IMG/VR virus record: IMGVR_UViG_3300033149_001247
Span: 1 to 50,365 of that record
Reading direction: 5' to 3' (one strand)
DNA from: a virus
Length of the DNA: 50,365 nucleotides
Every line of letters begins with the position of its first letter. Within the stretch, counting starts at the first letter, position 1. The position numbers and the translations under genes are program-made. Shown piece by piece: positions 1-50,365 of the stretch. The notes under the pieces were generated by a model. The model was not told the origin of the DNA, made no database searches, and was given only the letters and a program-made list of their open reading frames with translations.

Positions 1-621
1 TCTCGCCCTAGCCCAAGTTGGTGACTCTTTTATAGCTAATTCCATCTGGTCATCCATATAATCAGGATACAAGATGATGTTTCCGTAATATATCTCATGG
101 TCGTAATCGCCAAACATCATATCACTTAGTGCCAGTATCTCTTCCAGTGATGGCCATTGACTCATGTCATGTCGAGGATCGGGATAGGTGAAGTCGCCTG
201 TAAACAATGCAGCATCGTCTATGAATATCAAATGTTGCAACTTATGTTTCCATGAATGTTCTACTATAGCTTCTAATTCTTCTCTTAGTGGGCATTCATC
301 ATTTAACTGATAGGCTACTTCTCTATTGCCTACAAAGTGAGCATCTAGCCAAAAGACACATGGTTCTATAAGTCCTTCTAGTATTAGTGGAATCAATGTT
401 CTTGAATCACCTGGCAAGAAGTCAACATTGTAAATATCGCCATACTTTAACGCCGCATAGTTATGCTTTGATAATCTAGCTTCAATAGTATAAACGTTAT
501 CAAATAGATCAGCCGCCCATGCAGCAGTATCCCCGTTACCGGTGCCGGTCTCAATGAAATTGGTGTATGGATATTCATCTAACAACTGTGGTAGAACATA
601 TCGCATAGTCATTGTTGGCAT
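1..621 (-). CDS. Class I SAM-dependent methyltransferase, C-terminus cut by window edge
   Basis: An open frame begins at ATG 621 (MPTMTMRYVLPQLL) and runs off the left edge, so about 207 residues are visible. Residues 23-30 read ETGTGNGD, a Rossmann SAM-binding motif I, followed by IEAR at the end of strand 2. A later stretch GDSR, FWLDAHF and CPLREELEAI matches the small methyltransferase family often found in sugar and nonribosomal-product clusters. The start lies 4 bp after the stop of the upstream glycosyltransferase gene, so the two are probably co-transcribed. The substrate is unknown; sugar O-methylation is an inference from the neighbours. Confidence 0.75.
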   Translation of the reverse strand, partial: MPTMTMRYVLPQLLDEYPYTNFIETGTGNGDTAAWAADLFDNVYTIEARLSKHNYAALKYGDIYNVDFLPGDSRTLIPLILEGLIEPCVFWLDAHFVGNREVAYQLNDECPLREELEAIVEHSWKHKLQHLIFIDDAALFTGDFTYPDPRHDMSQWPSLEEILALSDMMFGDYDHEIYYGNIILYPDYMDDQMELAIKESPTWARAR

Positions 622-625
622 TAAA

Positions 626-2578
626 TTACTCCCGTGATTCTCTAAACCAGCCCGTCCTCATCAATCCCGGCACGTCTTCTACTTTAGCTTCAAATAGTGG
701 ATGACTAGCGGAGTATTTATATTTCCTTCTGCTAACAGTTCCCGTCAGTATCTCAGTAGCCATACTATTCCCCATATACTCTAATAACTTGTACTCTTTT
801 GGCTTCTCGGTATCGCGCCCCCAAAAGTTGGCGGCAGAGACGGTTTCTTCGGCAGTAGCTATGCTAGGGATAGCACCAACAGTAGGTATAGTAACACTGG
901 GGCCTTTTACTAAGCCGGCCGCTATCTCAAACTCTCTAATCTCTTCTGCCGTTGGCCCAATATACTGAGGATGCTTCTTTTTTATCATGCGCCGCAAGTT
1001 ACGTGAGTTTAACGCCGATCTCCAAGCTCTATTATTCTTCAATTGCCTATAAGAGAATAATACTTTAGGTACACGTTTGCCAACATAGCCCTCGCCACTA
1101 ATAGCTATCCACAAATCATAGTCTTCCCAGCCGCCAAGGTTACGATACATACCCGCTTTATGCCATGCCTCTTTCCTAAATAAACAACAACATGGGATAT
1201 AGTTATGTCGTAAGAGCTTATCTAAGTCATAGTCATAGGTTCTGGCAATCAGATTAGGATAGTCACCAAATCTCTCAAAGTCTGAATAGACTATACCAAT
1301 ATTGGCATCTGCTTTAATAACGGGATATAGCTCTGCCAAGAACCGATTGTGTATTTTGTCATCACCATCCAGGCTAACAATAAACTCTCCTTTGGCTATA
1401 GTAATAGCCCTATTTCTGGATGGCGCAGCATTAAGATTCTTGGCATTGAATATTAGCTTCAATTGAGAATACTTCTTCCGCAATTTGGTCAATACTGACC
1501 TTGAGCCATCAGTTGAGTAGTCATCTACAATTATAATCTCATATGGCTTATCAAACTTCTGATATAACGCTGACTCAACAGCCTCGGTAATTACGCCAGC
1601 TAGATTATAGCACGTGATGACTATGGTGACAGCAACCTCATTGGTAACATCTTGCTTAGGCTTTACAGGCAAACCCTTCTTCCTTTTCGTTAGACAGTCT
1701 TTATATGCCTTAATATACTGAGGGATAATAACCGTCTTTAAATCATACTCTAAGGCGCACGTAGAAGCCCCCTGGGCAAGTCTACTATAGTTATTGAGTA
1801 AATATGCTATGTTGGTCTGTAGCGGCGTCCCAGGACGTTCTAAGTAGCCATTTTGGTCATTCTGGATAACCTCTGCTGTGCCTCCATGCCGCCAACCTAT
1901 TACTGGCTTGCCCATGGCTAGAGCTTCGATAACTTGAACGCTAAAGCACTCCTTGGTAGTGCTAATCAGTGCCAAAGAGTCTCTAATAGCTTCTAGCATC
2001 TTATTATATGGTAACAACCCCACAACGGTGACGTTAGCTGGTATATCGCTATCTGGCCAAACTGTGGCCACTATAGGTATATTGGTATGCTTGGCTAGTT
2101 CTTTTAATGCTTTGCCCTGATTTAACGCCTGAATCTTATTCTTGCCAAAGAGTAGATAAGGTTTAGATAAGCCTAGCCATGCCAAGGCGCGTCCCTTAGG
2201 AATTGCCTGTAGCTTCTTAATATCCACGCCATTACGTATTACTCTTGGATTAACACCTAGCTTATCCTTATATACTAAAGTACTCCACTCAGATGGCGAA
2301 GTAACAATCTTGGCGGCCTGTATCATCTGGGCCATCCGTTTGTTTGCGTGAATCTCCCAGGGAGTTCTGGGATGACTCCAATAACCATGATTGGTGTAAA
2401 CATCTGGATTAGGACAGTCACCTACCGCATGACAATGGATAACATCAGCATTGGCGGGGTTATCTACGATCTCAATACCAGCTAATGTCAGATACTTAGC
2501 TAGATCGTGAATGACTCTGTTTACTCCACCAATACTACTGGAGAGTTGGCTGAGTTGAGGGACTAGGCATACTTTCAT
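626..2578 (-). CDS. Bifunctional GT4-GT2 glycosyltransferase with C-terminal YTG module
   Basis: 650 residues. Residues 1-300 form a GT-B, GT4-type domain (SIGGVNRV near 14-21, then the donor-site run of CFSVQVIEALAMGKP at 211-225 and HGGTAEVI at 231-238). Residues 316-540 form a GT-A, GT2 domain (TIVITCYN at 318-325, VDDYSTD at 351-357, metal-binding DGDD at 404-407, catalytic-base WEDY at 484-487). The last ~55 residues (YMG...KYKYS...TGWFR) match the small YTG module seen alone elsewhere in this window. ATG 2578 is chosen because it forms an ATGA overlap with the upstream methyltransferase and aligns with the start of the 836-residue paralogue at 11688-14198. It probably adds two sugars to one acceptor; the substrates cannot be read from sequence. 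Confidence 0.85.
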   Translation of the reverse strand: MKVCLVPQLSQLSSSIGGVNRVIHDLAKYLTLAGIEIVDNPANADVIHCHAVGDCPNPDVYTNHGYWSHPRTPWEIHANKRMAQMIQAAKIVTSPSEWSTLVYKDKLGVNPRVIRNGVDIKKLQAIPKGRALAWLGLSKPYLLFGKNKIQALNQGKALKELAKHTNIPIVATVWPDSDIPANVTVVGLLPYNKMLEAIRDSLALISTTKECFSVQVIEALAMGKPVIGWRHGGTAEVIQNDQNGYLERPGTPLQTNIAYLLNNYSRLAQGASTCALEYDLKTVIIPQYIKAYKDCLTKRKKGLPVKPKQDVTNEVAVTIVITCYNLAGVITEAVESALYQKFDKPYEIIIVDDYSTDGSRSVLTKLRKKYSQLKLIFNAKNLNAAPSRNRAITIAKGEFIVSLDGDDKIHNRFLAELYPVIKADANIGIVYSDFERFGDYPNLIARTYDYDLDKLLRHNYIPCCCLFRKEAWHKAGMYRNLGGWEDYDLWIAISGEGYVGKRVPKVLFSYRQLKNNRAWRSALNSRNLRRMIKKKHPQYIGPTAEEIREFEIAAGLVKGPSVTIPTVGAIPSIATAEETVSAANFWGRDTEKPKEYKLLEYMGNSMATEILTGTVSRRKYKYSASHPLFEAKVEDVPGLMRTGWFRESRE

Positions 2579-3222
2579 CGTATCGGCCTCCTCTCGCAGA
2601 TGATATACACCGCGCCAGCCTTTTGCGCCCTCGTAGCCTTCGCAATAGCAAACTTGGCTGTACAATCTGTGCGTTTCTTGATAGTATTAACCAACTCGGC
2701 AAAGTAACTAATAGGATATGACACAGAGGCTTCGCCACCAGATTTCCTATGTCTGATAATATCCTTTTGAGCATTAAAGTATGTTCTGAACAAAAAGGTC
2801 TTAGCGTCAAATAATACCAAGATACGTCGCAAGAGTTCCTCTGGTGGGTTTTCAAGGTGTTGTAGAATATCTATGCAGGTCACAACATCAAAACTATTAG
2901 GATTACGATAGTCTTCAATGCTGGTACAGACAAAATGACGTTTAGGGAATCTTATCCTAGCGCGTTCTATCATTAACTTAGACTGGTCTATCCCTAGATA
3001 GAAGCTCATCTCCTTAAAAGCTTCTGGCAATCTGCCTGGGCCACATCCTAAATCTAGCACCTTTTTATTATTAAGACTGCCATAGACAGATTCTATCTCA
3101 GAAACTAGCTGAGGGATTTGATTACGGAAATGTGTTTGTAACTCTAAGACATGTTGCAATGAGTCCCATTCTGTCTTGGCCGCAGGAAATATCTTAACAT
3201 GGTCGCCAGGCAAGAGAATCAT
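2575..3222 (-). CDS. Small SAM-dependent methyltransferase
   Basis: 215 residues. Motif I is VLDLGCGPGR (55-64), followed by YLGIDQS and a post-motif region FDVVTCIDILQHL typical of class I methyltransferases. It is a paralogue of the genes at 6726-7355 and 7348-7995, which share the LDLGCGxGR, GVDQS and LxHL landmarks and a similar C-terminal half. Both ends overlap neighbours by ATGA (2575-2578 and 3219-3222), suggesting translational coupling. Context suggests a glycan or sugar intermediate as substrate. Confidence 0.8.
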   Translation of the reverse strand: MILLPGDHVKIFPAAKTEWDSLQHVLELQTHFRNQIPQLVSEIESVYGSLNNKKVLDLGCGPGRLPEAFKEMSFYLGIDQSKLMIERARIRFPKRHFVCTSIEDYRNPNSFDVVTCIDILQHLENPPEELLRRILVLFDAKTFLFRTYFNAQKDIIRHRKSGGEASVSYPISYFAELVNTIKKRTDCTAKFAIAKATRAQKAGAVYIICERRPIR

Positions 3223-3983
3223 TCTTTATTCCATCCCGCGCCAGTAATCCACATTTCGGCTAGCTCGTCAGCATCCAATCCAAAGACTGTTGACATTAGT
3301 ACATGATTTCCTATAGGTTGATAGATTTCATTAAATATTTTATCCCAGCCATTAGGCTTCTTCTGATGCATAGGATACAAGTCATCCTCAGCCACATCTT
3401 TCACCCTGAAGTCACTCAGCCATACTGAGTACTTTCCCTTGGTAGCAACTTCTGCTAATGTCCTAAACGGATTAAGACTATGCCCAATAACATGAATACA
3501 TAGTACACAATCAACCGGATTCTCTATCTTGGGCACTTCATCACAGCTACAGAAGTCTTCAAACTCTATATTCTCTAACTGGTACATCATAGTCTTCCAC
3601 TTGGCGTAACTCAACGCAGGACAGTCAAAGTCACCTATAGTAACCTTAACATCACATGATTCCGCTAGTACCAGTGATGGTGTAGCTATCCCTGCTCCAT
3701 AGTCAAACACAGTCTTCCAACCTAGCTTATTAGCACTCTCTGGTATAGACTTGATAATCTCACACATTGGCTCATCCCTAAGTAACCACGCTGTGGACTG
3801 ATAGATAGCGTTCTCATCTGAGCTATAGAAGTCATTAGCTGAAACAAAGTCTCGCACTTGTCTTTGTAGCCACTCATTCTTATTCTCATGCCTACATTCA
3901 TCCATGCGAATTTGTAAATCAGTCATGTTATCGCCAGTATATTCACCTAGGTCAACTAACAAACTACTTAGTATATTGTTCAT
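3219..3983 (-). CDS. SAM methyltransferase-like protein (paralogue of 26579-27322)
   Basis: 254 residues. Residues 92-101 read VFDYGAGIAT, a methyltransferase motif I variant, with SLVLAE after it and GDFDCPAL at the second strand. The gene at 26579-27322 carries DYGAGIAT at the same residue positions, with the same ADFNCPA and VIGHS landmarks, so the two are clear paralogues. In both places the methyltransferase gene lies immediately downstream of a GT2 gene, so the pair duplicated as a unit. The start has GGGGAGAG about 10 bp upstream and overlaps the end of the GT2 gene by 20 bp. Substrate unknown. Confidence 0.75.
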   Translation of the reverse strand: MNNILSSLLVDLGEYTGDNMTDLQIRMDECRHENKNEWLQRQVRDFVSANDFYSSDENAIYQSTAWLLRDEPMCEIIKSIPESANKLGWKTVFDYGAGIATPSLVLAESCDVKVTIGDFDCPALSYAKWKTMMYQLENIEFEDFCSCDEVPKIENPVDCVLCIHVIGHSLNPFRTLAEVATKGKYSVWLSDFRVKDVAEDDLYPMHQKKPNGWDKIFNEIYQPIGNHVLMSTVFGLDADELAEMWITGAGWNKE

Positions 3984-4734
3984 CTATAAACTCTCCCCGA
4001 TATTCCTTACGCCATACCCGCTCTGGACACCTAAATTGTTGCTGTTTGCCCCAATAAGGATTGGTATACCTGGGCGGTCCAATAATCTTAAACAAGTCAA
4101 ATGGTTCGTATACTGGGGGATTACCGAAGCAATTAAACTTGGACATCCTAGCATACGTCTCGGCATCTTTGCTAGACCGCTGAATGAATCTCATATGATA
4201 ACCCATAACTTTGAGCACATCTAAGTAATAATACTTCAGCCCCTTCTGCGTACTTGTCGTAGTTTCATATGGGTATTGCCGAATCCATACCTCATCACTC
4301 CGATGTATCCGCATATGACTGGTACGGTTAGCATAATGCCAGCCATCTTCTAGCCATACTACATTCTGATGAGTAACAAAGCCGCCAGGGTAATCACCCA
4401 TATCTACGCTCAGGGTCATGTCAATCCCATCTCTAGTCCAAATCTCGTCACCATCTACCTGTAATATCCAGGGCTTACCAGTCTTATGAGCCATCCATGA
4501 GCGCAATTGACCATTCTGTTCGGCGCTAACCTTGCCTAAATTAAAGAAGTGAAAGTCAGGATGTTGTCTAGCATAGTATTCTATAATCTGTATACTTCTA
4601 TCAGTGCTACCAACATCAGCAATATAGATAGGCAAATTGGGCGTATTGGCCAAAGGTCTTAATACATAGTCTAGCCAATACTCTTCGTTTTGCAGCATAA
4701 TTACAGCAGCGCAACGGTCTTGAAGTTTATTCAT
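3964..4734 (-). CDS. GT2-family glycosyltransferase
   Basis: 256 residues from ATG 4734. Motifs are QNEEYWLDYVL near the N-terminus, ADVGSTDRS for nucleotide binding, and LQVDGDEIW as the metal/DGDE motif. It is the paralogue of 27315-28034 (VANEEYWID, ADCASQDNT, LQIDGDELW). An in-frame ATG 27 bp upstream is possible, but 4734 aligns with the paralogue's start and overlaps the stop of the small zinc protein before it. Family members transfer sugars onto lipid-linked or protein-linked acceptors; this acceptor is unknown. Confidence 0.8.
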   Translation of the reverse strand: MNKLQDRCAAVIMLQNEEYWLDYVLRPLANTPNLPIYIADVGSTDRSIQIIEYYARQHPDFHFFNLGKVSAEQNGQLRSWMAHKTGKPWILQVDGDEIWTRDGIDMTLSVDMGDYPGGFVTHQNVVWLEDGWHYANRTSHMRIHRSDEVWIRQYPYETTTSTQKGLKYYYLDVLKVMGYHMRFIQRSSKDAETYARMSKFNCFGNPPVYEPFDLFKIIGPPRYTNPYWGKQQQFRCPERVWRKEYRGEFIDEQYTK

Positions 4735-4858
4735 TGGTAGCTTTCTTAGGTTTAATATCAACGGCTACACATAGTTTACCCTTACACGCGAGACAAGCCT
4801 TGCCATCCTTAGTAATTCCTAACCCCTTACACTTTGAGCATTGTATCCATCGCGTCAT
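4727..4858 (-). CDS. 43-residue zinc-knuckle protein (DnaJ-like CxxCxG)
   Basis: A short gene of 43 residues beginning MTRWIQCSKCKGLG. It holds two CxxC pairs (C7/C10 and C22/C25), the first followed by KGLG as in DnaJ zinc repeats, and a basic C-terminus. AGGAG lies about 8 bp before ATG 4858, and the stop overlaps the start of the glycosyltransferase downstream. Such mini zinc proteins are common phage accessory genes; no function is assigned. Confidence 0.65.
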   Translation of the reverse strand: MTRWIQCSKCKGLGITKDGKACLACKGKLCVAVDIKPKKATNE

Positions 4859-4869
4859 AAGGTTCTCTC

Positions 4870-5478
4870 CTATATTTGAAGCACATGTTTCTTAAATGCC
4901 TCTGCGGTAATAGGCATAACTTTTTTGAATATCTCTAATGCAGCTAATGCATATTGACGATGTTCCCATTGGGCTGCTTTGTGACAACGTTTCTGCATCC
5001 AGTTCATTAAACTCCAAGCATTAACTGTCCAGATAAATTCGGTATAGATGGCTGTGCCAAGAATACCTCTGGCCTGTTCGCGTTTCCAGCCATCGCGGAG
5101 CAATGCCTCGTAAGTATTAAAAGATGATTCCATTTGCCGAATATAATTATCCACACCAGAAGCTGTATCTTGGGGAATATAATATTCTCTATCGGCAACG
5201 CAATAGCGTAGAGATTTCTCGTTAAAAGTACACAATCTTGAGCGCATCCATTGACGAGTTACAAACAAAGGAGCCTTAACTCTAAATCTGAATACTGCAT
5301 GTTCAAATGGAGTATTGTGACGAGCTTTCATTAGCCGATTGATAAGTTTCTTATTGGCTTCTTCTGATCCACCTTCTGATTGATAGCAGATTCTGGCAGC
5401 CTCAATACAAGCCTTGTCTCCACCCATCATTTCTTCCAACTGTACCCAACCTTTATCTAAGACATCATATTTAATCAT
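4870..5478 (-). CDS. thyX: Flavin-dependent thymidylate synthase ThyX
   Basis: 202 residues. It methylates dUMP to dTMP using methylenetetrahydrofolate and FADH2/NADPH, supplying dTTP for phage DNA. The ThyX signature is recognisable at 79-89 (RSR, seven residues, S), inside RQWMRSR and TFNEKSLRY; the usual family motif is RHR(x7)S, so the middle His is Ser here. The C-terminal REQARGIL and AQWEHRQY segments also fit the family. The in-frame ATG 15 bp upstream is rejected because a strong GGAGGGGG sits just before ATG 5478, which also gives an ATGA overlap with the glycosyltransferase upstream. Confidence 0.93.
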   Translation of the reverse strand: MIKYDVLDKGWVQLEEMMGGDKACIEAARICYQSEGGSEEANKKLINRLMKARHNTPFEHAVFRFRVKAPLFVTRQWMRSRLCTFNEKSLRYCVADREYYIPQDTASGVDNYIRQMESSFNTYEALLRDGWKREQARGILGTAIYTEFIWTVNAWSLMNWMQKRCHKAAQWEHRQYALAALEIFKKVMPITAEAFKKHVLQI

Positions 5479-6386
5479 AGAACCCCCTCCCATAAATCCA
5501 CATACTTAGGCACTATCGTACTGCGCCAGTCATACTTCATAGCAGTGATCTTGGCCCTCTTAGACATAGCCTCATAATGTCTAAGTATATACTCTGCACC
5601 TTCAAGCAAACTCTCCCCAGGATTAACCAGATAGCCATCAACTTTATGTGTTAATATTTCACTATTGCCGCCAAAGTCATAAGCTAGTACTGGCTTACCC
5701 ATCGCCATAGCCTCTATAGTCTGAGCGCCAAAGGTTTCCTTAACAGTGCTAACATAAACTTTACATCCCGCTATAGCTGCCAACATCTCGTCAAAAGGCA
5801 AACGGTTAGTTATCACTATATTCCTCAACCCATATATCTCATCTGGGTGTGCATGAGTTAACTTAAAGAAGCAATCTGGCATATCCTTGGCCAATTCCGT
5901 CACAGGTGTTGACCCATAGTTACAATTAGGATAATATGTGCCAGCCTTGGCCCAAAGGAAATCTGATGGGCAACCTAGTATAGACCTAACCTTTTGCATA
6001 GCTATATAGTCCGTGCCATTAGGGATAACCTCGGCATTAGTACCTAGTTTGTTATCAAAGAACTCTTTAGACCATTGAGATAACACAGTGAACACTTTCG
6101 CTTGTTTAGCCAGCCTCTCTATTTTCCTCTGTGCATTAGTATACTCTGGTACAGTCTTGTTCTCCCAAAAGCCTAAGCAAGTATATATCTTACTGTTAGG
6201 ATGTTCTTTCATACCCAAAGTATGAACAACGTCAGCTTCATCAGGATTATCAGTAGTAACCCATCGGCCTTGTGGGCCACCAAAGTTAGGGGCATACTTA
6301 TATAAGGCTTCGACCAGGCGTAGTACGCCGCCCCATGAGCGATTGCCATATTCAGATAATGTTGGAAGAATACAGATTTTAGGCAT
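5475..6386 (-). CDS. GT4-family glycosyltransferase
   Basis: 303 residues, a GT-B fold enzyme. The N-terminus has RSWGGVLRL in the position of the glycine-rich acceptor loop. The C-terminal half carries ETFGAQTIEAMAMGKPVLA and FGGNSEIL, the GT4 donor-nucleotide site with an E(x7)E-like motif. It resembles the N-terminal GT4 domains of the 650- and 836-residue enzymes but has no GT2 or YTG extension. It overlaps the ABA-sandwich gene upstream by 8 bp and thyX downstream by ATGA. Acceptor and donor unknown. Confidence 0.85.
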   Translation of the reverse strand: MPKICILPTLSEYGNRSWGGVLRLVEALYKYAPNFGGPQGRWVTTDNPDEADVVHTLGMKEHPNSKIYTCLGFWENKTVPEYTNAQRKIERLAKQAKVFTVLSQWSKEFFDNKLGTNAEVIPNGTDYIAMQKVRSILGCPSDFLWAKAGTYYPNCNYGSTPVTELAKDMPDCFFKLTHAHPDEIYGLRNIVITNRLPFDEMLAAIAGCKVYVSTVKETFGAQTIEAMAMGKPVLAYDFGGNSEILTHKVDGYLVNPGESLLEGAEYILRHYEAMSKRAKITAMKYDWRSTIVPKYVDLWEGVL

Positions 6387-6726
6387 TAGATTCTTTTTCC
6401 TGATTTAGTACATAAGCAATAGCTGTCATTGCCGCTTGACAAAATGACGAACTGTTGCCTACGCCCTCTTTCTTTTCATGTGCGGCTTCACATATCCAAC
6501 TCTTGCCGCCCTCAGCAAGAAAAATATGAAAGAACCAATCTTCAGGAAGGGCATTGATTACCATGCCATATTGTAACCAGTTTTGGTCTGGTTTCCAACT
6601 GGCAATTTTTGCACCAATACTCAACGATCCCCAGTCATCATACTCAAGATAGGAATAATTGCCAGAGTCAGGTTCCCAACCCATAATCTCTTTGGCCAAT
6701 ATATCCCGCACTTCTTTGTCAGTCAT
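6379..6726 (-). CDS. Phage ABA-sandwich-like protein
   Basis: 115 residues. LAKEIMGW near the N-terminus, a central SWKPDQNWLQ with a repeated Trp pattern, and a C-terminal helix with AMTAIAYVL resemble the phage ABA sandwich domain, a small alpha-beta-alpha fold of unknown function. The N-terminal half of 47581-48261 shows the same landmarks (LATEVMQW, WKPYENW, AIALAAALA). It overlaps the methyltransferase upstream by one base (TAATG). Confidence 0.6.
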   Translation of the reverse strand: MTDKEVRDILAKEIMGWEPDSGNYSYLEYDDWGSLSIGAKIASWKPDQNWLQYGMVINALPEDWFFHIFLAEGGKSWICEAAHEKKEGVGNSSSFCQAAMTAIAYVLNQEKESNA

Positions 6727-7355
6727 TATTTATCTATTCTCCAGCCCGCAACGAACACTGGCGCAACGTTAGTATTGATAGTCTCTCCAACTAAGGTCGC
6801 AGTTCTCAATCCACTAGCTTCCATTATCATTGTCACATCATCTACAAAAGCATCTGGCCTACTAACAGAAGTCCTGCCAACGCTAGTATCATGATATTGA
6901 AACTGATTGGCCATATTAAGAAAGAACTCTATGACATAAGTATCGGCATCGAAGCCTAACATATGATTTATTAGCACCATAGGATTAGTAACATGTTGAA
7001 GGACATTTAGCATTAAGGCTATGTCAAAGTGCTCATCCGTTCGGAAGTCTATAAGGTCAGAACGGTATAAATTAACTGGAGAAAGTCCCTCTTCACATTC
7101 TTTCTCTGCTATATTAAGCATATTGACGCTTTGGTCTACGCCTACATAACGACTAGGCTTATATAGCTTATAGATTCTGCCTCCGCCACAACCCAAGTCT
7201 AAAATAGACTTGTTATCTAGCGTTTCGCCAAGGATAGCTTCTAAGTCTCTAGCTAATCCCTTGCTCCTACCCATCATTACATCATGAACAGACTGAGATA
7301 GCTTCTCATTTTTCCAGAACTTGTCGGCACCAGGCAACAAGTGGCTTTCACACAT
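6726..7355 (-). CDS. Small SAM-dependent methyltransferase
   Basis: 209 residues. ILDLGCGGGR (51-60) is motif I, YVGVDQS follows at the second strand, and FDIALMLNVLQHV is the motif IV/post-motif region. It is adjacent and paralogous to 7348-7995, so the pair looks like a tandem duplication; 2575-3222 is a third copy. It overlaps the upstream paralogue by 8 bp. Glycan methylation is suggested only by the neighbourhood. Confidence 0.8.
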   Translation of the reverse strand: MCESHLLPGADKFWKNEKLSQSVHDVMMGRSKGLARDLEAILGETLDNKSILDLGCGGGRIYKLYKPSRYVGVDQSVNMLNIAEKECEEGLSPVNLYRSDLIDFRTDEHFDIALMLNVLQHVTNPMVLINHMLGFDADTYVIEFFLNMANQFQYHDTSVGRTSVSRPDAFVDDVTMIMEASGLRTATLVGETINTNVAPVFVAGWRIDK

Positions 7356-7995
7356 CTGCGTTGTCTACTATAGGCTTATTATATGCCACTATGTATCCGT
7401 TAGCCACTGATGGCGAAGTGTTGCTGGCTATCATCAAGAAAGCCTCTTTATCATACTGTTTCGCTAAGGGCAACAGTCTCTCTTCTATCTGCTCAGGCGT
7501 ATATGAGATTGATAAATGCCCATATATGCTAGAGTTATAGTAGATAGTCTCATTCTTGAGAGAAATAAACAGCCGCATCACGTAAACATCAGCATCAAAC
7601 TTGCGCAGAACCATCTTGAATGTACTGATACAACCCTTCTCGTCCAGATGTGGCAACACGTCAATGAGCAACAGTGTATCAAAGTGTTCATCAGTCTTAA
7701 AACTATAGAGTGTCTTTAGGTGTAATTCAACTTCTGACCGATCAAGAAGCAGCGCTCGCGCCTTAGTCAACATCTTCTCACTCTGATCCACGCCAACATA
7801 CTTCTTAGGCTTATACATCTGCGCAATACGTCCCGTGCCACAGCCCAAGTCTAAGACTTTTACTCCATCTACTGGTACACCTAGATTAAGTAAGTCCTCG
7901 CGCAGAACAGGGGCCACCTTGGTGAAATATTCATGGCTTATGCCTGCACATTCATCACTATCCCAATACTTCCTTGCATCTTTAAGAATCGCCAT
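7348..7995 (-). CDS. Small SAM-dependent methyltransferase (tandem paralogue)
   Basis: 215 residues. VLDLGCGTGR (47-56), YVGVDQSEKML and LLLIDVLPHL give the class I methyltransferase pattern. Across the visible landmarks it is closest to the gene directly downstream (6726-7355). The first gene upstream is a stand-alone YTG module at 8006-8206, 10 bp away. Substrate unknown. Confidence 0.8.
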   Translation of the reverse strand: MAILKDARKYWDSDECAGISHEYFTKVAPVLREDLLNLGVPVDGVKVLDLGCGTGRIAQMYKPKKYVGVDQSEKMLTKARALLLDRSEVELHLKTLYSFKTDEHFDTLLLIDVLPHLDEKGCISTFKMVLRKFDADVYVMRLFISLKNETIYYNSSIYGHLSISYTPEQIEERLLPLAKQYDKEAFLMIASNTSPSVANGYIVAYNKPIVDNADV

Positions 7996-8005
7996 CTTAC
8001 TCTCC

Positions 8006-8206
8006 TTATCTAAAACAACCTAATGAAATTAGTGGTTCTACGTCTATATCATACACTTTAACAGTGCCGTTAGGTATACAATTGTACAACTTTCCAGCCT
8101 TAGCACTGATAATTCTACTCTTAGTCCCTGTATAGGTTAAATCTACAAAGCCACGAATAGGCGGCTTAGTGATTATATTCTTTCGCCTCTTGGCCGAAGG
8201 TAGCAC
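8006..8206 (-). CDS. Stand-alone YTG-module protein
   Basis: 66 residues from a GTG start. The C-terminal ~50 residues follow the pattern seen six times in this window: LTYTG, a variable loop, KLYNC, a hydrophobic strand, DVEPLISLGCFR. The N-terminus is basic (SAKRRKN) and lacks the CxxC seen in 11455-11688. Reading upstream in frame reaches a TGA within 7 codons and no ATG, so the GTG is the only usable start. Function unknown. Confidence 0.55.
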   Translation of the reverse strand: MLPSAKRRKNIITKPPIRGFVDLTYTGTKSRIISAKAGKLYNCIPNGTVKVYDIDVEPLISLGCFR

Positions 8207-8246
8207 GCTACCTGTTATACATCTTCAGCCCATGATTACCCCTCTG

Positions 8247-9152
8247 CTAAAAAAGTAGCGGCCCGATCTGCTTTGTTCGTTGTCGTGCCATCTTACATGC
8301 TATTGTATTTATATCAAATGCTAAGTATTGACGATCTAGATTTTGTGCAACTATGGCAGTAGTCCCACTACCGCAGAAGGGATCAAAGATAATATCGCCC
8401 TCGTTGCTACTAACCTTGATGATTCGTTCCATCAAAGTTTCTGGCTTCTGAGTGGGATAACCCAGACGCTCTGATGCGGTTGTTGATAGAAATGAGATTC
8501 TCCAAACATCAGTCAACATACGTCCATCAGGGTGAAATCCAGAGCGCCTCTCAACATTTGGAGTTGCGTATGGCTCTCGCATTATATTAAATATAAAGTG
8601 ATTGTTTATTGTGTAACGAAAGATAATGTCATGTTTTTTGGCAAAATGTCGCTTGGAGGCTCCTCCACTGGCGTATGACCACACTATTTCATTCCTGAAA
8701 TTGTTAACTCCAAAGATAACATCCATTAACAATTTCAAGTAATGCGAGGCAGTTGGATTACAATGTAAATAAATAGAACCAGTAGATTTTAACACTCGGC
8801 GTAGCTCCACGAGCCTTGGGGCCATCATTGATAAATAAGCCAGCATGTTACTGTTGCCCAAAAGTGTTTGGAAGGTTTGCATTATACAAGAAACATGGTC
8901 TCCAAGATCTATAATCTCTTGATATGATTCTATTGATACTTTATCCCATTTCCAAATATCTTCAAAGGCTTTAATTTGTTTATTATTATCTAGGACATTA
9001 TAAACTCGGTTGCTATTGAAAGGTGGATCTAAATATATCAAATCAATGCTTTCATCAGGTATCGCCTTGGCCAACTCTCGGCAATCACCGAGGAAAATAC
9101 CATTTTCCATTGTATCATTTGGCCCGACTTCATATGGCCCAAGTTTTGTCAT
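8247..9152 (-). CDS. DNA amino-methyltransferase (N4-C/N6-A, beta-type order)
   Basis: 301 residues. Catalytic motif IV is DPPF at 42-45 and comes before the SAM-binding FDPFCGSGTT at 256-265, the beta-class order. GYPTQKPE and LMERIIKVSS are typical of this DNA methylase family. It methylates exocyclic amino groups on DNA; the target sequence cannot be read. No restriction endonuclease lies beside it, so it is an orphan, most likely protecting phage DNA. Its ATG overlaps the stop of the truncated YTG ORF upstream (TAATG). Confidence 0.9.
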   Translation of the reverse strand: MTKLGPYEVGPNDTMENGIFLGDCRELAKAIPDESIDLIYLDPPFNSNRVYNVLDNNKQIKAFEDIWKWDKVSIESYQEIIDLGDHVSCIMQTFQTLLGNSNMLAYLSMMAPRLVELRRVLKSTGSIYLHCNPTASHYLKLLMDVIFGVNNFRNEIVWSYASGGASKRHFAKKHDIIFRYTINNHFIFNIMREPYATPNVERRSGFHPDGRMLTDVWRISFLSTTASERLGYPTQKPETLMERIIKVSSNEGDIIFDPFCGSGTTAIVAQNLDRQYLAFDINTIACKMARQRTKQIGPLLF

Positions 9153-9379
9153 TAACCTACTCTCTTAAACAACGGTTTATTACTCTTACTCTGCCAATCT
9201 ATCATACACTTAACATCACGTGAGTCTATTATTATAACATCTCCATGGCCCTTTGTGGCATACAAATGCCTAGTCACAGGCCCCCTCCACTTAGCTTTGA
9301 TATTACCAAGGTAAATCAATCTCTCAGTTCCATGTTCCCCGAATTTAACAAGCGTACCACGCTTGATAGCCTTGTCTCT
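9152..9379 (-). pseudogene. 5'-truncated YTG-module gene next to TnpB
   Basis: An open frame of about 75 residues ending in MIDWQSKSNKPLFKRVG carries a divergent YTG module (LIYLGN, GPVTRHLY, IDSRDV, PLFKR). It has no ATG, GTG or TTG before the module. Reading upstream, the frame is closed by TGA at 9380-9382, preceded in frame by ATG 9400 (MSIGRQ), which abuts the tnpB stop. Two readings are possible: the gene lost its 5' end when the tnpB element arrived, or a nonsense codon interrupts a short first exon-like segment. Confidence 0.5.
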
Positions 9380-9399
9380 TCACTGTCTTCCAATACTCA

Positions 9400-9530
9400 T
9401 TAAAATCTTACCTTAGATTCTATGATTGGTTCTTGTTTCACTGAGGTTGCCAACGATGTCACTGCTGGTCTTATATCCTCTCCGCAAGCGTTTGAGACTA
9501 GAGTCTCCAGTTCCGGCGGGACTCGCCGTA
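9400..9530 (-). ncRNA. Putative omega-RNA scaffold region of TnpB copy 1
   Basis: The last ~130 bp of tnpB copy 1 contain a stretch (about 9437-9500) that aligns without gaps to the end of tnpB copy 2 at roughly three identical bases in four (47 of 64 by eye). The two proteins elsewhere look much more diverged. Shared blocks are GAGAGGAT, TAAGACCA and ATCGTTGGC. In IS605-family elements the omega-RNA scaffold overlaps the 3' end of tnpB, so this conservation is taken as the scaffold core. Ends and guide are not determined. Confidence 0.4.
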
Positions 9531-10647
9531 CTGCTAAACTTTTAAGATTCTGTGCAGCATTGAAGTCCCTATCTAACACTGCTCCACAATTACAGACCCA
9601 TACTCTATTTGATAACTTCAGTCCAGAGTTAATATAACCACAATGTCTACATAACTTACTAGATGGGAAAAATCTATCAGCAATTATTAGTTCCTCGCCA
9701 GCCCATAGTGTTTTGTACTCTAGTTGTCTTCTAAACTCAGCCCAACTTACATCGCTAATAGCCTGTGCTAAATAATGATTCTTAATCATCCCCGCAACAT
9801 TTAAGTCTTCTATAACAATTGTGCCCGGTCGTTTCTTATCAGGCTCGGTTTTTGCTACAATGGTGGAGGTAGCCTTATGGAGAATATCTCTACGTATACA
9901 GCTTATTTGGTAGTAAGCCTTAGCTAATTTCTTTCTTGTCTTTTCTCTATTTTTACTACCCTTTTCTCTTCGTGCAAGTTCTCGTTGTAATCGTTTAAGC
10001 TTGTGTTGGGCTTTCTTGAGGGTTTTAGGGTTCTCAAATTGCTGACCATTACTGCAAACTGCAAGCGTCTTAATTCCTAAATCTACACCAATGGGTTCAC
10101 CTATTGCCTGTGTGACCTCAATCTCTTCTCTACATTGAACACTAACAAACCAATGTCCCGCTTTCTCAGACATAGTGGCAGATAGAATATGAATACCTTC
10201 AGTAGGAATATAATCACACTCTTTTAGCCTAAGCCAGCCTATACGCGGAAGCCTAATTCGTCTATTTTCAACTCGGATAGTACTACCCGTTAGCCGAAAA
10301 CTATTAGCATTATGTTTCTTAGACTTAAACTTGGGAAGACCCACTTTTTCACCATTCTTTATACATCGGAAGAAATTTTGGTATGCCCTATCGAGGTTAC
10401 GCAAAGCTTCTTGGGGGATACATTTAGAGTAATTATATAACCAAGGATATGTGGTCTTTTTCAAGGCATTTAGCTGTCGATTTTGTTCAACAAAGTTACT
10501 TGATTTGCCAATATTCTTATATTCTTGTTTGCGTTGGCCTAATCCCCAATTCCAAGCCCATCTTGCTACGCCAGCGCATTGTAACAATAGAGTGCGTTGC
10601 TTATTATTTAAGTCAAGCTCAACTTTGTAACCTCTAAAAATTTCCAT
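9400..10647 (-). CDS. tnpB: TnpB-type RNA-guided nuclease (IS605/IS1341-like), copy 1
   Basis: 415 residues. RuvC-like acidic residues are present: D189 in GVDLGIKT, E280 in VIEDLNVAGM and D361 in DRDFNAAQ. A zinc ribbon lies between them (CRHCG at 333-337, CNCG at 352-355). TnpB proteins are transposon-encoded omega-RNA-guided DNA endonucleases. No TnpA lies beside it. The C-terminal tail ending VKQEP is poorly structured, as expected where the omega-RNA is encoded over the 3' end of the gene. It sits directly between two YTG-module genes, with only 9 bp between the upstream YTG stop and its ATG. Confidence 0.9.
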   Translation of the reverse strand: MEIFRGYKVELDLNNKQRTLLLQCAGVARWAWNWGLGQRKQEYKNIGKSSNFVEQNRQLNALKKTTYPWLYNYSKCIPQEALRNLDRAYQNFFRCIKNGEKVGLPKFKSKKHNANSFRLTGSTIRVENRRIRLPRIGWLRLKECDYIPTEGIHILSATMSEKAGHWFVSVQCREEIEVTQAIGEPIGVDLGIKTLAVCSNGQQFENPKTLKKAQHKLKRLQRELARREKGSKNREKTRKKLAKAYYQISCIRRDILHKATSTIVAKTEPDKKRPGTIVIEDLNVAGMIKNHYLAQAISDVSWAEFRRQLEYKTLWAGEELIIADRFFPSSKLCRHCGYINSGLKLSNRVWVCNCGAVLDRDFNAAQNLKSLAVRRVPPELETLVSNACGEDIRPAVTSLATSVKQEPIIESKVRF

Positions 10648-10656
10648 TGTATTGAT

Positions 10657-10854
10657 TTATGCTTTCCGAAAGCATCCCAGCGACTCTAGATAGCTTATAT
10701 CTGCCTCATTACAAGCAAATGGCCTAACCCTACTAACAAGATACCGCTTACCAGTTGCGCCATAGAATGGCATGGGAGCTAACTGATTCCCAGTATATAT
10801 CATCAATACTTCATTAGCCGATAGTGTTGGCCTAGTTGGCAATTTTAATGGCAC
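10657..10854 (-). CDS. Stand-alone YTG-module protein
   Basis: 65 residues from GTG 10854. The module reads LMIYTGN, then a loop, KRYLVS, a strand, and DISYLESLGCFRKA. An alternative upstream ATG at 10890 with GGAG before it is in frame but meets TGA at its third codon, so either the GTG is used or the gene is broken near its start. Its stop lies 9 bp before tnpB copy 1. Function unknown. Confidence 0.55.
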   Translation of the reverse strand: MPLKLPTRPTLSANEVLMIYTGNQLAPMPFYGATGKRYLVSRVRPFACNEADISYLESLGCFRKA

Positions 10855-10960
10855 TGACCGCGCCGCGATAGGTGGATGACCTCAACCCATTGTCCTATTT
10901 CTCCATTAGTTCTAGTTTTATCTTGCTATCCCGCATCTACTTAAGAACCCCCTTGTACTA

Positions 10961-11017
10961 GGCGAATTAGCTCTTCGAAAGCTCTTAAATAGGGCGAATT
11001 AAGCCCTTTTCAAAGCT
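10961..11017. repeat. Imperfect 24-bp direct repeat pair in a 205-bp intergenic gap
   Basis: Two copies of GGCGAATTA followed by a small inverted repeat and AAAGCT occur at 10961-10984 and 10993-11017. Each copy can form a short stem (AGCTCTTCGAAAGCT-like and AGGGC/GCCCT-like). The rest of the gap 10855-11059 holds no gene that could be supported. Their position near a TnpB element suggests transposon-end remnants or operators; neither can be settled here. Confidence 0.45.
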
Positions 11018-11059
11018 ATTGGTACTTTATCCCTTTATTTCTCTCTACGTGCGTTAGAA

Positions 11060-11455
11060 TCAATCCCGTGGGCGACCTTGAGCCTGTAGTCGCCTTCCAC
11101 TTTCTCGCATAGCCTCAGTGACAATTATCTCCGGATGCTTTCGCAGCCAAGCCCCTACATCTTTGGCCTCGGTGCTAAAAGGCTTATTGGGATTCAATCC
11201 CTTGATTCCTTTACTTACTCTGATATTCCTGTCCATCATGCTGCATGTGAAATAGCCCGCTTCAAAAGTAAGTTTCTTTTTGGCTATCTTGCGTTGAGTA
11301 ACAAGCCACTGAGGAACTATAAAAGTATCTGAGCTTCGGCGGGGGCAGACAGACTCATCTGGATACCAACTTGGGTCAGTGGGAACTAATGGACATAGCG
11401 TAGCCTCGCATCCATTAAATCTTGGGCATTTCTCTTTCGCCGCCATATCAGTCAT
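11060..11455 (-). CDS. Cys-rich small phage protein
   Basis: 131 residues. The N-terminus has a four-cysteine cluster beginning KCPRFNGCEATLCPL with a further VCP, a pattern recurrent in phage and bacterial small proteins and likely to bind zinc. The C-terminus is basic (SGRRLQAQGRPRD). ATG 11455 overlaps the TGA of the upstream YTG gene; GTG 11458 directly before it is also possible. No function assigned. Confidence 0.6.
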   Translation of the reverse strand: MTDMAAKEKCPRFNGCEATLCPLVPTDPSWYPDESVCPRRSSDTFIVPQWLVTQRKIAKKKLTFEAGYFTCSMMDRNIRVSKGIKGLNPNKPFSTEAKDVGAWLRKHPEIIVTEAMRESGRRLQAQGRPRD

Positions 11456-11688
11456 CACTTCCCCACCCTAAAGTATCCAAGATTTAACAACGCTTTTACA
11501 TTCCCGCCATCTACAATTACTTCTGGCCTGAGCTTGCTAAACGTCAACACTTGTCCTGATGGCGCGGTAATAGCCTGTCCGCCAATTGATTCGCCAGTAT
11601 AGTACAAGGTTACTAGAGTCCCGGCCTTAGATGGCTCATAATTGCTCTTATTCAGTGTACCCTTGCGACAATTTGTACAACGAGCCAT
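11455..11688 (-). CDS. Stand-alone YTG-module protein with N-terminal CxxC
   Basis: 77 residues. The N-terminus MARCTNCRKGTL is a zinc-knuckle half; the module is TLYYTGE, a loop, VLTFS, a strand, NVKALLNLGYFRVGK. It is the most complete stand-alone member and lies directly downstream of, and overlapping (TAATG), the 836-residue glycosyltransferase that ends in the same module. This supports a fission/fusion relationship. Function unknown. Confidence 0.65.
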   Translation of the reverse strand: MARCTNCRKGTLNKSNYEPSKAGTLVTLYYTGESIGGQAITAPSGQVLTFSKLRPEVIVDGGNVKALLNLGYFRVGK

Positions 11689-14198
11689 TAAACCACCTTC
11701 TTAAACCAGCCAATATCTAGCAACTTCTCTATATCCTTGTTCTTCGCGGCAAACTCTCTGTTCTTTACTGAGAACGTGTAGCGATTGGAACTAATAAATA
11801 TCACCTGTGGCGCAACCTTCTCGCCAGTATATCTCAATAAAGAAGTATCTCTGCCAGAGACCGTCTTTCCATACATGGCCAACTGTTCTTGTCCGCAGCA
11901 ACCCATAGGTCGCTCACCTTTATATATACTATAATGCTTTTCGCGTAAATAGTCAAGCACTAATTGCTGCAACACTTCGTCTTTCTCTAGAACATCTCTC
12001 ATTGTGCCGTCATGCTGACGATACTTTAGAGTCTTAACTTTAATCCTTCTACCACATACGCCGATCAGTCCTAGCCTAATGTGATAATCCCAGTCTTCAT
12101 AACCATCGCGCATAGCCTCATCATAGCCGCCAACTTTCTCCCACGCCTCTCTAGGATACATGCTGGTAGCAGGAATAATGCTACGTGCCAAGAGTCTATC
12201 AAAATCATACTCTTCTAACTTAGCCTTAGTCTCAGTGCCATTATCCCAAAAAGGTATAATATCACCATAGACTATTAACGGGTCAATAGTAGAGTTCTGC
12301 ATAGTTAGCATCTTATCTAGCGCAGATGGCGTCAGCATATCATCAGCATCTAATGGCACTATATACTCAGTATCAAGCCACTCTATACCGCGATTCCTGG
12401 CGGCAGATAGTCCCTGGTTATCCTCTAGTTCTAACAGCCTAAATCTATGGTCATCATTGGGTATTATCTCGGCTAGCCCCTGATGCCCACCATCATCAAC
12501 TATTATAACCCTAAAGTCTTGATACTTCTGCTTCTGCAAACTCTCAATAGCATCACTAAGATACTGTTTTTGTTTATAGCATGGTATTACTATACCAACT
12601 GAACAAGGATATAGCTCAGGGTGACAAGCATTAACTATAGCGCGAAGCCTCTTCTCTTGCCCCTGTGAGTCCATATTTCTACCTGTGCCGCGTATTCGAT
12701 AGTTAAAGTAAGTATCATTAACATGAATCCCGTCATAGAAATGCTTGCCTATATTTAGCCATAGCTCATAATCTTCCCAACTAGGATTGATATTCTTATA
12801 CCCACCACATCTACGCCATGCTTCTTTTCTAAACATACTACAGCAACCAAGGAAATTGCCCTTAACTAAGTCTCTAAAATTCCATTCTCGACACTTAACT
12901 GTGCCATACTCTTCACCAAAGAGACGGAAGTTACCATAGGCTATGCCAATTGATCTATCACTGGAAATAGCTCGATATAACTTCTGGATGTAATCAGAGG
13001 GTATCTTGTCGTCACCATCTAAACATAGAACATATGTCCCACGGGCAACCTCTATGCCAGCATTACGCGATGGGCCAGCTTTTAGATTAAACTTATTAAG
13101 CACTAACCGTAACTGTTTATTCTTCCGCTTGAGTCTCTTAAGAATCTTCCTTGAGTTATCAGTAGAACGGTCATCAATTATGATAATCTCATATAGCTTA
13201 TCGAACTGTTGATCTAATGCTGACTGGACAGCTTCTTCTATATACTTCTCAAGATTATAACAGGTAATAACTATACTAACTTCAATATCATCTTCATTCT
13301 CTGGCTTAAGAGCATCTTCATAGCATTGGATATACTGAGGAATAATCTTGTCCCAGTCATAATCTTTGGCTGACTCTCTAGCATTAGTAGACAATGCATT
13401 ATAATCTTGTAGAATATGTTGCGCGGCGGCTAGTAACTGTGGCCACTCGATAGCATTAGCCTGTGGTGATTCACCAAGATGGCCATTATAGCCGTTCTTA
13501 ATAACTTCTGCTGTGCCACCCCAGTTGAATCCCAACACTGGTTTACCAAGGGCCAGTGCCTCAATAACCTGTACCGAAAACTGTTCATTAGTTATTGCAA
13601 TTAGAACTGAGCTATCAGCGATAATCTGTAGCATCTTCTCATAATGTTGCAGTCCTATTACTGTAACGTTGGGAGGAAGTATACCAGCGGGAGCAAATGT
13701 CAAGATAAACTTACACTGAGGAAGTTGACTAGCAAGCCATAGCGCGGGCCGAGGATCATTAGGCCACGCCATGTTATTCTTGGCCCATAGAAAGACAGGG
13801 GTATTGCTGGGATACTGTTCTATAGTCTGTAAATACTTCCAGTCTACACCGTTGCGAATAATACGAGGCTGAATATTGAGCTTGTTTTGGTAAATCTCTG
13901 TAGTATGCTGACTGACACTTGTGACAACCTTTGCGGCCACTAGAAGTCGATGAATAATCTCATTAGCCATAGTCTCATTAGGAGTTTTGGGATCGCGCCA
14001 AACACCATGATTTGTGTAAACATCTGCTTGAGAATGCCATGCCAAAGCGTGACAATGACGTATATCAGCCAAATCAGGATTATCAACAATTTCAATACCA
14101 TACTGTGGCAGTAGTCTAGTTAAGTCACTTACTACACGATTGACGCCACCTATTGAAGATGAGAATGAACTTGCTGTGGGCAAAAGGCAAACTTTCAC
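11688..14198 (-). CDS. Three-domain glycosyltransferase GT4-GT2-GT2 with C-terminal YTG module
   Basis: 836 residues from GTG 14198 (AAGGAA 10 bp upstream). Residues 1-300 are a GT4 domain (SSIGGVNRV, QFSVQVIEALALGKP, GGTAEVI). Residues 306-525 are a GT2 domain (VSIVITCYN, IDDRSTD at 341-347, DGDD at 394-397, WEDY at 474-477). Residues 533-755 are a second GT2 domain (VGIVIPCY, VDDGG at 567-571, DADD at 617-620, YEDWD at 700-704). Residues 785-836 are the YTG module (LRYTGE, RYTFS, LLDIGWFKK). All three catalytic domains keep their acidic motifs, so three successive sugar transfers are plausible. It is a larger paralogue of 626-2578. Confidence 0.88.
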   Translation of the reverse strand: MKVCLLPTASSFSSSIGGVNRVVSDLTRLLPQYGIEIVDNPDLADIRHCHALAWHSQADVYTNHGVWRDPKTPNETMANEIIHRLLVAAKVVTSVSQHTTEIYQNKLNIQPRIIRNGVDWKYLQTIEQYPSNTPVFLWAKNNMAWPNDPRPALWLASQLPQCKFILTFAPAGILPPNVTVIGLQHYEKMLQIIADSSVLIAITNEQFSVQVIEALALGKPVLGFNWGGTAEVIKNGYNGHLGESPQANAIEWPQLLAAAQHILQDYNALSTNARESAKDYDWDKIIPQYIQCYEDALKPENEDDIEVSIVITCYNLEKYIEEAVQSALDQQFDKLYEIIIIDDRSTDNSRKILKRLKRKNKQLRLVLNKFNLKAGPSRNAGIEVARGTYVLCLDGDDKIPSDYIQKLYRAISSDRSIGIAYGNFRLFGEEYGTVKCREWNFRDLVKGNFLGCCSMFRKEAWRRCGGYKNINPSWEDYELWLNIGKHFYDGIHVNDTYFNYRIRGTGRNMDSQGQEKRLRAIVNACHPELYPCSVGIVIPCYKQKQYLSDAIESLQKQKYQDFRVIIVDDGGHQGLAEIIPNDDHRFRLLELEDNQGLSAARNRGIEWLDTEYIVPLDADDMLTPSALDKMLTMQNSTIDPLIVYGDIIPFWDNGTETKAKLEEYDFDRLLARSIIPATSMYPREAWEKVGGYDEAMRDGYEDWDYHIRLGLIGVCGRRIKVKTLKYRQHDGTMRDVLEKDEVLQQLVLDYLREKHYSIYKGERPMGCCGQEQLAMYGKTVSGRDTSLLRYTGEKVAPQVIFISSNRYTFSVKNREFAAKNKDIEKLLDIGWFKKVV

Positions 14199-14214
14199 AG
14201 ATTAGATTCCTTTT

Positions 14215-14424
14215 TTAATAGTGATGATATAGAAACATTCTCTTAGCACTCTTGTCCCAACCCAAAGTCAAACATTCAATAAAATCATTATCATCTTCGC
14301 CATGATGACGAATCATTGTTACAGGGGTAGTTGTACCATAACGCTCAGGATACTCAAGCCATACCTCAGTGTCATCTGAAATATCATAGTTATCTAACCA
14401 TTTACGTAACGCGCCAACGGTCAT
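14215..14424 (-). CDS. Small acidic phage protein (MTVGALRKWL type)
   Basis: 69 residues beginning MTVGALRKWLDNY, which resembles the small phage family starting MTVxELxxxL with an acidic body and a beta-rich centre (EVWLEY). ATG 14424 is preferred over GTG 14430 because it forms an ATGA overlap with the peptide gene upstream. Function unknown. Confidence 0.55.
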   Translation of the reverse strand: MTVGALRKWLDNYDISDDTEVWLEYPERYGTTTPVTMIRHHGEDDNDFIECLTLGWDKSAKRMFLYHHY

Positions 14425-14552
14425 TCGCACTTGCTATCTTCCTCAATTTTCTCTCTTATAGCCACTTCTATCACATCTTCAAATGGTCTAAGATACTCTT
14501 TTATTGCTGCCATGGCTTGTTTTAATGCAGAAAGTTTCTGGATAGTTGTCAT
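14421..14552 (-). CDS. 43-residue helical peptide
   Basis: A short gene of 43 residues (MTTIQKLSALKQAMAAIKEY...) predicted wholly helical by its heptad-like Leu/Ile/Val spacing. It overlaps the next gene by ATGA, which supports translation. It starts 25 bp after the TnpB copy 2 stop codon, so the TnpB element may sit directly in front of it. Function unknown. Confidence 0.45.
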   Translation of the reverse strand: MTTIQKLSALKQAMAAIKEYLRPFEDVIEVAIREKIEEDSKCE

Positions 14553-14568
14553 TATAGGATCGTGAGTT

Positions 14569-14591
14569 GCTCAAGGCTAAAGCGCCTGAGC
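14569..14591 (-). repeat. IS605-type right-end hairpin candidate with bulged T
   Basis: On the minus strand the sequence folds as GCTCA-GGC / GCC-T-TGAGC with a six-base loop and one unpaired T in the 3' arm. It spans the end of tnpB copy 2. IS200/IS605 ends are imperfect subterminal hairpins with an extruded T, so this is a good candidate for the right end of the element. The exact cleavage site is not called. Confidence 0.45.
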
Positions 14592-14700
14592 TTCTGGCTT
14601 CGACGAGGCCGCCAACGATAATGCCGTTGGTCTTACATCCTCTCCACCAGCGTGAGTTCCGGCAACTCCTGCCGTACCAAATAACTCAATGTTTATTGCT
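14577..14700 (-). ncRNA. Putative omega-RNA scaffold region of TnpB copy 2
   Basis: The 3' end of tnpB copy 2 (about 14591-14654) carries GAGAGGAT, TAAGACCA and ATCGTTGGC blocks at the same spacing as copy 1. Conservation at base level without gaps, between otherwise divergent genes, fits an RNA constraint. The downstream end probably lies at or beyond the hairpin at 14569-14591. The guide sequence is not determined. Confidence 0.4.
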
Positions 14701-15767
14701 GCATTTTCGTCTCGGTCATGGATAACCCCACATTCAGGACATACCCATTCTCGATCCGAAAGTTTTAACAATCCATTGATATAACCACAATGATGACAAC
14801 GCTTAGATGAAGGAAAGAATCTATCAACTTGGCTAATCTGACAGCCATACCATTTACCTTTATAAGAAAGCTGACGAATAAATTCTCCCCACCCCGCATC
14901 GGCAATAGACTTAGCGAGACAGTGATTCCGCATCATATTCTTCACGGCTAGGGACTCAGCATAGATAACTTGATTTTCATTAACTAGCTTACGAGTCAAT
15001 TTGTGAAGAAAGTCATTACGCTGATTCTTTACTTTCTCATGTTGCCTAGCAAGGACAAGTCGCGCTTTTTCCCAACCATTAGAACCCTTTTTACAACGAG
15101 ATAACCGCCGCTGCAATCGCCTCAGCCGTTTTTCGGCCTTACGAAGATATTGAGGGGCTTTTACTCGTTCACCCTTAGATGTAACAATAAAATCCTTAAG
15201 TCCTAAATCAATACCAATTATGTCGCCATTATACTCTGGCTCAAGAATCTCATCTTCACATAAAATGGAGGCAAAATACTTATCAGTCTTGGTTTGAGAA
15301 ATAACAACATGCTTCATTTTGCCTGTGATGGGTCGATGGATGGTCATACTAACTAGGCCAGGGACTTTAGGGAGACGTAATTTGCCATCCTTAATCCAGA
15401 ACCTCTGTGGTACACGAAAAGATTGCTTGCCTCGCTTACTCTTGAATCTTGGGAAACTGGCTCGACGCTTAAAGAAATTTACATATGCTGTATCAAGATC
15501 ACGCAAAGATTGCTGAAGTGATTGTGAATTGATTTCACTAAGCCAAGTATAATCAGGTTTATGCTTAAGGTCAGTCAACATCTGAGATGTGTCATAATAA
15601 TTTAGACCCTTTTTGCCATCACCACTTTTGTTGGCTATATAATAGTCAATTCGCTCACGCAAGAAATAGTTATAGACAAAACGGCAACATCCAAATTGTT
15701 TAGCAAATACTTCTTGTTGATCCTTGTTAGGATAGAGTCGAAACTTATAGGCTCGTCTAATCTTCAT
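14577..15767 (-). CDS. tnpB: TnpB-type RNA-guided nuclease, copy 2
   Basis: 396 residues from ATG 15767. RuvC-like acidic residues are D187 (GIDLGLKD), E271 (VIYAESLAV) and D353 (DRDENAAIN). The zinc ribbon is CHHCG (324-328) and CPECG (343-347). The N-terminus [17 protein letters not shown] is typical of the family. It is a different lineage from copy 1, judging by the N-terminal region and insertions. A perfect sigma-70 promoter ends 7 bp before the ATG, so the mRNA should be leaderless. No TnpA is nearby. An upstream in-frame start would run through the promoter and is rejected. Confidence 0.9.
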
Positions 15768-15774
15768 GCTTACA

Positions 15775-15803
15775 ATTATAGCGTTGTTTTTGTAACCTGT
15801 CAA
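15775..15803 (-). promoter_or_regulatory. Perfect sigma-70 promoter of tnpB copy 2
   Basis: Minus strand TTGACA (15798-15803), 17 bp spacer, TATAAT (15775-15780). The expected start site falls at or one base before the tnpB ATG at 15767, which predicts a leaderless transcript. Confidence 0.8.
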
Positions 15804-15898
15804 ATTGGACTAGGGCAGTTGGGAAATCTTTATATCTAGAGGCCAAGACACTTTGATTTTATGAATTTTTATAGTAACCTGACATGTAAGAACCGAAT

Positions 15899-16138
15899 TC
15901 ACGACTCATTGATGCCCTCCTTATAATACCAATCTTTGCTTCCCCAGCCTACTATTTGTGACCACTCCATAATTCTAATTCCAATAACATAAAGTATATG
16001 ACCTAGCCAACCACGAAGGGGAGATGCTGGCCGAGGGTAAGGTATTGAAAGACCTTCATTCCATTCATCAAGCGCACGTAATCCCTCTTCTAATATATCA
16101 CTTTCATCTTGAGTGGAAACATGTGAAAGCTCAGTCAT
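15899..16138 (-). CDS. Hypothetical protein with one hydrophobic segment
   Basis: 79 residues. The N-terminal half is acidic and helical (DILEEGLRALDEWNEG). The C-terminal half holds a hydrophobic stretch around WLGHILYVIGIRIM that could span or touch the membrane. It overlaps the end of the upstream gene by 8 bp. Not recognised. Confidence 0.5.
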   Translation of the reverse strand: MTELSHVSTQDESDILEEGLRALDEWNEGLSIPYPRPASPLRGWLGHILYVIGIRIMEWSQIVGWGSKDWYYKEGINES

Positions 16139-16358
16139 TTACCTCTGCCTGATTTGCTCTAATCTCTTGCCTGGTCAACTTACCAAAATGCCTGCGTGGA
16201 TTACCACAACATTCTCTACTACATGGGCATCTAGTGTTTGCTAGAATCCCAACTTGCTTATCAGTCACTTCACATTCTGGTAACCAAAAACGTAGCATCT
16301 TACGCACCTTCTGCTTGATTCTTTCTGTATGATACCGCCTAATTGCAGAATGACCCAT
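16131..16358 (-). CDS. Small basic Cys-rich protein (CxCxxxCCGNPRRHFG)
   Basis: 75 residues. A basic N-terminal helix (HTERIKQKVRKML) is followed by LANTRCPCSRECCGNPRRHFGKLTRQE, given here only as the landmarks CPCS, CCGNPRRHFG and TRQE. This arrangement is a widespread small protein family in bacteria and phages, likely metal- or nucleic-acid-binding. AAGGTG lies 7 bp before the ATG. Function not established. Confidence 0.65.
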   Translation of the reverse strand: MGHSAIRRYHTERIKQKVRKMLRFWLPECEVTDKQVGILANTRCPCSRECCGNPRRHFGKLTRQEIRANQAEVND

Positions 16359-16426
16359 ATTTTAACACCTTAAACGTTTTGGATTTGTCCCTATTGCCTT
16401 CTAACGAACGGAATACAGTATAGATA

Positions 16427-16678
16427 CTATGTGTTATGCAACCAAGCATTAAAACGCTTCTCTGTGAGCATACCAGCCACTTGCTTAACTGGCAACCCAT
16501 TATCAAAGAGTATCAATGTCGGCAATGTTCCCACATGATACTTAATAGCTAAGTCAGTCCTCTTACATACATCGGCAATCATCAATGAGACATTAGCCTT
16601 GTCGCAAACACTAGGCAGAAATTGTTTCATTTGATGACAACCAGCACAGGTGTCAGATGTGAATAGAAGAAGTTTCAT
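16427..16678 (-). CDS. Thioredoxin-like protein
   Basis: 83 residues from ATG 16678 (AAGGA 7 bp upstream). Redox motif CAGC follows the first strand (LLLFTSDTCAGCHQM), and TLPT supplies the cis-proline loop. It lacks the extended N-terminal helix of host thioredoxins, as is usual in phage versions. It could reduce ribonucleotide reductase or thiols in virion proteins; the major capsid protein here is unusually Cys-rich. An in-frame ATG 27 bp upstream lacks a ribosome site. Confidence 0.8.
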   Translation of the reverse strand: MKLLLFTSDTCAGCHQMKQFLPSVCDKANVSLMIADVCKRTDLAIKYHVGTLPTLILFDNGLPVKQVAGMLTEKRFNAWLHNT

Positions 16679-16701
16679 GGGTTTCCTTATTAGATAAAAG
16701 A

Positions 16702-16797
16702 GCATAGGGCTGGAGTCGAACCAGCTAGTTTGTTTCCACCCGGGAATTGTATCTTCGTTTCCACCAGGAACTTGTGTCCACTACGCCTCGCCCATGC
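16702..16797 (-). tRNA. tRNA-like gene, oversized, anticodon unclear
   Basis: Minus-strand sequence has a 7-bp acceptor stem (GCATGGG with CCTATGC, one G-T pair) and a perfect T arm (GCTGG-TTCGACT-CCAGC). The body is 96 nt because a ~24-nt segment occurs twice in tandem (16750-16774 and 16726-16749, both containing GGTGGAAAC). The segment has the length of an anticodon arm plus variable loop; with one copy removed the gene would have normal tRNA length. No anticodon stem of five pairs is visible. It may be a pseudo-tRNA or a class II-like tRNA. Confidence 0.45.
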
Positions 16798-16884
16798 TCA
16801 ATTTTTTATATGTGTGACTTCCGGTTTGTGACTGGCCGCTAAAGGATACGATGGCCTTGGGTGTAGTCCTCACCATTTTATTAA

Positions 16885-16919
16885 CCCGCGGGTCAGAGCC
16901 GTACGTCCACTTCGCTACA
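16885..16919 (-). other. tRNA-Gln-like D and anticodon half (CUG)
   Basis: Minus-strand sequence TGTAGCGAAGTGGACG followed by CGG-CTCTGAC-CCG resembles the D arm and anticodon arm of a tRNA-Gln with anticodon CUG. No matching acceptor stem or TTCRA-type T loop follows; a GGTG/CACC hairpin with loop AGGACTA lies at 16859-16873 instead. It is probably a decayed or interrupted tRNA. Nothing else was identified in 16798-16969. Confidence 0.25.
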
Positions 16920-16969
16920 ATTGGAGGTTACCATATTCCTGCACTCAGTCTAAAAGATATCACACACAG

Positions 16970-17042
16970 TGGATCGACAGAGATTTGAACTCTGAACCCT
17001 CGGACCGCAAAACCGATGCTCTCCCGTTAGAGCTACCGACCC
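16970..17042 (-). tRNA. tRNA-Ala (UGC)
   Basis: A 73-nt cloverleaf: acceptor GGGTCGG/TCGATCC, D arm GCTC/GAGC, anticodon arm TCGGT-TTTGCGG-TCCGA (the pair next to the loop is T-T), T arm CAGAG-TTCAAAT-CTCTG, discriminator A. The anticodon is TGC. The acceptor has G3-T70, the known identity pair for alanyl-tRNA synthetase, which independently supports Ala. No encoded CCA. Confidence 0.85.
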
Positions 17043-17135
17043 ATTTATATCCACATTCAGTCCCATGTTCACATGGAGCCTACCTAGTTAGCAGAACATT
17101 ATAAAGTGTCCCTGGGCCTAGGCATTTGATAAAAG

Positions 17136-17450
17136 TTATTGATTCCTAACCTTGTAACACCTTTGGCTACTTGTCACTCTCTCGCCACCTAGCGCAGCTA
17201 CCATTGATGCCAATCCCGCTAGAACAAATGGCAACGCAGCTTCCCAAGTTAGTAACCAACAACTTTGTATTGCACCTAGCAAGAAAGCCCCCACCGGTAA
17301 GACTATTGCCAACCCCGCTACTATAAGATCTCTCTGATAAACTTCTAAGTCCTTTAGCTTGGGAAAATATTCTAACAATAGTCCTAGTACAAATGCTCCC
17401 GCTACCAAAATCTCTGCTTTGTCTGTCATTCCAACCAATATTTCACACAT
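17136..17450 (-). CDS. Holin-like membrane protein (three hydrophobic segments)
   Basis: 104 residues from ATG 17450, preceded by AGGAGG. Three hydrophobic segments are visible: around ILVAGAFVLGLLLEYF, LIVAGLAIVLPVGAFLLGAI and AALPFVLAGLASMVAAL, with a charged tail. The size and topology suit a class I holin. It has its own consensus promoter at 17473-17502, so it could be timed separately. An inner-membrane protein of other function cannot be excluded. Confidence 0.6.
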   Translation of the reverse strand: MCEILVGMTDKAEILVAGAFVLGLLLEYFPKLKDLEVYQRDLIVAGLAIVLPVGAFLLGAIQSCWLLTWEAALPFVLAGLASMVAALGGERVTSSQRCYKVRNQ

Positions 17451-17472
17451 AGTTTTGTTTCCTCCTACAATC

Positions 17473-17502
17473 ATTATACACTAAACTACCCTAATAAGTC
17501 AA
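17473..17502 (-). promoter_or_regulatory. Sigma-70 promoter before the holin-like gene
   Basis: Minus strand TTGACT (17497-17502), 18 bp spacer, TATAAT (17473-17478). The predicted start near 17466 leaves a short leader containing the AGGAGG ribosome site. Confidence 0.75.
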
Positions 17503-17510
17503 GCCTAACA

Positions 17511-18092
17511 TTACTTATTATTCTTCTCCCTCGCTACCCACGTATGCCTTCTACAATAACCAGTAGTGTTACCGTTAGTAATTCTATTTTCACACTCTTC
17601 TGCGGCGCAGATCCTGCCCTCGCTATACCGCGCCTGAATCTGTTCCTCTCTTACGTGACTACTTTTCCTTTGCCGCTTCTTACCATAAACCCTACGTCGT
17701 TCAGCAGTTAGAATATTATCTCTCTCGTACTTAACTCTCCATTTCTTATATTCTATAACTCTATTCTTGGAAGCCTTTTCCCAACATGGACAACGCTCAG
17801 TGCCAATATTAGTATCTGTCCGGGTCCACCTAAGTCGCATCTCTTTAGTACATAATTTACATGGCCACACAGAGGCCAGGCCCTCACTTGCTACAAGCAT
17901 CTTTAGCTCTTCTTCTGGCGCAGATAAACAAGGAGGATTCTCTGGACAACTGCCACAAAACTTCTTGTTCATTGAACAATGAACTGCATTAGGAGGTAAA
18001 TTGGCAACCTCTTCCCACCAGTTACTAGACCTAGACTTGCGCAATCCTATAGAGTTGGCATAGTCACTTACTAATGTCAAAATAAACTCCAT
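17511..18092 (-). CDS. Cys-rich zinc-binding protein
   Basis: 193 residues. Several Cys clusters are visible: CGSCPENPPC near residue 46, CKLC, CPCW, and a C-terminal CAAEECENR...GYCRRH that looks like a small treble-clef or gag-knuckle-type finger. A basic region (RRRVYGKKRQRKS) precedes it, suggesting nucleic-acid binding. It starts inside the end of a short membrane-peptide ORF. Not recognised further. Confidence 0.55.
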   Translation of the reverse strand: MEFILTLVSDYANSIGLRKSRSSNWWEEVANLPPNAVHCSMNKKFCGSCPENPPCLSAPEEELKMLVASEGLASVWPCKLCTKEMRLRWTRTDTNIGTERCPCWEKASKNRVIEYKKWRVKYERDNILTAERRRVYGKKRQRKSSHVREEQIQARYSEGRICAAEECENRITNGNTTGYCRRHTWVAREKNNK

Positions 18093-18184
18093 GTCCACAC
18101 GCCACACGAGATAAATGAATAGCCAATAATTCCCAAGATACAGACCAAGATAAACCAGTTAGCGTTATTTTTATTCTGTTCCAT
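18077..18184 (-). CDS. 35-residue single-span membrane peptide
   Basis: A short ORF of 35 residues beginning MEQNKNNANWFILVCILG with one hydrophobic helix (WFILVCILGIIGYSFIS). It overlaps the end of the upstream gene by 14 bp and the start of the downstream gene. No strong ribosome site, so translation is uncertain. Confidence 0.4.
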   Translation of the reverse strand: MEQNKNNANWFILVCILGIIGYSFISCGVWTWSLF

Positions 18185-18437
18185 TGTTAGTTCCTAGTGC
18201 ATCAGTTCCAAATATTTCTTTCACTTTGTCACTATTTGGTAACTTATCAATGGCTTTAAGAACGCTGGCTACCCATGTATTAAAAACTTCCATATTCTTT
18301 TCACTGAACATACCCAACACAGCCCATATGAAGTCCTCATAGGCATCACGCTGAGAAGTTAATAGTGCGTTTTCGGCCTCTAATATTCCAATGCACGTGT
18401 TGAGTAGTGCTAATTGAGACTTATTCTTATCTGTCAT
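18171..18437 (-). CDS. Small helical protein
   Basis: 88 residues from ATG 18437, which overlaps the TGA of the zinc-ribbon gene upstream (ATGA). The N-terminal half is a helix with LLNTCIGILEAENALL heptads; a second helical region follows. Not recognised. Confidence 0.55.
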   Translation of the reverse strand: MTDKNKSQLALLNTCIGILEAENALLTSQRDAYEDFIWAVLGMFSEKNMEVFNTWVASVLKAIDKLPNSDKVKEIFGTDALGTNNGTE

Positions 18438-18616
18438 TTCGCTTCCAATGGGTAGTCCTCGTAAGCAAATGTCCATATTGTCGGCTCGCACTTCTCTGTA
18501 AACTCTACCCGCTTGATTTGTCTCCACTTGTGGCCACACGCCCTGCATGTGCAGAACATGATGCTGTCAATTTCTAATACCGATATATCATCTGATTCGC
18601 ATACTGAACATTTCAT
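18434..18616 (-). CDS. Zinc-ribbon protein
   Basis: 60 residues. Two CxxC pairs (CSVC near the N-terminus and CRACGHKW) form a rubredoxin-type zinc ribbon resembling small phage transcription-factor-like ribbons. It overlaps the genes on both sides by 4 bp. Confidence 0.6.
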   Translation of the reverse strand: MKCSVCESDDISVLEIDSIMFCTCRACGHKWRQIKRVEFTEKCEPTIWTFAYEDYPLEAK

Positions 18617-19203
18617 GGTTTCGCCTCCAATGCATCGGACAGCTCAGTCATCAGTTGCCTTGCTTCTATGGTCGCATCGGCACTAAAGCTGCTACTGATT
18701 GAATTCGCAAGCAGGGAAAGGAAAAGCTGCGCCTTTCTCCTTGGCTGGCCGCCCAGCAATACCTTTTCGATCCCCCGCAGCCGCTTCAACTCTGCTTGCA
18801 TATCCTCGATCCACTCAATCGCATGTGGCACACATTGAGGCCCGTGCGCCGGACATTCGGGAATAGCATCAAGTACCCTGTCACATTCCGTCAAAAGTTT
18901 ATCCGTTACGTCTAGTAGCTCCTCTGCGCATCGAGGACAGAAGCCGCGTATCGCATTCCGTGGCCTAACGCCGCGCTTGCAGTTGGCACATTCTATCATC
19001 GTGTGAAGTTCGGCTCGAACGTATTCAATAGCACCGACCTCTGGCTCACTCTCCCATGTCACCGCGCCCAGCATATCACGATGCAAATAGATTCGTTCTG
19101 GCAATTCTCTCATCTCATCCTCCAATATCGGTGCTTCGTCATTCCGTAAATAGTCGGGAGCCTCCGTTATGACAAAGTCGCCCCAATGCCCTGGGACTAG
19201 CAT
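18613..19203 (-). CDS. Accessory protein with PERIYL domain and zinc ribbon
   Basis: 196 residues from ATG 19203 (AGGAGG 8 bp upstream). Residues near 35-65 contain LPERIYLHRD...GAVTWE...IEYVRAE, a recurrent phage domain also seen in 20591-20896. A zinc ribbon follows (CANCKRG...CPRCAEE) and then helical sequence (MQAELKRLRGIEKVL). The gene belongs to the visibly G+C-rich block. Function unknown. Confidence 0.55.
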   Translation of the reverse strand: MLVPGHWGDFVITEAPDYLRNDEAPILEDEMRELPERIYLHRDMLGAVTWESEPEVGAIEYVRAELHTMIECANCKRGVRPRNAIRGFCPRCAEELLDVTDKLLTECDRVLDAIPECPAHGPQCVPHAIEWIEDMQAELKRLRGIEKVLLGGQPRRKAQLFLSLLANSISSSFSADATIEARQLMTELSDALEAKP

Positions 19204-19215
19204 CACGGCCACCTC

Positions 19216-19389
19216 CTACCAATCCTCGTCAATAATGGCGTCGCAAATCGGACACCTACCTTTGCTGTCATTGATGCAATCCATGCAAAATGGGCCAGCG
19301 TCGCACTCGTCACAATAGATTGAATCCTCACCTTTGCCTGCCCTACCAGTTGCCTCGCCGCATTTGCAACACGTTTCTATCTCGCTCAT
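19216..19389 (-). CDS. RING/FYVE-like zinc protein
   Basis: 57 residues from ATG 19389, which overlaps the stop of the gene upstream (ATGA). Cysteine pairs CCKCG, YCDECD, FCMDC and CPIC give a cross-brace-like double zinc pattern. Not recognised further. Confidence 0.55.
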   Translation of the reverse strand: MSEIETCCKCGEATGRAGKGEDSIYCDECDAGPFCMDCINDSKGRCPICDAIIDEDW

Positions 19390-19724
19390 TCCCATTTCTC
19401 TCCGACCCATACGGGCCACTCATCACTCCCCACATTTCGCCAGCCGTCCTTGTCGAATCCCAGCGCCACAATATCAGCCTCGCTCAATGCGTACAGGTTG
19501 CCGCCGCCACGCATCCAATACACCGCCTCTGCCGCATCTAGCGCCCAGTCCGCAGGCTCATCGGCTATCGCGTTCCAGCCGTCGTAACCCATGCCAGCTT
19601 CCAGGCGGTTGTAGGCCACACACGCCACGTCATGGCCAGCAGATGGGACGACGCCGACTTCACCAGTTACAATGCGGGCGACCATATAGATGACTGTGTA
19701 GGCGATGAGCGCGGCGTTAGTCAT
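19386..19724 (-). CDS. Possible SleB-like cell-wall hydrolase, membrane-anchored
   Basis: 112 residues. The N-terminal ~20 residues are hydrophobic (ALIAYTVIYMVARIV) and could be a signal anchor. The following GEVG (E22), VACVAYNRLEAG and LYALSEADIVALGF resemble SleB/CwlJ-type hydrolases, where the Glu after the first helix is catalytic. The domain is short for the family. Two 34-residue membrane peptides lie directly upstream, so lysis is a reasonable guess. It could also be an unrelated small protein. Confidence 0.45.
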   Translation of the reverse strand: MTNAALIAYTVIYMVARIVTGEVGVVPSAGHDVACVAYNRLEAGMGYDGWNAIADEPADWALDAAEAVYWMRGGGNLYALSEADIVALGFDKDGWRNVGSDEWPVWVGEKWE

Positions 19725-19821
19725 CGGTGGTTGCCTCTAGCAACAACCCCACTATTATTCCCGTTGAAAGTCCGAATACAAAGCCACATGCCGCCGCTAT
19801 CAGCACCCCAAGCAGTATCAC
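19717..19821 (-). CDS. 34-residue membrane peptide
   Basis: GTG start with AGGGGG 9 bp upstream. Nearly the whole peptide is one hydrophobic helix (ILLGVLIAAACGFVFGLS...), ending in EATTDD. It overlaps the hydrolase-like gene by 8 bp. Possibly a mini-holin or lysis accessory. Confidence 0.5.
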   Translation of the reverse strand: MILLGVLIAAACGFVFGLSTGIIVGLLLEATTDD

Positions 19822-19845
19822 GCTTCACTTCCCCCTCTCATTATA

Positions 19846-19950
19846 CTAGTCATCGCGATAAACCTCGTCTATCCACAACCATGCCATAGCAATCATACCC
19901 ACTATCGCCATGCCCAGGCAAATGAGCAATCCGAATTCTCTATCAGTCAT
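19846..19950 (-). CDS. 34-residue membrane peptide
   Basis: ATG start, sequence MTDREFGLLICLGMAIVG then a single membrane span ending in WIDEVYRDD. It overlaps the upstream gene by 8 bp and precedes the other 34-residue membrane peptide by 24 bp. Both have acidic C-termini. Confidence 0.5.
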   Translation of the reverse strand: MTDREFGLLICLGMAIVGMIAMAWLWIDEVYRDD

Positions 19951-20149
19951 CGGGCGTATCCAAAAGCAAGCCTAGCAGCCTCTGTATTCGTCGCTCTCTC
20001 ACCCAAGCAAATGTATTAGCTGCGATTTCTGCACCATGTGCGGCTACTTCTTCAGGATCACACCCGTGTGCCCGGAGATACTTGTCCACATCCTCTTCGG
20101 TTGCGTTGTATCCAAAGTTTGATCCGCTCATGCTCCTGTTATCACTCAT
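19943..20149 (-). CDS. Hypothetical protein
   Basis: 68 residues, acidic N-terminal half (NATEEDVDKYLRAHG) and a helical C-terminal half (ERRIQRLLGLLL). ATG 20149 overlaps the TGA of the ORF upstream. Not recognised. Confidence 0.5.
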   Translation of the reverse strand: MSDNRSMSGSNFGYNATEEDVDKYLRAHGCDPEEVAAHGAEIAANTFAWVRERRIQRLLGLLLDTPDD

Positions 20150-20307
20150 TGGCCAGTCTCCCTCAGCATCCTATTGATTTCGTCCCAGATCGGCCCCGCC
20201 TCTGGTAGCTCTCCCACAATGCGCACTCCGTCTAGTCGCTCAAACAGGTCACGCATCTCTAGCCAGTCAGCCTTAAAAGCACGCTTCAACGCAGGCGACC
20301 ATCTCAC
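20146..20307 (-). CDS. Hypothetical protein, start uncertain
   Basis: 53 residues from GTG 20307, ending ...WDEINRMLRETGQ. The frame stays open upstream to about 20382 (with WLLKDNVENVSIGRLL) but has no ATG, GTG or TTG there, so a non-standard start such as CTG, or a shorter protein, must be assumed. The stop overlaps the next start (ATGA). Confidence 0.45.
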   Translation of the reverse strand: MRWSPALKRAFKADWLEMRDLFERLDGVRIVGELPEAGPIWDEINRMLRETGQ

Positions 20308-20354
20308 ATCATCAGTGAGCAGCCTCCCTATTGAGACATTCTCAACATTGTCTT

Positions 20355-20591
20355 TCAGCAGCCACCTATGCTCACTCGCGTTTCACTCTCCTCTTCTCCG
20401 CAAATACTCTTCGCGTAACATGTCTTATGCCACGTCGTCCTGACTAGATGCGGAAATGGCACAAGGTCGCAATGACAAACCTCTTCCGTCCACAACAAAT
20501 CCGCTAGGGCAACCGTGGCGCAATTACGGCCACAGCCAGGGCAATTGCCTGACCAGTCGTGGGCAATACTTCTTCCCCATTTCTCGTCCAT
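20355..20591 (-). CDS. Cys-rich small protein
   Basis: 78 residues with CPGCGRNC near the N-terminus, CHCD in the middle and further Cys at KTCYAKSIC. Probably zinc-binding. It overlaps the PERIYL gene by one base (TAATG). Not recognised. Confidence 0.5.
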   Translation of the reverse strand: MDEKWGRSIAHDWSGNCPGCGRNCATVALADLLWTEEVCHCDLVPFPHLVRTTWHKTCYAKSICGEEESETRVSIGGC

Positions 20592-20896
20592 TATTCACTC
20601 TCCCCGTTTTCCTCTACCGTTTCTGAATCTTCGAGAAAGGCGGTTTCGGCGTATGCTATGCGCGGTTGAATCTCTTTTGGCTCATCTTGCCAGCCCGTCC
20701 AGTCATCGCCCCAGAATAACGCCAATCTCAGCGCCTCCCGTAATCTCACCGCCACATCCCGCCGCACGTACTCGATGTCGCTTTTGTCAATACGGTCAAC
20801 GCACCAGGTCACGCCTTCAAGATCGCTAATGCTTTCCACTGGCTCCTCCCATGCATCCAGTCCTATCTGCAAATAGATTCGCTCAGGAGCTTCCAT
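20591..20896 (-). CDS. PERIYL-domain accessory protein
   Basis: 101 residues. APERIYLQIG, VTWCVDRI and DIEYVRRD give the same small domain as in 18613-19203, followed by a helix (LREALRLALFW) and an acidic tail. Such proteins are frequent in siphophage accessory regions; function unknown. Confidence 0.6.
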   Translation of the reverse strand: MEAPERIYLQIGLDAWEEPVESISDLEGVTWCVDRIDKSDIEYVRRDVAVRLREALRLALFWGDDWTGWQDEPKEIQPRIAYAETAFLEDSETVEENGESE

Positions 20897-21293
20897 CGGT
20901 ATCCTCCTCTAGCCATGCGGTTTCGTCAATCACCGTGCCAGCCGCCCATCTTGCGTCGTCCAGCACCATGACATCAAGATTCGTCACTGGCCGATTGCTA
21001 GACAGTTTTCTCGATATTAGTCCAGCCGCTTTCACTAGCACCACGAGCACATCACGCTCTGTCACCGCCGCCTCCAACACGCGGGGAAGGTCTGTGCGGG
21101 CGTTAACGCAAAACATCACGTCATAGATGCTAACTAGCGGATCCTCAATGGCATATATTAACGCCAAGCGATCAACTTTGAGCCGCGTTAATATCTCGCT
21201 TGTTTTAGACGTGCCCTCAGAGAAATACCATTCTCCCCCTGTCGCCGCCTCGCAGTACGCTCGGATTTCGTCAGCCGTTCGCTGCTCAGTCAT
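20883..21293 (-). CDS. Ead/Ea22-like accessory protein
   Basis: 136 residues from ATG 21293, with GGAGGAG directly upstream. IRAYCEAATGGEWYF and VNARTDLPRVLEAA match the common phage pattern 'CEAATPGPW ... ARTDLPxLL' of Ead/Ea22-like proteins. The C-terminus is acidic. Function in the family is unclear. Confidence 0.6.
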   Translation of the reverse strand: MTEQRTADEIRAYCEAATGGEWYFSEGTSKTSEILTRLKVDRLALIYAIEDPLVSIYDVMFCVNARTDLPRVLEAAVTERDVLVVLVKAAGLISRKLSSNRPVTNLDVMVLDDARWAAGTVIDETAWLEEDTDGSS

Positions 21294-21516
21294 CGCTCCT
21301 CCTCCGTTCCCATATCCACCATCGCACCCGCGCCGGTATGTCAATTATTGCCCACCACAGAAGCCGCCTCAGCGGAATGTTCATGCACACGTAGCCCCGC
21401 GCCTCTCCGTCGCAGTAACCGACTAGCCCCTCCTCAATCCAATCAGCCGGCGTCCCGTCCGGCCATTCATCGGCGTCCCCCATCTCGTAGACTTCGAGTA
21501 GTGCGTATCGCCACAC
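21286..21516 (-). CDS. Hypothetical protein with hydrophobic C-terminal segment
   Basis: 76 residues. Acidic N-terminal half, then a Trp-rich hydrophobic segment (LRRLLWWAIIDIPARVRWWIW) reported here by its core LLWWAIIDIPA, and a basic end. It may associate with the membrane. Not recognised. Confidence 0.5.
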   Translation of the reverse strand: MWRYALLEVYEMGDADEWPDGTPADWIEEGLVGYCDGEARGYVCMNIPLRRLLWWAIIDIPARVRWWIWERRRSDD

Positions 21517-21517
21517 G

Positions 21518-21877
21518 TTATACGTCCTCCCATTCTGTCACATACCCGCCGCTCTCATACCGGTATGATTCGCCGCCACGTGACAAGGCCCGTCTCAACG
21601 TCTTGATAGCCTCTCCATTCTCAATCATCTTCTTCGTAACACGAATCAGGCACCAGGATTCTATGTTCGCCTCGTTGTATTTCTCGATATCACCGTAATA
21701 CCGGTTCAATTTGTGGTGCCCGAAGCCCTCAACTTCCAGCAATACCCGCTGCGGCACGAAGGCAAAGTCGGCCCGCCACTTGCGCAACTCGTGCCACTTG
21801 AACTCACGCATGTAGCCAGTTATTCCTGCCGCGCGAAGGTGCAGATCCATTGTCGCCTCTAGGTCAGATTGTGTCAT
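21518..21877 (-). CDS. Vsr/DUF559-like PD-(D/E)xK endonuclease
   Basis: 119 residues. HELRKWRADFAF (D37) followed by VLLEVEGFG (E48, E50) gives the D...ExE core of very-short-patch-repair-like nucleases. Then EKYNEANIESWCLIRVT and a helix with GEAIKTLRRAL, typical of phage members of this superfamily. It probably nicks or cleaves DNA or Holliday junction-like structures; the substrate is unknown. ATG 21877 overlaps the membrane-peptide gene upstream. Confidence 0.7.
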   Translation of the reverse strand: MTQSDLEATMDLHLRAAGITGYMREFKWHELRKWRADFAFVPQRVLLEVEGFGHHKLNRYYGDIEKYNEANIESWCLIRVTKKMIENGEAIKTLRRALSRGGESYRYESGGYVTEWEDV

Positions 21878-22014
21878 CGCATCCCTCCCAGTATCGCGCC
21901 CCAGATCGCCAGTGCCCCAGCCACATTGCCAGCAAGCAGCTTTCTAACAATACTATTCTCTCCAGTCTCAATAGGCTCCCGTGGAATCCCGCAAATGAAT
22001 AGATTAGCTTTCAT
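21874..22014 (-). CDS. 46-residue membrane peptide
   Basis: Sequence MKANLFICGIPREPIETG then a C-terminal hydrophobic helix (NVAGALAIWGAILGG). ATGA overlaps link it to both neighbours. Function unknown. Confidence 0.5.
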   Translation of the reverse strand: MKANLFICGIPREPIETGENSIVRKLLAGNVAGALAIWGAILGGMR

Positions 22015-22172
22015 CGCTGCCTCTTATCATGCTTCCGATTCCATCTTTTTATATCTTCTACCGCTTGGCGATAGTTTATCTCATGCAGTTCTTGAGCTTT
22101 ATTAACACGTCCATTATCCTTAAAAAGACCGGTGAGGCCGAACAGAAATATCAATATTAACACTATTTCCAC
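22011..22172 (-). CDS. 53-residue protein with N-terminal membrane span
   Basis: GTG start with AGGAG 8 bp upstream. The N-terminus VEIVLILIFLFGLTGLF is a membrane span; the rest is a charged helix (AVEDIKRWNRKHDKR). The topology resembles small i-spanin-like or anchor proteins, but no partner is visible. Confidence 0.55.
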   Translation of the reverse strand: MEIVLILIFLFGLTGLFKDNGRVNKAQELHEINYRQAVEDIKRWNRKHDKRQR

Positions 22173-22197
22173 GTGAGTTCTCCTACAATAGACATCA

Positions 22198-22482
22198 TTA
22201 ACTCCTATACTTGGCTCTTTGGCCAGTAATTCTACATGTAGTTCTTTTTAACTTTGATTTCATACGTCTCTTGGCCTTTCTTAGGGTTAACATCATAGTA
22301 TGCTGAGACTTCCTTCTAGCTACTCTAATCTTCCAATATGGACGAGAGGGCCTAGTAAGCCTACGCAACTTAGCGTGAGAAGGCTTTCGCTTCATCCATC
22401 TTAAGATAGCATTATTGCGCGGATTATGACGACTTGAGAACGGAACAAGTTTGCCATCTATTCTGGTTAATGTTCCAGTCAT
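22198..22482 (-). CDS. Highly basic small protein
   Basis: 94 residues, about one third Arg or Lys, especially in RRLTRPSRPYWKIRVARRKS and RKAKRRMKSKLKR. Such composition suggests DNA or RNA binding. Not recognised. Confidence 0.55.
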   Translation of the reverse strand: MTGTLTRIDGKLVPFSSRHNPRNNAILRWMKRKPSHAKLRRLTRPSRPYWKIRVARRKSQHTMMLTLRKAKRRMKSKLKRTTCRITGQRAKYRS

Positions 22483-22486
22483 TATA

Positions 22487-22705
22487 TTACCTCTTATTCT
22501 GTATATGTGTAATTAGCCATAACAGCGTTACTACATCACGGTTATGCTGTTCTAATATCTTTGCCAGCGGTTGCAAGATATCATCAATGAACACAGCCTC
22601 TAGTTTATCAGGGTCTTGTTCAAAGGCCAATGCTTCCATATCCAATAGTTGATGTGCCGCTAATTGATAAGCATCTATCTCTGCTTCTGTCATTGGTATA
22701 CCCAT
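22487..22705 (-). CDS. Hypothetical helical protein
   Basis: 72 residues with GAGGAGAG before ATG 22705. Acidic helices (EAEIDAYQLAAHQLLDME, ILQPLAKILEQHN). Not recognised. Confidence 0.55.
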   Translation of the reverse strand: MGIPMTEAEIDAYQLAAHQLLDMEALAFEQDPDKLEAVFIDDILQPLAKILEQHNRDVVTLLWLITHIQNKR

Positions 22706-22715
22706 AATTCTCTCC

Positions 22716-22802
22716 TCACTTGCATAATTCGGCTAAGAAATAACCTAATCCCATGCCAATTAGTATTTTGAATGCCCATGTTAACCATTCGTGCTTGCTC
22801 AT
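22716..22802 (-). CDS. 28-residue membrane peptide
   Basis: MSKHEWLTWAFKILIGMG followed by LGYFLAELCK, a single short membrane helix. No strong ribosome site; kept because it fills the gap between two genes in the same orientation. Confidence 0.35.
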   Translation of the reverse strand: MSKHEWLTWAFKILIGMGLGYFLAELCK

Positions 22803-22814
22803 TATGTTTTTTCC

Positions 22815-23204
22815 CTAACAATTACTATTCATAAAAGTAAACTCAGTTCCACATATCGGGCATAGATGTGTTTCTTCCCAATCTACCGGATGACCGCCAA
22901 ACTCATATGCCTTCCATGAATTATAAACAGGTGTAGTGCTGCTAATCATACTATTTTTATCATCATCTTCACCCGCGCCATCCCATCCACAATTAGGACA
23001 ATCAAACTCTGTCATCTGATAGTATTCATGCTTACAAATGGCGCAGCGAGCAAACCATTCTGGAATAGGATATAGTCCTTTGAATTTACCATCCCATTCA
23101 GGATTATGCTCTAGTCTCGTAATCTTTTCACAGCCAGGACAATACCAATATCTTGTCTCTGCGAGATAATGTTTCTGCCTAGGTAGCCACCAAGTCTTTT
23201 CCAT
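22815..23204 (-). CDS. Multi-zinc-ribbon protein
   Basis: 129 residues with four CxxC pairs: CPGC, CAIC, CPNCG and CPICG, enough for two zinc sites. The sequence between is Trp/Tyr-rich. Possibly a nucleic-acid-binding or adaptor protein; not recognised. Confidence 0.6.
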   Translation of the reverse strand: MEKTWWLPRQKHYLAETRYWYCPGCEKITRLEHNPEWDGKFKGLYPIPEWFARCAICKHEYYQMTEFDCPNCGWDGAGEDDDKNSMISSTTPVYNSWKAYEFGGHPVDWEETHLCPICGTEFTFMNSNC

Positions 23205-23206
23205 AG

Positions 23207-23470
23207 CTATTCTGCCATCACAATGCCAAACTGATTACTATATTCTTCCAATGGATACCACTTGTTATACTGGCTCATTTCCTCAGCCGTAAATGGCTCA
23301 CACTTAGGGGCCAGTATTAACCAAAATGGGCCAAGTATCTCGCACATTTCTTCTTTAGTATATGGTCTATCTAGCCAGTAACCCTTTCCAGTAGCATCAG
23401 TAAAGATTCCTCTTCGCCCTTTGTTACACCAGTCTACTGTTAAGAAATAATGTACTATTTCAGTTGTCAT
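23207..23470 (-). CDS. Hypothetical protein
   Basis: 87 residues from ATG 23470, overlapping the upstream gene by 11 bp. Beta-rich start (EIVHYFLTVDWCNKG) and a helix-rich centre (TKEEMCEILGPFW). Not recognised. Confidence 0.5.
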   Translation of the reverse strand: MTTEIVHYFLTVDWCNKGRRGIFTDATGKGYWLDRPYTKEEMCEILGPFWLILAPKCEPFTAEEMSQYNKWYPLEEYSNQFGIVMAE

Positions 23471-23765
23471 CTTCTTCTCCAAACATTCGTTTATAAGCTT
23501 CTAACACCAATTCTGCCACAGCTTCTTTCATTCCTGGGCCATTGGGAACTAATTGACCAGAGAGGCAAAACATATAGTCATCTTCATCAACGTTAGTATT
23601 GATACATTCTAACGATACCAGACCAGTGCCGAGTTCTTCAACTTCAAACTTAGCCCCAGCATTGATAAGTTTCTTGGCCATATCGCCAGTAGCTTGGCCT
23701 ACTTGAATATTGGCATCTGTTTTGCGTCCGTTAGGACGAAGATATTGTGTAAAGGGGATTAGCAT
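23460..23765 (-). CDS. Conserved phage protein (PNG...GAKFEVE...LVPNGPG type)
   Basis: 101 residues. PFTQYLRPNGR, KLINAGAKFEVEELGTGLVSLE and LVPNGPGMKEAV match a small protein family seen in many phages and prophages. Function unknown; the order of beta strands suggests a compact alpha/beta domain. Confidence 0.6.
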   Translation of the reverse strand: MLIPFTQYLRPNGRKTDANIQVGQATGDMAKKLINAGAKFEVEELGTGLVSLECINTNVDEDDYMFCLSGQLVPNGPGMKEAVAELVLEAYKRMFGEEDDN

Positions 23766-23984
23766 TTATGTCGCCCCCCTCTCTGCCAACTCCAGGCCGT
23801 CGAAGTTGGCGCTGTTGGGATTGATCTTGATGATCTGGCCATCGCGCTCGAATGTCCAGGTATCGCCCACGTCGCATGGGGTATAGGTCACCAACCAGAT
23901 CTCTTCCGTTGTCATCTGCCACATACGCGAACTTGAATTCATGAAAATTCGCACCTTGTCGCCCTCGCCGATTCCTCTAGCCAT
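23766..23984 (-). CDS. Small beta-rich protein
   Basis: 72 residues starting MARGIGEGDKVRIFM, an SH3-like opening strand, followed by WLVTYTP and TWTFERDGQIIKI. Not recognised. It belongs to the second G+C-richer stretch. Confidence 0.5.
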   Translation of the reverse strand: MARGIGEGDKVRIFMNSSSRMWQMTTEEIWLVTYTPCDVGDTWTFERDGQIIKINPNSANFDGLELAERGAT

Positions 23985-24252
23985 TGGCCGCCTCCTTGAT
24001 TGCCTTGGTTAGGTTATGCACAAGCTCGTCACGTATCGGCCACTCCAATTCGCCGTCATGTCCTGAGCCTAGCGCGTCTATTGGCAGACTAGCGATAGCC
24101 TCTCTCGCCGTTTCGATAGCCGTCACAAGCGCCGCTATCTGCGTGTCTTTGATCGCTATCTGCGCGTCCCTGGTCTGGAGCATATCATGCTGACACCGAA
24201 TGCGATTGACCAACTGCTTCTTGGTAACGTCTCTGTACTGTAGCGGTCTCAT
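23977..24252 (-). CDS. Coiled-coil accessory protein
   Basis: 91 residues. A central coiled coil includes KDTQIAALV, also found as KDAQIAALV in the neighbour 24249-24530, and both end in a similar AIKEA tail. The two genes therefore share a partial duplication. Function unknown. Confidence 0.5.
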   Translation of the reverse strand: MRPLQYRDVTKKQLVNRIRCQHDMLQTRDAQIAIKDTQIAALVTAIETAREAIASLPIDALGSGHDGELEWPIRDELVHNLTKAIKEAANG

Positions 24253-24530
24253 ATCGTTGCCTCCTTGATTGCGGCTGCTATCCCGCGCAAGCAGTCCGCC
24301 TTATGGCCCTCGTCAATGGCCTGCTTGCAGAACGGGCAGATGTGGCTACTCCTGCCGCTCATCCATTCGTCAATGTCCAGGATGCCGTTCACCAGCGCCG
24401 CTATCTGCGCGTCCTTGGCCTGGAGCGTAGCCTCTAGATCAAGAACATCTCGCGCCCAATCGCGCTGCGTTTCCCTCTCAACGTGTAGCCCTACCTCTTC
24501 CCGTAATGCATCATACAGAGTACATCTCAT
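24249..24530 (-). CDS. Coiled-coil protein with zinc motif
   Basis: 93 residues. A coiled coil (ATLQAKDAQIAALVNGI) is followed by HICPFCKQAIDEGHKADC, a CxxC-H-C zinc knuckle. It overlaps both neighbours by 4 bp. Function unknown. Confidence 0.5.
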   Translation of the reverse strand: MRCTLYDALREEVGLHVERETQRDWARDVLDLEATLQAKDAQIAALVNGILDIDEWMSGRSSHICPFCKQAIDEGHKADCLRGIAAAIKEATI

Positions 24531-24913
24531 AGCCCCGGTCCTCCATAACCATGCGCCCCCGTGCTCTCCCGCGTTTCCGGCCCGCCTTCCTCATCATGCT
24601 GGGCCGCTTGCCATTCGCGCTGACCGATGATGGTGTAGGGATGCGTAGTCTCTAGGTGTCCAGTTAGCGCCTTGTGACAAAGCTCCCGCCCCATTCTCTC
24701 CACCAGCCGCACCAACACGGTATGGTCACGGCGGGCGTCGGCGAGGGTGGTCTCTAGCCCTTGGATACGCAACTGTTGCCCTTCGCGAAATCCCTTAGCA
24801 AATATACAATGATTCTGTACATTTTGTTCCAGCTTGCGTATCTTGGCATAGTTATCGCCAGTTAATTCGGCCAACTCATTACCTAGGTTTCTAATAGCCT
24901 TTTCTATATTCAA
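24527..24913 (-). CDS. Coiled-coil protein, first gene of a long accessory operon
   Basis: 128 residues from TTG 24913, with AAGGAGA 5-6 bp upstream. The N-terminal half is a coiled coil (LGNELAELTG, GLETTLADARRDH). The C-terminal half is Gly/Glu-rich. It follows a consensus promoter at 24949-24977 and leads the chain of small overlapping genes running to about 18 kb. Confidence 0.55.
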   Translation of the reverse strand: MNIEKAIRNLGNELAELTGDNYAKIRKLEQNVQNHCIFAKGFREGQQLRIQGLETTLADARRDHTVLVRLVERMGRELCHKALTGHLETTHPYTIIGQREWQAAQHDEEGGPETRESTGAHGYGGPGL

Positions 24914-24948
24914 TTTAATCTCCTTGACACCATATTTTATATGTATAT

Positions 24949-24977
24949 ATTATAGCGCATGACACGTGGAAAGTCAA
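24949..24977 (-). promoter_or_regulatory. Sigma-70 promoter of the accessory operon
   Basis: Minus strand TTGACT (24972-24977), 17 bp, TATAAT (24949-24954). A hairpin at 24983-25012 (AATTATA/TATAATT core) lies just upstream, at the end of the previous gene, and may limit read-through. Confidence 0.75.
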
Positions 24978-24999
24978 TGATTAGTAGACTAATTATAGA

Positions 25000-26160
25000 T
25001 TATAATTCTACTGTTCTGGCTATAGTCTCGGGCAATTGGTAGCTAGCTTCTACTACGATATATACTTCTCTGCCACGAAATACCCATTTCTCAGAAGTTC
25101 TCTCCATAAACTCTTTGGGATTAGCTCCTCGTATAACATAAGAATTATAATTAAACTCTCTTTTGATATTAACATTAAGTCGAGAGAATTGTCTATAAGT
25201 ATGTTCTATGCCGCCAACCTGGTTACTATATATAAGTCTTTTGGGCATATACTCATCAGATTCTATGCCACTAAAAATATACACATCTGCGTCAGTATGG
25301 CTAATGATATGCTGAACGAATCTATCATATTGCTCTATTCTGGATAGTAGGCCAAGCCCCAGGATAATATCATAGTGCTGGCGCAAAATAGGAATATTAA
25401 GAATGTCATCTACCGTGTCAACACCAAGTCCTAATTTTGATAAATCCAGGATATGTTTGCCCCTAACGTTAGTATAGACATGTTCTATTACTGAGTAAAC
25501 AGCATCCTCAGTGATATGCTTGTTCTGTTCCAGGAGGGCTTGTTTTCCACTAGGTAACCAATTCATTTCATCTGCTGAATAATAGCACATGTACCAACGA
25601 ACACCTTGAGGAAACTCATGATATAGCCGAGGTAGTATTTGCCAGCCGTCAACGCGCCTAAAGAAGGTTTTATCAAAGGTTCTATCATTTAGGCCAATCC
25701 ATTTATCATCTGCCATGATAACATCAAAAAGAGTGTTACGATTGCGATACTCAGAGCACCAGAGATTACGCAAAACAGCAGGCTTAATGTCCAAATTACG
25801 AACAACGTTTATCGCTAAGATCAGGTCACAGTTGGTGTGAGCAAAGTTAGAGATGTCTAATGGCTGCTTAGTTCGCCTAATCTCAGCACTAGGGGTAATC
25901 TCATGGATAAGAGCTTCTTGCCTATCATCAATAGCAGATTTAAGCCATACGTCATGACTGATAATCTGTGATAGTTCGCCACCACCATAAGATAAGTCAT
26001 AGACTAAGGGAAAGTGCTTATTGCCAAGGAGCGACCTGATAACTTCTTGTTGCTTAATGTAAGCATCACGCTTTAGCCAAGCATAGTAATGATTGCGATA
26101 ACCGTCATCAGAAAGATTGCTGTACCAAGCTTGATACTCTGGTATGTATTTTGTGACCAT
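25000..26160 (-). CDS. Large protein with two degenerate methyltransferase-like domains
   Basis: 386 residues. The first half has VYDLSYGGGELS where methyltransferases have DLGCGxG, and CDLILAINVVRNL in the post-motif position. The second half has ILDLSKLGLG and YDIILGLGLLSRI, again in the right places but with eroded glycines. FDADxY-like DADVYIFSG also matches the active paralogues at 6726 and 7348. It looks like two fused methyltransferase folds with altered SAM sites, perhaps a binding or scaffold protein. It follows the other modification genes in the same operon. Confidence 0.55.
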   Translation of the reverse strand: MVTKYIPEYQAWYSNLSDDGYRNHYYAWLKRDAYIKQQEVIRSLLGNKHFPLVYDLSYGGGELSQIISHDVWLKSAIDDRQEALIHEITPSAEIRRTKQPLDISNFAHTNCDLILAINVVRNLDIKPAVLRNLWCSEYRNRNTLFDVIMADDKWIGLNDRTFDKTFFRRVDGWQILPRLYHEFPQGVRWYMCYYSADEMNWLPSGKQALLEQNKHITEDAVYSVIEHVYTNVRGKHILDLSKLGLGVDTVDDILNIPILRQHYDIILGLGLLSRIEQYDRFVQHIISHTDADVYIFSGIESDEYMPKRLIYSNQVGGIEHTYRQFSRLNVNIKREFNYNSYVIRGANPKEFMERTSEKWVFRGREVYIVVEASYQLPETIARTVEL

Positions 26161-26582
26161 TATTGTGCTCCTGGCAAAGTCTTCATCCCACCCGTGCCAT
26201 GAATCGGCACAGCACAGGCTTTCTCTCCAGCTTTCAATGGTATATTAACAGGCTGGTTAGATAGAGAATCAGTTTGCGGATTAGCTATTGGTGGAGCAAC
26301 GGGCTGGATTGGTTGAGCCACAGGCCGAGTAACTGGTTGCACTAGTTGACTAACAGGTTGCTGAGTAGGCTGTTGCTGAGGTTGCTCTCCTCGTTGAGCC
26401 ATCAATATCCCACGCATCTTGGGCCGCGCCAAGACTATGGCTTGAGCCTTGTGTAATGCTTCTTGGAATGTTGACTTATCAAGAGGATGGAGAATAGGTA
26501 GCTTGTTATACATCGTCCAGAGAGAGGCCAGCAATGTAATGATGCTATCCTCTAGCTTAACCTGCTCTTGTATTTCGCTCAT
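26160..26582 (-). CDS. Pro/Gln-rich linker protein
   Basis: 140 residues from ATG 26582 (ATGA overlap with the methyltransferase upstream). The N-terminal half is helical (DSIITLLASLWTMYNKL). Residues about 70-115 are a low-complexity P/Q/V-rich tract (QPQQQPTQQPVSQ, RPVAQPIQPVAPP), suggesting an extended linker. Not recognised. Confidence 0.5.
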   Translation of the reverse strand: MSEIQEQVKLEDSIITLLASLWTMYNKLPILHPLDKSTFQEALHKAQAIVLARPKMRGILMAQRGEQPQQQPTQQPVSQLVQPVTRPVAQPIQPVAPPIANPQTDSLSNQPVNIPLKAGEKACAVPIHGTGGMKTLPGAQ

Positions 26583-27322
26583 AGTCTCTCCCACTTCTCA
26601 GCTAACTCTTTAGCATCTTGCCCTGTAATCCTTGACTTAAACAGAAACGGCACTATTGGTTGCGCCACTAATTTCCATACTTTATCCCAGTAACGCGGCC
26701 TAAGGTGGTGCATAGGATACCTATCATTGCCAGATACCCTAAAATCGCTGTTCCACAAAGCATAGGTACTATGGGTCATAATTTCGGCTAGCATCGCGTA
26801 GGGGGCATTAGAGTGGCCAATTACGTCAGTACAGATAATACAGTCATAGTTATTGACTACTGGTTGGACTATTAAACTAGGATCAAACAATCTCCACTGA
26901 ACCTTTGGCCCTAGTTTATACTTATTAACCTTCCAAGCGGCAAATGCCATTGCGGGACAGTTGAAGTCTGCTATAACAACAGTCTTAACATCACTCTCTT
27001 CAGCTAAGACCAGAGAATGAGTAGCTATGCCAGCACCATAATCTAGGATTGACTGCCAGTCGAACCTTTCGGCATACTCTAGCAAAGTATCATTCCATCG
27101 GCGCACAGTGGCGTCTCTATCATGCCAATCTGAACATTCTTGTAGATAATGCTGAGTCTTGAGATAAAACTGGTTCTCTTCCTCTGGAGTCTGTGGAGAT
27201 AGCCTATTCCATTCTTCTTTGGCCAAATCGCCAATCAATTCCATTGGTCTATTGGCAACGCCATATGGCAAGTTAAGATATTCGGCTAAGTCTTGTCGCA
27301 TAAATTTTATGATTTTAGACAT
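26579..27322 (-). CDS. SAM methyltransferase-like protein (paralogue of 3219-3983)
   Basis: 247 residues. ILDYGAGIAT at 92-101 with HSLVLAE following, IADFNCPAM at the second strand and IICTDVIGHS. All landmarks match the 3219-3983 gene at the same positions. It follows a GT2 gene with an 8-bp overlap, as its paralogue does. Substrate unknown. Confidence 0.75.
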   Translation of the reverse strand: MSKIIKFMRQDLAEYLNLPYGVANRPMELIGDLAKEEWNRLSPQTPEEENQFYLKTQHYLQECSDWHDRDATVRRWNDTLLEYAERFDWQSILDYGAGIATHSLVLAEESDVKTVVIADFNCPAMAFAAWKVNKYKLGPKVQWRLFDPSLIVQPVVNNYDCIICTDVIGHSNAPYAMLAEIMTHSTYALWNSDFRVSGNDRYPMHHLRPRYWDKVWKLVAQPIVPFLFKSRITGQDAKELAEKWERL

Positions 27323-28034
27323 TGTTACCCTTCACATATGGATTATGATACTGAGGTAGTCCCAATTCCTTAAACAGGTCTATTGACTTATTCCAAGCTC
27401 TTTCTTGTGGGTCAAAGTATGTCTGCTTCTCAACCCTCATATATGTCTCATTATCACAAGATGACCTCTTAAGATACCTTGTATGGTAAGCATGTGGGCC
27501 ACCTTCAAAGTATAACGCTGATTTGCTAAAGTCGGTTGTGCTTTCGAATGGATACTTGCCTAGCCACTCAGCATCTTTGCGATGTAGCCTGTGCTGGGAT
27601 ATGCCATCAGCAAGGATAAACTGGCCATCTTGCCATAGGATGTTATGCACATGAACGAAACCAGTGGCTATGTCATAATTGTCTATGTCGGTATGTAAAA
27701 CACTCTCTAATTTACGCCGCATCCATAGCTCGTCTCCGTCAATTTGCAAAATCCAGGGAGTTTCTACAAACTTGGCTAAATATTGCCTAACCAAGCCATT
27801 TTCTTCAGGGGTTATATTTTTATGGCGAACATAGTAGAATTGTTGAGAGTAAGAATCTTTAACTTGTGTCTGCATAGCCAAGATAATGTTGGGAGTGTTA
27901 TCTTGGCTAGCACAGTCAGCAATGTATAAAGGGAGTTGTAATTCTAGGATAGGCTTTAGTGCTAAATCTATCCAGTATTCTTCGTTTGCCACCATCATGA
28001 CGACAGAGACTTTTGAGCCCAATGTACAAGACAA
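27315..28034 (-). CDS. GT2-family glycosyltransferase (paralogue of 3964-4734)
   Basis: 239 residues from TTG 28034, with AAGGGAG upstream. VVMMVANEEYWID, ADCASQDNTPN and LQIDGDELWMRR are the nucleotide- and metal-binding motifs. Order and spacing are the same as in 3964-4734. Part of the macro-domain operon. Confidence 0.8.
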   Translation of the reverse strand: MSCTLGSKVSVVMMVANEEYWIDLALKPILELQLPLYIADCASQDNTPNIILAMQTQVKDSYSQQFYYVRHKNITPEENGLVRQYLAKFVETPWILQIDGDELWMRRKLESVLHTDIDNYDIATGFVHVHNILWQDGQFILADGISQHRLHRKDAEWLGKYPFESTTDFSKSALYFEGGPHAYHTRYLKRSSCDNETYMRVEKQTYFDPQERAWNKSIDLFKELGLPQYHNPYVKGNNV

Positions 28035-28046
28035 TGTTTAACTCCC

Positions 28047-28478
28047 TTAAATATATACTTCTACAGGAATATCCATCGAATCGAGATACTCATCAAATAA
28101 CTCTTTCACATCTGGCCATTGCAATCCACCCAGGCCGCAGCCTAATTTGGGAAAGGCTATGCTTTCAATCTCTTCTTGTTCATACGTATCAACAAATGTC
28201 TTCAGTCCCAGTTCAATATACCATAGCTTGGATAACAAATGCCAATCAGTCTTTGTGGGAAAGTTTAGTATCCATTTATCATCAGTTCGATATATCCAGA
28301 GACAACCAACATCAAAGCTATTTGACCAAGTATATTGCGCATATTCTTTCGCCATTTTGGGATACTTCTGAGCAAACTGTTTAGCCAACCCCGCGCCCAT
28401 AACGCCAACAGTATTAACAGGACATACCAGAGTTTGCATAGTGGATTGGAAGATGTTACCCTTGATATACTCTATCAT
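28047..28478 (-). CDS. Macro-domain protein (ADP-ribose binding/hydrolase type)
   Basis: 143 residues from ATG 28478 (AGGA 7 bp upstream). IEYIKGNIF, CPVNTVGVMGAGLAKQF and IAFPKLGCGLGGLQW are the macro-domain signature of the ALC1/Poa1-like subgroup, which removes or binds ADP-ribose derivatives. In a phage it may reverse host ADP-ribosylation or process ADP-ribose-1''-phosphate; the role here is inferred. It is the first gene after the structured leader at 28518-28724. Confidence 0.85.
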   Translation of the reverse strand: MIEYIKGNIFQSTMQTLVCPVNTVGVMGAGLAKQFAQKYPKMAKEYAQYTWSNSFDVGCLWIYRTDDKWILNFPTKTDWHLLSKLWYIELGLKTFVDTYEQEEIESIAFPKLGCGLGGLQWPDVKELFDEYLDSMDIPVEVYI

Positions 28479-28517
28479 GCTGTTTCCTGTCATAGAAAGG
28501 CTTATGTTGCAGCTTTC

Positions 28518-28724
28518 ATAGCCGCACCCAGAAATACTCTATTAAAAAACAGTCGCAGATTCTCTCTAAGTATAGCCGATTATGTCGCCGAAGTCAATAG
28601 TTGCTAGACAATAAAGAAGAGAGAAAAGTGGTTAACTCTTCTCTCTCCTTCTTGACACTAGTAGCTTATTAGCCCATTAGTGTCAAACCCTGTTTTTCAA
28701 CAGAGCATTTCTGGGTGCGGCTAT
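28518..28724 (-). ncRNA. Structured leader RNA closed by a 35-bp stem
   Basis: The arms 28518-28552 and 28690-28724 are inverted repeats identical at 32 of 35 positions. All three differences become G-U pairs in a minus-strand RNA, but A-C mismatches in a plus-strand RNA. Inside are two further hairpins: 28618-28646 (12-bp stem, again with one G-U only on the minus strand) and 28652-28686 (TTGACACTA/TAGTGTCAA). A promoter ends next to the outer stem. The transcript leads into the macro-domain gene 40 bp later. It may be a free RNA or a regulatory 5' leader. Confidence 0.6.
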
Positions 28725-28753
28725 AGATTATCATACTTAGCTGCTTTTGTCAA
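28725..28753 (-). promoter_or_regulatory. Sigma-70 promoter of the structured leader
   Basis: Minus strand TTGACA (28748-28753), 17 bp, TAATCT (28725-28730); GATAAT two bases earlier is an alternative -10. Predicted start near 28718, inside the first arm of the 35-bp stem. Confidence 0.65.
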
Positions 28754-28763
28754 GCGTTACCAG

Positions 28764-28796
28764 ACATAAGAAAAAGGAGAAGCCTAAACTTCTCCT
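28764..28796 (-). terminator. Intrinsic terminator after the major capsid gene
   Basis: On the minus strand AGGAGAAG and CTTCTCCT form an 8-bp stem with a 6-base loop, followed by TTTTTCTT. It lies about 30 bp after the major capsid protein stop codon. Confidence 0.8.
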
Positions 28797-28828
28797 CTTT
28801 CTCTATACTATTTATATCTAGTTCTATG

Positions 28829-30235
28829 TTACCGTTGATCTCCACCACTAGTACCAGCCAAAACCTGGCATCCGGAATAGAAATACGGTACTGCGCCACT
28901 AGCTGAATTAGCAGGAGGATTACCAGCCCAGAAATACTCATCACAAGGTTCTGGTGTCTCGGGCGGTAGATTAAACGGAGCGCAAACGTTAGTGATTCTA
29001 CCAAGTAGCCACGGGGCCTTCATACGGAAGCGGGCCTTTGTGAGTACAGTCTGGTTGAAGCACTCGTTCATGCTATTGCTCCAGATTAGGAAGCGGCCAC
29101 CATCAGTGACCCTTGCGCCATTGACTAGCTGATCTACGGGAATGGTAGTCCCTGCCAATGTTGCGGCAAAGTCCTGATGCTCCATATACAGAGTCTGCAT
29201 GACACCAACCTTGCGTGTTAGCACAAAGATGTCTGAGCAGAAATAAGGAGCTAGGGAAGTCTGTGGAATCCAGTCATTAGTGATAACATCAACCGCGACG
29301 CCATCAACTTCTATCATACCCATTCCGTAAGTGCTATCCTGCATTAGTCGGGCGCGTTCATCACGGCTCCGAAGCGGGTCTATATTCACTTCGTTATACT
29401 GGCTACCAGTACATGGGCCACAACCACATGCCATCCAGTCAATTAGAGCATCACGCATCAAGCTCGTCATAACCAATACCATGTCGCCCCTCTGTACGCC
29501 ACCAAGAGCCTTCGCGCGTCTGCGGATTCGCCTTACGATGTCATTGAGGATATTACAGATATTACTATTTGCGGCAGCATTGCCCCAGTCATAGATATAT
29601 GGCTCTTCGCCTTCGCAGCGACGACCATTACGGGCGTCAGTGATGGGCTGATTGATAAGAACCATTAGGCCATCCCAGTCTAGAGGATTAGCGGTATGGT
29701 TACCTACAATAAGCATTCTTTCAAATGCCATTTTTAGCACACCAGATGCTACGGCAATCTGCCACTGCTGGTCATTTACCACTCGCTGAGTTGCGTGAGG
29801 GCCACGGATGTAGTAGATAGGCTGTTCGTCACAACGACTTAGCCCCACACTGGTAAGTTTGAGGTCCTGTCCGGCATGTGCGATCTCGCCGAAACAGGTG
29901 ATTAGCTCGCACTTACCCCACTCAACCTTGGGAGCGTCTGCGCACTCTTCGGTTCTGTTCCAAGTACATGCATCAGTCCCTGTTCCCTGCGGGCCAATGA
30001 AGCTGATGATCTTGTCGAAATCGGGATCAACAGTTGAAGGCTTCATTCCAAGCCAGGTGCTCAAGAAGTCGTCAGGGACGAAACTTGAGATTAGCTCGTT
30101 CCCACCACACCAGCTAAACATACCATTACCATGCATAGTTGAGAGGGTAGGTGTGGCTGTTCCACCTGTGGCTACCTTTATTCCCGCATTGGGTTGCAAG
30201 AGACTAGCGAGATATTCTACGTCTTGTCGTCTCAT
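28829..30235 (-). CDS. Major capsid protein (HK97-like, Cys-rich)
   Basis: 468 residues, following the protease/scaffold gene with its own GGAG site 6 bp before the ATG. The position directly after a prohead protease and before a strong terminator, the size, and the beta-rich sequence with long-loop segments (NPLDWDGLMVLINQ, GDMVLVMTSLMRDALIDW, VGVMQTLYMEHQDF) fit an HK97-fold capsid protein. About sixteen cysteines, including CGCGPC, are unusual for a capsid protein and may form disulfides or bind metal. No direct family match was computed. Confidence 0.8.
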   Translation of the reverse strand: MRRQDVEYLASLLQPNAGIKVATGGTATPTLSTMHGNGMFSWCGGNELISSFVPDDFLSTWLGMKPSTVDPDFDKIISFIGPQGTGTDACTWNRTEECADAPKVEWGKCELITCFGEIAHAGQDLKLTSVGLSRCDEQPIYYIRGPHATQRVVNDQQWQIAVASGVLKMAFERMLIVGNHTANPLDWDGLMVLINQPITDARNGRRCEGEEPYIYDWGNAAANSNICNILNDIVRRIRRRAKALGGVQRGDMVLVMTSLMRDALIDWMACGCGPCTGSQYNEVNIDPLRSRDERARLMQDSTYGMGMIEVDGVAVDVITNDWIPQTSLAPYFCSDIFVLTRKVGVMQTLYMEHQDFAATLAGTTIPVDQLVNGARVTDGGRFLIWSNSMNECFNQTVLTKARFRMKAPWLLGRITNVCAPFNLPPETPEPCDEYFWAGNPPANSASGAVPYFYSGCQVLAGTSGGDQR

Positions 30236-30246
30236 GTTATACTCCT

Positions 30247-31371
30247 TTACACCACAACCCGAAGATTGTGTCGATGCTTTTGAATTGTTTCGATACTATT
30301 AGCAAGAGACTGATTAAGAGCGTCCTCAGGAGCATGTTGTTTTTCAACAACTGTCTCCTTGGGTTCATCAGTAATAGTCTCTGGTTCACTAGATGGGCGA
30401 TAAGCTAGACGCATACGCGGAAGCTGCTTTTGCATATCAGCAAGTTTATCTTCGTCTGTCTTGAGCAAGTGATTGAGAATCTTGCCCACAGAGTCCAACT
30501 GAGTTGCCATAGTCTTAAGCTGCTTCTGAACATCTTCCACAGCGGTCTGCTCTGGAGCGGGTATACGCTGCGCGACTTCCTGTGCCAATGTCTGGATAGT
30601 AGGAAGGTCAAGCTCTAGGACAAAATCTTTAACAGTCTCTTCCTCAGCAGGTTTTTCTACAACCACTTCTGGTTCTACTACTTCTGGTTCTACAACTGGA
30701 GTCTCTACTGGCTCGGCAACAGGATCGGCAACGGGAGTTTCTACAACAACATCTTCCGTCGCCTTTATCACCTCTTCAGTATTTTCCTCAGTCTTTAGCC
30801 CCAACTCTTCACCGGCCTGCATTTTGATACCTATCTTTGACGCTTGCTCCAGGAGGTCTGCCGCCAAGTCCTTATTGCCACCTAGCATTTCTGTGAGCTT
30901 ACTAACAAGCTCTTCTTGTTTTTCCATGGATATTACCTCCGTATTCATAAGTCTGATATTGGTGAATAAAGCCGCTGCATCTGGCTCTTCCACTATACTT
31001 CGTTCAAAGATTCTGATCTTTTCATAGCAATTATCTACAAGGTCACTAGGTCGATACTTAAAACCTATGGATAAGCCATACTTCTCGGGGGTAGTGTTTA
31101 CCGTAGAGCGAACTTGAACGGCCATATCAGCGTCATCAAATGTGCCACTTTCGATTAAGAACATGCCGATTCGCAAAGAACTGTCGCATATTCCTACTCG
31201 GGTTCCTGGCAAATGATAAATCCTAAGTTCACCGTAGTCGCCCTTGGCGGCCTTTATAGAGTAGTCAATAGCTTTAGTGGCAACCGTTTCGCCAGTGCGA
31301 TCTTCAAATGCAGAAGAAGACACACCGACCCAGCGAAATTCGCCAGTAGAACTCTTGAATATCTGAAACAT
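30247..31371 (-). CDS. Prohead protease fused to scaffold domain
   Basis: 374 residues, GGAGGG before the ATG. Residues 1-140 resemble the HK97-family prohead protease: H53 in LRIYHLPG and S101 in GLSIGFKYRP are the likely catalytic pair. Residues 150-374 are acidic, helical and repetitive (PVAEPVETPVVEPEVVEP, then LDSVGKILNHLLK), as in scaffolding domains that are cleaved out during maturation. The tail contains LAYRPSSEPET, echoed in the portal C-terminus. Transcribed from the promoter at 31458-31486. Confidence 0.82.
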   Translation of the reverse strand: MFQIFKSSTGEFRWVGVSSSAFEDRTGETVATKAIDYSIKAAKGDYGELRIYHLPGTRVGICDSSLRIGMFLIESGTFDDADMAVQVRSTVNTTPEKYGLSIGFKYRPSDLVDNCYEKIRIFERSIVEEPDAAALFTNIRLMNTEVISMEKQEELVSKLTEMLGGNKDLAADLLEQASKIGIKMQAGEELGLKTEENTEEVIKATEDVVVETPVADPVAEPVETPVVEPEVVEPEVVVEKPAEEETVKDFVLELDLPTIQTLAQEVAQRIPAPEQTAVEDVQKQLKTMATQLDSVGKILNHLLKTDEDKLADMQKQLPRMRLAYRPSSEPETITDEPKETVVEKQHAPEDALNQSLANSIETIQKHRHNLRVVV

Positions 31372-31457
31372 ACTACGCCCTCCGATTAGCTAACTTTGCA
31401 TAAGTCTAAGTATTGCTATTCTAAGGACTCCCAGATTTATAACTGTTGAGCAATTAG

Positions 31458-31486
31458 ATTATAGTCAAGGTAAGATAACTTGTCAA
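31458..31486 (-). promoter_or_regulatory. Perfect sigma-70 promoter of protease and capsid genes
   Basis: Minus strand TTGACA (31481-31486), 17 bp, TATAAT (31458-31463). The predicted leader is about 80 nt. With the terminator at 28764-28796 it defines a two-gene transcript for the most abundant virion protein. Confidence 0.85.
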
Positions 31487-31515
31487 GTTGGGTTTTTAGA
31501 TGTAGAACTAATGTG

Positions 31516-32103
31516 CTATTCATCAGCCGTGAATTGATAACGTCCTTTTATCCATTCTTCTTGTGGCGTAAAAGTAAAAGAATTATCAACTTGAGTATAC
31601 CCCACGCGATAGTAAGCGTCCCACTCATCCCATGTGTCTACTATTACAGCGTCATCAAGAACCTCACTAACATAATGTTGTGGGCCGCCGTCGCTGGCTG
31701 CTATGCTGCCGAATTCTTTATTAAAGGCATTTGACACACCAGTAATAGTGCGACTATAGCTAATAGACTTAAGAGACTTCTTTCCTTGTGCCTGTGCCTT
31801 TTGCAATCTAGCCCTAATCTTATCTTGAAGGCTTTGAGAGATAACCTTACCGTCACATTTTACTTGATTAAGACGGGAAAGTGCATTATTAACATGCGAC
31901 AAATCAATCTTGCCCTCAGCATCTTTATAGGGCAACTTTCTAAGACTCAAGGGAAAGGTTTTGCCATCCTTCTTGGAGCCCCCCTTACAAATATGAGCAA
32001 AACTCCCATCGGGAAGGCTAGAAACGTAAGTGCTGTCCCACTTCTTTTTCTCTCTGACTAATACTTCTCGCAATTTAACTTGAAGCTCTAACTTCTCTGT
32101 CAT
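31516..32103 (-). CDS. Head-region protein with LPDGSFA...LPY...NALSRL domain
   Basis: 195 residues. SSLPDGSFAHICKGG, KTFPLSLRKLPYKDAEGKID and HVNNALSRLNQVK match a small conserved domain commonly encoded beside portal and protease genes in phages and sometimes fused to them. The C-terminal 70 residues are acidic and aromatic. It overlaps the portal gene by ATGA. It is likely a virion or assembly protein; exact role unknown. Confidence 0.65.
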   Translation of the reverse strand: MTEKLELQVKLREVLVREKKKWDSTYVSSLPDGSFAHICKGGSKKDGKTFPLSLRKLPYKDAEGKIDLSHVNNALSRLNQVKCDGKVISQSLQDKIRARLQKAQAQGKKSLKSISYSRTITGVSNAFNKEFGSIAASDGGPQHYVSEVLDDAVIVDTWDEWDAYYRVGYTQVDNSFTFTPQEEWIKGRYQFTADE

Positions 32104-33635
32104 TCTGTTTTCTCCTCTGCTACTTCTGCCGTTTTCACAGGTGCTTCTACTACCAATTCGGTATCTTCCGAAGGCCGATAAGACTTAGCAATCTCTGGCA
32201 ACTCCATTTTCTGTGGTACTACATATCGACCTTTGTATTTCTGGTCATAGATGATCTGGCCATGTTTGTCCAATATTATGTAGCCACCATCTGCTGCCCA
32301 ATCTATGCTTTTACCACCAGTCATTTTCCCAGCAATATCACTCTCAACAAAAACTAATCCAGCATCCATGTCGGGGGGAATAACGCCACTTCGGAGAAGT
32401 AATGCCTTACCTTCCCCTGCATCCATTACACCAGCATCTATCATGTCTGTAACATTCTCTATTTCTCTAGCATGAAGGTCAGCTAGTCCCAGCCTATCCT
32501 CAGCGTCCATCATGCCAAACTTGAACAGGACACCTGGGGGCAAGACAAATGTGTTGATAGCTCGCTCTACAGCGGCTATGATTACAGCGGGGAACTTACC
32601 CTTGGCCTTCTGCGCTTGAATCCAAGCAGAGGCTTTAGTTGCGCCAACATGCTCTATCTGCCAGAACTCATTAACATCTACTCCAAAGGCTAAGGCTAGT
32701 GTCTTTGCGTAAACGTCCACCGTGACCTTCTTGTCAAATTGGTCTGGTAAGCCAGCAAATGAGATGAGTTCTATAGAGACTTTGCCCGGGCCGCCCGTTG
32801 CGCCAGGATTACCTATCAGCCATAGAATCCCTGGATAGATTAAGTTACCGCGATTCTCTCTGCCCATTTTATACAGCTTCATGGCATCACGGAATTGCCT
32901 GGGGGTTAATCCGGTTACGGCAGCTATACCATTAGGGGGCAAGTCAGATAGCTTCTCTCGCTCATATTGATTAACCAGAATAAGTATCTGGGCGGCGTTA
33001 ATAGCTCTTGATACAGCGCAGTAACCGTAGTTATTCATGGCTACATTAGCAGAGGGCAAAGAACAGATATGACTTACTGATGTACGAGGCATCTTGTGCC
33101 AACTGCCTGCAACGTCGCGGTATTTTACAGGGTAATCCCAATCGCCAGTAAGATTACACTCATAAGAGTCCATATTAAAAAGTCCCTGAACTGGCCCATT
33201 CTTAATCTTGCTACCGAACTCTATAAATGCACCCTTGTCTTGTGTAAGATAATCTAATAGGAACTTAGACAAGAATGTGTCCCAGTCTTTGCCATCAGAT
33301 TCACGAAGAATACTAGCATAGCGGGCGACTTTGTTGCGACCACCACTAATTGTCCAACCGAGACCAATGATTTTAGCTACTGCTGAGTGAACAGCACCAG
33401 CCAAGATAGACTCCTTTTTCCAGAAGTCGCGTAGCCATTTCTCTCGCTTCTGAGTACCCCACTGCGGAATACCGTCGCTTCTGTCAGCTAGCCATGTGAT
33501 ATACTGGAAAGCGTCATCAGTATCTTTATCAAAACGATCCTGTACTGAGATAGTGCTGGGGCGCTTAGTTCCTTGACCTCTAGTCTTCTGGTTCTGTAAT
33601 CTCTGTGCTTGTAGCCACTGTTGGAACTCTGCCAT
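32100..33635 (-). CDS. Portal protein
   Basis: 511 residues. WLRDFWKKESILAGAVHSAVAKI, YLTQDKGAFIEFG and a C-terminal half with VDVNEFWQIEHVGATKASAWIQ are typical of SPP1/HK97-like portal subunits, twelve of which form the DNA channel at one capsid vertex. The position between terL and the protease fits. The last ~35 residues are disordered and acidic with SYRPSEDTELVVE, echoing the scaffold tail. It starts within the preceding 87-residue gene. Confidence 0.85.
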   Translation of the reverse strand: MAEFQQWLQAQRLQNQKTRGQGTKRPSTISVQDRFDKDTDDAFQYITWLADRSDGIPQWGTQKREKWLRDFWKKESILAGAVHSAVAKIIGLGWTISGGRNKVARYASILRESDGKDWDTFLSKFLLDYLTQDKGAFIEFGSKIKNGPVQGLFNMDSYECNLTGDWDYPVKYRDVAGSWHKMPRTSVSHICSLPSANVAMNNYGYCAVSRAINAAQILILVNQYEREKLSDLPPNGIAAVTGLTPRQFRDAMKLYKMGRENRGNLIYPGILWLIGNPGATGGPGKVSIELISFAGLPDQFDKKVTVDVYAKTLALAFGVDVNEFWQIEHVGATKASAWIQAQKAKGKFPAVIIAAVERAINTFVLPPGVLFKFGMMDAEDRLGLADLHAREIENVTDMIDAGVMDAGEGKALLLRSGVIPPDMDAGLVFVESDIAGKMTGGKSIDWAADGGYIILDKHGQIIYDQKYKGRYVVPQKMELPEIAKSYRPSEDTELVVEAPVKTAEVAEEKTE

Positions 33636-33843
33636 AATCTGTTTCTACCTTTGCTATATAATCCAGCATCTTGATATACCATCTGAATAATCTGTGCTTC
33701 GTTTGCTCAATAATCCATAAACGGAGGAATAGTTTTGTTGCCTGGAAGAAGTTAGAGAAGTTGAACAGGGGAATAGGAATAATGTTTTCATCTAAAAGTT
33801 GTGATACTTGCTGCATATCTTGCTGTACATCTTGCTCAGACAT
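33580..33843 (-). CDS. Hypothetical protein upstream of portal
   Basis: 87 residues from ATG 33843 (AAGGAG 6 bp upstream). Acidic start (SEQDVQQDMQQVSQLLDEN), hydrophobic centre (FSNFFQATKLFLRLWII), and a C-terminal helix. It overlaps the portal start by 56 bp. The promoter at 33872-33900 lies just before it. Possibly a head-assembly accessory; not a recognisable small terminase. Confidence 0.5.
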   Translation of the reverse strand: MSEQDVQQDMQQVSQLLDENIIPIPLFNFSNFFQATKLFLRLWIIEQTKHRLFRWYIKMLDYIAKVETDYGRVPTVATSTEITEPED

Positions 33844-33871
33844 AGCTACTCCTTGATTACCTGTTGTCATA

Positions 33872-33900
33872 ATAATAATCTAAATATAGTTATATGTCAA
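33872..33900 (-). promoter_or_regulatory. Sigma-70 promoter of the portal unit
   Basis: Minus strand TTGACA (33895-33900), 17 bp, TATTAT (33872-33877). Confidence 0.75.
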
Positions 33901-33937
33901 GCAGGAGAAGAATAGGGGGAGTTATAAACAAAGACTA

Positions 33938-34000
33938 TGTAAAACTACTACATATATAGAGCTATGCTATTTCGCATAATGTATATGTCGTAGTTTTACA
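33938..34000. repeat. 63-bp palindrome containing a half-dif (XerC arm) sequence
   Basis: Arms 33938-33956 and 33982-34000 match at 18 of 19 positions; a small TATGC/GCATA stem lies in the loop. The plus strand at 33973-33986 reads CGCATAATGTATAT, identical to 14 consecutive bases of the E. coli dif site, and the four bases before it (ATTT) also fit the dif consensus for the XerC arm. The XerD arm side is degenerate. No T-run follows the hairpin on either strand, so it is not a standard terminator. It could be a Xer recombination or dimer-resolution site. Confidence 0.5.
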
Positions 34001-34020
34001 GAAACGTTTCGGATTTAGCC

Positions 34021-35367
34021 CTAGAAGATATATCCCCCTCCTGCACCTTCGTCATAGTCTCCCTCCAGTGAGCACAATACAGCAGCGTCTGCGAAGTCGG
34101 GACTGCGGCCTAGCTTCTTCCTTATCAGTGGTTTCGGATCCATCAACTTACGCCCCTGCCTATCAAAATCATATGTCTGCGCAGTAAGTTCTAAGAGTAA
34201 ATCAGGATGATCGGGGATTGACCTGTCGCCAGTGACAATTCTTCGCGCCAGTTGAGCATAGGCATATGCGCGAGTATTAGCGAACCTTCTATCAGGCGGA
34301 GTTTTCTTAAAGTTAATGTTCTCTACGTTGAACTCACCCTCTAGTAACATATTGTCATATATCCCAGCGCCGTAACCTATGCCATCAATGTTAATTATAT
34401 CTGGCATAACTTGCCTAGCAATATCCTTAATGCGCCCTTCAGTATAAGATAATAAGGTGTTAGACCATGACTCTATCCTAGTGCCAATAGTCTTACCGGT
34501 ACGCACCATGACGACATTCTTATCTCCCCCTAAGCGAGCGATGTCAACCCCCATAATAATAGGATCTACGTCAGGCAATTCCAGCCCTATGGCTTCTTCT
34601 AGCTTCTGTGAGTCAAAGACATATAGTACATCGCCAGAACTGTCTACGAATTCACCTAATACCTGAGTTTTGTATTCCACCGGATCGGTAATGCTATCAA
34701 TATATTCTTTGTCTACTCTCGGCGAGTCTAACCCCGATGTATGGAATAATTCATATCCAGGGATTTTTCTTTCAAAGATGTCGCGAAAGTAGCAAGCATG
34801 GGGATGGCGCGGGGGAGTACTTAGTACTAATATCTTGGCATACTTTGTAGTTAAACAACCAGCGATACTGTTAAAAGTTGCTCTTGTAACTAGCTTGGCC
34901 TCATCAACAATAAACAGTATATGTTCAGCGTGGAATCCTTCTAGTTTTTCGGGGTCATTAGATGACTCCCCTACAGCAAACCAGTATTTACTAAGATAAA
35001 TACCTAGCTTCTGAGGATCAATAGAGGAATCATCAAAGCCTAATTTGGTAAAGTCAATTCTACTATACCACTTATGAACTTCTGGCCATAGCATCTTGGC
35101 CACTTGTCGCCAGTTAGATGCTGTAGTAACAGTGTTAGACTCATAAAAAAGAAGTGTGTGCCAAAGAACAATCCATGCGGCCAATCCAGTTTTGCCAACG
35201 CCGCGCCCTGCTCTCCACGCCACTTTAGACCGAGGCTTACCAGCAACTGCATCCATTACTTCAACCTGGTAATCTTCTGGCTCAGCCCCTATTACTTCTT
35301 TAACAAATAGAGCAGGATTACGTCGGTATGTTATTAGGCGTTGCGCTAGCTCAGGTGTGATACTCAT
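34021..35367 (-). CDS. terL: Terminase large subunit
   Basis: 448 residues. ATPase: Walker A-like RAGRGVGKT (52-60), Walker B ILFIVDEAK (150-158), coupling motif LSTPP. RNase H-fold nuclease: D275 in GVDIARLGGD, D328 in NIDGIGYG, D427 in SPDFADA. It pumps DNA into the prohead and cuts the concatemer. The start is placed at ATG 35367 (MSITPELAQRLI) because the same 12 residues are repeated at 42761-42796; ATG 35394 in the same frame is the alternative. Neither start has a strong ribosome site. Confidence 0.95.
   Translation of the reverse strand: MSITPELAQRLITYRRNPALFVKEVIGAEPEDYQVEVMDAVAGKPRSKVAWRAGRGVGKTGLAAWIVLWHTLLFYESNTVTTASNWRQVAKMLWPEVHKWYSRIDFTKLGFDDSSIDPQKLGIYLSKYWFAVGESSNDPEKLEGFHAEHILFIVDEAKLVTRATFNSIAGCLTTKYAKILVLSTPPRHPHACYFRDIFERKIPGYELFHTSGLDSPRVDKEYIDSITDPVEYKTQVLGEFVDSSGDVLYVFDSQKLEEAIGLELPDVDPIIMGVDIARLGGDKNVVMVRTGKTIGTRIESWSNTLLSYTEGRIKDIARQVMPDIINIDGIGYGAGIYDNMLLEGEFNVENINFKKTPPDRRFANTRAYAYAQLARRIVTGDRSIPDHPDLLLELTAQTYDFDRQGRKLMDPKPLIRKKLGRSPDFADAAVLCSLEGDYDEGAGGGYIF
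35332..35367 (-). repeat. terL 5' end, copy A of a 36-bp direct repeat
   Basis: The first 12 codons of terL recur at 42761-42796 with 33 of 36 bases identical; the three differences are synonymous. Confidence 0.85.
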
Positions 35368-35406
35368 ACTAAGAGTATAACTGAAAACGGTCATTACGTC
35401 AACCAA

Positions 35407-38157
35407 TTATGACGGTGCGCCAACTCCCATAATAGGCAATCTTGGAGCAGTCGGTGGCATAGATATACTAGTGCTGGTGCTACTTGAACTACTGCTAGAA
35501 CTGCTAGAGCTAGATGACGAAGACGAGCTACTGCTACTGGAGCTGCTACTAGAGGATGATGAAGAACTGCTGCTGCTTGATGAAGAACTACTACTTGATG
35601 AACTAGAACTAGACGAAGATAATGACGAGCTTGATGAAGAAGAACTCGAAGATGATGACGATGATGACGAGGAGGAAGAACTACTAGATGAGGAGCTACT
35701 TGATGATGAACTAGAGCTACTAGAGCTACTTGATGAGCTGCTACTAGAACTGCTAGAGCTTGAACTGGAGGACGATGAACTTGAGCTGCTACTACTGCTC
35801 GACGAGCTTGAGCTTGAACTACTAGAGCTTGAAGAACTTGATGATGAAGACGAGCTACTTGATGAAGAGCTTGAGCTAGACGAACTGCTCGATGAGCTAG
35901 AGCTGCTTGACAATGAACTTGAAGACGAACTGGATGAACTAGAAGAACTTGAAGATGACGAGCTGCTGGACGACGAAGATGAGCTACTACTACTAGAACT
36001 GCTACTTGAGGATGAGCTAGAACTTGAGGAGCTGCTGCTTGAGCTTGACGAGGATGAGCTGCTACTTGAGCTTGATGAACTAGAACTGGAGCTACTCGAA
36101 GAACTACTACTAGACGAACTCGATGATGAACTACTTGAACTAGATGAAGATGAGCTACTGGACGAGGATGACGAACTAGAAGACGAGCTACTAGACGAAG
36201 AGCTTGAACTAGAGCTACTGCTCGATGAAGAGCTTGAGCTACTACTGCTAGAACTGCTGCTTGACGAAGATGACGAGGAACTAGAGCTACTACTACTAGA
36301 TGAACTCGAAGAACTGGATGATGACGAACTGCTGCTACTCGAACTAGAGCTACTGGAGCTAGACGAGCTGGAACTAGATGACGAAGAACTTGATGAAGAG
36401 CTGCTACTTGACGAACTGGAGCTTGAACTACTACTGGAACTTGACGAACTGCTAGAAGACGAAGATGAACTTGACGAGCTGCTGCTGGAGCTACTACTAG
36501 AAGACGAGCTACTGCTCGATGAGCTGGATGACGAACTTGAACTTGACGAGCTACTCGAAGACGAGGAACTTGAACTAGAAGACGAGCTACTTGATGAGGA
36601 ACTACTAGACGAGGAGCTACTAGAGCTACTGCTACTGGAACTACTACTTGAGCTGCTACTTGATGAAGATGAGCTTGACGAAGATGAACTACCAGTGCTA
36701 TATTCAATGTGGAGTTTTGCACCCGATACGTTGCCAGAAGATTCATAGGTGAGACATCTAGTAACTTTGAGTGCATCTGTCTTCCCAATGAACATGAAGG
36801 CCATATTGTTATTAGCCGACCATGATCCCCTATCTACTATTTCCTGAACAACAAGCTTGAGGCTGGGTGACTGTTTCCACCCAGTGCCGAGGCCGTCCTG
36901 TACCCAGGCCGCTGATTCTGCCGTCCGCGCCCTAGACCAAAGGGTATCATCACTGAAATCTACAGCACTGTCAACATCATTGCCATAAATGTCCATGTTA
37001 ATGTCGTCATATGTATCATTACTAATATAGATTTCTATATAAGCAACATCAATGGTAGCGCCTTGTGCAACATTGACAGTCTGAAATCTTACACCTCCTC
37101 CTTTATAAGCGTTATTCGCTACGTCTGTATTTGACTGAAGCTCCATAACGGTATTGGTAATAGCACTATAATAGTACTCACCCTCCCAGACATACCATCT
37201 AGTTGTATCATCATTCCCTTCCCCTACCTGCTCATCTATATCGGGGTCGAAGATAATAGTGCCTTCCGGCAGAGCATTGAGCGCAAGGACAGGCGCACCG
37301 ACCAGCAGATAGTGCTTGTCGTTCTTCTTGATGAACCGCTTGCGCAGATGAACCTGTATCGGCTCATCGTTCTCGTCAACAGGTTCGCCCTCGGGCCACG
37401 CCTTGCTCGCAGGCAGTGCGGTGATTATCTCATCTTGATGGTTTTTGAGATACAGTCTAGTCGCTCGCTCAAAATCAGAATCCTTATCTATATTGCCCTC
37501 GTCATCAGCCAGCCCTGGCACTTGTCCCCAACCTACTTCGTAGACCATGACCAGATATGTATCAGCGGCAGGATATGGTGGGTGAGGCATTGCATCCCTG
37601 GCGGCTTGGCTGACCTTTATCTCCTCATGCAACTTATCACCAGAGATGTGTATCTCAAAGTCCACGCCAGGGAAGAGGTCGGCCCAAGTCAGTTTGCCCG
37701 TCGGATTCGGAAGCAGAGCATTCCCGTGGTCAATTGCTTCCGCGCTGGGTGTCCCATAACTGGCCTCGCGGATGGTCGTATATTCCTTCGTGGCTATGTT
37801 AAGGTACGCTATGCGGTCAAGTCTAAGTCCGATCCCCACGCCCTTCTTTTCAGCGGCGAACCAGCCACCGTTTCTGGCTAGGAATCGCCAGTGGGACTTC
37901 TGCATCTCCCAATCCCAGCCAGGCTCGTCACTGGGTACTATGCGCGGGTCTACGTCAAGCCACTGGCCTGAACCTTCTACTTCCTCATAGTGTAGAGAAC
38001 CAATCGTGGCATCTAAGGAATACTGTCCAGTAGGATTCCCGTTAATGTGAAGGTGTTTCGTCTTGGACGTGCGGGTACGTCTGGCCGAGATTTCACGCCA
38101 TTCTTCATTCCACTCAAATTCAGGGGAACCCTCTGCCAGAAAATGTTTCTTAGCCAA
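35407..38157 (-). CDS. Giant polyserine appendage protein
   Basis: 916 residues from TTG 38157 (GAGGG upstream). Residues 1-320 are a mixed domain with many Trp and charged residues. Residues about 325-488 form a beta-rich domain (GVRFQTVNVAQGATIDVAYIEI, LKLVVQEIVDRGSW, AKLHIEY) resembling carbohydrate-binding-like beta-sandwiches of extracellular proteins. Residues 490-893 are almost pure serine, broken by only two Leu. A short tail (PPTAPRLPIMGVGAPS) follows. The tract uses all six Ser codons. It is probably an exposed virion fibre or appendage. The long ORFs on the opposite strand and in the second minus frame are by-products of the codons. Confidence 0.8.
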   Translation of the reverse strand: MAKKHFLAEGSPEFEWNEEWREISARRTRTSKTKHLHINGNPTGQYSLDATIGSLHYEEVEGSGQWLDVDPRIVPSDEPGWDWEMQKSHWRFLARNGGWFAAEKKGVGIGLRLDRIAYLNIATKEYTTIREASYGTPSAEAIDHGNALLPNPTGKLTWADLFPGVDFEIHISGDKLHEEIKVSQAARDAMPHPPYPAADTYLVMVYEVGWGQVPGLADDEGNIDKDSDFERATRLYLKNHQDEIITALPASKAWPEGEPVDENDEPIQVHLRKRFIKKNDKHYLLVGAPVLALNALPEGTIIFDPDIDEQVGEGNDDTTRWYVWEGEYYYSAITNTVMELQSNTDVANNAYKGGGVRFQTVNVAQGATIDVAYIEIYISNDTYDDINMDIYGNDVDSAVDFSDDTLWSRARTAESAAWVQDGLGTGWKQSPSLKLVVQEIVDRGSWSANNNMAFMFIGKTDALKVTRCLTYESSGNVSGAKLHIEYSTGSSSSSSSSSSSSSSSSSSSSSSSSSSSSSSSSSSSSSSSSSSSSSSSSSSSSSSSSSSSSSSSSSSSSSSSSSSSSSSSSSSSSSSSSSSSSSSSSSSSSSSSSSSSSSSSSSSSSSSSSSSSSSSSSSSSSSSSSSSSSSSSSSSSSSSSSSSSSSSSSSSSSSSSSSSSSSSSSSSSSSSSSSSSSSSSSSSSSSSSSSSSSSSSSSSSSSSSSSSSSSSSSSSSSSSSSSSSSSSSSSSSSSSSSSSSSSSSSSSSLSSSSSSSSSSSSSSSSSSSSSSSSSSSSSSSSSSSSSSSSSSSSSSSSSSSSSSSSSSSSSSSSSSSSSSSSSSSSSSSSSSSSSSSSSSSSSSSSLSSSSSSSSSSSSSSSSSSSSSSSSSSSSSSSSSSSSSSSSSSSSSSSTSTSISMPPTAPRLPIMGVGAPS
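35479..36690 (-). repeat. DNA encoding a ~404-residue serine homopolymer
   Basis: About 404 codons of AGC, AGT, TCA, TCC, TCG and TCT in mixed order. Two single-base changes give Leu (TCG to TTG and TCA to TTA). There is no exact tandem unit at base level, so it is a protein-level rather than DNA-level repeat. Confidence 0.95.
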
Positions 38158-39358
38158 TCTCTTCCCTCACTTCAGGAGAAACGTTCGCCTCCCGCCTGGG
38201 ATAAATCTCATTGTATCGCCTCAGCACATCTTCTAATTCCTTCTCACTGGCTACTAGTGCATAGTAATAAGCGTTGGGCCTCACGGCCTCTTTCCAATCT
38301 TCTCCTTTCCACACCCTAAAGTCGCCTGTCCAGATTCCTTCGCTTCCCCTCTTGGCCGTCTTGCCATCCACGATAATTGTGTCACCATGGTGCTGACGTA
38401 ATCGCCTTGGCTCAGCCCACTCCATGAACTTCTCGGTCGGGTTCCACGCCACGATGCTGTATGGATTTGGGATATTGTGCCACGGCTTACTGAATGCTCT
38501 CTTTCTTAGCCCGTCATGAGCCTGCTTGATGATTCTGGCAGTCTTTTTCAACTCTCCAACCTTCACTACAACTGTCAGCCAAGGTTCTCCCCACTGAATG
38601 CCCCTACCATACTGTGGCCAGTTCTGCTGCATCCAAACCAACCTCTTTTCGTACACTGATCCATACTGGTTCGGCCATACGCCAGTCTCCAGGAACAACC
38701 GTCTAAAACTGCCGCTAGCTCTTCGATAAGGATGGACATTCATAACTGAGTGAACTATGAATCCAGCCTCCTGCCACTGACAAGCCATTTCATCATCATC
38801 AACTCCCCAGCCAGGTTCGCCGAAGGGGCCTTCTTCAGTGAACCTGTGGTCATCCCAAACCCCTTTGCGGCAAAGCGCGTAGGCCGTCAGACTCAGAGAT
38901 CGGTTGTGATAAGCAGAGTACTTTGTCTTCTCCTCTGGATCATCTATGCGATAAGGCCATCGTCTCCACGCCTTATTCTTATCAGTCTCGAAGTGCCCAA
39001 CATCTATGCCTACCACATCTACTCTCTTGAACCTGGTCTCCGTAACGGGATGCCTCTCAAGATAATCAAGCATCCTCTTTGTGCCATCAACCAAAGGACG
39101 TATCCCACCATCCAACATCAAGACGTAATCGAACTCTCCAGCAGCTTCTAGGCCAGCGTTACGTCCAGGGCCAGCACCATGGTTCTCTCTGATGAGAGGA
39201 ATAAGGTCTGGCTGAGTAGCCAACCACTCATTTGTTCCATCATTAGAGCCATTACTGACTACAATTATCTCATCCACAAGAGGATCATTTCTAAGAATAG
39301 GAATCTGTTCTTTTAGTAGCGGCAAGTTATCCAGGGAAGTTATAATTGCTTTCAGCAT
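38150..39358 (-). CDS. GT2-type glycosyltransferase with C-terminal extension
   Basis: 402 residues from ATG 39358 (GAGGA 6-7 bp upstream). IIVVSNGSNDGTNEWL is the nucleotide-binding motif, GAGPGRNAGLEAA the following helix, and YVLMLDGGIRP the metal site (DGG in place of the usual DxD). GEPGWGVDDDEMACQW holds the likely catalytic acid. The last ~110 residues are an extra region with no recognised fold. It lies directly upstream of the polyserine protein (8-bp overlap), which makes that protein a candidate acceptor. Confidence 0.78.
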   Translation of the reverse strand: MLKAIITSLDNLPLLKEQIPILRNDPLVDEIIVVSNGSNDGTNEWLATQPDLIPLIRENHGAGPGRNAGLEAAGEFDYVLMLDGGIRPLVDGTKRMLDYLERHPVTETRFKRVDVVGIDVGHFETDKNKAWRRWPYRIDDPEEKTKYSAYHNRSLSLTAYALCRKGVWDDHRFTEEGPFGEPGWGVDDDEMACQWQEAGFIVHSVMNVHPYRRASGSFRRLFLETGVWPNQYGSVYEKRLVWMQQNWPQYGRGIQWGEPWLTVVVKVGELKKTARIIKQAHDGLRKRAFSKPWHNIPNPYSIVAWNPTEKFMEWAEPRRLRQHHGDTIIVDGKTAKRGSEGIWTGDFRVWKGEDWKEAVRPNAYYYALVASEKELEDVLRRYNEIYPRREANVSPEVREEIG

Positions 39359-40691
39359 ACATATCCTCAATGCCTACTTTCTTAAAGCTATCGTAGCCCC
39401 AACTCTTTAGCAACTCTATTATTAGCTCTGACTTGTAATTAAACTGTTGCGTGTTTAACTCTTGATACTCAAACAGTATTGACGGCAAGAATTTCTTTAT
39501 TGTAGTCTCTGCGCCCAACAAAACATATAGCTCATTTCCCTCAGTATCAATCTTGAGAAAATCTAATGCCGGAAGATTATAACTGTCTAGTCGCTTAACC
39601 GTTGTGGGCACACCGTGCCATATAAGCCCCCTTGGCCTCGGGATTCCCAAACATCCCAGGGCCATATGGATAGCGTTGTCTGGTGTCATTAGCGTTCCCA
39701 TCTTCTCAACATTCGACAATGCTTCTTGACGCAATTGCACTCTTTCTTGGAGATTGTGCAAGACAACATTACTCTTTAATATGTTAAACACTATCGGATT
39801 AGGCTCAAATGCTAGAACTTTCATTCCCGAATGTAGTAATGGTAATAAGGCAAAACTGCCGGTACTAGCTCCAACATCTACTACAAACGGATGTTCCACT
39901 GACTTCGTTTGCTCGTAAAAGAACTTAACAAGGTTGCCATCATAAGCTAATGGCTTACCATCGGCATCACGCCATTGCCAAGAACCACCAAAGTATCCCG
40001 AGCGAGCATCAAGCATTATGGGTTGATCAGCCCACCATGTAGCATCTATTACAGGCCGAGACGTAAAAGTATTTTCATCCCATTTGTATCCATATCGGTC
40101 AGCCACAACCAGCAATTTGTCTCTTAATTTAGGGGATATATCTTCTAACTTAACATCAGAAAGACCAAGACCAGGGCGGCTGTTATATAACTTGTTAGAG
40201 AACGGATTCTGTACTGTTATGTTTAGGAACTGCTCCAATGATGCAGTGCTGTCTTCTATTCTGTGCCTAAAGTGAGCATGTGGTTCTATCATCTCGTTAA
40301 ACGCTATATACCAATAAGCCATACTATCTACTGGGTTCAGCAGCTTAATCTCAGGGATAAACTGAGCTGCCCAGTCAAAGTATGGCTTAGTATTAGAGTA
40401 TAAGATTAGTCTTAGGAAAGAGTCCATGGTTGGTTTAGGGTGACGCATAACATGAATCACAGTCATATCCTCTAGCTCTGGTCGTCCTAGCCATGGAGCG
40501 GCTAACCATGAAGAGTCGGCTTGCCAGCCCCAACTAGGATTAGCAAGCCTTAACCTAATCTGTTCTAATGCATAGTCCCATCCTTCTCTGTTAAACACTT
40601 GTTCATGTGTACACTTGATACCAGCACTGGTAAGCCACTTCGCCATAAACCCCGTGCCGCATCTGCCAGTACCAGTGACGATAATGTTCAT
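39327..40691 (-). CDS. Sulfotransferase-FkbM methyltransferase fusion
   Basis: 454 residues. Residues 1-205 resemble a PAPS-dependent sulfotransferase: P-loop-like TGTGRCGTGFM (6-16) binds the 5'-phosphosulfate and VIHVMRHP (78-85) is the 3'-phosphate region. Residues about 265-454 are an FkbM-type SAM methyltransferase (FVVDVGASTGSFAL from 269, LAFEPNP from 293, LDFLKIDTEGNE from 376), a family that O-methylates sugars. One protein would thus both sulfate and methylate. It overlaps the GT2 gene downstream and abuts the GT4 gene upstream. Confidence 0.8.
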   Translation of the reverse strand: MNIIVTGTGRCGTGFMAKWLTSAGIKCTHEQVFNREGWDYALEQIRLRLANPSWGWQADSSWLAAPWLGRPELEDMTVIHVMRHPKPTMDSFLRLILYSNTKPYFDWAAQFIPEIKLLNPVDSMAYWYIAFNEMIEPHAHFRHRIEDSTASLEQFLNITVQNPFSNKLYNSRPGLGLSDVKLEDISPKLRDKLLVVADRYGYKWDENTFTSRPVIDATWWADQPIMLDARSGYFGGSWQWRDADGKPLAYDGNLVKFFYEQTKSVEHPFVVDVGASTGSFALLPLLHSGMKVLAFEPNPIVFNILKSNVVLHNLQERVQLRQEALSNVEKMGTLMTPDNAIHMALGCLGIPRPRGLIWHGVPTTVKRLDSYNLPALDFLKIDTEGNELYVLLGAETTIKKFLPSILFEYQELNTQQFNYKSELIIELLKSWGYDSFKKVGIEDMYAESNYNFPG

Positions 40692-41941
40692 TATTCACCT
40701 ACTGGGTCTAGATAAAGCAGAGGCTCAAATGACTTCCATAGTGCCTGCGGCGTCCATTCTTTTCTGGCAACCTGTCTAGCCATCAATGCTCTATTCTGTG
40801 ATAACTCGGCTATTAGGCGTTTTGCTTCATCATCCCAAAATGATTGCTCATCAGGTTGGTATTCTCTATTTATCCTATCACTACTGAAGTCAAAATAGAT
40901 CGCATTATTGCCATAAAGTTCTCTCATCATTGGCAAATCATGGTTTAGCACCACCAAGCAACCTCTTAGCATAGCCTCATGGACAACAAAACTATATGTC
41001 TCAACTCTGCTAGGATGGATGTAGACATTAGATAAATCCATTAGCTCAACAACAATCTTTCGAGGAACTCCCTGGGAACATCTGTCATCTAGTCTACTTG
41101 TAAATGCTACTTCTCCTTCTAACCCCAGGTTCTTGGCCAGTGTCAATAGCTCATCTATGTAATCCTGGAATCTCTTGCCCATTGATTGCCAATCTATAAC
41201 CAGAAGCCTTGGAGTATAGCCTAGTTTTTTAACCCCCGCTAGTAACCTTATAATCTTCTCTGGCTGTTTACCCTTATCTAACCTAGCAGGATATACAACT
41301 GAGACATCGCCACCACATAAGTCAAACTTATTTACCAAGTCCTGGGTCAGTCCATCATAAGGCCATAACAACATTGGGTCAATAGCATGTCCTGCTCGCG
41401 ATACTTTAACCTTCCATTCTTGCCCACCTAATCCATATGCTCCGACTACTAATGCCTTATCAGAATCGTTAGGATAAACTATGTATCCTGGCGGAGGAGT
41501 AAATCGGCAATTATCAGGGTACTTATTCTGGTCGCCAGCACTTGGGCAAGAGTGTATCCAATGTAACCATAGAAGTTTATGGTTTTTGGCATATCGTCGC
41601 ATAGCTACATTATGCTCTTTGTAAAATGCCTGCAAGATGATGTCCTGTGTAATACAGACATCAATTCCATCCAGGTTTTCTTCTAAGGCAGTATAGATTT
41701 TGTTTACTCTTTCTTCAAAGTCTTCTGCCACTCCTTGGGTTAATGTTAGCTTGGGAATCACTGCCCGTATATCTAGCATCTCTGGCGTCCACATACCATG
41801 AAACTTGAAATCTTCTTGCACTAATACTACTGGTTCATATCCGTGGTCTACTAACATTCGTATCTGAGTTTCTGTTACTGCTACTAATGAATATCCTGAT
41901 TCAACTTCAAAGAACGTAGTAAATAGCGCAACCTTTTTCAC
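40691..41941 (-). CDS. GT4-family glycosyltransferase
   Basis: 416 residues. VALFTTFFEVESGYSL is the N-terminal acceptor loop, VVYPARLDKGKQPEKIIRLLAG the classic GT4 inter-domain segment, and VYIHPSRVETYSFVVHEAMLRG the donor-binding E(x7)E-like motif. It is not closely related to the other GT4 domains in the window. It overlaps the sulfotransferase gene by one base. Sugar and acceptor unknown. Confidence 0.85.
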   Translation of the reverse strand: MKKVALFTTFFEVESGYSLVAVTETQIRMLVDHGYEPVVLVQEDFKFHGMWTPEMLDIRAVIPKLTLTQGVAEDFEERVNKIYTALEENLDGIDVCITQDIILQAFYKEHNVAMRRYAKNHKLLWLHWIHSCPSAGDQNKYPDNCRFTPPPGYIVYPNDSDKALVVGAYGLGGQEWKVKVSRAGHAIDPMLLWPYDGLTQDLVNKFDLCGGDVSVVYPARLDKGKQPEKIIRLLAGVKKLGYTPRLLVIDWQSMGKRFQDYIDELLTLAKNLGLEGEVAFTSRLDDRCSQGVPRKIVVELMDLSNVYIHPSRVETYSFVVHEAMLRGCLVVLNHDLPMMRELYGNNAIYFDFSSDRINREYQPDEQSFWDDEAKRLIAELSQNRALMARQVARKEWTPQALWKSFEPLLYLDPVGE

Positions 41942-41963
41942 TTAGTTTCTCCTGTATTTTCTA

Positions 41964-42341
41964 TTAGATCCTAAGACTGTATCCAGTACCACGGAATCCA
42001 ATAACACTTGCGCGTAAAAAGGAAACTGGTGTAGCGGCGCGAATTCTCAAGGCAGAGTTTTCGGGAATTTGAAGGGGACTGGGAAATGAGGATGAAAAAC
42101 CACCAGTTCTTGCGGCATAGCCCCAATAGATAACGTTGTTAGCATCATCAAGAAACTCAACTACTGTACCGGTGGCCAGATCTGAATTAGTGACTAAAAT
42201 ATGATTGATATAAAGATGATATGCTGGCCCCTCATTGACAAGAACCACATGGGCCAATACATCATTAAATGGGCCAACTGCGGCTCTTCGGTAATTGCTT
42301 GGGTCTGCGTATGGAAAGTCAAATTTGAAGTCTCTTAACAT
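41964..42341 (-). CDS. Small beta-rich virion-like protein
   Basis: 125 residues with alternating hydrophobic strands (HVVLVNEGPAYHLYINHILV, NNVIYWGYAARTGG, RASVIGFRGTGYSLRI). It lies among appendage genes, and its size suits a head-tail or decoration protein. Not recognised. Confidence 0.55.
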   Translation of the reverse strand: MLRDFKFDFPYADPSNYRRAAVGPFNDVLAHVVLVNEGPAYHLYINHILVTNSDLATGTVVEFLDDANNVIYWGYAARTGGFSSSFPSPLQIPENSALRIRAATPVSFLRASVIGFRGTGYSLRI

Positions 42342-42344
42342 TTT

Positions 42345-42722
42345 CTACTCCCTCGGTGGGGCGCCCCATATTCTATTGGCTGTTATAAATTTAGTAGCAA
42401 AAGATGTTTCAATATCTCGTTCTAACTCGGCTATTCGCTGCTTTAATACAACGACTTCTTCAGTGCTAGACCTTTCAGTATTAGACTTAAGATTTTCTCT
42501 AGTAATATAAGACTCAATCTGTTGATAGACACTTTTAGACTCAGTTATATACTGTTGCAAATTGACAATAGCAACAAAGGTACATCGAGAACAAATGTAA
42601 TTATCGCTAGATATGTCCCTGAATGAAATACCCATAAAACGATTGCACTTAAAACACCTTTTGATTATTCGCCAGTTAGTTATTTTTGTATTAACCTGCG
42701 CAATTATTGTTTTAATGGACAT
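42345..42722 (-). CDS. Zinc-finger coiled-coil protein
   Basis: 125 residues. RCFKCNRF and YICSRCTF form a four-Cys zinc ribbon at residues 22-48. The C-terminal half is a coiled coil (EEVVVLKQRIAELERDIE). Role unknown; it lies 3 bp before the small beta protein. Confidence 0.55.
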   Translation of the reverse strand: MSIKTIIAQVNTKITNWRIIKRCFKCNRFMGISFRDISSDNYICSRCTFVAIVNLQQYITESKSVYQQIESYITRENLKSNTERSSTEEVVVLKQRIAELERDIETSFATKFITANRIWGAPPRE

Positions 42723-42796
42723 ATTAAACTCCCGTTTCCTAGGTAGACGCTAGTTGTTGCTATTAGGCGTTGTGCTAGCTCAGGTGTGATAGACAT
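42704..42796 (-). CDS. 30-residue peptide carrying the TerL N-terminus
   Basis: Begins directly after the beta-helix gene stop (TAAATG) and encodes MSITPELAQRLI, exactly the first 12 residues of TerL, then 18 unrelated residues. The copied segment differs from terL at three bases, all synonymous, including Ser AGT versus TCT. It overlaps the start of the zinc-finger gene. It could be a decoy or regulator of the terminase, or a relic of a recombination event. Confidence 0.4.
   Translation of the reverse strand: MSITPELAQRLIATTSVYLGNGSLICPLKQ
42761..42796 (-). repeat. terL 5' end, copy B of a 36-bp direct repeat
   Basis: 33 of 36 bases match 35332-35367. The repeat ends abruptly after the codon for Ile12. 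Confidence 0.85.
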
Positions 42797-44248
42797 TTAA
42801 TCTTCGTATATAGCCCGAACATCAAAAGATGATGCCAAGGCATCTGATGCATTGGCCATTCTCATTATCATGCCACCACTGGGCTCTATTAACTTTGCTT
42901 TTGCCCAAATAAACCGCGCAGAGTCTTTTGCCGACCCAGCAGAATAATCACCATCATAGCCATGAAGTATTCTATTACTATTGTCTCTCCGTACAACATA
43001 CATAACTTCATTGCCAGCATAATTATATTTTAGGCCAGTATCAGCAGAAGACCGTGTTTCGCTAGTTATCGTAACCACATTACCAGTAACATCTGCAACA
43101 TTACATATCTCGCCATCTAAATGGCCCGTACCAGTAATCCATACTTTGTCACCAACTTCTATTGGCGTGGCGTCGTCAACTGTTAACACTGTCTCTTGAT
43201 AGTCCCAGATGTTACCACCATTTCTGCTAGCACAATAGTGACAATTAGTAAAGAATATCTGCCAAGGCTGAACATCGGCAGCAGTACCAGCATTGATATA
43301 TATTCCAAGAGATGTCCACATGTCAGTTAATACATCTGGCGCAATAACCCTTACTACGTCGCCCCAATAGTTCTGATCTTCCCATGGGCCAGCGAGCGAG
43401 TCATCAGTTACAGTATTATCTATAGTTATAGGGTCACTTGCTACACCTTCCCCAGCGGGAGGCGGATACTCATGCTCATGATTTTCTCTGCGCATCCTGT
43501 CCACGAATCCAGGCCATGAATTAAACTCTCCGGCATCTACCCTATCGCCATCACCAGCACCACTTGAGCAGTCTTTGATAATAGAGTATACGACGGCGGC
43601 AACGGTCTCAAACCCTGCCGTCGCATTAGACCCACTGATGCATCTTAGAAGCTCATTGCGCATCCCAGCAGTGAGATAAAATCCACGAGTAGCACCTAGG
43701 TTACCCAAGGCCGTGCAATCAACTAACTTATTGCCATTTGCGCCTATATCCCAGCCCGTTATTGATGCATTGCCTGATCGACAGTTAATAAACCAGTTGC
43801 CACCACCGTCTATATCCCAGCCGACAGATGGAGCTGTCCCAGCAGGACAATCCTCAAATACATTGTGCCCACCAGTAATATGAACACCAATTTGCCCAAC
43901 TTGAGTAAAGCGTATCTGTGTTATATGACAATAATCTGCCGAAACTGTTAACACAGTGCCAGGAGTTGAATTAGTAATAATTGTTCCTAGTTCGCCCCAT
44001 AATCCCAGGCTTTTGTTTAAGACTAGGCCACCTTCATCATATGTCCCAGCGGCTATAACAATAGCGTCACCATCAACGGCAGCGGTTATGGCTTCAGTTA
44101 TAGTCTGAAATGCCAGAGATGGCTCAGTGCCATTCCCCGATACTGCCATGCCACTATCTACATACCATATATCTCCAATAAACTTAGGAATATGCTCTAT
44201 CGCACTCTCTCCACTAACACTTCCACCCATGATTTTATCAACAGGCAT
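42797..44248 (-). CDS. Right-handed beta-helix spike protein
   Basis: 483 residues, AGGAGG upstream. The start IWYVDSG...AFQTITEAITAAVDGDAIVIAAGTYDEG is the common opening of pectate-lyase-like parallel beta-helices. Regular coils follow (VGQIGVHITGG, NWFINCRSGN, NKLVDCTALGN, NELLRCISGS) with stacked Asn and Cys. The C-terminal 200 residues form a different beta domain. Tail spikes of this fold bind or cleave surface glycans; no catalytic site can be named. Confidence 0.75.
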   Translation of the reverse strand: MPVDKIMGGSVSGESAIEHIPKFIGDIWYVDSGMAVSGNGTEPSLAFQTITEAITAAVDGDAIVIAAGTYDEGGLVLNKSLGLWGELGTIITNSTPGTVLTVSADYCHITQIRFTQVGQIGVHITGGHNVFEDCPAGTAPSVGWDIDGGGNWFINCRSGNASITGWDIGANGNKLVDCTALGNLGATRGFYLTAGMRNELLRCISGSNATAGFETVAAVVYSIIKDCSSGAGDGDRVDAGEFNSWPGFVDRMRRENHEHEYPPPAGEGVASDPITIDNTVTDDSLAGPWEDQNYWGDVVRVIAPDVLTDMWTSLGIYINAGTAADVQPWQIFFTNCHYCASRNGGNIWDYQETVLTVDDATPIEVGDKVWITGTGHLDGEICNVADVTGNVVTITSETRSSADTGLKYNYAGNEVMYVVRRDNSNRILHGYDGDYSAGSAKDSARFIWAKAKLIEPSGGMIMRMANASDALASSFDVRAIYED

Positions 44249-44270
44249 TATAGAACCTCCTAGGATTTTA

Positions 44271-44606
44271 CTAAGGGACCAAGTTCCATTCTAAAATCAC
44301 TGTGGCGTGGGCGTTCGCGCCAGTCTGACTCACCAACCGCAAATTATTCACATCTACATTGCCAGTTATAATGGCTGTGTCTCCGATTGCAAGGGGTATT
44401 CCCAATAAAGCGTTTGGATCATGTCCTGTGCATAGGAAATTAACGGGGGCTTGCAAGATTGACACTGTACATGACTGAGCATTGGTAAGCTCTTGTGCGG
44501 AAAATCCAAAGTCTGCTATTGCCATCACCGCTGCGCCGACTATTGCCCCACGTACAGCAGCACTCTCACGGAAACTCCTAATATCAAAACTGGTGGTTGT
44601 TTTCAT
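44271..44606 (-). CDS. Small beta-rich virion-like protein
   Basis: 111 residues from ATG 44606 (AAAGGA upstream). Contains AAVRGAIVGAAVMAIADFG, then strands (DTAIITGNVDVNNLRLVS, AHATVILEWNLVP). It is the first gene after the promoter at 44659-44687 and heads the spike cluster, so an abundant structural protein is likely. An in-frame start 33 bp upstream lies in the terminator T-run and is rejected. Confidence 0.55.
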   Translation of the reverse strand: MKTTTSFDIRSFRESAAVRGAIVGAAVMAIADFGFSAQELTNAQSCTVSILQAPVNFLCTGHDPNALLGIPLAIGDTAIITGNVDVNNLRLVSQTGANAHATVILEWNLVP

Positions 44607-44623
44607 GATAATCCTTTCAATAC

Positions 44624-44661
44624 AAAAAAATACTCCCAAGAATTAAACTCTTAGGAGTATT
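44624..44661 (-). terminator. Intrinsic terminator overlapping a -10 box
   Basis: On the minus strand a 13-bp stem (44649-44661 with 44629-44641, one G-U pair) with a 7-base loop is followed by seven T. Its first three bases are part of the -10 box of the promoter at 44659-44687. It ends the unit transcribed from the 45-48 kb region. Confidence 0.85.
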
Positions 44662-44687
44662 ATAATAAACTAACTATAAGTTGTCAA
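44659..44687 (-). promoter_or_regulatory. Perfect sigma-70 promoter of the spike cluster
   Basis: Minus strand TTGACA (44682-44687), 17 bp, TATAAT (44659-44664). The predicted start at about 44652 lies inside the terminator stem, so its own transcripts lack most of the 5' arm and should escape termination. Confidence 0.85.
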
Positions 44688-44696
44688 GTCAAATTG

Positions 44697-45206
44697 CTAG
44701 TCACGCAGCTCAGGTGACGGCCATCTAAGAATGAGCCATTTAGGTAAGTGCATAAAGAGCCACATAAATATACTAATGATTCCCGAAACTGTCTTGGGCG
44801 ATTTGGCCAAAAACTTGTGCTTAGAGAGTATATTATAGGCATAAGTACTGCCAAGATATAGTCTTTTGAAGACAATCGTGCCATCTATGACTTTGGATAG
44901 TTGAATAAGAGGCATAAGAGCTGAGACAAAATCCTGTGCCGCAGTAAAAGCTATCGCATCAGCATCTGGTCTTGGTGCAGAATCTTTAGACAAAGCTATA
45001 TTCAATATTACCTCACACTCTATTCCGTCTTTAGCTACAATCCCATCGGCCCATGCCTGAGCAAAGGTTGCGGCATCCCCAAAACTTTCAAACTGGGTTC
45101 CTAGTAAATGTGGTGGGTTGTGAGCTGAACACGAAGGATGATTAGTATTAAGCCATACAGACCACAGGCTATCTATTTCATTGACATAGATTGTTTTAGT
45201 TTCCAT
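44697..45206 (-). CDS. Hypothetical protein with C-terminal membrane span
   Basis: 169 residues from ATG 45206. A soluble N-terminal part (TQFESFGDAATFAQAWADGI) is followed by a hydrophobic C-terminal segment (SGIISIFMWLFMHLPKWLI). An earlier in-frame ATG at 45233 is possible. Not recognised. Confidence 0.5.
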   Translation of the reverse strand: METKTIYVNEIDSLWSVWLNTNHPSCSAHNPPHLLGTQFESFGDAATFAQAWADGIVAKDGIECEVILNIALSKDSAPRPDADAIAFTAAQDFVSALMPLIQLSKVIDGTIVFKRLYLGSTYAYNILSKHKFLAKSPKTVSGIISIFMWLFMHLPKWLILRWPSPELRD

Positions 45207-45207
45207 A

Positions 45208-45492
45208 TTAGTATTCCCACCAACTTGGTACATTATACCGTTCACACAACCAGTTATCTAACCTATTGAACCAGCCCCACTTTTTACTAACTAGCCAACA
45301 GTAACAATGATTTAGTAATCTATACAGTGTGAATTTATCTATTGGGTTCCTCGTGCCGCATCGCCTACAATAATACTCATTTGCATATTGACTAAAGCTA
45401 ACATCGTGGTCTGTTAACAAACACTTTAGCTGCCTTAGTCCATGTTTACACTTGTCCTTAAGCCTATATAGCCACTGGTTCAACATGTTCAT
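45208..45492 (-). CDS. Small CxxC protein (DUF1660-like)
   Basis: 94 residues from ATG 45492 (ATGA overlap upstream). CLLTDHDVSFSQ then YCRRCGTRNP recalls the small phage family with a GHxW stretch followed by CxRCG (DUF1660). The C-terminus is Trp-rich. Function unknown. Confidence 0.5.
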   Translation of the reverse strand: MNMLNQWLYRLKDKCKHGLRQLKCLLTDHDVSFSQYANEYYCRRCGTRNPIDKFTLYRLLNHCYCWLVSKKWGWFNRLDNWLCERYNVPSWWEY

Positions 45493-45914
45493 ATCGCCCA
45501 CTCCTCGTCTGATAATTCTCTAATTAATTCATTATCACCAATATCAAAGAATACCCTTCGCCCATTAGACAGTCTGTAGCACATGTATTCTCCACTAGTG
45601 GCATGATTTGCAGTTTTCATAGCCGCGCCACCACCCTTAACCTCAAAGATTGCCCCTTCTCGTAAGTCTCTCAGTGGTATCCATCTATCAATCTCTTCCC
45701 ATCTTCTACCCTTGCCATAGTGAGCTAACTCAAAATCAACTGGCCCTAATCTTACCTTTATCCACATAGTCCAGTAGTAATCATTCTCCTTAGCCAATAG
45801 CCAATCATCACGAAATGCCCCTATATCAATGCCTATACCCCAAGAATATAAATCCCAACGTAAAGCTATGCTGCCAAGGCGTTTTTCATATATTAAGTCA
45901 CCGTGTAGCTTCAT
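45489..45914 (-). CDS. Two-domain accessory protein
   Basis: 141 residues. The N-terminal half is a Trp-rich beta domain (GSIALRWDLYSWGIGIDIGAF, reported as a family seen only here). The C-terminal half (IPLRDLREGAIFEVKGG, YRLSNGRRVFFD, NELIREL) matches the C-terminal half of 48311-48658 (TELGQLKSGSLFTI, AIVREI). This small domain is frequent in phage accessory genes; role unknown. Confidence 0.5.
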   Translation of the reverse strand: MKLHGDLIYEKRLGSIALRWDLYSWGIGIDIGAFRDDWLLAKENDYYWTMWIKVRLGPVDFELAHYGKGRRWEEIDRWIPLRDLREGAIFEVKGGGAAMKTANHATSGEYMCYRLSNGRRVFFDIGDNELIRELSDEEWAI

Positions 45915-46671
45915 TATTCCTCTTTTCTCTAATACTATACCTTAGCTTCCATAACCAAGCATTGCCTACTATAAACCACAGTTTTCCCCTATGCTCACCG
46001 ACTTCCTGCACGTTATCCCAAGGATAGCTTACATAGTGGTCAACTATACCATTGATATGTACCGACTTGGGGGCAGAGTAGACTGAGTCCCATAGTTTAC
46101 TAAACCATCGCACAGTCTTGACTTCTCTGTTCACAGTGGGAAAGAGTTCTTGGTCAACGGGCCATCCCTCTGCCTCCGCATCTTGCCAAGAAATATCTTG
46201 CAATCTCTCAACTCCCGTTCCCTCATTGATTAACCACAATCTAGTAGCAACCTTTGGCATATGAATACTGGGAATCCACAGTCCTTGGCCATGGCGGTAA
46301 TTATACATTTTAGTCCATTGCTCACCAGCTTCTTTTGTATTCTCTATTTCAATGAAAGCATTATCAGCAGCATATCGTATGCCATCAACACCATTGGGAA
46401 GTTCCTCGGCTCGGCATGTTTCGCGGACATAGAGGAGGTCGCCATAATGTCCATAAGGAGAACGTAAAGTTGTTGCCTCATATCCCATATCACCAGCGGT
46501 TAACGCCTGATAGTAACCGTCAATATCACAACAGCCGCCATAACTACGCTCTAGTGTTTCCAGATTTGCACTAGTTGGCTGTACCCTCATAGGCCTACGA
46601 GTCATTATTTTTTTGCCAGCTAGCGTTGCCTTAACGCCAAAGCCATTCATTAACAAGGGTTTTTCACTCAT
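45898..46671 (-). CDS. ASCH-domain-like phage protein
   Basis: 257 residues from ATG 46671 (ATGA overlap upstream). KPLLMNGFGVKATLAGKKIMTRRPM is the usual opening of phage ASCH proteins; YGHYGDLLYVRET, WIPSIHMPKVATRLWL and VERLQDISWQDAEAEG are further landmarks. ASCH domains resemble RNA- or modified-base-binding PUA folds; in phages the function is not established. Confidence 0.78.
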   Translation of the reverse strand: MSEKPLLMNGFGVKATLAGKKIMTRRPMRVQPTSANLETLERSYGGCCDIDGYYQALTAGDMGYEATTLRSPYGHYGDLLYVRETCRAEELPNGVDGIRYAADNAFIEIENTKEAGEQWTKMYNYRHGQGLWIPSIHMPKVATRLWLINEGTGVERLQDISWQDAEAEGWPVDQELFPTVNREVKTVRWFSKLWDSVYSAPKSVHINGIVDHYVSYPWDNVQEVGEHRGKLWFIVGNAWLWKLRYSIREKRNNEATR

Positions 46672-46829
46672 AATAGCACCCACAATATTATACTAACCAG
46701 CATCAATACTGGTATTAAGCATCCAATAACTAGCCCAGTTTTCTTCGGTTTCCAATTGCCAACTTGCGGATCAGTATTGCCTAGCTTCTGCTTGAGCTTG
46801 CCATTTATGTCACGGTCATACTTACTCAT
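46668..46829 (-). CDS. 53-residue membrane protein
   Basis: MSKYDRDINGKLKQKL then a C-terminal membrane span (GLVIGCLIPVLMLVSIILWV). ATGA overlaps link it to the ASCH gene downstream and the HigA-like gene upstream. Function unknown. Confidence 0.55.
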   Translation of the reverse strand: MSKYDRDINGKLKQKLGNTDPQVGNWKPKKTGLVIGCLIPVLMLVSIILWVLL

Positions 46830-47209
46830 AGTTCTTCTTCCTGCTCCTTACGAAACTTAATTGCCTCAGTGGGACTAGGTGGCTCAATAGGATAATGTAT
46901 TTGTTCATACTCATCAACCGCTAAAGCAAAGACCTCCAGTTCTGCTTCCTCAAGTGAACCTAGCGCAGAGTCCATTAGCGGCTCTATAATAGCCAATGCC
47001 GCATCATAGTCTATCTTTATACCCATCACTGTTCTTTTTATCTCTTCCATTAGCTCTTCACTGACGACCACGCGGCTATTTGACAACTGCACCTGATGGA
47101 TTACAGAATCTACTTCTTCCTCGCTTTTAGCGGAGATATGTATTGGAAGAAATGGAGAAACATATATCTCTAGCTGAAGAAGACCAGTGGCATTTATATC
47201 TTTAGTCAT
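46826..47209 (-). CDS. HigA-like N-terminal domain protein lacking the HTH
   Basis: 127 residues. Residues 66-119 (KIDYDAALAIIEPLMD, ELEVFALAVDEYEQIHYPI, PPSPTEAIKF) match the segment that precedes the helix-turn-helix in HigA-type antitoxins. The protein stops after FRKEQEEEL, where the DNA-binding helix-turn-helix would begin. The first 60 residues are unrelated. It might titrate or mimic an antitoxin, or be a multimerisation domain reused by the phage. Confidence 0.6.
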   Translation of the reverse strand: MTKDINATGLLQLEIYVSPFLPIHISAKSEEEVDSVIHQVQLSNSRVVVSEELMEEIKRTVMGIKIDYDAALAIIEPLMDSALGSLEEAELEVFALAVDEYEQIHYPIEPPSPTEAIKFRKEQEEEL

Positions 47210-47217
47210 TTCCCACC

Positions 47218-47472
47218 TTACCTGATTATTCTCACTCCCCGTTTATCCAATGCTGCCGCTACCCTACCAATGAAGCCTCTCACTGCCAGTAGTTCTTCTG
47301 GGGCTAAGGAATTAAGCACACTTGGAACACTTGGTGGTTTAAGTAGTATAAGTTGCACAGTGACAGGATTCTCTCTAACTGTCTTTATGCCAACCATGAA
47401 CCTGTTATCTTTGCTAGTAATGGTTCTTATTGATACTGATGACTTGCTTTTTATTGTCTTACTTTTCTTCAA
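47218..47472 (-). CDS. Hypothetical basic protein
   Basis: 84 residues from TTG 47472 (AGGGGA 8 bp upstream). Ser/Lys-rich N-terminus (KKSKTIKSKSSVSIRT), then beta strands (VTVQLILLKPP) and a helix (FIGRVAAALDKRG). Not recognised. Confidence 0.5.
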   Translation of the reverse strand: MKKSKTIKSKSSVSIRTITSKDNRFMVGIKTVRENPVTVQLILLKPPSVPSVLNSLAPEELLAVRGFIGRVAAALDKRGVRIIR

Positions 47473-47473
47473 T

Positions 47474-47578
47474 CTATTCTTCCCCTATAAACTTCTTTAC
47501 TGTGAACTCGCTTTCTAATTGTCCACTAGGCGAATCATATCTCTTTTGCAACTCATCTCAGTAATCATAAGGGCTCAT
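47474..47578 (-). pseudogene. Small ORF with in-frame TGA at codon 7
   Basis: ATG 47578 gives MSPYDY, then TGA, then DELQKRYDSPSGQLESE and on to FIGEE and TAG just before the next gene. GGAGG lies about 12 bp upstream. If the TGA were TGG the peptide would be a coherent 34-residue acidic protein. Likely a nonsense mutation; recoding is less likely. Confidence 0.4.
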
Positions 47579-47580
47579 TA

Positions 47581-48261
47581 CTATACTTGTCCTCCCCATT
47601 CATTCTCGACCCATCGGGTCTCCATTAACAAATCATCTAGGGCAGATTGTTCTTTAGAGGTAGTCACTTTTCCCCTATATGCTAGATTATCATGCCATAT
47701 TAACTTTCGCCGCAATCTTACTGCCGCCTTAAACACTTTACGCAAATGCTCATAGTCTACGGTGTCTTTGTTTTCTTTCTCTCGTACTCTTTCAAAACTC
47801 TGCTCAAAGAGTTCTAGAATATGTTCCTCTATATCCTTCATACGATACAGTCCCTCTTTGAATAACTTGTCGAACAGTATCTCAGCCTCAGTTTTCTCTC
47901 TCTCAACATATCTAGTGGCTAAGGCGGCGGCAAGAGCTATGGCCTTTAATTCCGTATCCTGCGAAACACAATTTTCCGGTTGGCCAAGGCCCAAATCTTC
48001 TAGGCCATTGATATTCCAATTACATTCATAAAAGTATGCGACAAATTTGTTCCTTACTCCAGTATAAAGCAAGGCAAGGTGAAGCCTGTGTTTTTTCATC
48101 TCATCAATAACTCTGCCTATTTGCCCCCAATTTTCATAAGGTTTCCATGCGCCCCTAGACATCTTGGTATTGCCAACATTGTCAGTCCAAAAGTAATTGT
48201 CAATATGCCACTGCATCACTTCTGTTGCAAGGTGATTTGCCACCGCTTGCCAGTTAGTCAT
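47581..48261 (-). CDS. ABA-sandwich-like protein with helical C-terminal half
   Basis: 226 residues. The N-terminal 115 residues (HLATEVMQWH, AWKPYENWGQIGRVID, ELKAIALAAALATRYV) are an ABA-sandwich domain related to 6379-6726. The C-terminal half is charged and helical (HILELFEQSFERVREKEN, FKAAVRLRRKLIWH). GAAAGGAT precedes the ATG, a leader also found before 44271-44606. Function unknown. Confidence 0.6.
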   Translation of the reverse strand: MTNWQAVANHLATEVMQWHIDNYFWTDNVGNTKMSRGAWKPYENWGQIGRVIDEMKKHRLHLALLYTGVRNKFVAYFYECNWNINGLEDLGLGQPENCVSQDTELKAIALAAALATRYVEREKTEAEILFDKLFKEGLYRMKDIEEHILELFEQSFERVREKENKDTVDYEHLRKVFKAAVRLRRKLIWHDNLAYRGKVTTSKEQSALDDLLMETRWVENEWGGQV

Positions 48262-48284
48262 TGTCTATCCTTTCAATACTCCTA

Positions 48285-48314
48285 AATATTCTCCCAAGAT
48301 ATTCTTTTTGTCAA
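48285..48314 (-). promoter_or_regulatory. Possible promoter before the ABA-sandwich gene
   Basis: Minus strand TTGACA (48309-48314), 18 bp, AATATT (48285-48290). The -35 is perfect but the -10 matches only four of six bases. Confidence 0.4.
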
Positions 48315-48658
48315 TCTATTGCTGGAGGCTGAATTTCACGAACTATGGCAGAGGGACTAAAGTGATAAGTAGCACCATCACCGACTCCAGTACAAAGGTA
48401 TTTATAGTCTTTGAAACTAGCTCTCTTGAGATATAATCCACCCTCGGTCATTATTGTAAACAAAGACCCACTCTTAAGTTGACCCAATTCTGTCCACTCT
48501 TGCTCCCTCATCACCGCCTCGTTGGCCTCGCGGAGAATCTTTGCTGCTGTTCTAATTCTATCTATATCTGAGCCATAACCACCAGTGGTTAACGCTTCAT
48601 AAGCTCTTCTAACTGCTGGAAACAAAACTTTTAACTGTCTTTTCTCTAAAGATTCCAT
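48311..48658 (-). CDS. Accessory protein with helical N-terminus and small beta domain
   Basis: 115 residues. Helices (KVLFPAVRRAYEAL, RTAAKILREANEAV) then a beta domain (WTELGQLKSGSLFTI, AIVREI) shared with 45489-45914. Not recognised further. Confidence 0.55.
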   Translation of the reverse strand: MESLEKRQLKVLFPAVRRAYEALTTGGYGSDIDRIRTAAKILREANEAVMREQEWTELGQLKSGSLFTIMTEGGLYLKRASFKDYKYLCTGVGDGATYHFSPSAIVREIQPPAID

Positions 48659-48661
48659 TAT

Positions 48662-48847
48662 TTACTCCTCTGGGCACAACTTATTACGTAACCACTCGTC
48701 TAGCTCTATCTTGTCCTCTCCGCGAAAAGTTATAGTCTCAGTTTCTTGGCCCACAACAAGGCCAACTCTAGTTTCACTTTGCGCAATAATGAACCATACT
48801 AGATTATCAACATTAAACCCCGTGTTACAAAAGCGATGCATTTCCAT
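48662..48847 (-). CDS. Small hypothetical protein
   Basis: 61 residues: RFCNTGFNVDNLVWFIIAQ, then GQETETITFRGED and a C-terminal helix DEWLRNKL. The order resembles small phage proteins opening 'RFxNT...VxxI' with an F-x-G strand. Function unknown. Confidence 0.5.
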   Translation of the reverse strand: MEMHRFCNTGFNVDNLVWFIIAQSETRVGLVVGQETETITFRGEDKIELDEWLRNKLCPEE

Positions 48848-48860
48848 AGTTACTTCTCCT

Positions 48861-49229
48861 TTAGAATAAGCTCCCTACTTCTTCCTCCACTTTAGCCTTC
48901 TTCACAACTCTAATACTGACTGATGGCTTACCAGTCTTCTGGCAATCACCAAACCTCTGTCTCAGCGCCTCGTCTTCAATCTCAGGAATAAGGCTAACTA
49001 AATCCTTGGTATTCCAGCTAGTTCGTCCCTTGTTCCATACAGCCTGGAATCCCTCACCCTTAACAGTATGCGCTACAAAAGCTGTCTCTGCCTTGATATA
49101 CTTTATAAGTTCCCGTTCTACGGCAGGTAACTCATTACCAATGGCCTCAGTCTTTTCTTCTTGCAATCTTTTTATAGCGCAATCAAAGCTTCGTGCCTTA
49201 GTCGCTATCTGCTCACGCACCGTCGCCAA
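48861..49229 (-). CDS. Conserved phage protein next to Cas4-like nuclease
   Basis: 122 residues from TTG 49229; the frame is open for 12 more codons upstream (VDQVEKWLNEL) without an ATG, so the start is uncertain. VKGEGFQAVWNKGRTSWNTK and KTGKPSVSIRVVK match a small family often placed beside phage recombination nucleases. Likely a partner in DNA processing, by position only. Confidence 0.55.
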   Translation of the reverse strand: MATVREQIATKARSFDCAIKRLQEEKTEAIGNELPAVERELIKYIKAETAFVAHTVKGEGFQAVWNKGRTSWNTKDLVSLIPEIEDEALRQRFGDCQKTGKPSVSIRVVKKAKVEEEVGSLF

Positions 49230-49255
49230 CTCATTAAGCCACTTCTCTACCTGAT

Positions 49256-50089
49256 CTACTTCTCTAATTCATCAAATGTTTTACACTCTTCCCTAAACGA
49301 GCAGTAATTACATACCCACTCGCCTGCCTTACCCACTTTGGGAGCAATCGTACCATGCTTTAGTGCATTATCTAGTATCACGGCGCGTTCGTCTACCCAT
49401 TTCTCAACCGCCGCTAGTGGATAGATTTCTACCTTAGCTCTGAATGTTCCCCTATGAGCCTTCTCTTCATCCCACTCCTTTTTACACTTTGGGCAAATCC
49501 ATTTCTGATCTTCCCTTTGCTCTAGTTCACATTTACACTTCTGGCAACGGGTGGCTCCTTGTAAGGCCAGGTACTCTAGAACACCACTGTTAGCTTCATA
49601 TTCGTTCTCATGTAATAGCCATCTATAGATATTTATCTGGCGGCTGTTGCTTGACGACGGGAGGCGCACTTTACTCAGCCAGCGCTTTGACTTGTTGTCA
49701 ATTATTACCCCGTCTTTAGTTAATAAGTCCACTGTGCCAACTACTTCTACACCACTTGGGGTTATAGCACTAAGGGATAGCTCTACTTGGCTATCGGGCG
49801 GCGCAAACTCCTCTAGCTTACTATGGATAAAGATACCTAACACTGCTGCTATCCATTGGCTAGGAGGCTCATAGTAGTCTGCCACTTTGCCAAAGTAAGC
49901 CCGCCGTAAGCAACCCGTGAGGTCTGTAACATGAACCTTTGGCCTAGGCTTACTTAGTATTACTGACCCAGCTTTGAGTAGACTATAGGTATAGCCACAT
50001 GGAGTATCATTGTCTAGTGCACATTGTAGACACTCTTTGAATTTGATTGATTTCTTGTGATATGGGCATTTGACGCCGACAAGTGGCAT
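49256..50089 (-). CDS. Cas4/RecB-like PD-(D/E)xK exonuclease
   Basis: 277 residues. Cys60 in DLTGCLRRAYF plus Cys260, 263 and 269 (CNYCSFREEC) can hold a 4Fe-4S cluster. H89 (GIFIHSKLE), D121 (GTVDLL), D131 and K133 (IIDNKSK) and Q151/Y155 (QINIYRW) form the Cas4-type nuclease site. Extra Cys pairs occur at the N-terminus (C8...C20xxC23) and in an inserted zinc ribbon (CQKCKC...CPKC, 182-202). There is no CRISPR array or Cas1 here; phage Cas4-like proteins act in recombination or replication. Confidence 0.85.
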   Translation of the reverse strand: MPLVGVKCPYHKKSIKFKECLQCALDNDTPCGYTYSLLKAGSVILSKPRPKVHVTDLTGCLRRAYFGKVADYYEPPSQWIAAVLGIFIHSKLEEFAPPDSQVELSLSAITPSGVEVVGTVDLLTKDGVIIDNKSKRWLSKVRLPSSSNSRQINIYRWLLHENEYEANSGVLEYLALQGATRCQKCKCELEQREDQKWICPKCKKEWDEEKAHRGTFRAKVEIYPLAAVEKWVDERAVILDNALKHGTIAPKVGKAGEWVCNYCSFREECKTFDELEK

Positions 50090-50091
50090 AG

Positions 50092-50280
50092 TTATTCCTT
50101 ATTCCTCAATTCATACTCGGCTAATGCAAAATTAGCAATTGCCAAGAAAGTGTATATCCAGATATCTATCATGTTAACCGCGGTATGTCTCCAGCTCAAA
50201 CGGGCGATGGCTATGAGAAGACAAGTACCCGAAGCTATTCTGAGACACGCGCCAGCAATTCTAGGATTAAAATCTGGCAT
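50092..50280 (-). CDS. Small membrane protein
   Basis: 62 residues with two hydrophobic segments (AGACLRIASGTCLLIAIA and MIDIWIYTFLAIANFAL) and a charged C-terminus (EYELRNKE). Function unknown. Confidence 0.5.
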   Translation of the reverse strand: MPDFNPRIAGACLRIASGTCLLIAIARLSWRHTAVNMIDIWIYTFLAIANFALAEYELRNKE

Positions 50281-50283
50281 AAC

Positions 50284-50365
50284 TTATTCCTTCTTATACT
50301 CTGGCAAATCAGGATTATCTCTACTGTGCGCACTAAGTAACTGCGTCCACGCTGCATCAATATCA
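50284..50365 (-). CDS. C-terminal end of a gene cut by the window edge
   Basis: The last 26 codons of a frame ending ...AAWTQLLSAHSRDNPDL and PEYKKE with TAA at 50284-50286. Too short to identify. Confidence 0.45.
   Translation of the reverse strand, partial: DIDAAWTQLLSAHSRDNPDLPEYKKE

Follow-up and report, generated by a model that had tools for sequence, protein, structure and literature searches.

The closest described systems are two phage RNAs that act on the next gene of the same strand, c4 and IsrK, and the type I pairs IstR-1/tisB and OrzO/zorO. The c4 antisense RNA of phages P1 and P7 (RF01695) represses its target according to the excerpt of PMC12197685, and a reference title in PMC8546580 gives c4 as a processed 77-base RNA. 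In the phage P1 annotation c4 lies on the same strand as its target mRNA, directly upstream, and pairs with the target leader through two short sites of 7-8 nt (a2 and b2). IsrK of prophage Gifsy-1 (RF01394) activates its target, orf45-anrP, with the short RNA turning on translation of a read-through message that is otherwise inactive; in the excerpted text of PMC4825925 it is a phage small RNA encoded on the same strand upstream of that target, its terminator can be read through, about 30 nt in its middle pair with the downstream message, it acts in trans, and part of the RNA switches between a local hairpin and a long helix. In IstR-1/tisB and OrzO/zorO, as excerpted from PMC4147584, the small RNA is complementary to a long 5' UTR over about 20 nt (21 nt in IstR-1), pairing takes place away from the ribosome-binding site and the duplex is cut by RNase III; IstR-1 represses by blocking a standby site, the RNAs and their targets are divergently encoded, and the targets are small hydrophobic toxins.

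The locus described here lies in the genome of an uncultured phage (IMG/VR record IMGVR_UViG_3300033149_001247, positions 1 to 50,365; this whole stretch of 50,365 nucleotides is called the window below), between a probable major capsid protein gene and a gene for a macro-domain protein. We read it, with a probability of about 55%, as two tandem minus-strand units, in which promoter P1 drives a small RNA and promoter P2 drives the macro-domain mRNA with a leader complementary to that small RNA (Table 1). The arms, the promoters and the macro gene are all on the minus strand, which is the same-strand upstream arrangement of c4. Unlike c4, which has two short segments around the ribosome-binding site of the next gene, this locus has one continuous 35-nt site that ends about 30 nt upstream of the Shine-Dalgarno sequence, together with a terminator-like hairpin of its own and a second promoter. 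The switch of IsrK between a local hairpin and a long helix is also found here in silico, whereas the complementary stretch is the 5' end of the RNA, the target appears separately promoted and the target is a macro-domain gene. As in the type I pairs, the small RNA is, in silico, complementary to the 5' UTR of its target; we do not class the locus with them because the target is a 148-aa Macro protein (PF01661) and no small toxin, and, in contrast to their divergent genes, the two units are in tandem.

The RNA proposed here would work like the same-strand phage RNAs c4 and IsrK and is, by covariance search, a member of neither. The c4 covariance model gave no matches in the window (positive control in phage P1: 68.8 bits, 9.9e-15) and none in 28480-28860 at E up to 5. 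The window was likewise without a match to the IsrK model (RF01394), for which the control was weak, since among three records only phage P1 matched, and below the gathering score. That match in phage P1 (NC_005856.1, 48230-48311, L042) scores 35.1 bits against a gathering score of 50 and lies directly upstream of c4, suggesting an isrK-like and a c4-like RNA in one phage RNA arrangement. An Rfam 15 scan found only a tRNA in the window, the best weak matches in 28480-28860 lying far under gathering, and a retron, a riboswitch or another Rfam RNA was rejected for want of a match. No reverse transcriptase was found among the 28 different ORFs scanned, which are a subset of the ORFs of the window, not each of them run against both libraries. 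In the literature search listings this locus was not found described, a statement that extends to those listings and to no wider body of print.

Tentatively, the locus may represent a self-contained riboregulator of new layout. In it a small RNA with a terminator at its end would pair, over the whole of its 5' 35 nt, with the leader of a downstream gene that is separately promoted on the same strand; the G-U pairs would be placed to permit a GNRA hairpin of the small RNA's own; and the pairing would act in trans as a short RNA and, on read-through, in cis as a 35-bp closing stem, all in control of a macro-domain phage cargo gene. If this is true, it would be a third layout beside c4 and IsrK among the few same-strand phage RNAs for a next gene, and it would tie RNA regulation to a macro-domain gene. 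It would also serve as a caution that a long RNA-compatible stem may be a pair of small RNA and leader, not a single folded RNA.

Table 1. Positions of the predicted signals, RNA elements and genes at the locus, in window coordinates.
Feature	Position	Strand	Description
Probable major capsid protein gene	28829..30235, stop at 28829	-	upstream neighbour; ORF
Terminator-like hairpin 3' of capsid gene	28768..28803	-	18 pairs, U-rich 3' side
Promoter P1, predicted	28725..28753	-	TTGACA-17-TAATCT with upstream TG, or TTGACA-15-GATAAT
Proposed small RNA, ~111-114 nt	28608..28721	-	ends estimated from where promoter and terminator lie
5' arm, 5' end of small RNA	28690..28724	-	complementary to macro-gene leader
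Hairpin A	28687..28706	-	8 bp, GAAA loop; alternative to leader pairing
Hairpin 1	28652..28686	-	9 bp closed, inner 4 bp
Hairpin 2, terminator-like	28613..28651	-	17 bp, U-rich tail 28615-28608
Promoter P2, predicted	28569..28597	-	TTGACT-17-TATACT, expected start ~28562
3' arm, target site in macro mRNA leader	28518..28552	-	~+10 to +45 from P2
Five-codon open frame MKAAT	28502..28519	-	overlaps 3' arm end; read from sequence
Macro-domain (ADP-ribose-processing) gene, 148 aa	28047..28493	-	PF01661 E 2.9e-14; phrog_335 E 7.9e-37
Likely true start of macro gene	ATG 28478, behind AGGA 28488-28485	-	read from sequence

The two arms, each of 35 nt and 91% complementary as DNA, were noted in a preliminary description of this DNA and were recovered independently as the strongest inverted repeat in the whole 50-kb window. 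As minus-strand RNA they form 36 uninterrupted pairs (28517-28725), four of them G-U, compared with 18 on the plus strand, and this stem is the longest in the window, the maxima of 20 dinucleotide-shuffled windows being 15-19. Folding of 28518-28724 on the minus strand gave -103.1 kcal/mol (z -13.3, with 0 of 200 shuffles as good), a slightly longer stretch gave z -11.4 on the minus and z -9.0 on the plus strand, and in a scan of both strands with 210-nt windows the eight most extreme windows all begin within 28501-28681. That the differences between the arms are compatible with G-U pairing only as minus-strand RNA proved correct; the probability that all three differences give G-U pairs on a preset strand is 0.016-0.064 (transition share 0.5-0.8), and the bias is suggestive, of modest weight, not strong. 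The same description had an inner hairpin with one such difference, which did not hold: the 17-bp hairpin has two internal G-U pairs and one more at its base, and the other hairpin bears an A.C mismatch above its 9-bp stem.

Promoters and terminators were ranked by a sigma-70 matrix and a terminator score, both simple and hand-made. P1 has a perfect TTGACA and a weak -10 (TAATCT, 3/6; alternatively GATAAT at a spacing of 15) and ranks 26 among 548 sites on both strands; its exact combination occurs once in the window against 0.01 expected, for a pattern picked after the site was seen. This is the promoter placed here in the preliminary description, and it is not in the output of a separate, stricter promoter scan. 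P2 is noncoding, lies 76 nt upstream of the listed macro ORF start, agrees with the consensus at 10 of 12 positions (separate promoter scan) and ranks 12 of 548 by the matrix, above P1. Of the top six sites on the minus strand, five lie at least partly outside any ORF although noncoding DNA makes up only 12.6% of the window, and the remaining one overlaps a TnpB frame at its beginning; we therefore regard the matrix as informative for this phage.

Hairpin 2 ranks second among the 26 terminator candidates of the window (hand-made score, both strands), and 40 shuffled windows together gave just two candidates at -26 or better. Its U tail is interrupted (UUUAUUGU, to 28608), it has few G-C pairs and it is not in the output of a separate terminator scan. 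The hairpin behind the capsid gene ranks third of 26 by the same score (fold z -5.5) and is not in the minus-strand output of the separate scan. A terminator is followed by a promoter in like geometry at two boundaries, hairpin end 28770 with a -35 at 28753 and hairpin end 28616 with a -35 at 28597. Of 200 shuffles of the 60 nt from hairpin 2 to the 3' arm (28612-28553), 198 fold as well or better; this would be expected of promoter DNA but not inside a structured RNA. Because of this unstructured linker, promoter P2 and the terminator rank of hairpin 2, the 3' arm most likely lies in the leader of the next transcript, and the long stem most likely forms between two RNAs, or within one on read-through alone.

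The alternative that survives best, though we consider it unlikely, is that of the preliminary description, a single RNA of about 200 nt (~207 nt), free or as the 5' leader of the macro mRNA, with a multibranch interior closed by the 35-bp stem; RNase III would then trim the stem, or the closed domain would control the downstream gene in cis. The fold of the whole stretch (z -13.3) and the coincidence of the P1 start with the outer stem speak for it, and read-through transcripts must take up the closed fold, by reason of which we treat it as a sub-case of the two-unit reading. However, the 3'-terminal third of the interior has less structure than expected by chance and carries P2, a strong terminator candidate stands in the middle of the interval, and no U-tract is found 3' of the outer stem. 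Other parts of that description are supported: a structured minus-strand RNA with its start close to that of the outer stem, hairpins within this RNA, a link to the macro-domain gene, and arm differences compatible with G-U pairing.

From its predicted signals and folds, the interval seems to encode a noncoding RNA of about 112 nt with its own promoter and terminator. The RNA is laid out as a 15-nt tail and then hairpin A, hairpin 1 and hairpin 2 (the terminator), the hairpins abutting. Folded alone, 28721-28608 gives -46.7 kcal/mol (z -6.7, a value reached by none of 200 shuffles), and hairpin A, which overlaps the inner half of the 5' arm, gives -9.0 kcal/mol (folded as 28687-28708; z -6.2, 0 of 200 shuffles). 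Over its first 32-35 nt the RNA is complementary to the leader, and the duplex of arm and leader comes to -57.4 kcal/mol. The dimer ensemble reaches -108.7 kcal/mol against -47.8 and -28.8 for the parts, or about 32 kcal/mol below the two parts; the next-best site on the phage strand gives -27.4, and eight shuffled arms span -25.6 to -31.2. The capsid mRNA was rejected as a second target of the small RNA (common 13-mer, 28927-28939), its -26.9 kcal/mol lying inside the shuffled-arm range.

At the three arm differences a G of the small RNA (28706, 28701 and 28698) faces a U of the leader. Two of these build hairpin A: 28701 pairs with a C, and the GAAA loop begins with 28698. For the natural 5' arm folding gives -4.8 kcal/mol, versus 0.0 for the exact complement of the leader (the other arm, plus strand); the natural leader arm gives -3.2 kcal/mol, and a sequence exactly complementary to the 5' arm gives -6.3. 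Because of these folds, which were noticed post hoc, each arm appears to have a structure of its own with pairing kept via G-U, and the G-U differences may let the small RNA gain hairpin A and leave the leader open.

These differences also bear on a reading without any RNA function, in which a recent inverted duplication, a MITE-like insertion or a DNA-level element (cruciform, protein-binding or replication site) merely happens to sit between terminators and promoters. We hold it to be quite improbable: the element is in single copy and without homologues, its arm ends (ATAG..CTAT) make a TA target duplication possible and one relative lacks it, but each of the three arm differences gives a G-U pair in the transcript, at the probability given above, a stable local hairpin arises from them in one of the arms, the arms begin where the two predicted transcripts have their 5' ends, a second copy of the stem was looked for in the window and none was found, and there is no skew change at the locus. 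A replication origin at the locus was rejected on that same absence of a skew change. Least probable of all is that the stem is an RNase III signal or insulator that merely cuts capsid-operon read-through from the macro operon, with no regulation in trans, for although the locus separates an accessory cassette from a gene for which high expression is expected, and long perfect double-stranded RNA is a standard RNase III substrate, the capsid gene is already followed by a terminator hairpin of its own (18 bp), the two arms have separate promoters and hairpin A would be superfluous.

The preferred reading of two tandem units was built in silico from complementarity, two promoter-like and two terminator-like signals and folds, and from these we infer transcription, pairing in trans and RNase III cleavage. 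The first unit would run from P1, just behind the capsid terminator, to hairpin 2 at about 28608 and would yield a noncoding RNA of about 112 nt with a single-stranded 5' tail of 15 nt and three hairpins. The second would run from P2 (~28562) as the macro-domain mRNA, with a leader of about 84 nt and the target site near its 5' end. First contact would be made by the free tail of the small RNA with the leader sequence AUUUCUGGG, largely open in the predicted fold; hairpin A would open, a duplex of about 32 bp would form, and RNase III could cut it. On read-through of hairpin 2 the same stem would form inside one molecule, as the closed structure described earlier.

The small RNA would probably act as an RNA switch for the macro-domain gene. 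By analogy with c4 and IstR-1, we give lowered expression of the macro gene about an even chance; activation, as for IsrK, would be somewhat less probable and ranks as the chief alternative, since the ribosome-binding site can be masked by the leader without any partner; an absence of any effect on macro expression takes up what is left. Accessibility of the leader Shine-Dalgarno sequence changes from the P2 leader to the read-through transcript from 0.13 to 0.81 (mRNA end 28460), from 0.15 to 0.35 (end 28400) and from 0.52 to 0.14 (end 28340). With short leaders the first bases of the 3' arm mask the ribosome-binding site and pairing frees it; as more coding sequence is folded the difference shrinks or reverses. 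Release of the Shine-Dalgarno sequence was for this reason rejected as a firm mechanism, being dependent on the folded coding length.

Macro-domain genes are suspected of a part in phage-host conflict over ADP-ribose signals in the excerpt of PMC9503650. Here a glycosyltransferase lies downstream of the macro gene, as does a methyltransferase-like frame (the latter under the Pfam cut-off), and the MKAAT frame ahead of the macro gene has no good Shine-Dalgarno in the sequence. Of 50,697 phage records, 394 contain relatives of the Macro protein, all at <60% identity; none were found in viral contigs. Upstream of the gene in six of these 394 records the longest same-strand stems have 13-15 pairs versus 36 here, and the stem was rejected as a conserved feature of phage macro genes on its absence in those six.

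The capsid gene was named from gene order: its ORF adjoins a head-maturation-protease-like ORF, a large terminase is nearby, and the ORF itself had no family match in protein family searches. Its relatives came to one contig, with none in phages and none in genomes, and a 511-aa head-region protein had no relative. This only relative is an uncultured 55-kb phage with a capsid 57% identical. Behind its capsid gene come a terminator-like hairpin of 12 bp and then a glycosyltransferase, and it has no matching macro gene and no comparable stem (longest 21 pairs). Because the relative is without stem and macro gene, the element is either an accessory insertion here or was lost there. Among viral contigs the exact arm pattern had 11 matches, none accompanied by a second arm (at best, 9-11 of 16 letters agreed within 600 bases), and the hairpin-1 pattern had 13, with neighbouring inverted 12-mers at spacings of <=57 bases versus 172 here, which we took as chance. 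The arm patterns searched in viral contigs and genomes, and the pattern of the small-RNA body, gave none; blastn against phages and plasmids gave weak matches over 25-32 bases at E 0.3-4 in 5 and 3 records, also taken as chance.

Several other features of the window were recorded. On the minus strand at 44687-44631 a perfect TTGACA-17-TATAAT has its -10 abutting the best terminator-like hairpin of the window (tail of 7 T), so that promoter and terminator overlap, and an ATG follows at about 44605. Another boundary of hairpin and then promoter lies after the terminase gene, where a 19-bp inverted repeat with a 25-nt loop (33938-34000) is followed by TTGACA-17-TATTAT at 33900-33872. About 1.2 kb of degenerate GAGCTACTAGA-like repeats (35471-36748) give a 425-aa plus-strand open frame antisense to a 916-aa minus-strand frame that is apparently serine-rich there. 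Over 19001-22000 the GC content rises from ~0.42 to 0.53-0.55; both strands carry open frames there, and the two ORFs scanned that lie wholly inside had no PHROG match, so that the stretch is possibly an insertion of other origin. Two TnpB/OrfB-IS605 genes (9400-10647 and 14577-15803, both on the minus strand) have ~74-75% DNA identity over repeated stretches, and omega RNAs could lie in the noncoding gaps next to these genes. Several glycosyltransferase genes at 626-14198 have similar stretches of 61-85% DNA identity, thousands of bases apart, suggesting duplicated cargo.

Follow-up and report, generated by a model that had tools for sequence, protein, structure and literature searches.

The end of terL and its surroundings

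The window, i.e. the whole stretch of 50,365 bases that was analysed, is the record of an uncultured virus. This virus, a tailed phage with double-stranded DNA, has a G+C content of 44%, and most of its genes are carried by the minus strand. The features around the end of the terminase gene are, in the direction of the coding strand:

34021–35406, minus strand: terL, terminase large subunit (phrog_2, E 2e-37)
33938–34000: imperfect palindrome of 63 bp with 19-nt arms, one mismatch, and an inner 5-bp hairpin (TATGC/GCATA)
33872–33900, minus strand: sigma70-type promoter TTGACA-17-TATTAT (11/12), downstream of the hairpin on the coding strand
33580–33843, minus strand: small gene after terL; its ATG (33843) is preceded by AAGGAG, and the mechanical ORF starts at 33870
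32100–33635, minus strand: putative portal gene, assigned by position, with 37% identity to the equivalently placed gene of a distant relative (L013)

The gap between terL and the small gene, which is followed by the putative portal gene, comprises 177 bp. The initial annotation had placed a palindrome right after terL, and it is indeed located in this gap, just past the terL stop. Its arms (33938–33956 and 33982–34000, with 25 nt between them) form 18 of 19 pairs, a value that was not reached by any of 40 random sequences with the same dinucleotide make-up (maximum 17), and it is the best short-range inverted repeat in the window. The fold of the RNA from the minus (transcribed) strand has an energy of −24.4 kcal/mol (z −5.1). 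The structure has the general properties of a stem-loop at an mRNA 3′-end, i.e. it is stable, intergenic, placed at a gene end, and present on the transcribed strand. As an intrinsic terminator it scores poorly, with −30 on the coding strand and −32 on the other strand; the U-run has a length of only four, and the stem is A+T-rich. Rfam searches yielded nothing near threshold. No second copy of the hairpin or of an arm exists anywhere in the window, and a REP element or an IS605 end was rejected on this ground.

On the coding strand, the terL stop is followed by the hairpin, the promoter, the AAGGAG motif, and the ATG at 33843. The window contains more promoter matches of 11/12 or better than expected (eight, at seven sites, versus 1.35), and all but one of the seven sites belong to the coding strand. 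Perfect TTGACA-17-TATAAT promoters are present three times on the coding (minus) strand, at 44687, 31486, and 15803; the phage apparently depends on the sigma70 of its host.

The end of the putative capsid gene (28494–28828) shares the order found at the terL junction, i.e. gene stop, stem-loop, sigma70 promoter, next gene. In contrast to the A+T-rich terL hairpin with its poor U-run and its score of −30, the capsid-gene hairpin has a G+C-rich stem with a U-run and a terminator score of +16. Because the terL hairpin occupies the same kind of place as the capsid terminator, but has such a poor score, we call it a gene-border stem-loop, the exact role of which is uncertain and can only be inferred. 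Between the putative capsid gene and the one that follows, there is a 207-bp element (28518–28724) bounded by 35-nt inverted repeats (91%); it contains two further hairpins and a promoter-like site, and resembles a MITE or a structured RNA.

Several additional features of the phage were observed. Translation of terL possibly begins at an internal ATG near 35367. A sequence of 34 nt at the start of the gene (35329–35362) recurs with 94% identity at 42758–42791, where the second copy reads ATGTCTATCACACCTGAGCTAGC; this repeat is either a recombination scar or a partial duplication, and it hints that terL begins at the internal ATG (MSITPELAQRL). A long, highly repetitive region (35471–36700), made up of recurring short codon units, is present in the ORF of 916 amino acids that adjoins terL. 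The phage encodes two different TnpB proteins (IS200/IS605 RNA-guided endonuclease; 9400–10647 and 14577–15803), and no TnpA transposase was seen. The region 16700–17060 contains a tRNA-Ala (ARAGORN) and apparently two more tRNA-like sequences that the program did not call. As had been noted before, no integrase gene was seen in the window, a statement that applies to ORFs of about 195 amino acids or more and to a record that may be a fragment.

A half-dif sequence within the palindrome

Bacteria use the dif site to separate joined chromosomes, and the outer positions of dif differ between species. The loop and the right arm of the palindrome contain the following two features:

33969–33986, plus strand: half-dif, i.e. 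XerC arm ATTTCGCATAA, centre TGTATA, and the first base of the XerD arm
33986–33996, plus strand: position of the XerD arm, degenerate (TGTCGTAGTTT), coinciding with the right arm of the palindrome

The half-dif (ATTTCGCATAATGTATAT) is identical at 18 of 18 positions to dif-like sites from Xanthomonadales, Acinetobacter, Pasteurellaceae, and Methylophilaceae, covering their XerC arm, their centre, and the first base of their XerD arm. In the chromosomes of these groups, ATTTCGCATAATGTATAT with an adjoining TATGT is frequent, so that XerC arm and centre have the identity to proteobacterial chromosomes that characterizes Xer sites of the TLCphi/GGI type. The 48 published proteobacterial dif sites of Table 1 in PMC2731167 were used as reference. 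The longest exact run versus these sites is 18 nt, while none of 100 random windows reached this value (maximum 16). The run corresponds to the opposite strand of the X. campestris dif, where the same half-site serves as the XerD arm. With the same reference, XerC arm and centre score 22.2 bits, compared with a maximum of 19.5 bits in 100 random windows, and the expected number of such scores per window is 1.6e-4, a value that has to be read for a motif picked out among many possible ones, in a window chosen for carrying one.

The fit of the XerC arm and centre to dif is thus better than had been claimed in the initial annotation. The 14 bases identical to the E. coli dif, which had also been pointed out, are exact at 33973–33986 (CGCATAATGTATAT); such a run is only mildly unusual, because 5 of 200 random windows reach it. 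The XerD side had been described as degenerate, in agreement with its score of −14 bits and the lack of the conserved XerD arm TTATGTTAAAT. Together with a whole-site score at chance level, this rules out a complete dif of 28 bp with both arms. Likewise, the match of the whole site to the E. coli dif (18/28) is at chance level, as the best site in 183 of 200 random windows reaches it.

The half-site in other viral contigs and the relatives of the phage

When 2.9 million viral contigs were scanned for copies of the 18-mer in which the next base does not fit dif, 21 further contigs were found, all of which have G+C contents of 60–62%. Most of them share the right flank CGTGCAAGGC, and all ten that were tested encode Zot, a morphogenesis protein of filamentous phages. 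No tailed phage was recognised among the 21 contigs. About 3.6 chance copies of the 18-mer are expected in 40 Gb, the estimated size of the collection. Taken together with the ten Zot-encoding contigs, this indicates that the 18-mer is usually a true Xer half-site and that a stray chance copy would be unsurprising. In one contig (L080), a distance of 6.6 kb separates the half-site from a full-arm site with the same orientation, an arrangement expected for the termini of a filamentous phage after integration. In the Zot-bearing filamentous class (L040, L080, L102, and L252–L264), ATTTCGCATAATGTATAT is followed by CGTGCAAGGC and, about 20–30 nt further on, by an inverted copy GCCTGCACG, a candidate for a uniform attachment-site architecture of this class. 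Exact 16-base half-sites in three other large contigs (L032, L051, and L054) are inside long ORFs and therefore probably due to chance. A search of viral contigs for the palindrome arms, GTAAAACTAC...GTAGTTTTAC, yielded six matches, all of them unrelated chance matches, three of which represent one repeated gene.

Queries with TerL, portal, and capsid identified one near-identical contig (L003), which ends inside terL, and the distant relative L013, the sample of which is from Lake Tanganyika according to the papers. L013 has no detectably similar terL, no such hairpin, and no such half-dif site. No relative spanning the hairpin was found with the TerL, portal, capsid, or left-arm queries, and an exact 22-mer of the left arm had no match. 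A capsid relative was absent from bacterial genome contigs and from 369 genomes of one class, a search that would miss an uncultured host. The DNA of the window did not match any of 19 candidate-host genomes.

Readings of the palindrome and comparison with known Xer-using systems

Rather than an Xer site, we tentatively favor an ordinary stem-loop at a gene border that resembles half a dif by coincidence. Its probability is roughly 0.45, a value that, like the grading of the other readings, is a judgement and was not computed. The stem-loop would belong to the 3′ untranslated region of the terL mRNA, downstream of the terL stop and ahead of the promoter for the next late unit, and would shape the 3′ terminus of this message or protect it, by weak or factor-assisted termination or by processing. 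We infer this action as RNA, and also that the 18-base half-dif is a coincidence within an A+T-rich palindrome, from a transcribed-strand stem-loop far beyond chance, the order of the elements from the terL stop to the ATG, the surplus of near-consensus promoters on the coding strand, the succession of terminator and promoter at the capsid gene, and the lack of temperate signs, i.e. no integrase in the larger ORFs and no relative in bacterial genomes. The poor terminator score, with the short U-run and the A+T-rich stem, argues against it, and none of the relatives found shows a stem kept by compensatory changes. The rarity of the half-dif score and the Xer-type filamentous nature of all ten tested half-site contigs also speak against a coincidence. 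Alternatively, the half-dif may be an attachment site. An integrase-less tailed phage would then have host XerC/XerD insert its genome at dif, by double-stranded recombination of the TLCphi/GGI type, and the palindrome would be incidental or accessory. We regard this as unlikely. The exact 18-base match in an intergenic position, the 21 viral contigs in which this half-site likewise lacks a XerD sequence on its right, the layout shared with TLCphi and GGI, and the failure to see an integrase gene speak for it. TLCphi and GGI sites work with a degenerate XerD arm, so that its absence here does not exclude function. However, bacterial genomes yielded no relative, the distant relative L013 lacks the site, no tailed phage with the half-site was recognised in the viral collection or in the open literature searched, and the 16-base half-sites inside long ORFs suggest that such matches arise by chance. 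As many windows and motifs were read first, and tailed Xer phages are at best very rare in the scanned collection, the two readings are closer than the value of 1.6e-4 suggests. Of the earlier proposal that host XerC/D are used, the half-dif in the TLCphi/GGI layout stands, while a role in attachment or dimer resolution remains a candidate that may reflect chance.

The long, near-perfect arms adjoining a strong promoter are also compatible with a dyad operator, i.e. two inverted 19-bp sites at which a regulator of the promoter 33900–33872 would bind double-stranded DNA. This is slightly less probable still than the attachment site, because the arm has no second copy anywhere in the window, the position about 70–135 bp upstream of the transcription start is far for a repressor, and no regulator was identified nearby. 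In CTXphi, two dif-like sites about 90 nt apart pair, with both arms on the stem (PMC4246890, PMC5357621). An equivalent folded single-strand site, with a hairpin that mimics dif and XerC acting on the folded strand, had been suggested by analogy, and the stable hairpin does contain the half-dif. The terminal loop, however, includes the outer XerC arm (ATTTC), the stem of the folded strand has no XerD arm, and the virus is a tailed phage with a double-stranded genome, making a CTX-type site highly improbable.

If the half-dif is an Xer site, a tailed phage without its own integrase would borrow the chromosome-dimer machinery, which in these scans and in the open literature searched was seen only in filamentous and other non-tailed phages and island-like elements. 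If it is not, the palindrome offers a yardstick, showing that an A+T-rich hairpin can give rise to 18 bases identical to a recombination half-site.

CTXphi attP(+) likewise has dif-like sequence in a foldable strand, but the XerC arm is here partly in the loop. The sites of the Zot-bearing filamentous phages (ATTTCGCATAATGTATAT|CGTGCAAGGC) have the identical 18-mer without the XerD arm; in contrast, their genomes have 60–62% G+C, and the right flank differs, with the inverted copy downstream, whereas in this phage it is on the other side of the half-site. The attP of TLCphi and the difGGI of the gonococcal genomic island combine a dif-like XerC arm and centre with a degenerate XerD arm (PMC4246890, PMC5357621). 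Although the candidate site described here lies in the late region of a tailed phage, inside a 63-bp palindrome, it has the same XerC arm and centre as dif, a similarly degenerate XerD arm, and no element-encoded integrase seen.

Follow-up and report, generated by a model that had tools for sequence, protein, structure and literature searches.

Nearly pure serine tracts written with mixed codons are known from the polyserine linkers (PSLs) of carbohydrate-degrading bacteria such as Saccharophagus degradans, Teredinibacter turnerae and Cellvibrio japonicus. PSLs average 39-44 residues with 80-83% serine and lie between the modules of secreted enzymes (PMC2386152, PMC2699552), where a role as a flexible tether has been proposed (PMC2386152, PMC2699552, PMC10598543). 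Lectin- or CBM-like domains are frequent neighbours. A survey of low-complexity regions in prokaryotes and phages reports poly-Ser in polysaccharide enzymes, and the longest region in its 102 phage proteomes spans 115 residues (PMC6821194). Capsid glycosylation has been described in the F1 mycobacteriophages Che8 and Rita, whose genomes encode glycosyltransferases and for which a surface coat has been proposed (PMC11256854). Annotated records of the cultured cyanophages P-SSM4, P-RSM3 and ACG-2014d, phages of Prochlorococcus and Synechococcus, provide a C-terminal poly-Ser stretch on a structural protein of tailed phages, namely about 25-35 serines near the C-terminus of the gp53 baseplate wedge. 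The SRRPs of Gram-positive bacteria are surface proteins with a long serine-rich region, built from dipeptide repeats and accompanied by GtfA/GtfB, SecA2/Y2 export and an LPXTG anchor. Phage collagen-like repeat proteins, one of which is encoded in the same neighbourhood in a relative of the virus studied here (L003), are extended, low-complexity proteins of virion type. We found no earlier description of polyserine tails in phages in the open-access literature, in which the known cases are short linkers of bacterial enzymes.

The sequence analysed here, referred to as the window, is the whole 50,365-nucleotide stretch of IMG/VR virus record IMGVR_UViG_3300033149_001247. An ORF on its minus strand (35407..38157) encodes a 916-residue protein that has a TTG start and begins MAKKHFLAEGSPEFEWNEEWREI. 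The poly-Ser tract (35479..36690, minus strand) occupies residues 490-893 and comprises 402 serines and two leucines in 404 codons (99.5% serine), with unbroken runs of 259, 96 and 47. The initial annotation had reported a serine homopolymer of this length using all six serine codons, and its coordinates proved exact. The codon counts are AGT 99, TCA 85, AGC 80, TCT 65, TCG 46 and TCC 27, together with one TTG and one TTA. These last two encode Leu 749 (35911..35913, minus strand) and Leu 846 (35620..35622, minus strand), and each is a single C-to-T step away from TCA or TCG, in agreement with the earlier remark that both lie one base from a serine codon. Past the tract there is only a 23-residue C-terminal peptide, TSTSISMPPTAPRLPIMGVGAPS (35410..35478, minus strand).

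Like a PSL, the tract is mostly serine, but at 404 residues it far exceeds the usual tens of residues, is C-terminal rather than placed between two folded modules, and belongs to a phage structural module. The protein has no Pfam or NCBIfam match that would make it a carbohydrate-active enzyme or a CBM protein. The cyanophage gp53 serines follow a Thr- or Ser/Thr-rich stretch and end in Gly/Tyr on an unrelated protein. The window protein is pure serine where SRRPs carry Ser-X repeats, its C-terminus (MPPTAPRLPIMGVGAPS) lacks LPXTG, and no other SRRP hallmarks were seen. Collagen-like proteins wind repeated GXY triplets into a triple helix, as opposed to a presumably disordered homopolymer. Like Che8 and Rita, the window phage carries glycosyltransferase genes, whereas no poly-Ser has been described for those phages (PMC11256854) and any glycan on the window protein would be hypothetical.

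The order of the serine codons appears random. Neighbouring AGY and TCN codons follow one another by chance (chi-square p = 0.82) and no significant lag periodicity was detected in the tract (maximum z 3.3, p = 0.10), as expected from the random mixing proposed initially. The longest repeated codon word is six codons, equal to that in shuffled tracts, and words of four and five codons show a slight, marginal excess (p 0.03-0.04). Matches returned by TRF are at shuffle level by the periodicity and codon-word tests. We also considered whether the window tract had lately undergone triplet slippage or block duplication and rejected this, the marginal word excess being its only sign. The fraction of AG-type serine codons is 0.445, near the 0.43 for serine codons elsewhere in the window, although the full six-codon profile departs from that of the rest of the window (p = 2e-5), with TCG over- and TCT underrepresented. 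Threonine is absent, though it lies one base from every serine codon. Long open frames overlap the tract in minus frame +1 and in one plus frame. However, every off-frame codon in the tract starts with G or C, so that no stops are possible and the open frames are no evidence of overprinting; a second gene within the tract was therefore rejected.

Upstream of the tract, the protein contains two conserved regions. The N-terminal platform (residues 18-310; 37228..38106, minus strand) recurs at 71-77% identity in four viral contigs besides L002 (L003/L057, L004, L058 and L059), relatives in which the tract is lacking or the gene is cut short. It has no match over cut-off in Pfam, PHROG or NCBIfam, and a search of annotated phage records yielded none. 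By eye, the N-terminus (MAKKHFLAEGSPEFEW) contains no hydrophobic segment. The second region (residues 355-486; 36700..37095, minus strand) is a probably beta-rich domain; megaplasmids of Sinorhizobium and Ensifer encode homologues of it within long ORFs that carry no annotation (tblastn 5e-11 and 1e-9; blastp 37% over 140 residues). In these large Rhizobiaceae ORFs the homologous domain precedes cadherin-like repeats, and one ORF also has apparent phosphoesterase and RTX-like parts by eye. These neighbours suggest that the domain may be a surface or secreted beta-sandwich. The serines begin three residues past its last conserved strand (AKLHIEY-STG). Searches of Pfam, PHROG and NCBIfam with this domain gave nothing over cut-off. 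The DNRLRE domain (NF033679) does not match it, and a bacterial relative (L073) scores 13.5 against that model's cut-off of 34. Profile searches against the PDB produced chance matches only, the best being to a designed Pizza protein (E 4e-4 over 30 columns) in which no stretch passes on its own. AlphaFold models had a pLDDT of 33 for residues 1-486 and 44 for residues 312-486, both too poor for use.

The gene for the terminase large subunit lies directly downstream (34021..35406, minus strand; phrog_2, E 2e-37), and a head maturation protease/scaffold-like protein is encoded at 30247..31371 (minus strand; phrog_9427, E 2.7e-4). Together, these two genes place the poly-Ser gene in a head/packaging module. 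Our reading of the translations puts homologues of the protein next to terminase/portal-region genes in L003 and L004, and upstream of scaffold-like and capsid-like genes in L058. The L003 terminase gene (L003:4142-6604) has an apparent intein-like insert by eye. Elsewhere in the window, two genes (9400-10647 and 14577-15803) resemble OrfB/TnpB of the IS200/IS605 type by eye. The region from 19000 to 22000 has a G+C content of 0.50-0.54, compared with 0.43, and is dense with very short minus-strand genes.

The sole tract-bearing relative found is L002 (IMGVR_UViG_3300033148_008653), which is 100% identical to the window along 6.7 kb except for a missing 29-bp stretch (window 38943-38971). Its 404 tract codons are identical base for base, and the presence of the tract in this independent contig indicates that it is no assembly accident. 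The L003 and L058 homologues stop about 15-20 residues past AKLHIEY with no serine tract; those of L059 and L004 run off the end of their contigs. Either the window lineage has thus gained the tract as a C-terminal extension, or the other lineages have lost it. Homologues of 60% identity have no tail at all, so the protein can perform its core function without one.

The action of selection on such tracts was evaluated with sister sequences of other poly-Ser loci (the five closely related contigs L007, L014, L015, L016 and L023, whose tract has ~950 residues, and the pairs L020/L024 and L017/L018). These differ by in-frame indels of 30, 141, 21, 27 and 15 nt plus a few smaller ones. Their substitutions comprise roughly 11 distinct synonymous changes and a single nonsynonymous one, some of the L017/L018 changes adjoining indels and hence being less certain. 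If selection were absent, a nonsynonymous share of 72-77% would be expected in such serine codons. The probability of observing one nonsynonymous change in 12 is then about 1e-6, or about 8e-4 if only the five secure changes are counted. The window tract itself was computed to drop to about 80% serine at 0.1 substitutions per site without selection. Its codons are mixed close to saturation, yet only two of 404 are not serine, and on these grounds together with the synonymous bias of the sister tracts we conclude that serine identity is under selection, for composition rather than for any particular sequence. Selection for serine itself, as first suggested from the window alone, is therefore upheld.

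Sister tracts also indicate how such regions grow. The tract of L025 consists of 15-codon units and that of L017 of 39-codon units, and a signal of block duplication or slippage is clear in L025, L017, L005 and L007. Growth proceeds by in-frame duplication of mixed-codon blocks followed by synonymous drift that erases the repeat, and the window tract stands at the erased end of this scale. The original argument that slippage does not explain the tract hence stands for triplet slippage in the window, but it does not extend to the sister tracts, which grow by duplicating blocks of mixed codons. In L025 (1224-3908), the poly-Ser region has one Phe per 15 residues within its 15-codon tandem unit. 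A conserved ASSLPHKVEFKDDTYDYKFK tail is common to L025, L017, L018, L083 and L113.

We scanned 2.9 million viral contigs three times, using a degenerate pattern that requires mixed AGY/TCN order, and recovered 79 stretches with mixed-codon poly-Ser in 40 DNA clusters, representing about 40 unrelated groups. The longest of these tracts reach 909-982 residues at 92-94% serine, and the window tract is the purest among the long tracts seen. Where the C-terminal end is intact, 25 of 37 tracts lie within 45 residues of the C-terminus, compared with 8.3 expected under uniform placement. At least two tract-bearing ORFs are present in 12 of the 40 clusters, counted within the retrieved stretch. For example, L021 has tracts on two cement-protein paralogues, one further module protein and a tail tube protein, and L076 with its sister contigs has four proteins with tracts. 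Exhaustive scans for 47 consecutive threonine or glycine codons served as a control, yielding maxima of 81 residues for threonine and 126 for glycine, with lower codon entropy, compared with 982 for serine. Tracts of at least 100 residues number 23 for serine, none for threonine and two for glycine. Because short tracts escape the serine pattern more readily, this comparison is limited to the maxima and to the counts of at least 100 residues.

These data bear on the possibility that the tract is a repeat that expanded, neutrally or selfishly, in a C-terminus that is dispensable and has no function. Such an origin would account for the absence of the tract from homologues and for the in-frame block duplications and length polymorphism of sister tracts. 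It predicts neither near-saturated codons with two changes in 404, when about 80% serine is expected at 0.1 substitutions per site, nor the roughly 11 to 1 ratio of synonymous to nonsynonymous changes. The recurrence of tracts on virion proteins, several per genome, and the far greater length reached by serine than by threonine or glycine also oppose it, and we regard neutral expansion as highly improbable.

Family assignments point to virion parts for several carriers. The poly-Ser carrier of the Phage_cement_2 family in L009 scores over the Pfam cut-off, and those in L021 and L098 fall just below it, both of the latter also matching head PHROG 673. Pfam further assigns poly-Ser carriers to Phage_tube_2 (L011, L021) and DUF2460 (L076, L079), and places poly-Ser on an F5/8C protein (L094) and on laminin-G-like proteins (L005, L025). 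Among many unrelated phages, long serine tails have thus evolved on repeated occasions, on capsid and tail proteins as well as on fibre-like ones. We define these as poly-Ser-tailed phage virion proteins, a class with a mixed-codon tract near the C-terminus and a gene in a structural module, into which the window protein fits. That the carriers are virion parts is inferred from gene context for the window protein and from family identity for those of L009, L011, L021, L076 and L098.

In many samples, the scans encountered a 63.8-kb virus (L085, L096, L114, L119, L122, L124 and related loci) encoding a 973-residue protein that is 94% serine over 909 residues, with only 24 residues before the tract and 40 after it. 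The tract has equal length in six samples and is shorter (803) in L089. Cysteine-rich proteins with long, pure poly-Ser of similar style occur at L026-L051 (MAG SIG52), L055, L013 and L067, loci that come from an Alphaproteobacteria MAG, a Peribacteraceae MAG and viral contigs. Two further loci, L008 (IMG/VR 2708742752_000007) and L031 (Zixibacteria MAG MEWP01000063.1), share the same length of 94133 and overlapping content, so that either the MAG has taken in a viral contig during binning or the sequence is a prophage.

A location of the window protein on the virion is likely, given its gene order within the head/packaging module and the poly-Ser tails on known virion families elsewhere, and the placement first proposed is supported to this extent. 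Alternatively, the protein could act inside the host, for example in packaging or in a lysis-related process, with the tail as a solubility or phase-separating tag. The platform has no family match, which leaves room for such a role. However, the gene occupies a head-module position in several phages, C-terminal poly-Ser elsewhere sits on cement, tube, DUF2460 and gp53 proteins, and the domain at residues 355-486 is shared with surface-type proteins of bacteria, making an intracellular function very unlikely.

The tract could also be a polyserine linker in the manner of the Cellvibrio, Saccharophagus and Teredinibacter carbohydrases, tethering the beta-sandwich domain to a C-terminal binding peptide. 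Applied to bacterial genomes, the same search pattern mostly recovered known polyserine-linker bacteria, among them Marinagarivorans, Microbulbifer and Teredinibacter, along with a few MAGs, and the window tract matches these PSLs in composition and codon mixing. A folded domain begins right after the tract in L012, L013 and L067, as in a linker, and some poly-Ser carriers have lectin-like domains (LamG, F5/8C). On the other hand, only 23 residues lie beyond the window tract, most viral tracts are terminal, and the tract is ten times the typical PSL length (mean 39-44 residues, PMC2699552). We consider a linker function distinctly unlikely.

Three genes on the minus strand directly upstream of the poly-Ser ORF match known families: a GT2-like glycosyltransferase (38150..39370), an FkbM methyltransferase with a P-loop-like N-terminal half (39327..40691) and a GT1-like glycosyltransferase (40691..41941). 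The initial annotation had described the second of these as a sulfotransferase-methyltransferase fusion; the methyltransferase and both glycosyltransferases were matched, while the sulfotransferase half, proposed from the P-loop-like N-terminus, found no HMM support. The tract might accordingly serve as a glycan scaffold whose serines are densely O-glycosylated by phage or host enzymes, creating a glycan shield or adhesive. This is favoured by the two glycosyltransferases and the methyltransferase next to the tract, by the abundance of glycosyltransferase genes in the window and by the capsid glycosylation of Che8 and Rita (PMC11256854). However, the seven genes with GT1/GT2 domains are spread along the window from 0.6 to 42 kb, so that adjacency to the tract is not special and is weak evidence. 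The window also holds several more methyltransferases, and two homologous methyltransferase-GT2 pairs (3219-4761 and 26579-28034), 23 kb apart, have the look of a duplicated cassette.

Comparisons across genomes reduce the association further. The independent occurrence of tract and modification genes had been named at the outset as evidence against a link to the upstream glycosyltransferases, and the two do occur apart. Homologues without the tract retain glycosyltransferase or methyltransferase neighbours, with a glycosyltransferase gene directly downstream in L003 and 5 kb away in L058. Conversely, the 29-bp deletion in L002 frameshifts the adjacent GT2 gene after 134 codons and leaves the tract intact, although this is one contig and an assembly error is possible. 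Most poly-Ser records are free of these domains: GT1 or GT2 is present in 13 of 48 records overall and in 9 of the 26 viral records of at least 35 kb, both counts covering poly-Ser records alone. None was found in the record of the 63.8-kb phage with its 909-residue tract. A dedicated glycosyltransferase that accompanies its target, the arrangement of the Che8 type, was not seen across the relatives and poly-Ser records. In addition, threonine, which O-glycosylating enzymes usually accept, is excluded from the tract. Host enzymes might act on the serines instead, but these observations lower the likelihood of glycosylation, and we consider the glycan scaffold unlikely.

The explanation that we favour, with roughly an even chance of being correct, is that the window tail is a disordered, hydrated C-terminal brush on a virion surface protein. 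The protein would combine a conserved N-terminal platform, a probable beta-sandwich domain, the 404-residue polyserine tail and the 23-residue end peptide. The tail is expected to be disordered, uncharged and strongly hydrated. By textbook polymer scaling, a tail of 404 residues has a contour length of about 140 nm and, as a random coil, measures roughly 15-20 nm end to end. A flexible brush of this kind could hold the particle surface hydrated, space particles and proteins apart, and let the terminal peptide or domain sweep a large volume. Its benefit may be that of a spacer, a stealth coat, an adhesive or a glycan carrier. Computation establishes the tract, its purity and codon randomness, the selection on sister tracts, the gain or loss relative to 60%-identical homologues and the recurrence on virion proteins of other phages; we infer the benefit, the disorder of the tail and the virion location of the protein. 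No other ORF of the window phage contains a run of six or more serines, which would restrict any brush to this single protein.

More broadly, poly-Ser brushes of tens to ~1000 serines on several exposed proteins of one particle (cement, tube, DUF2460 and fibre proteins) might constitute a convergent virion-surface system of many uncultivated phages, selected for composition alone. Such brushes would serve either as the protein equivalent of a PEG coat or as an all-purpose coat that adheres or accepts glycans. We hold this wider proposal to be plausible but somewhat short of an even chance. A long homopolymer would be expected to be unstable and of no use, yet the one described here, 400 residues in length, has stayed pure while its codons became mixed almost to saturation. 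Provided that the tails do sit on virions, polymer coats have evolved in phages time and again, and virion surface chemistry, including hydration, shielding, adhesion to particles or mucus, and glycan carriage, would be testable with short, easily built constructs.
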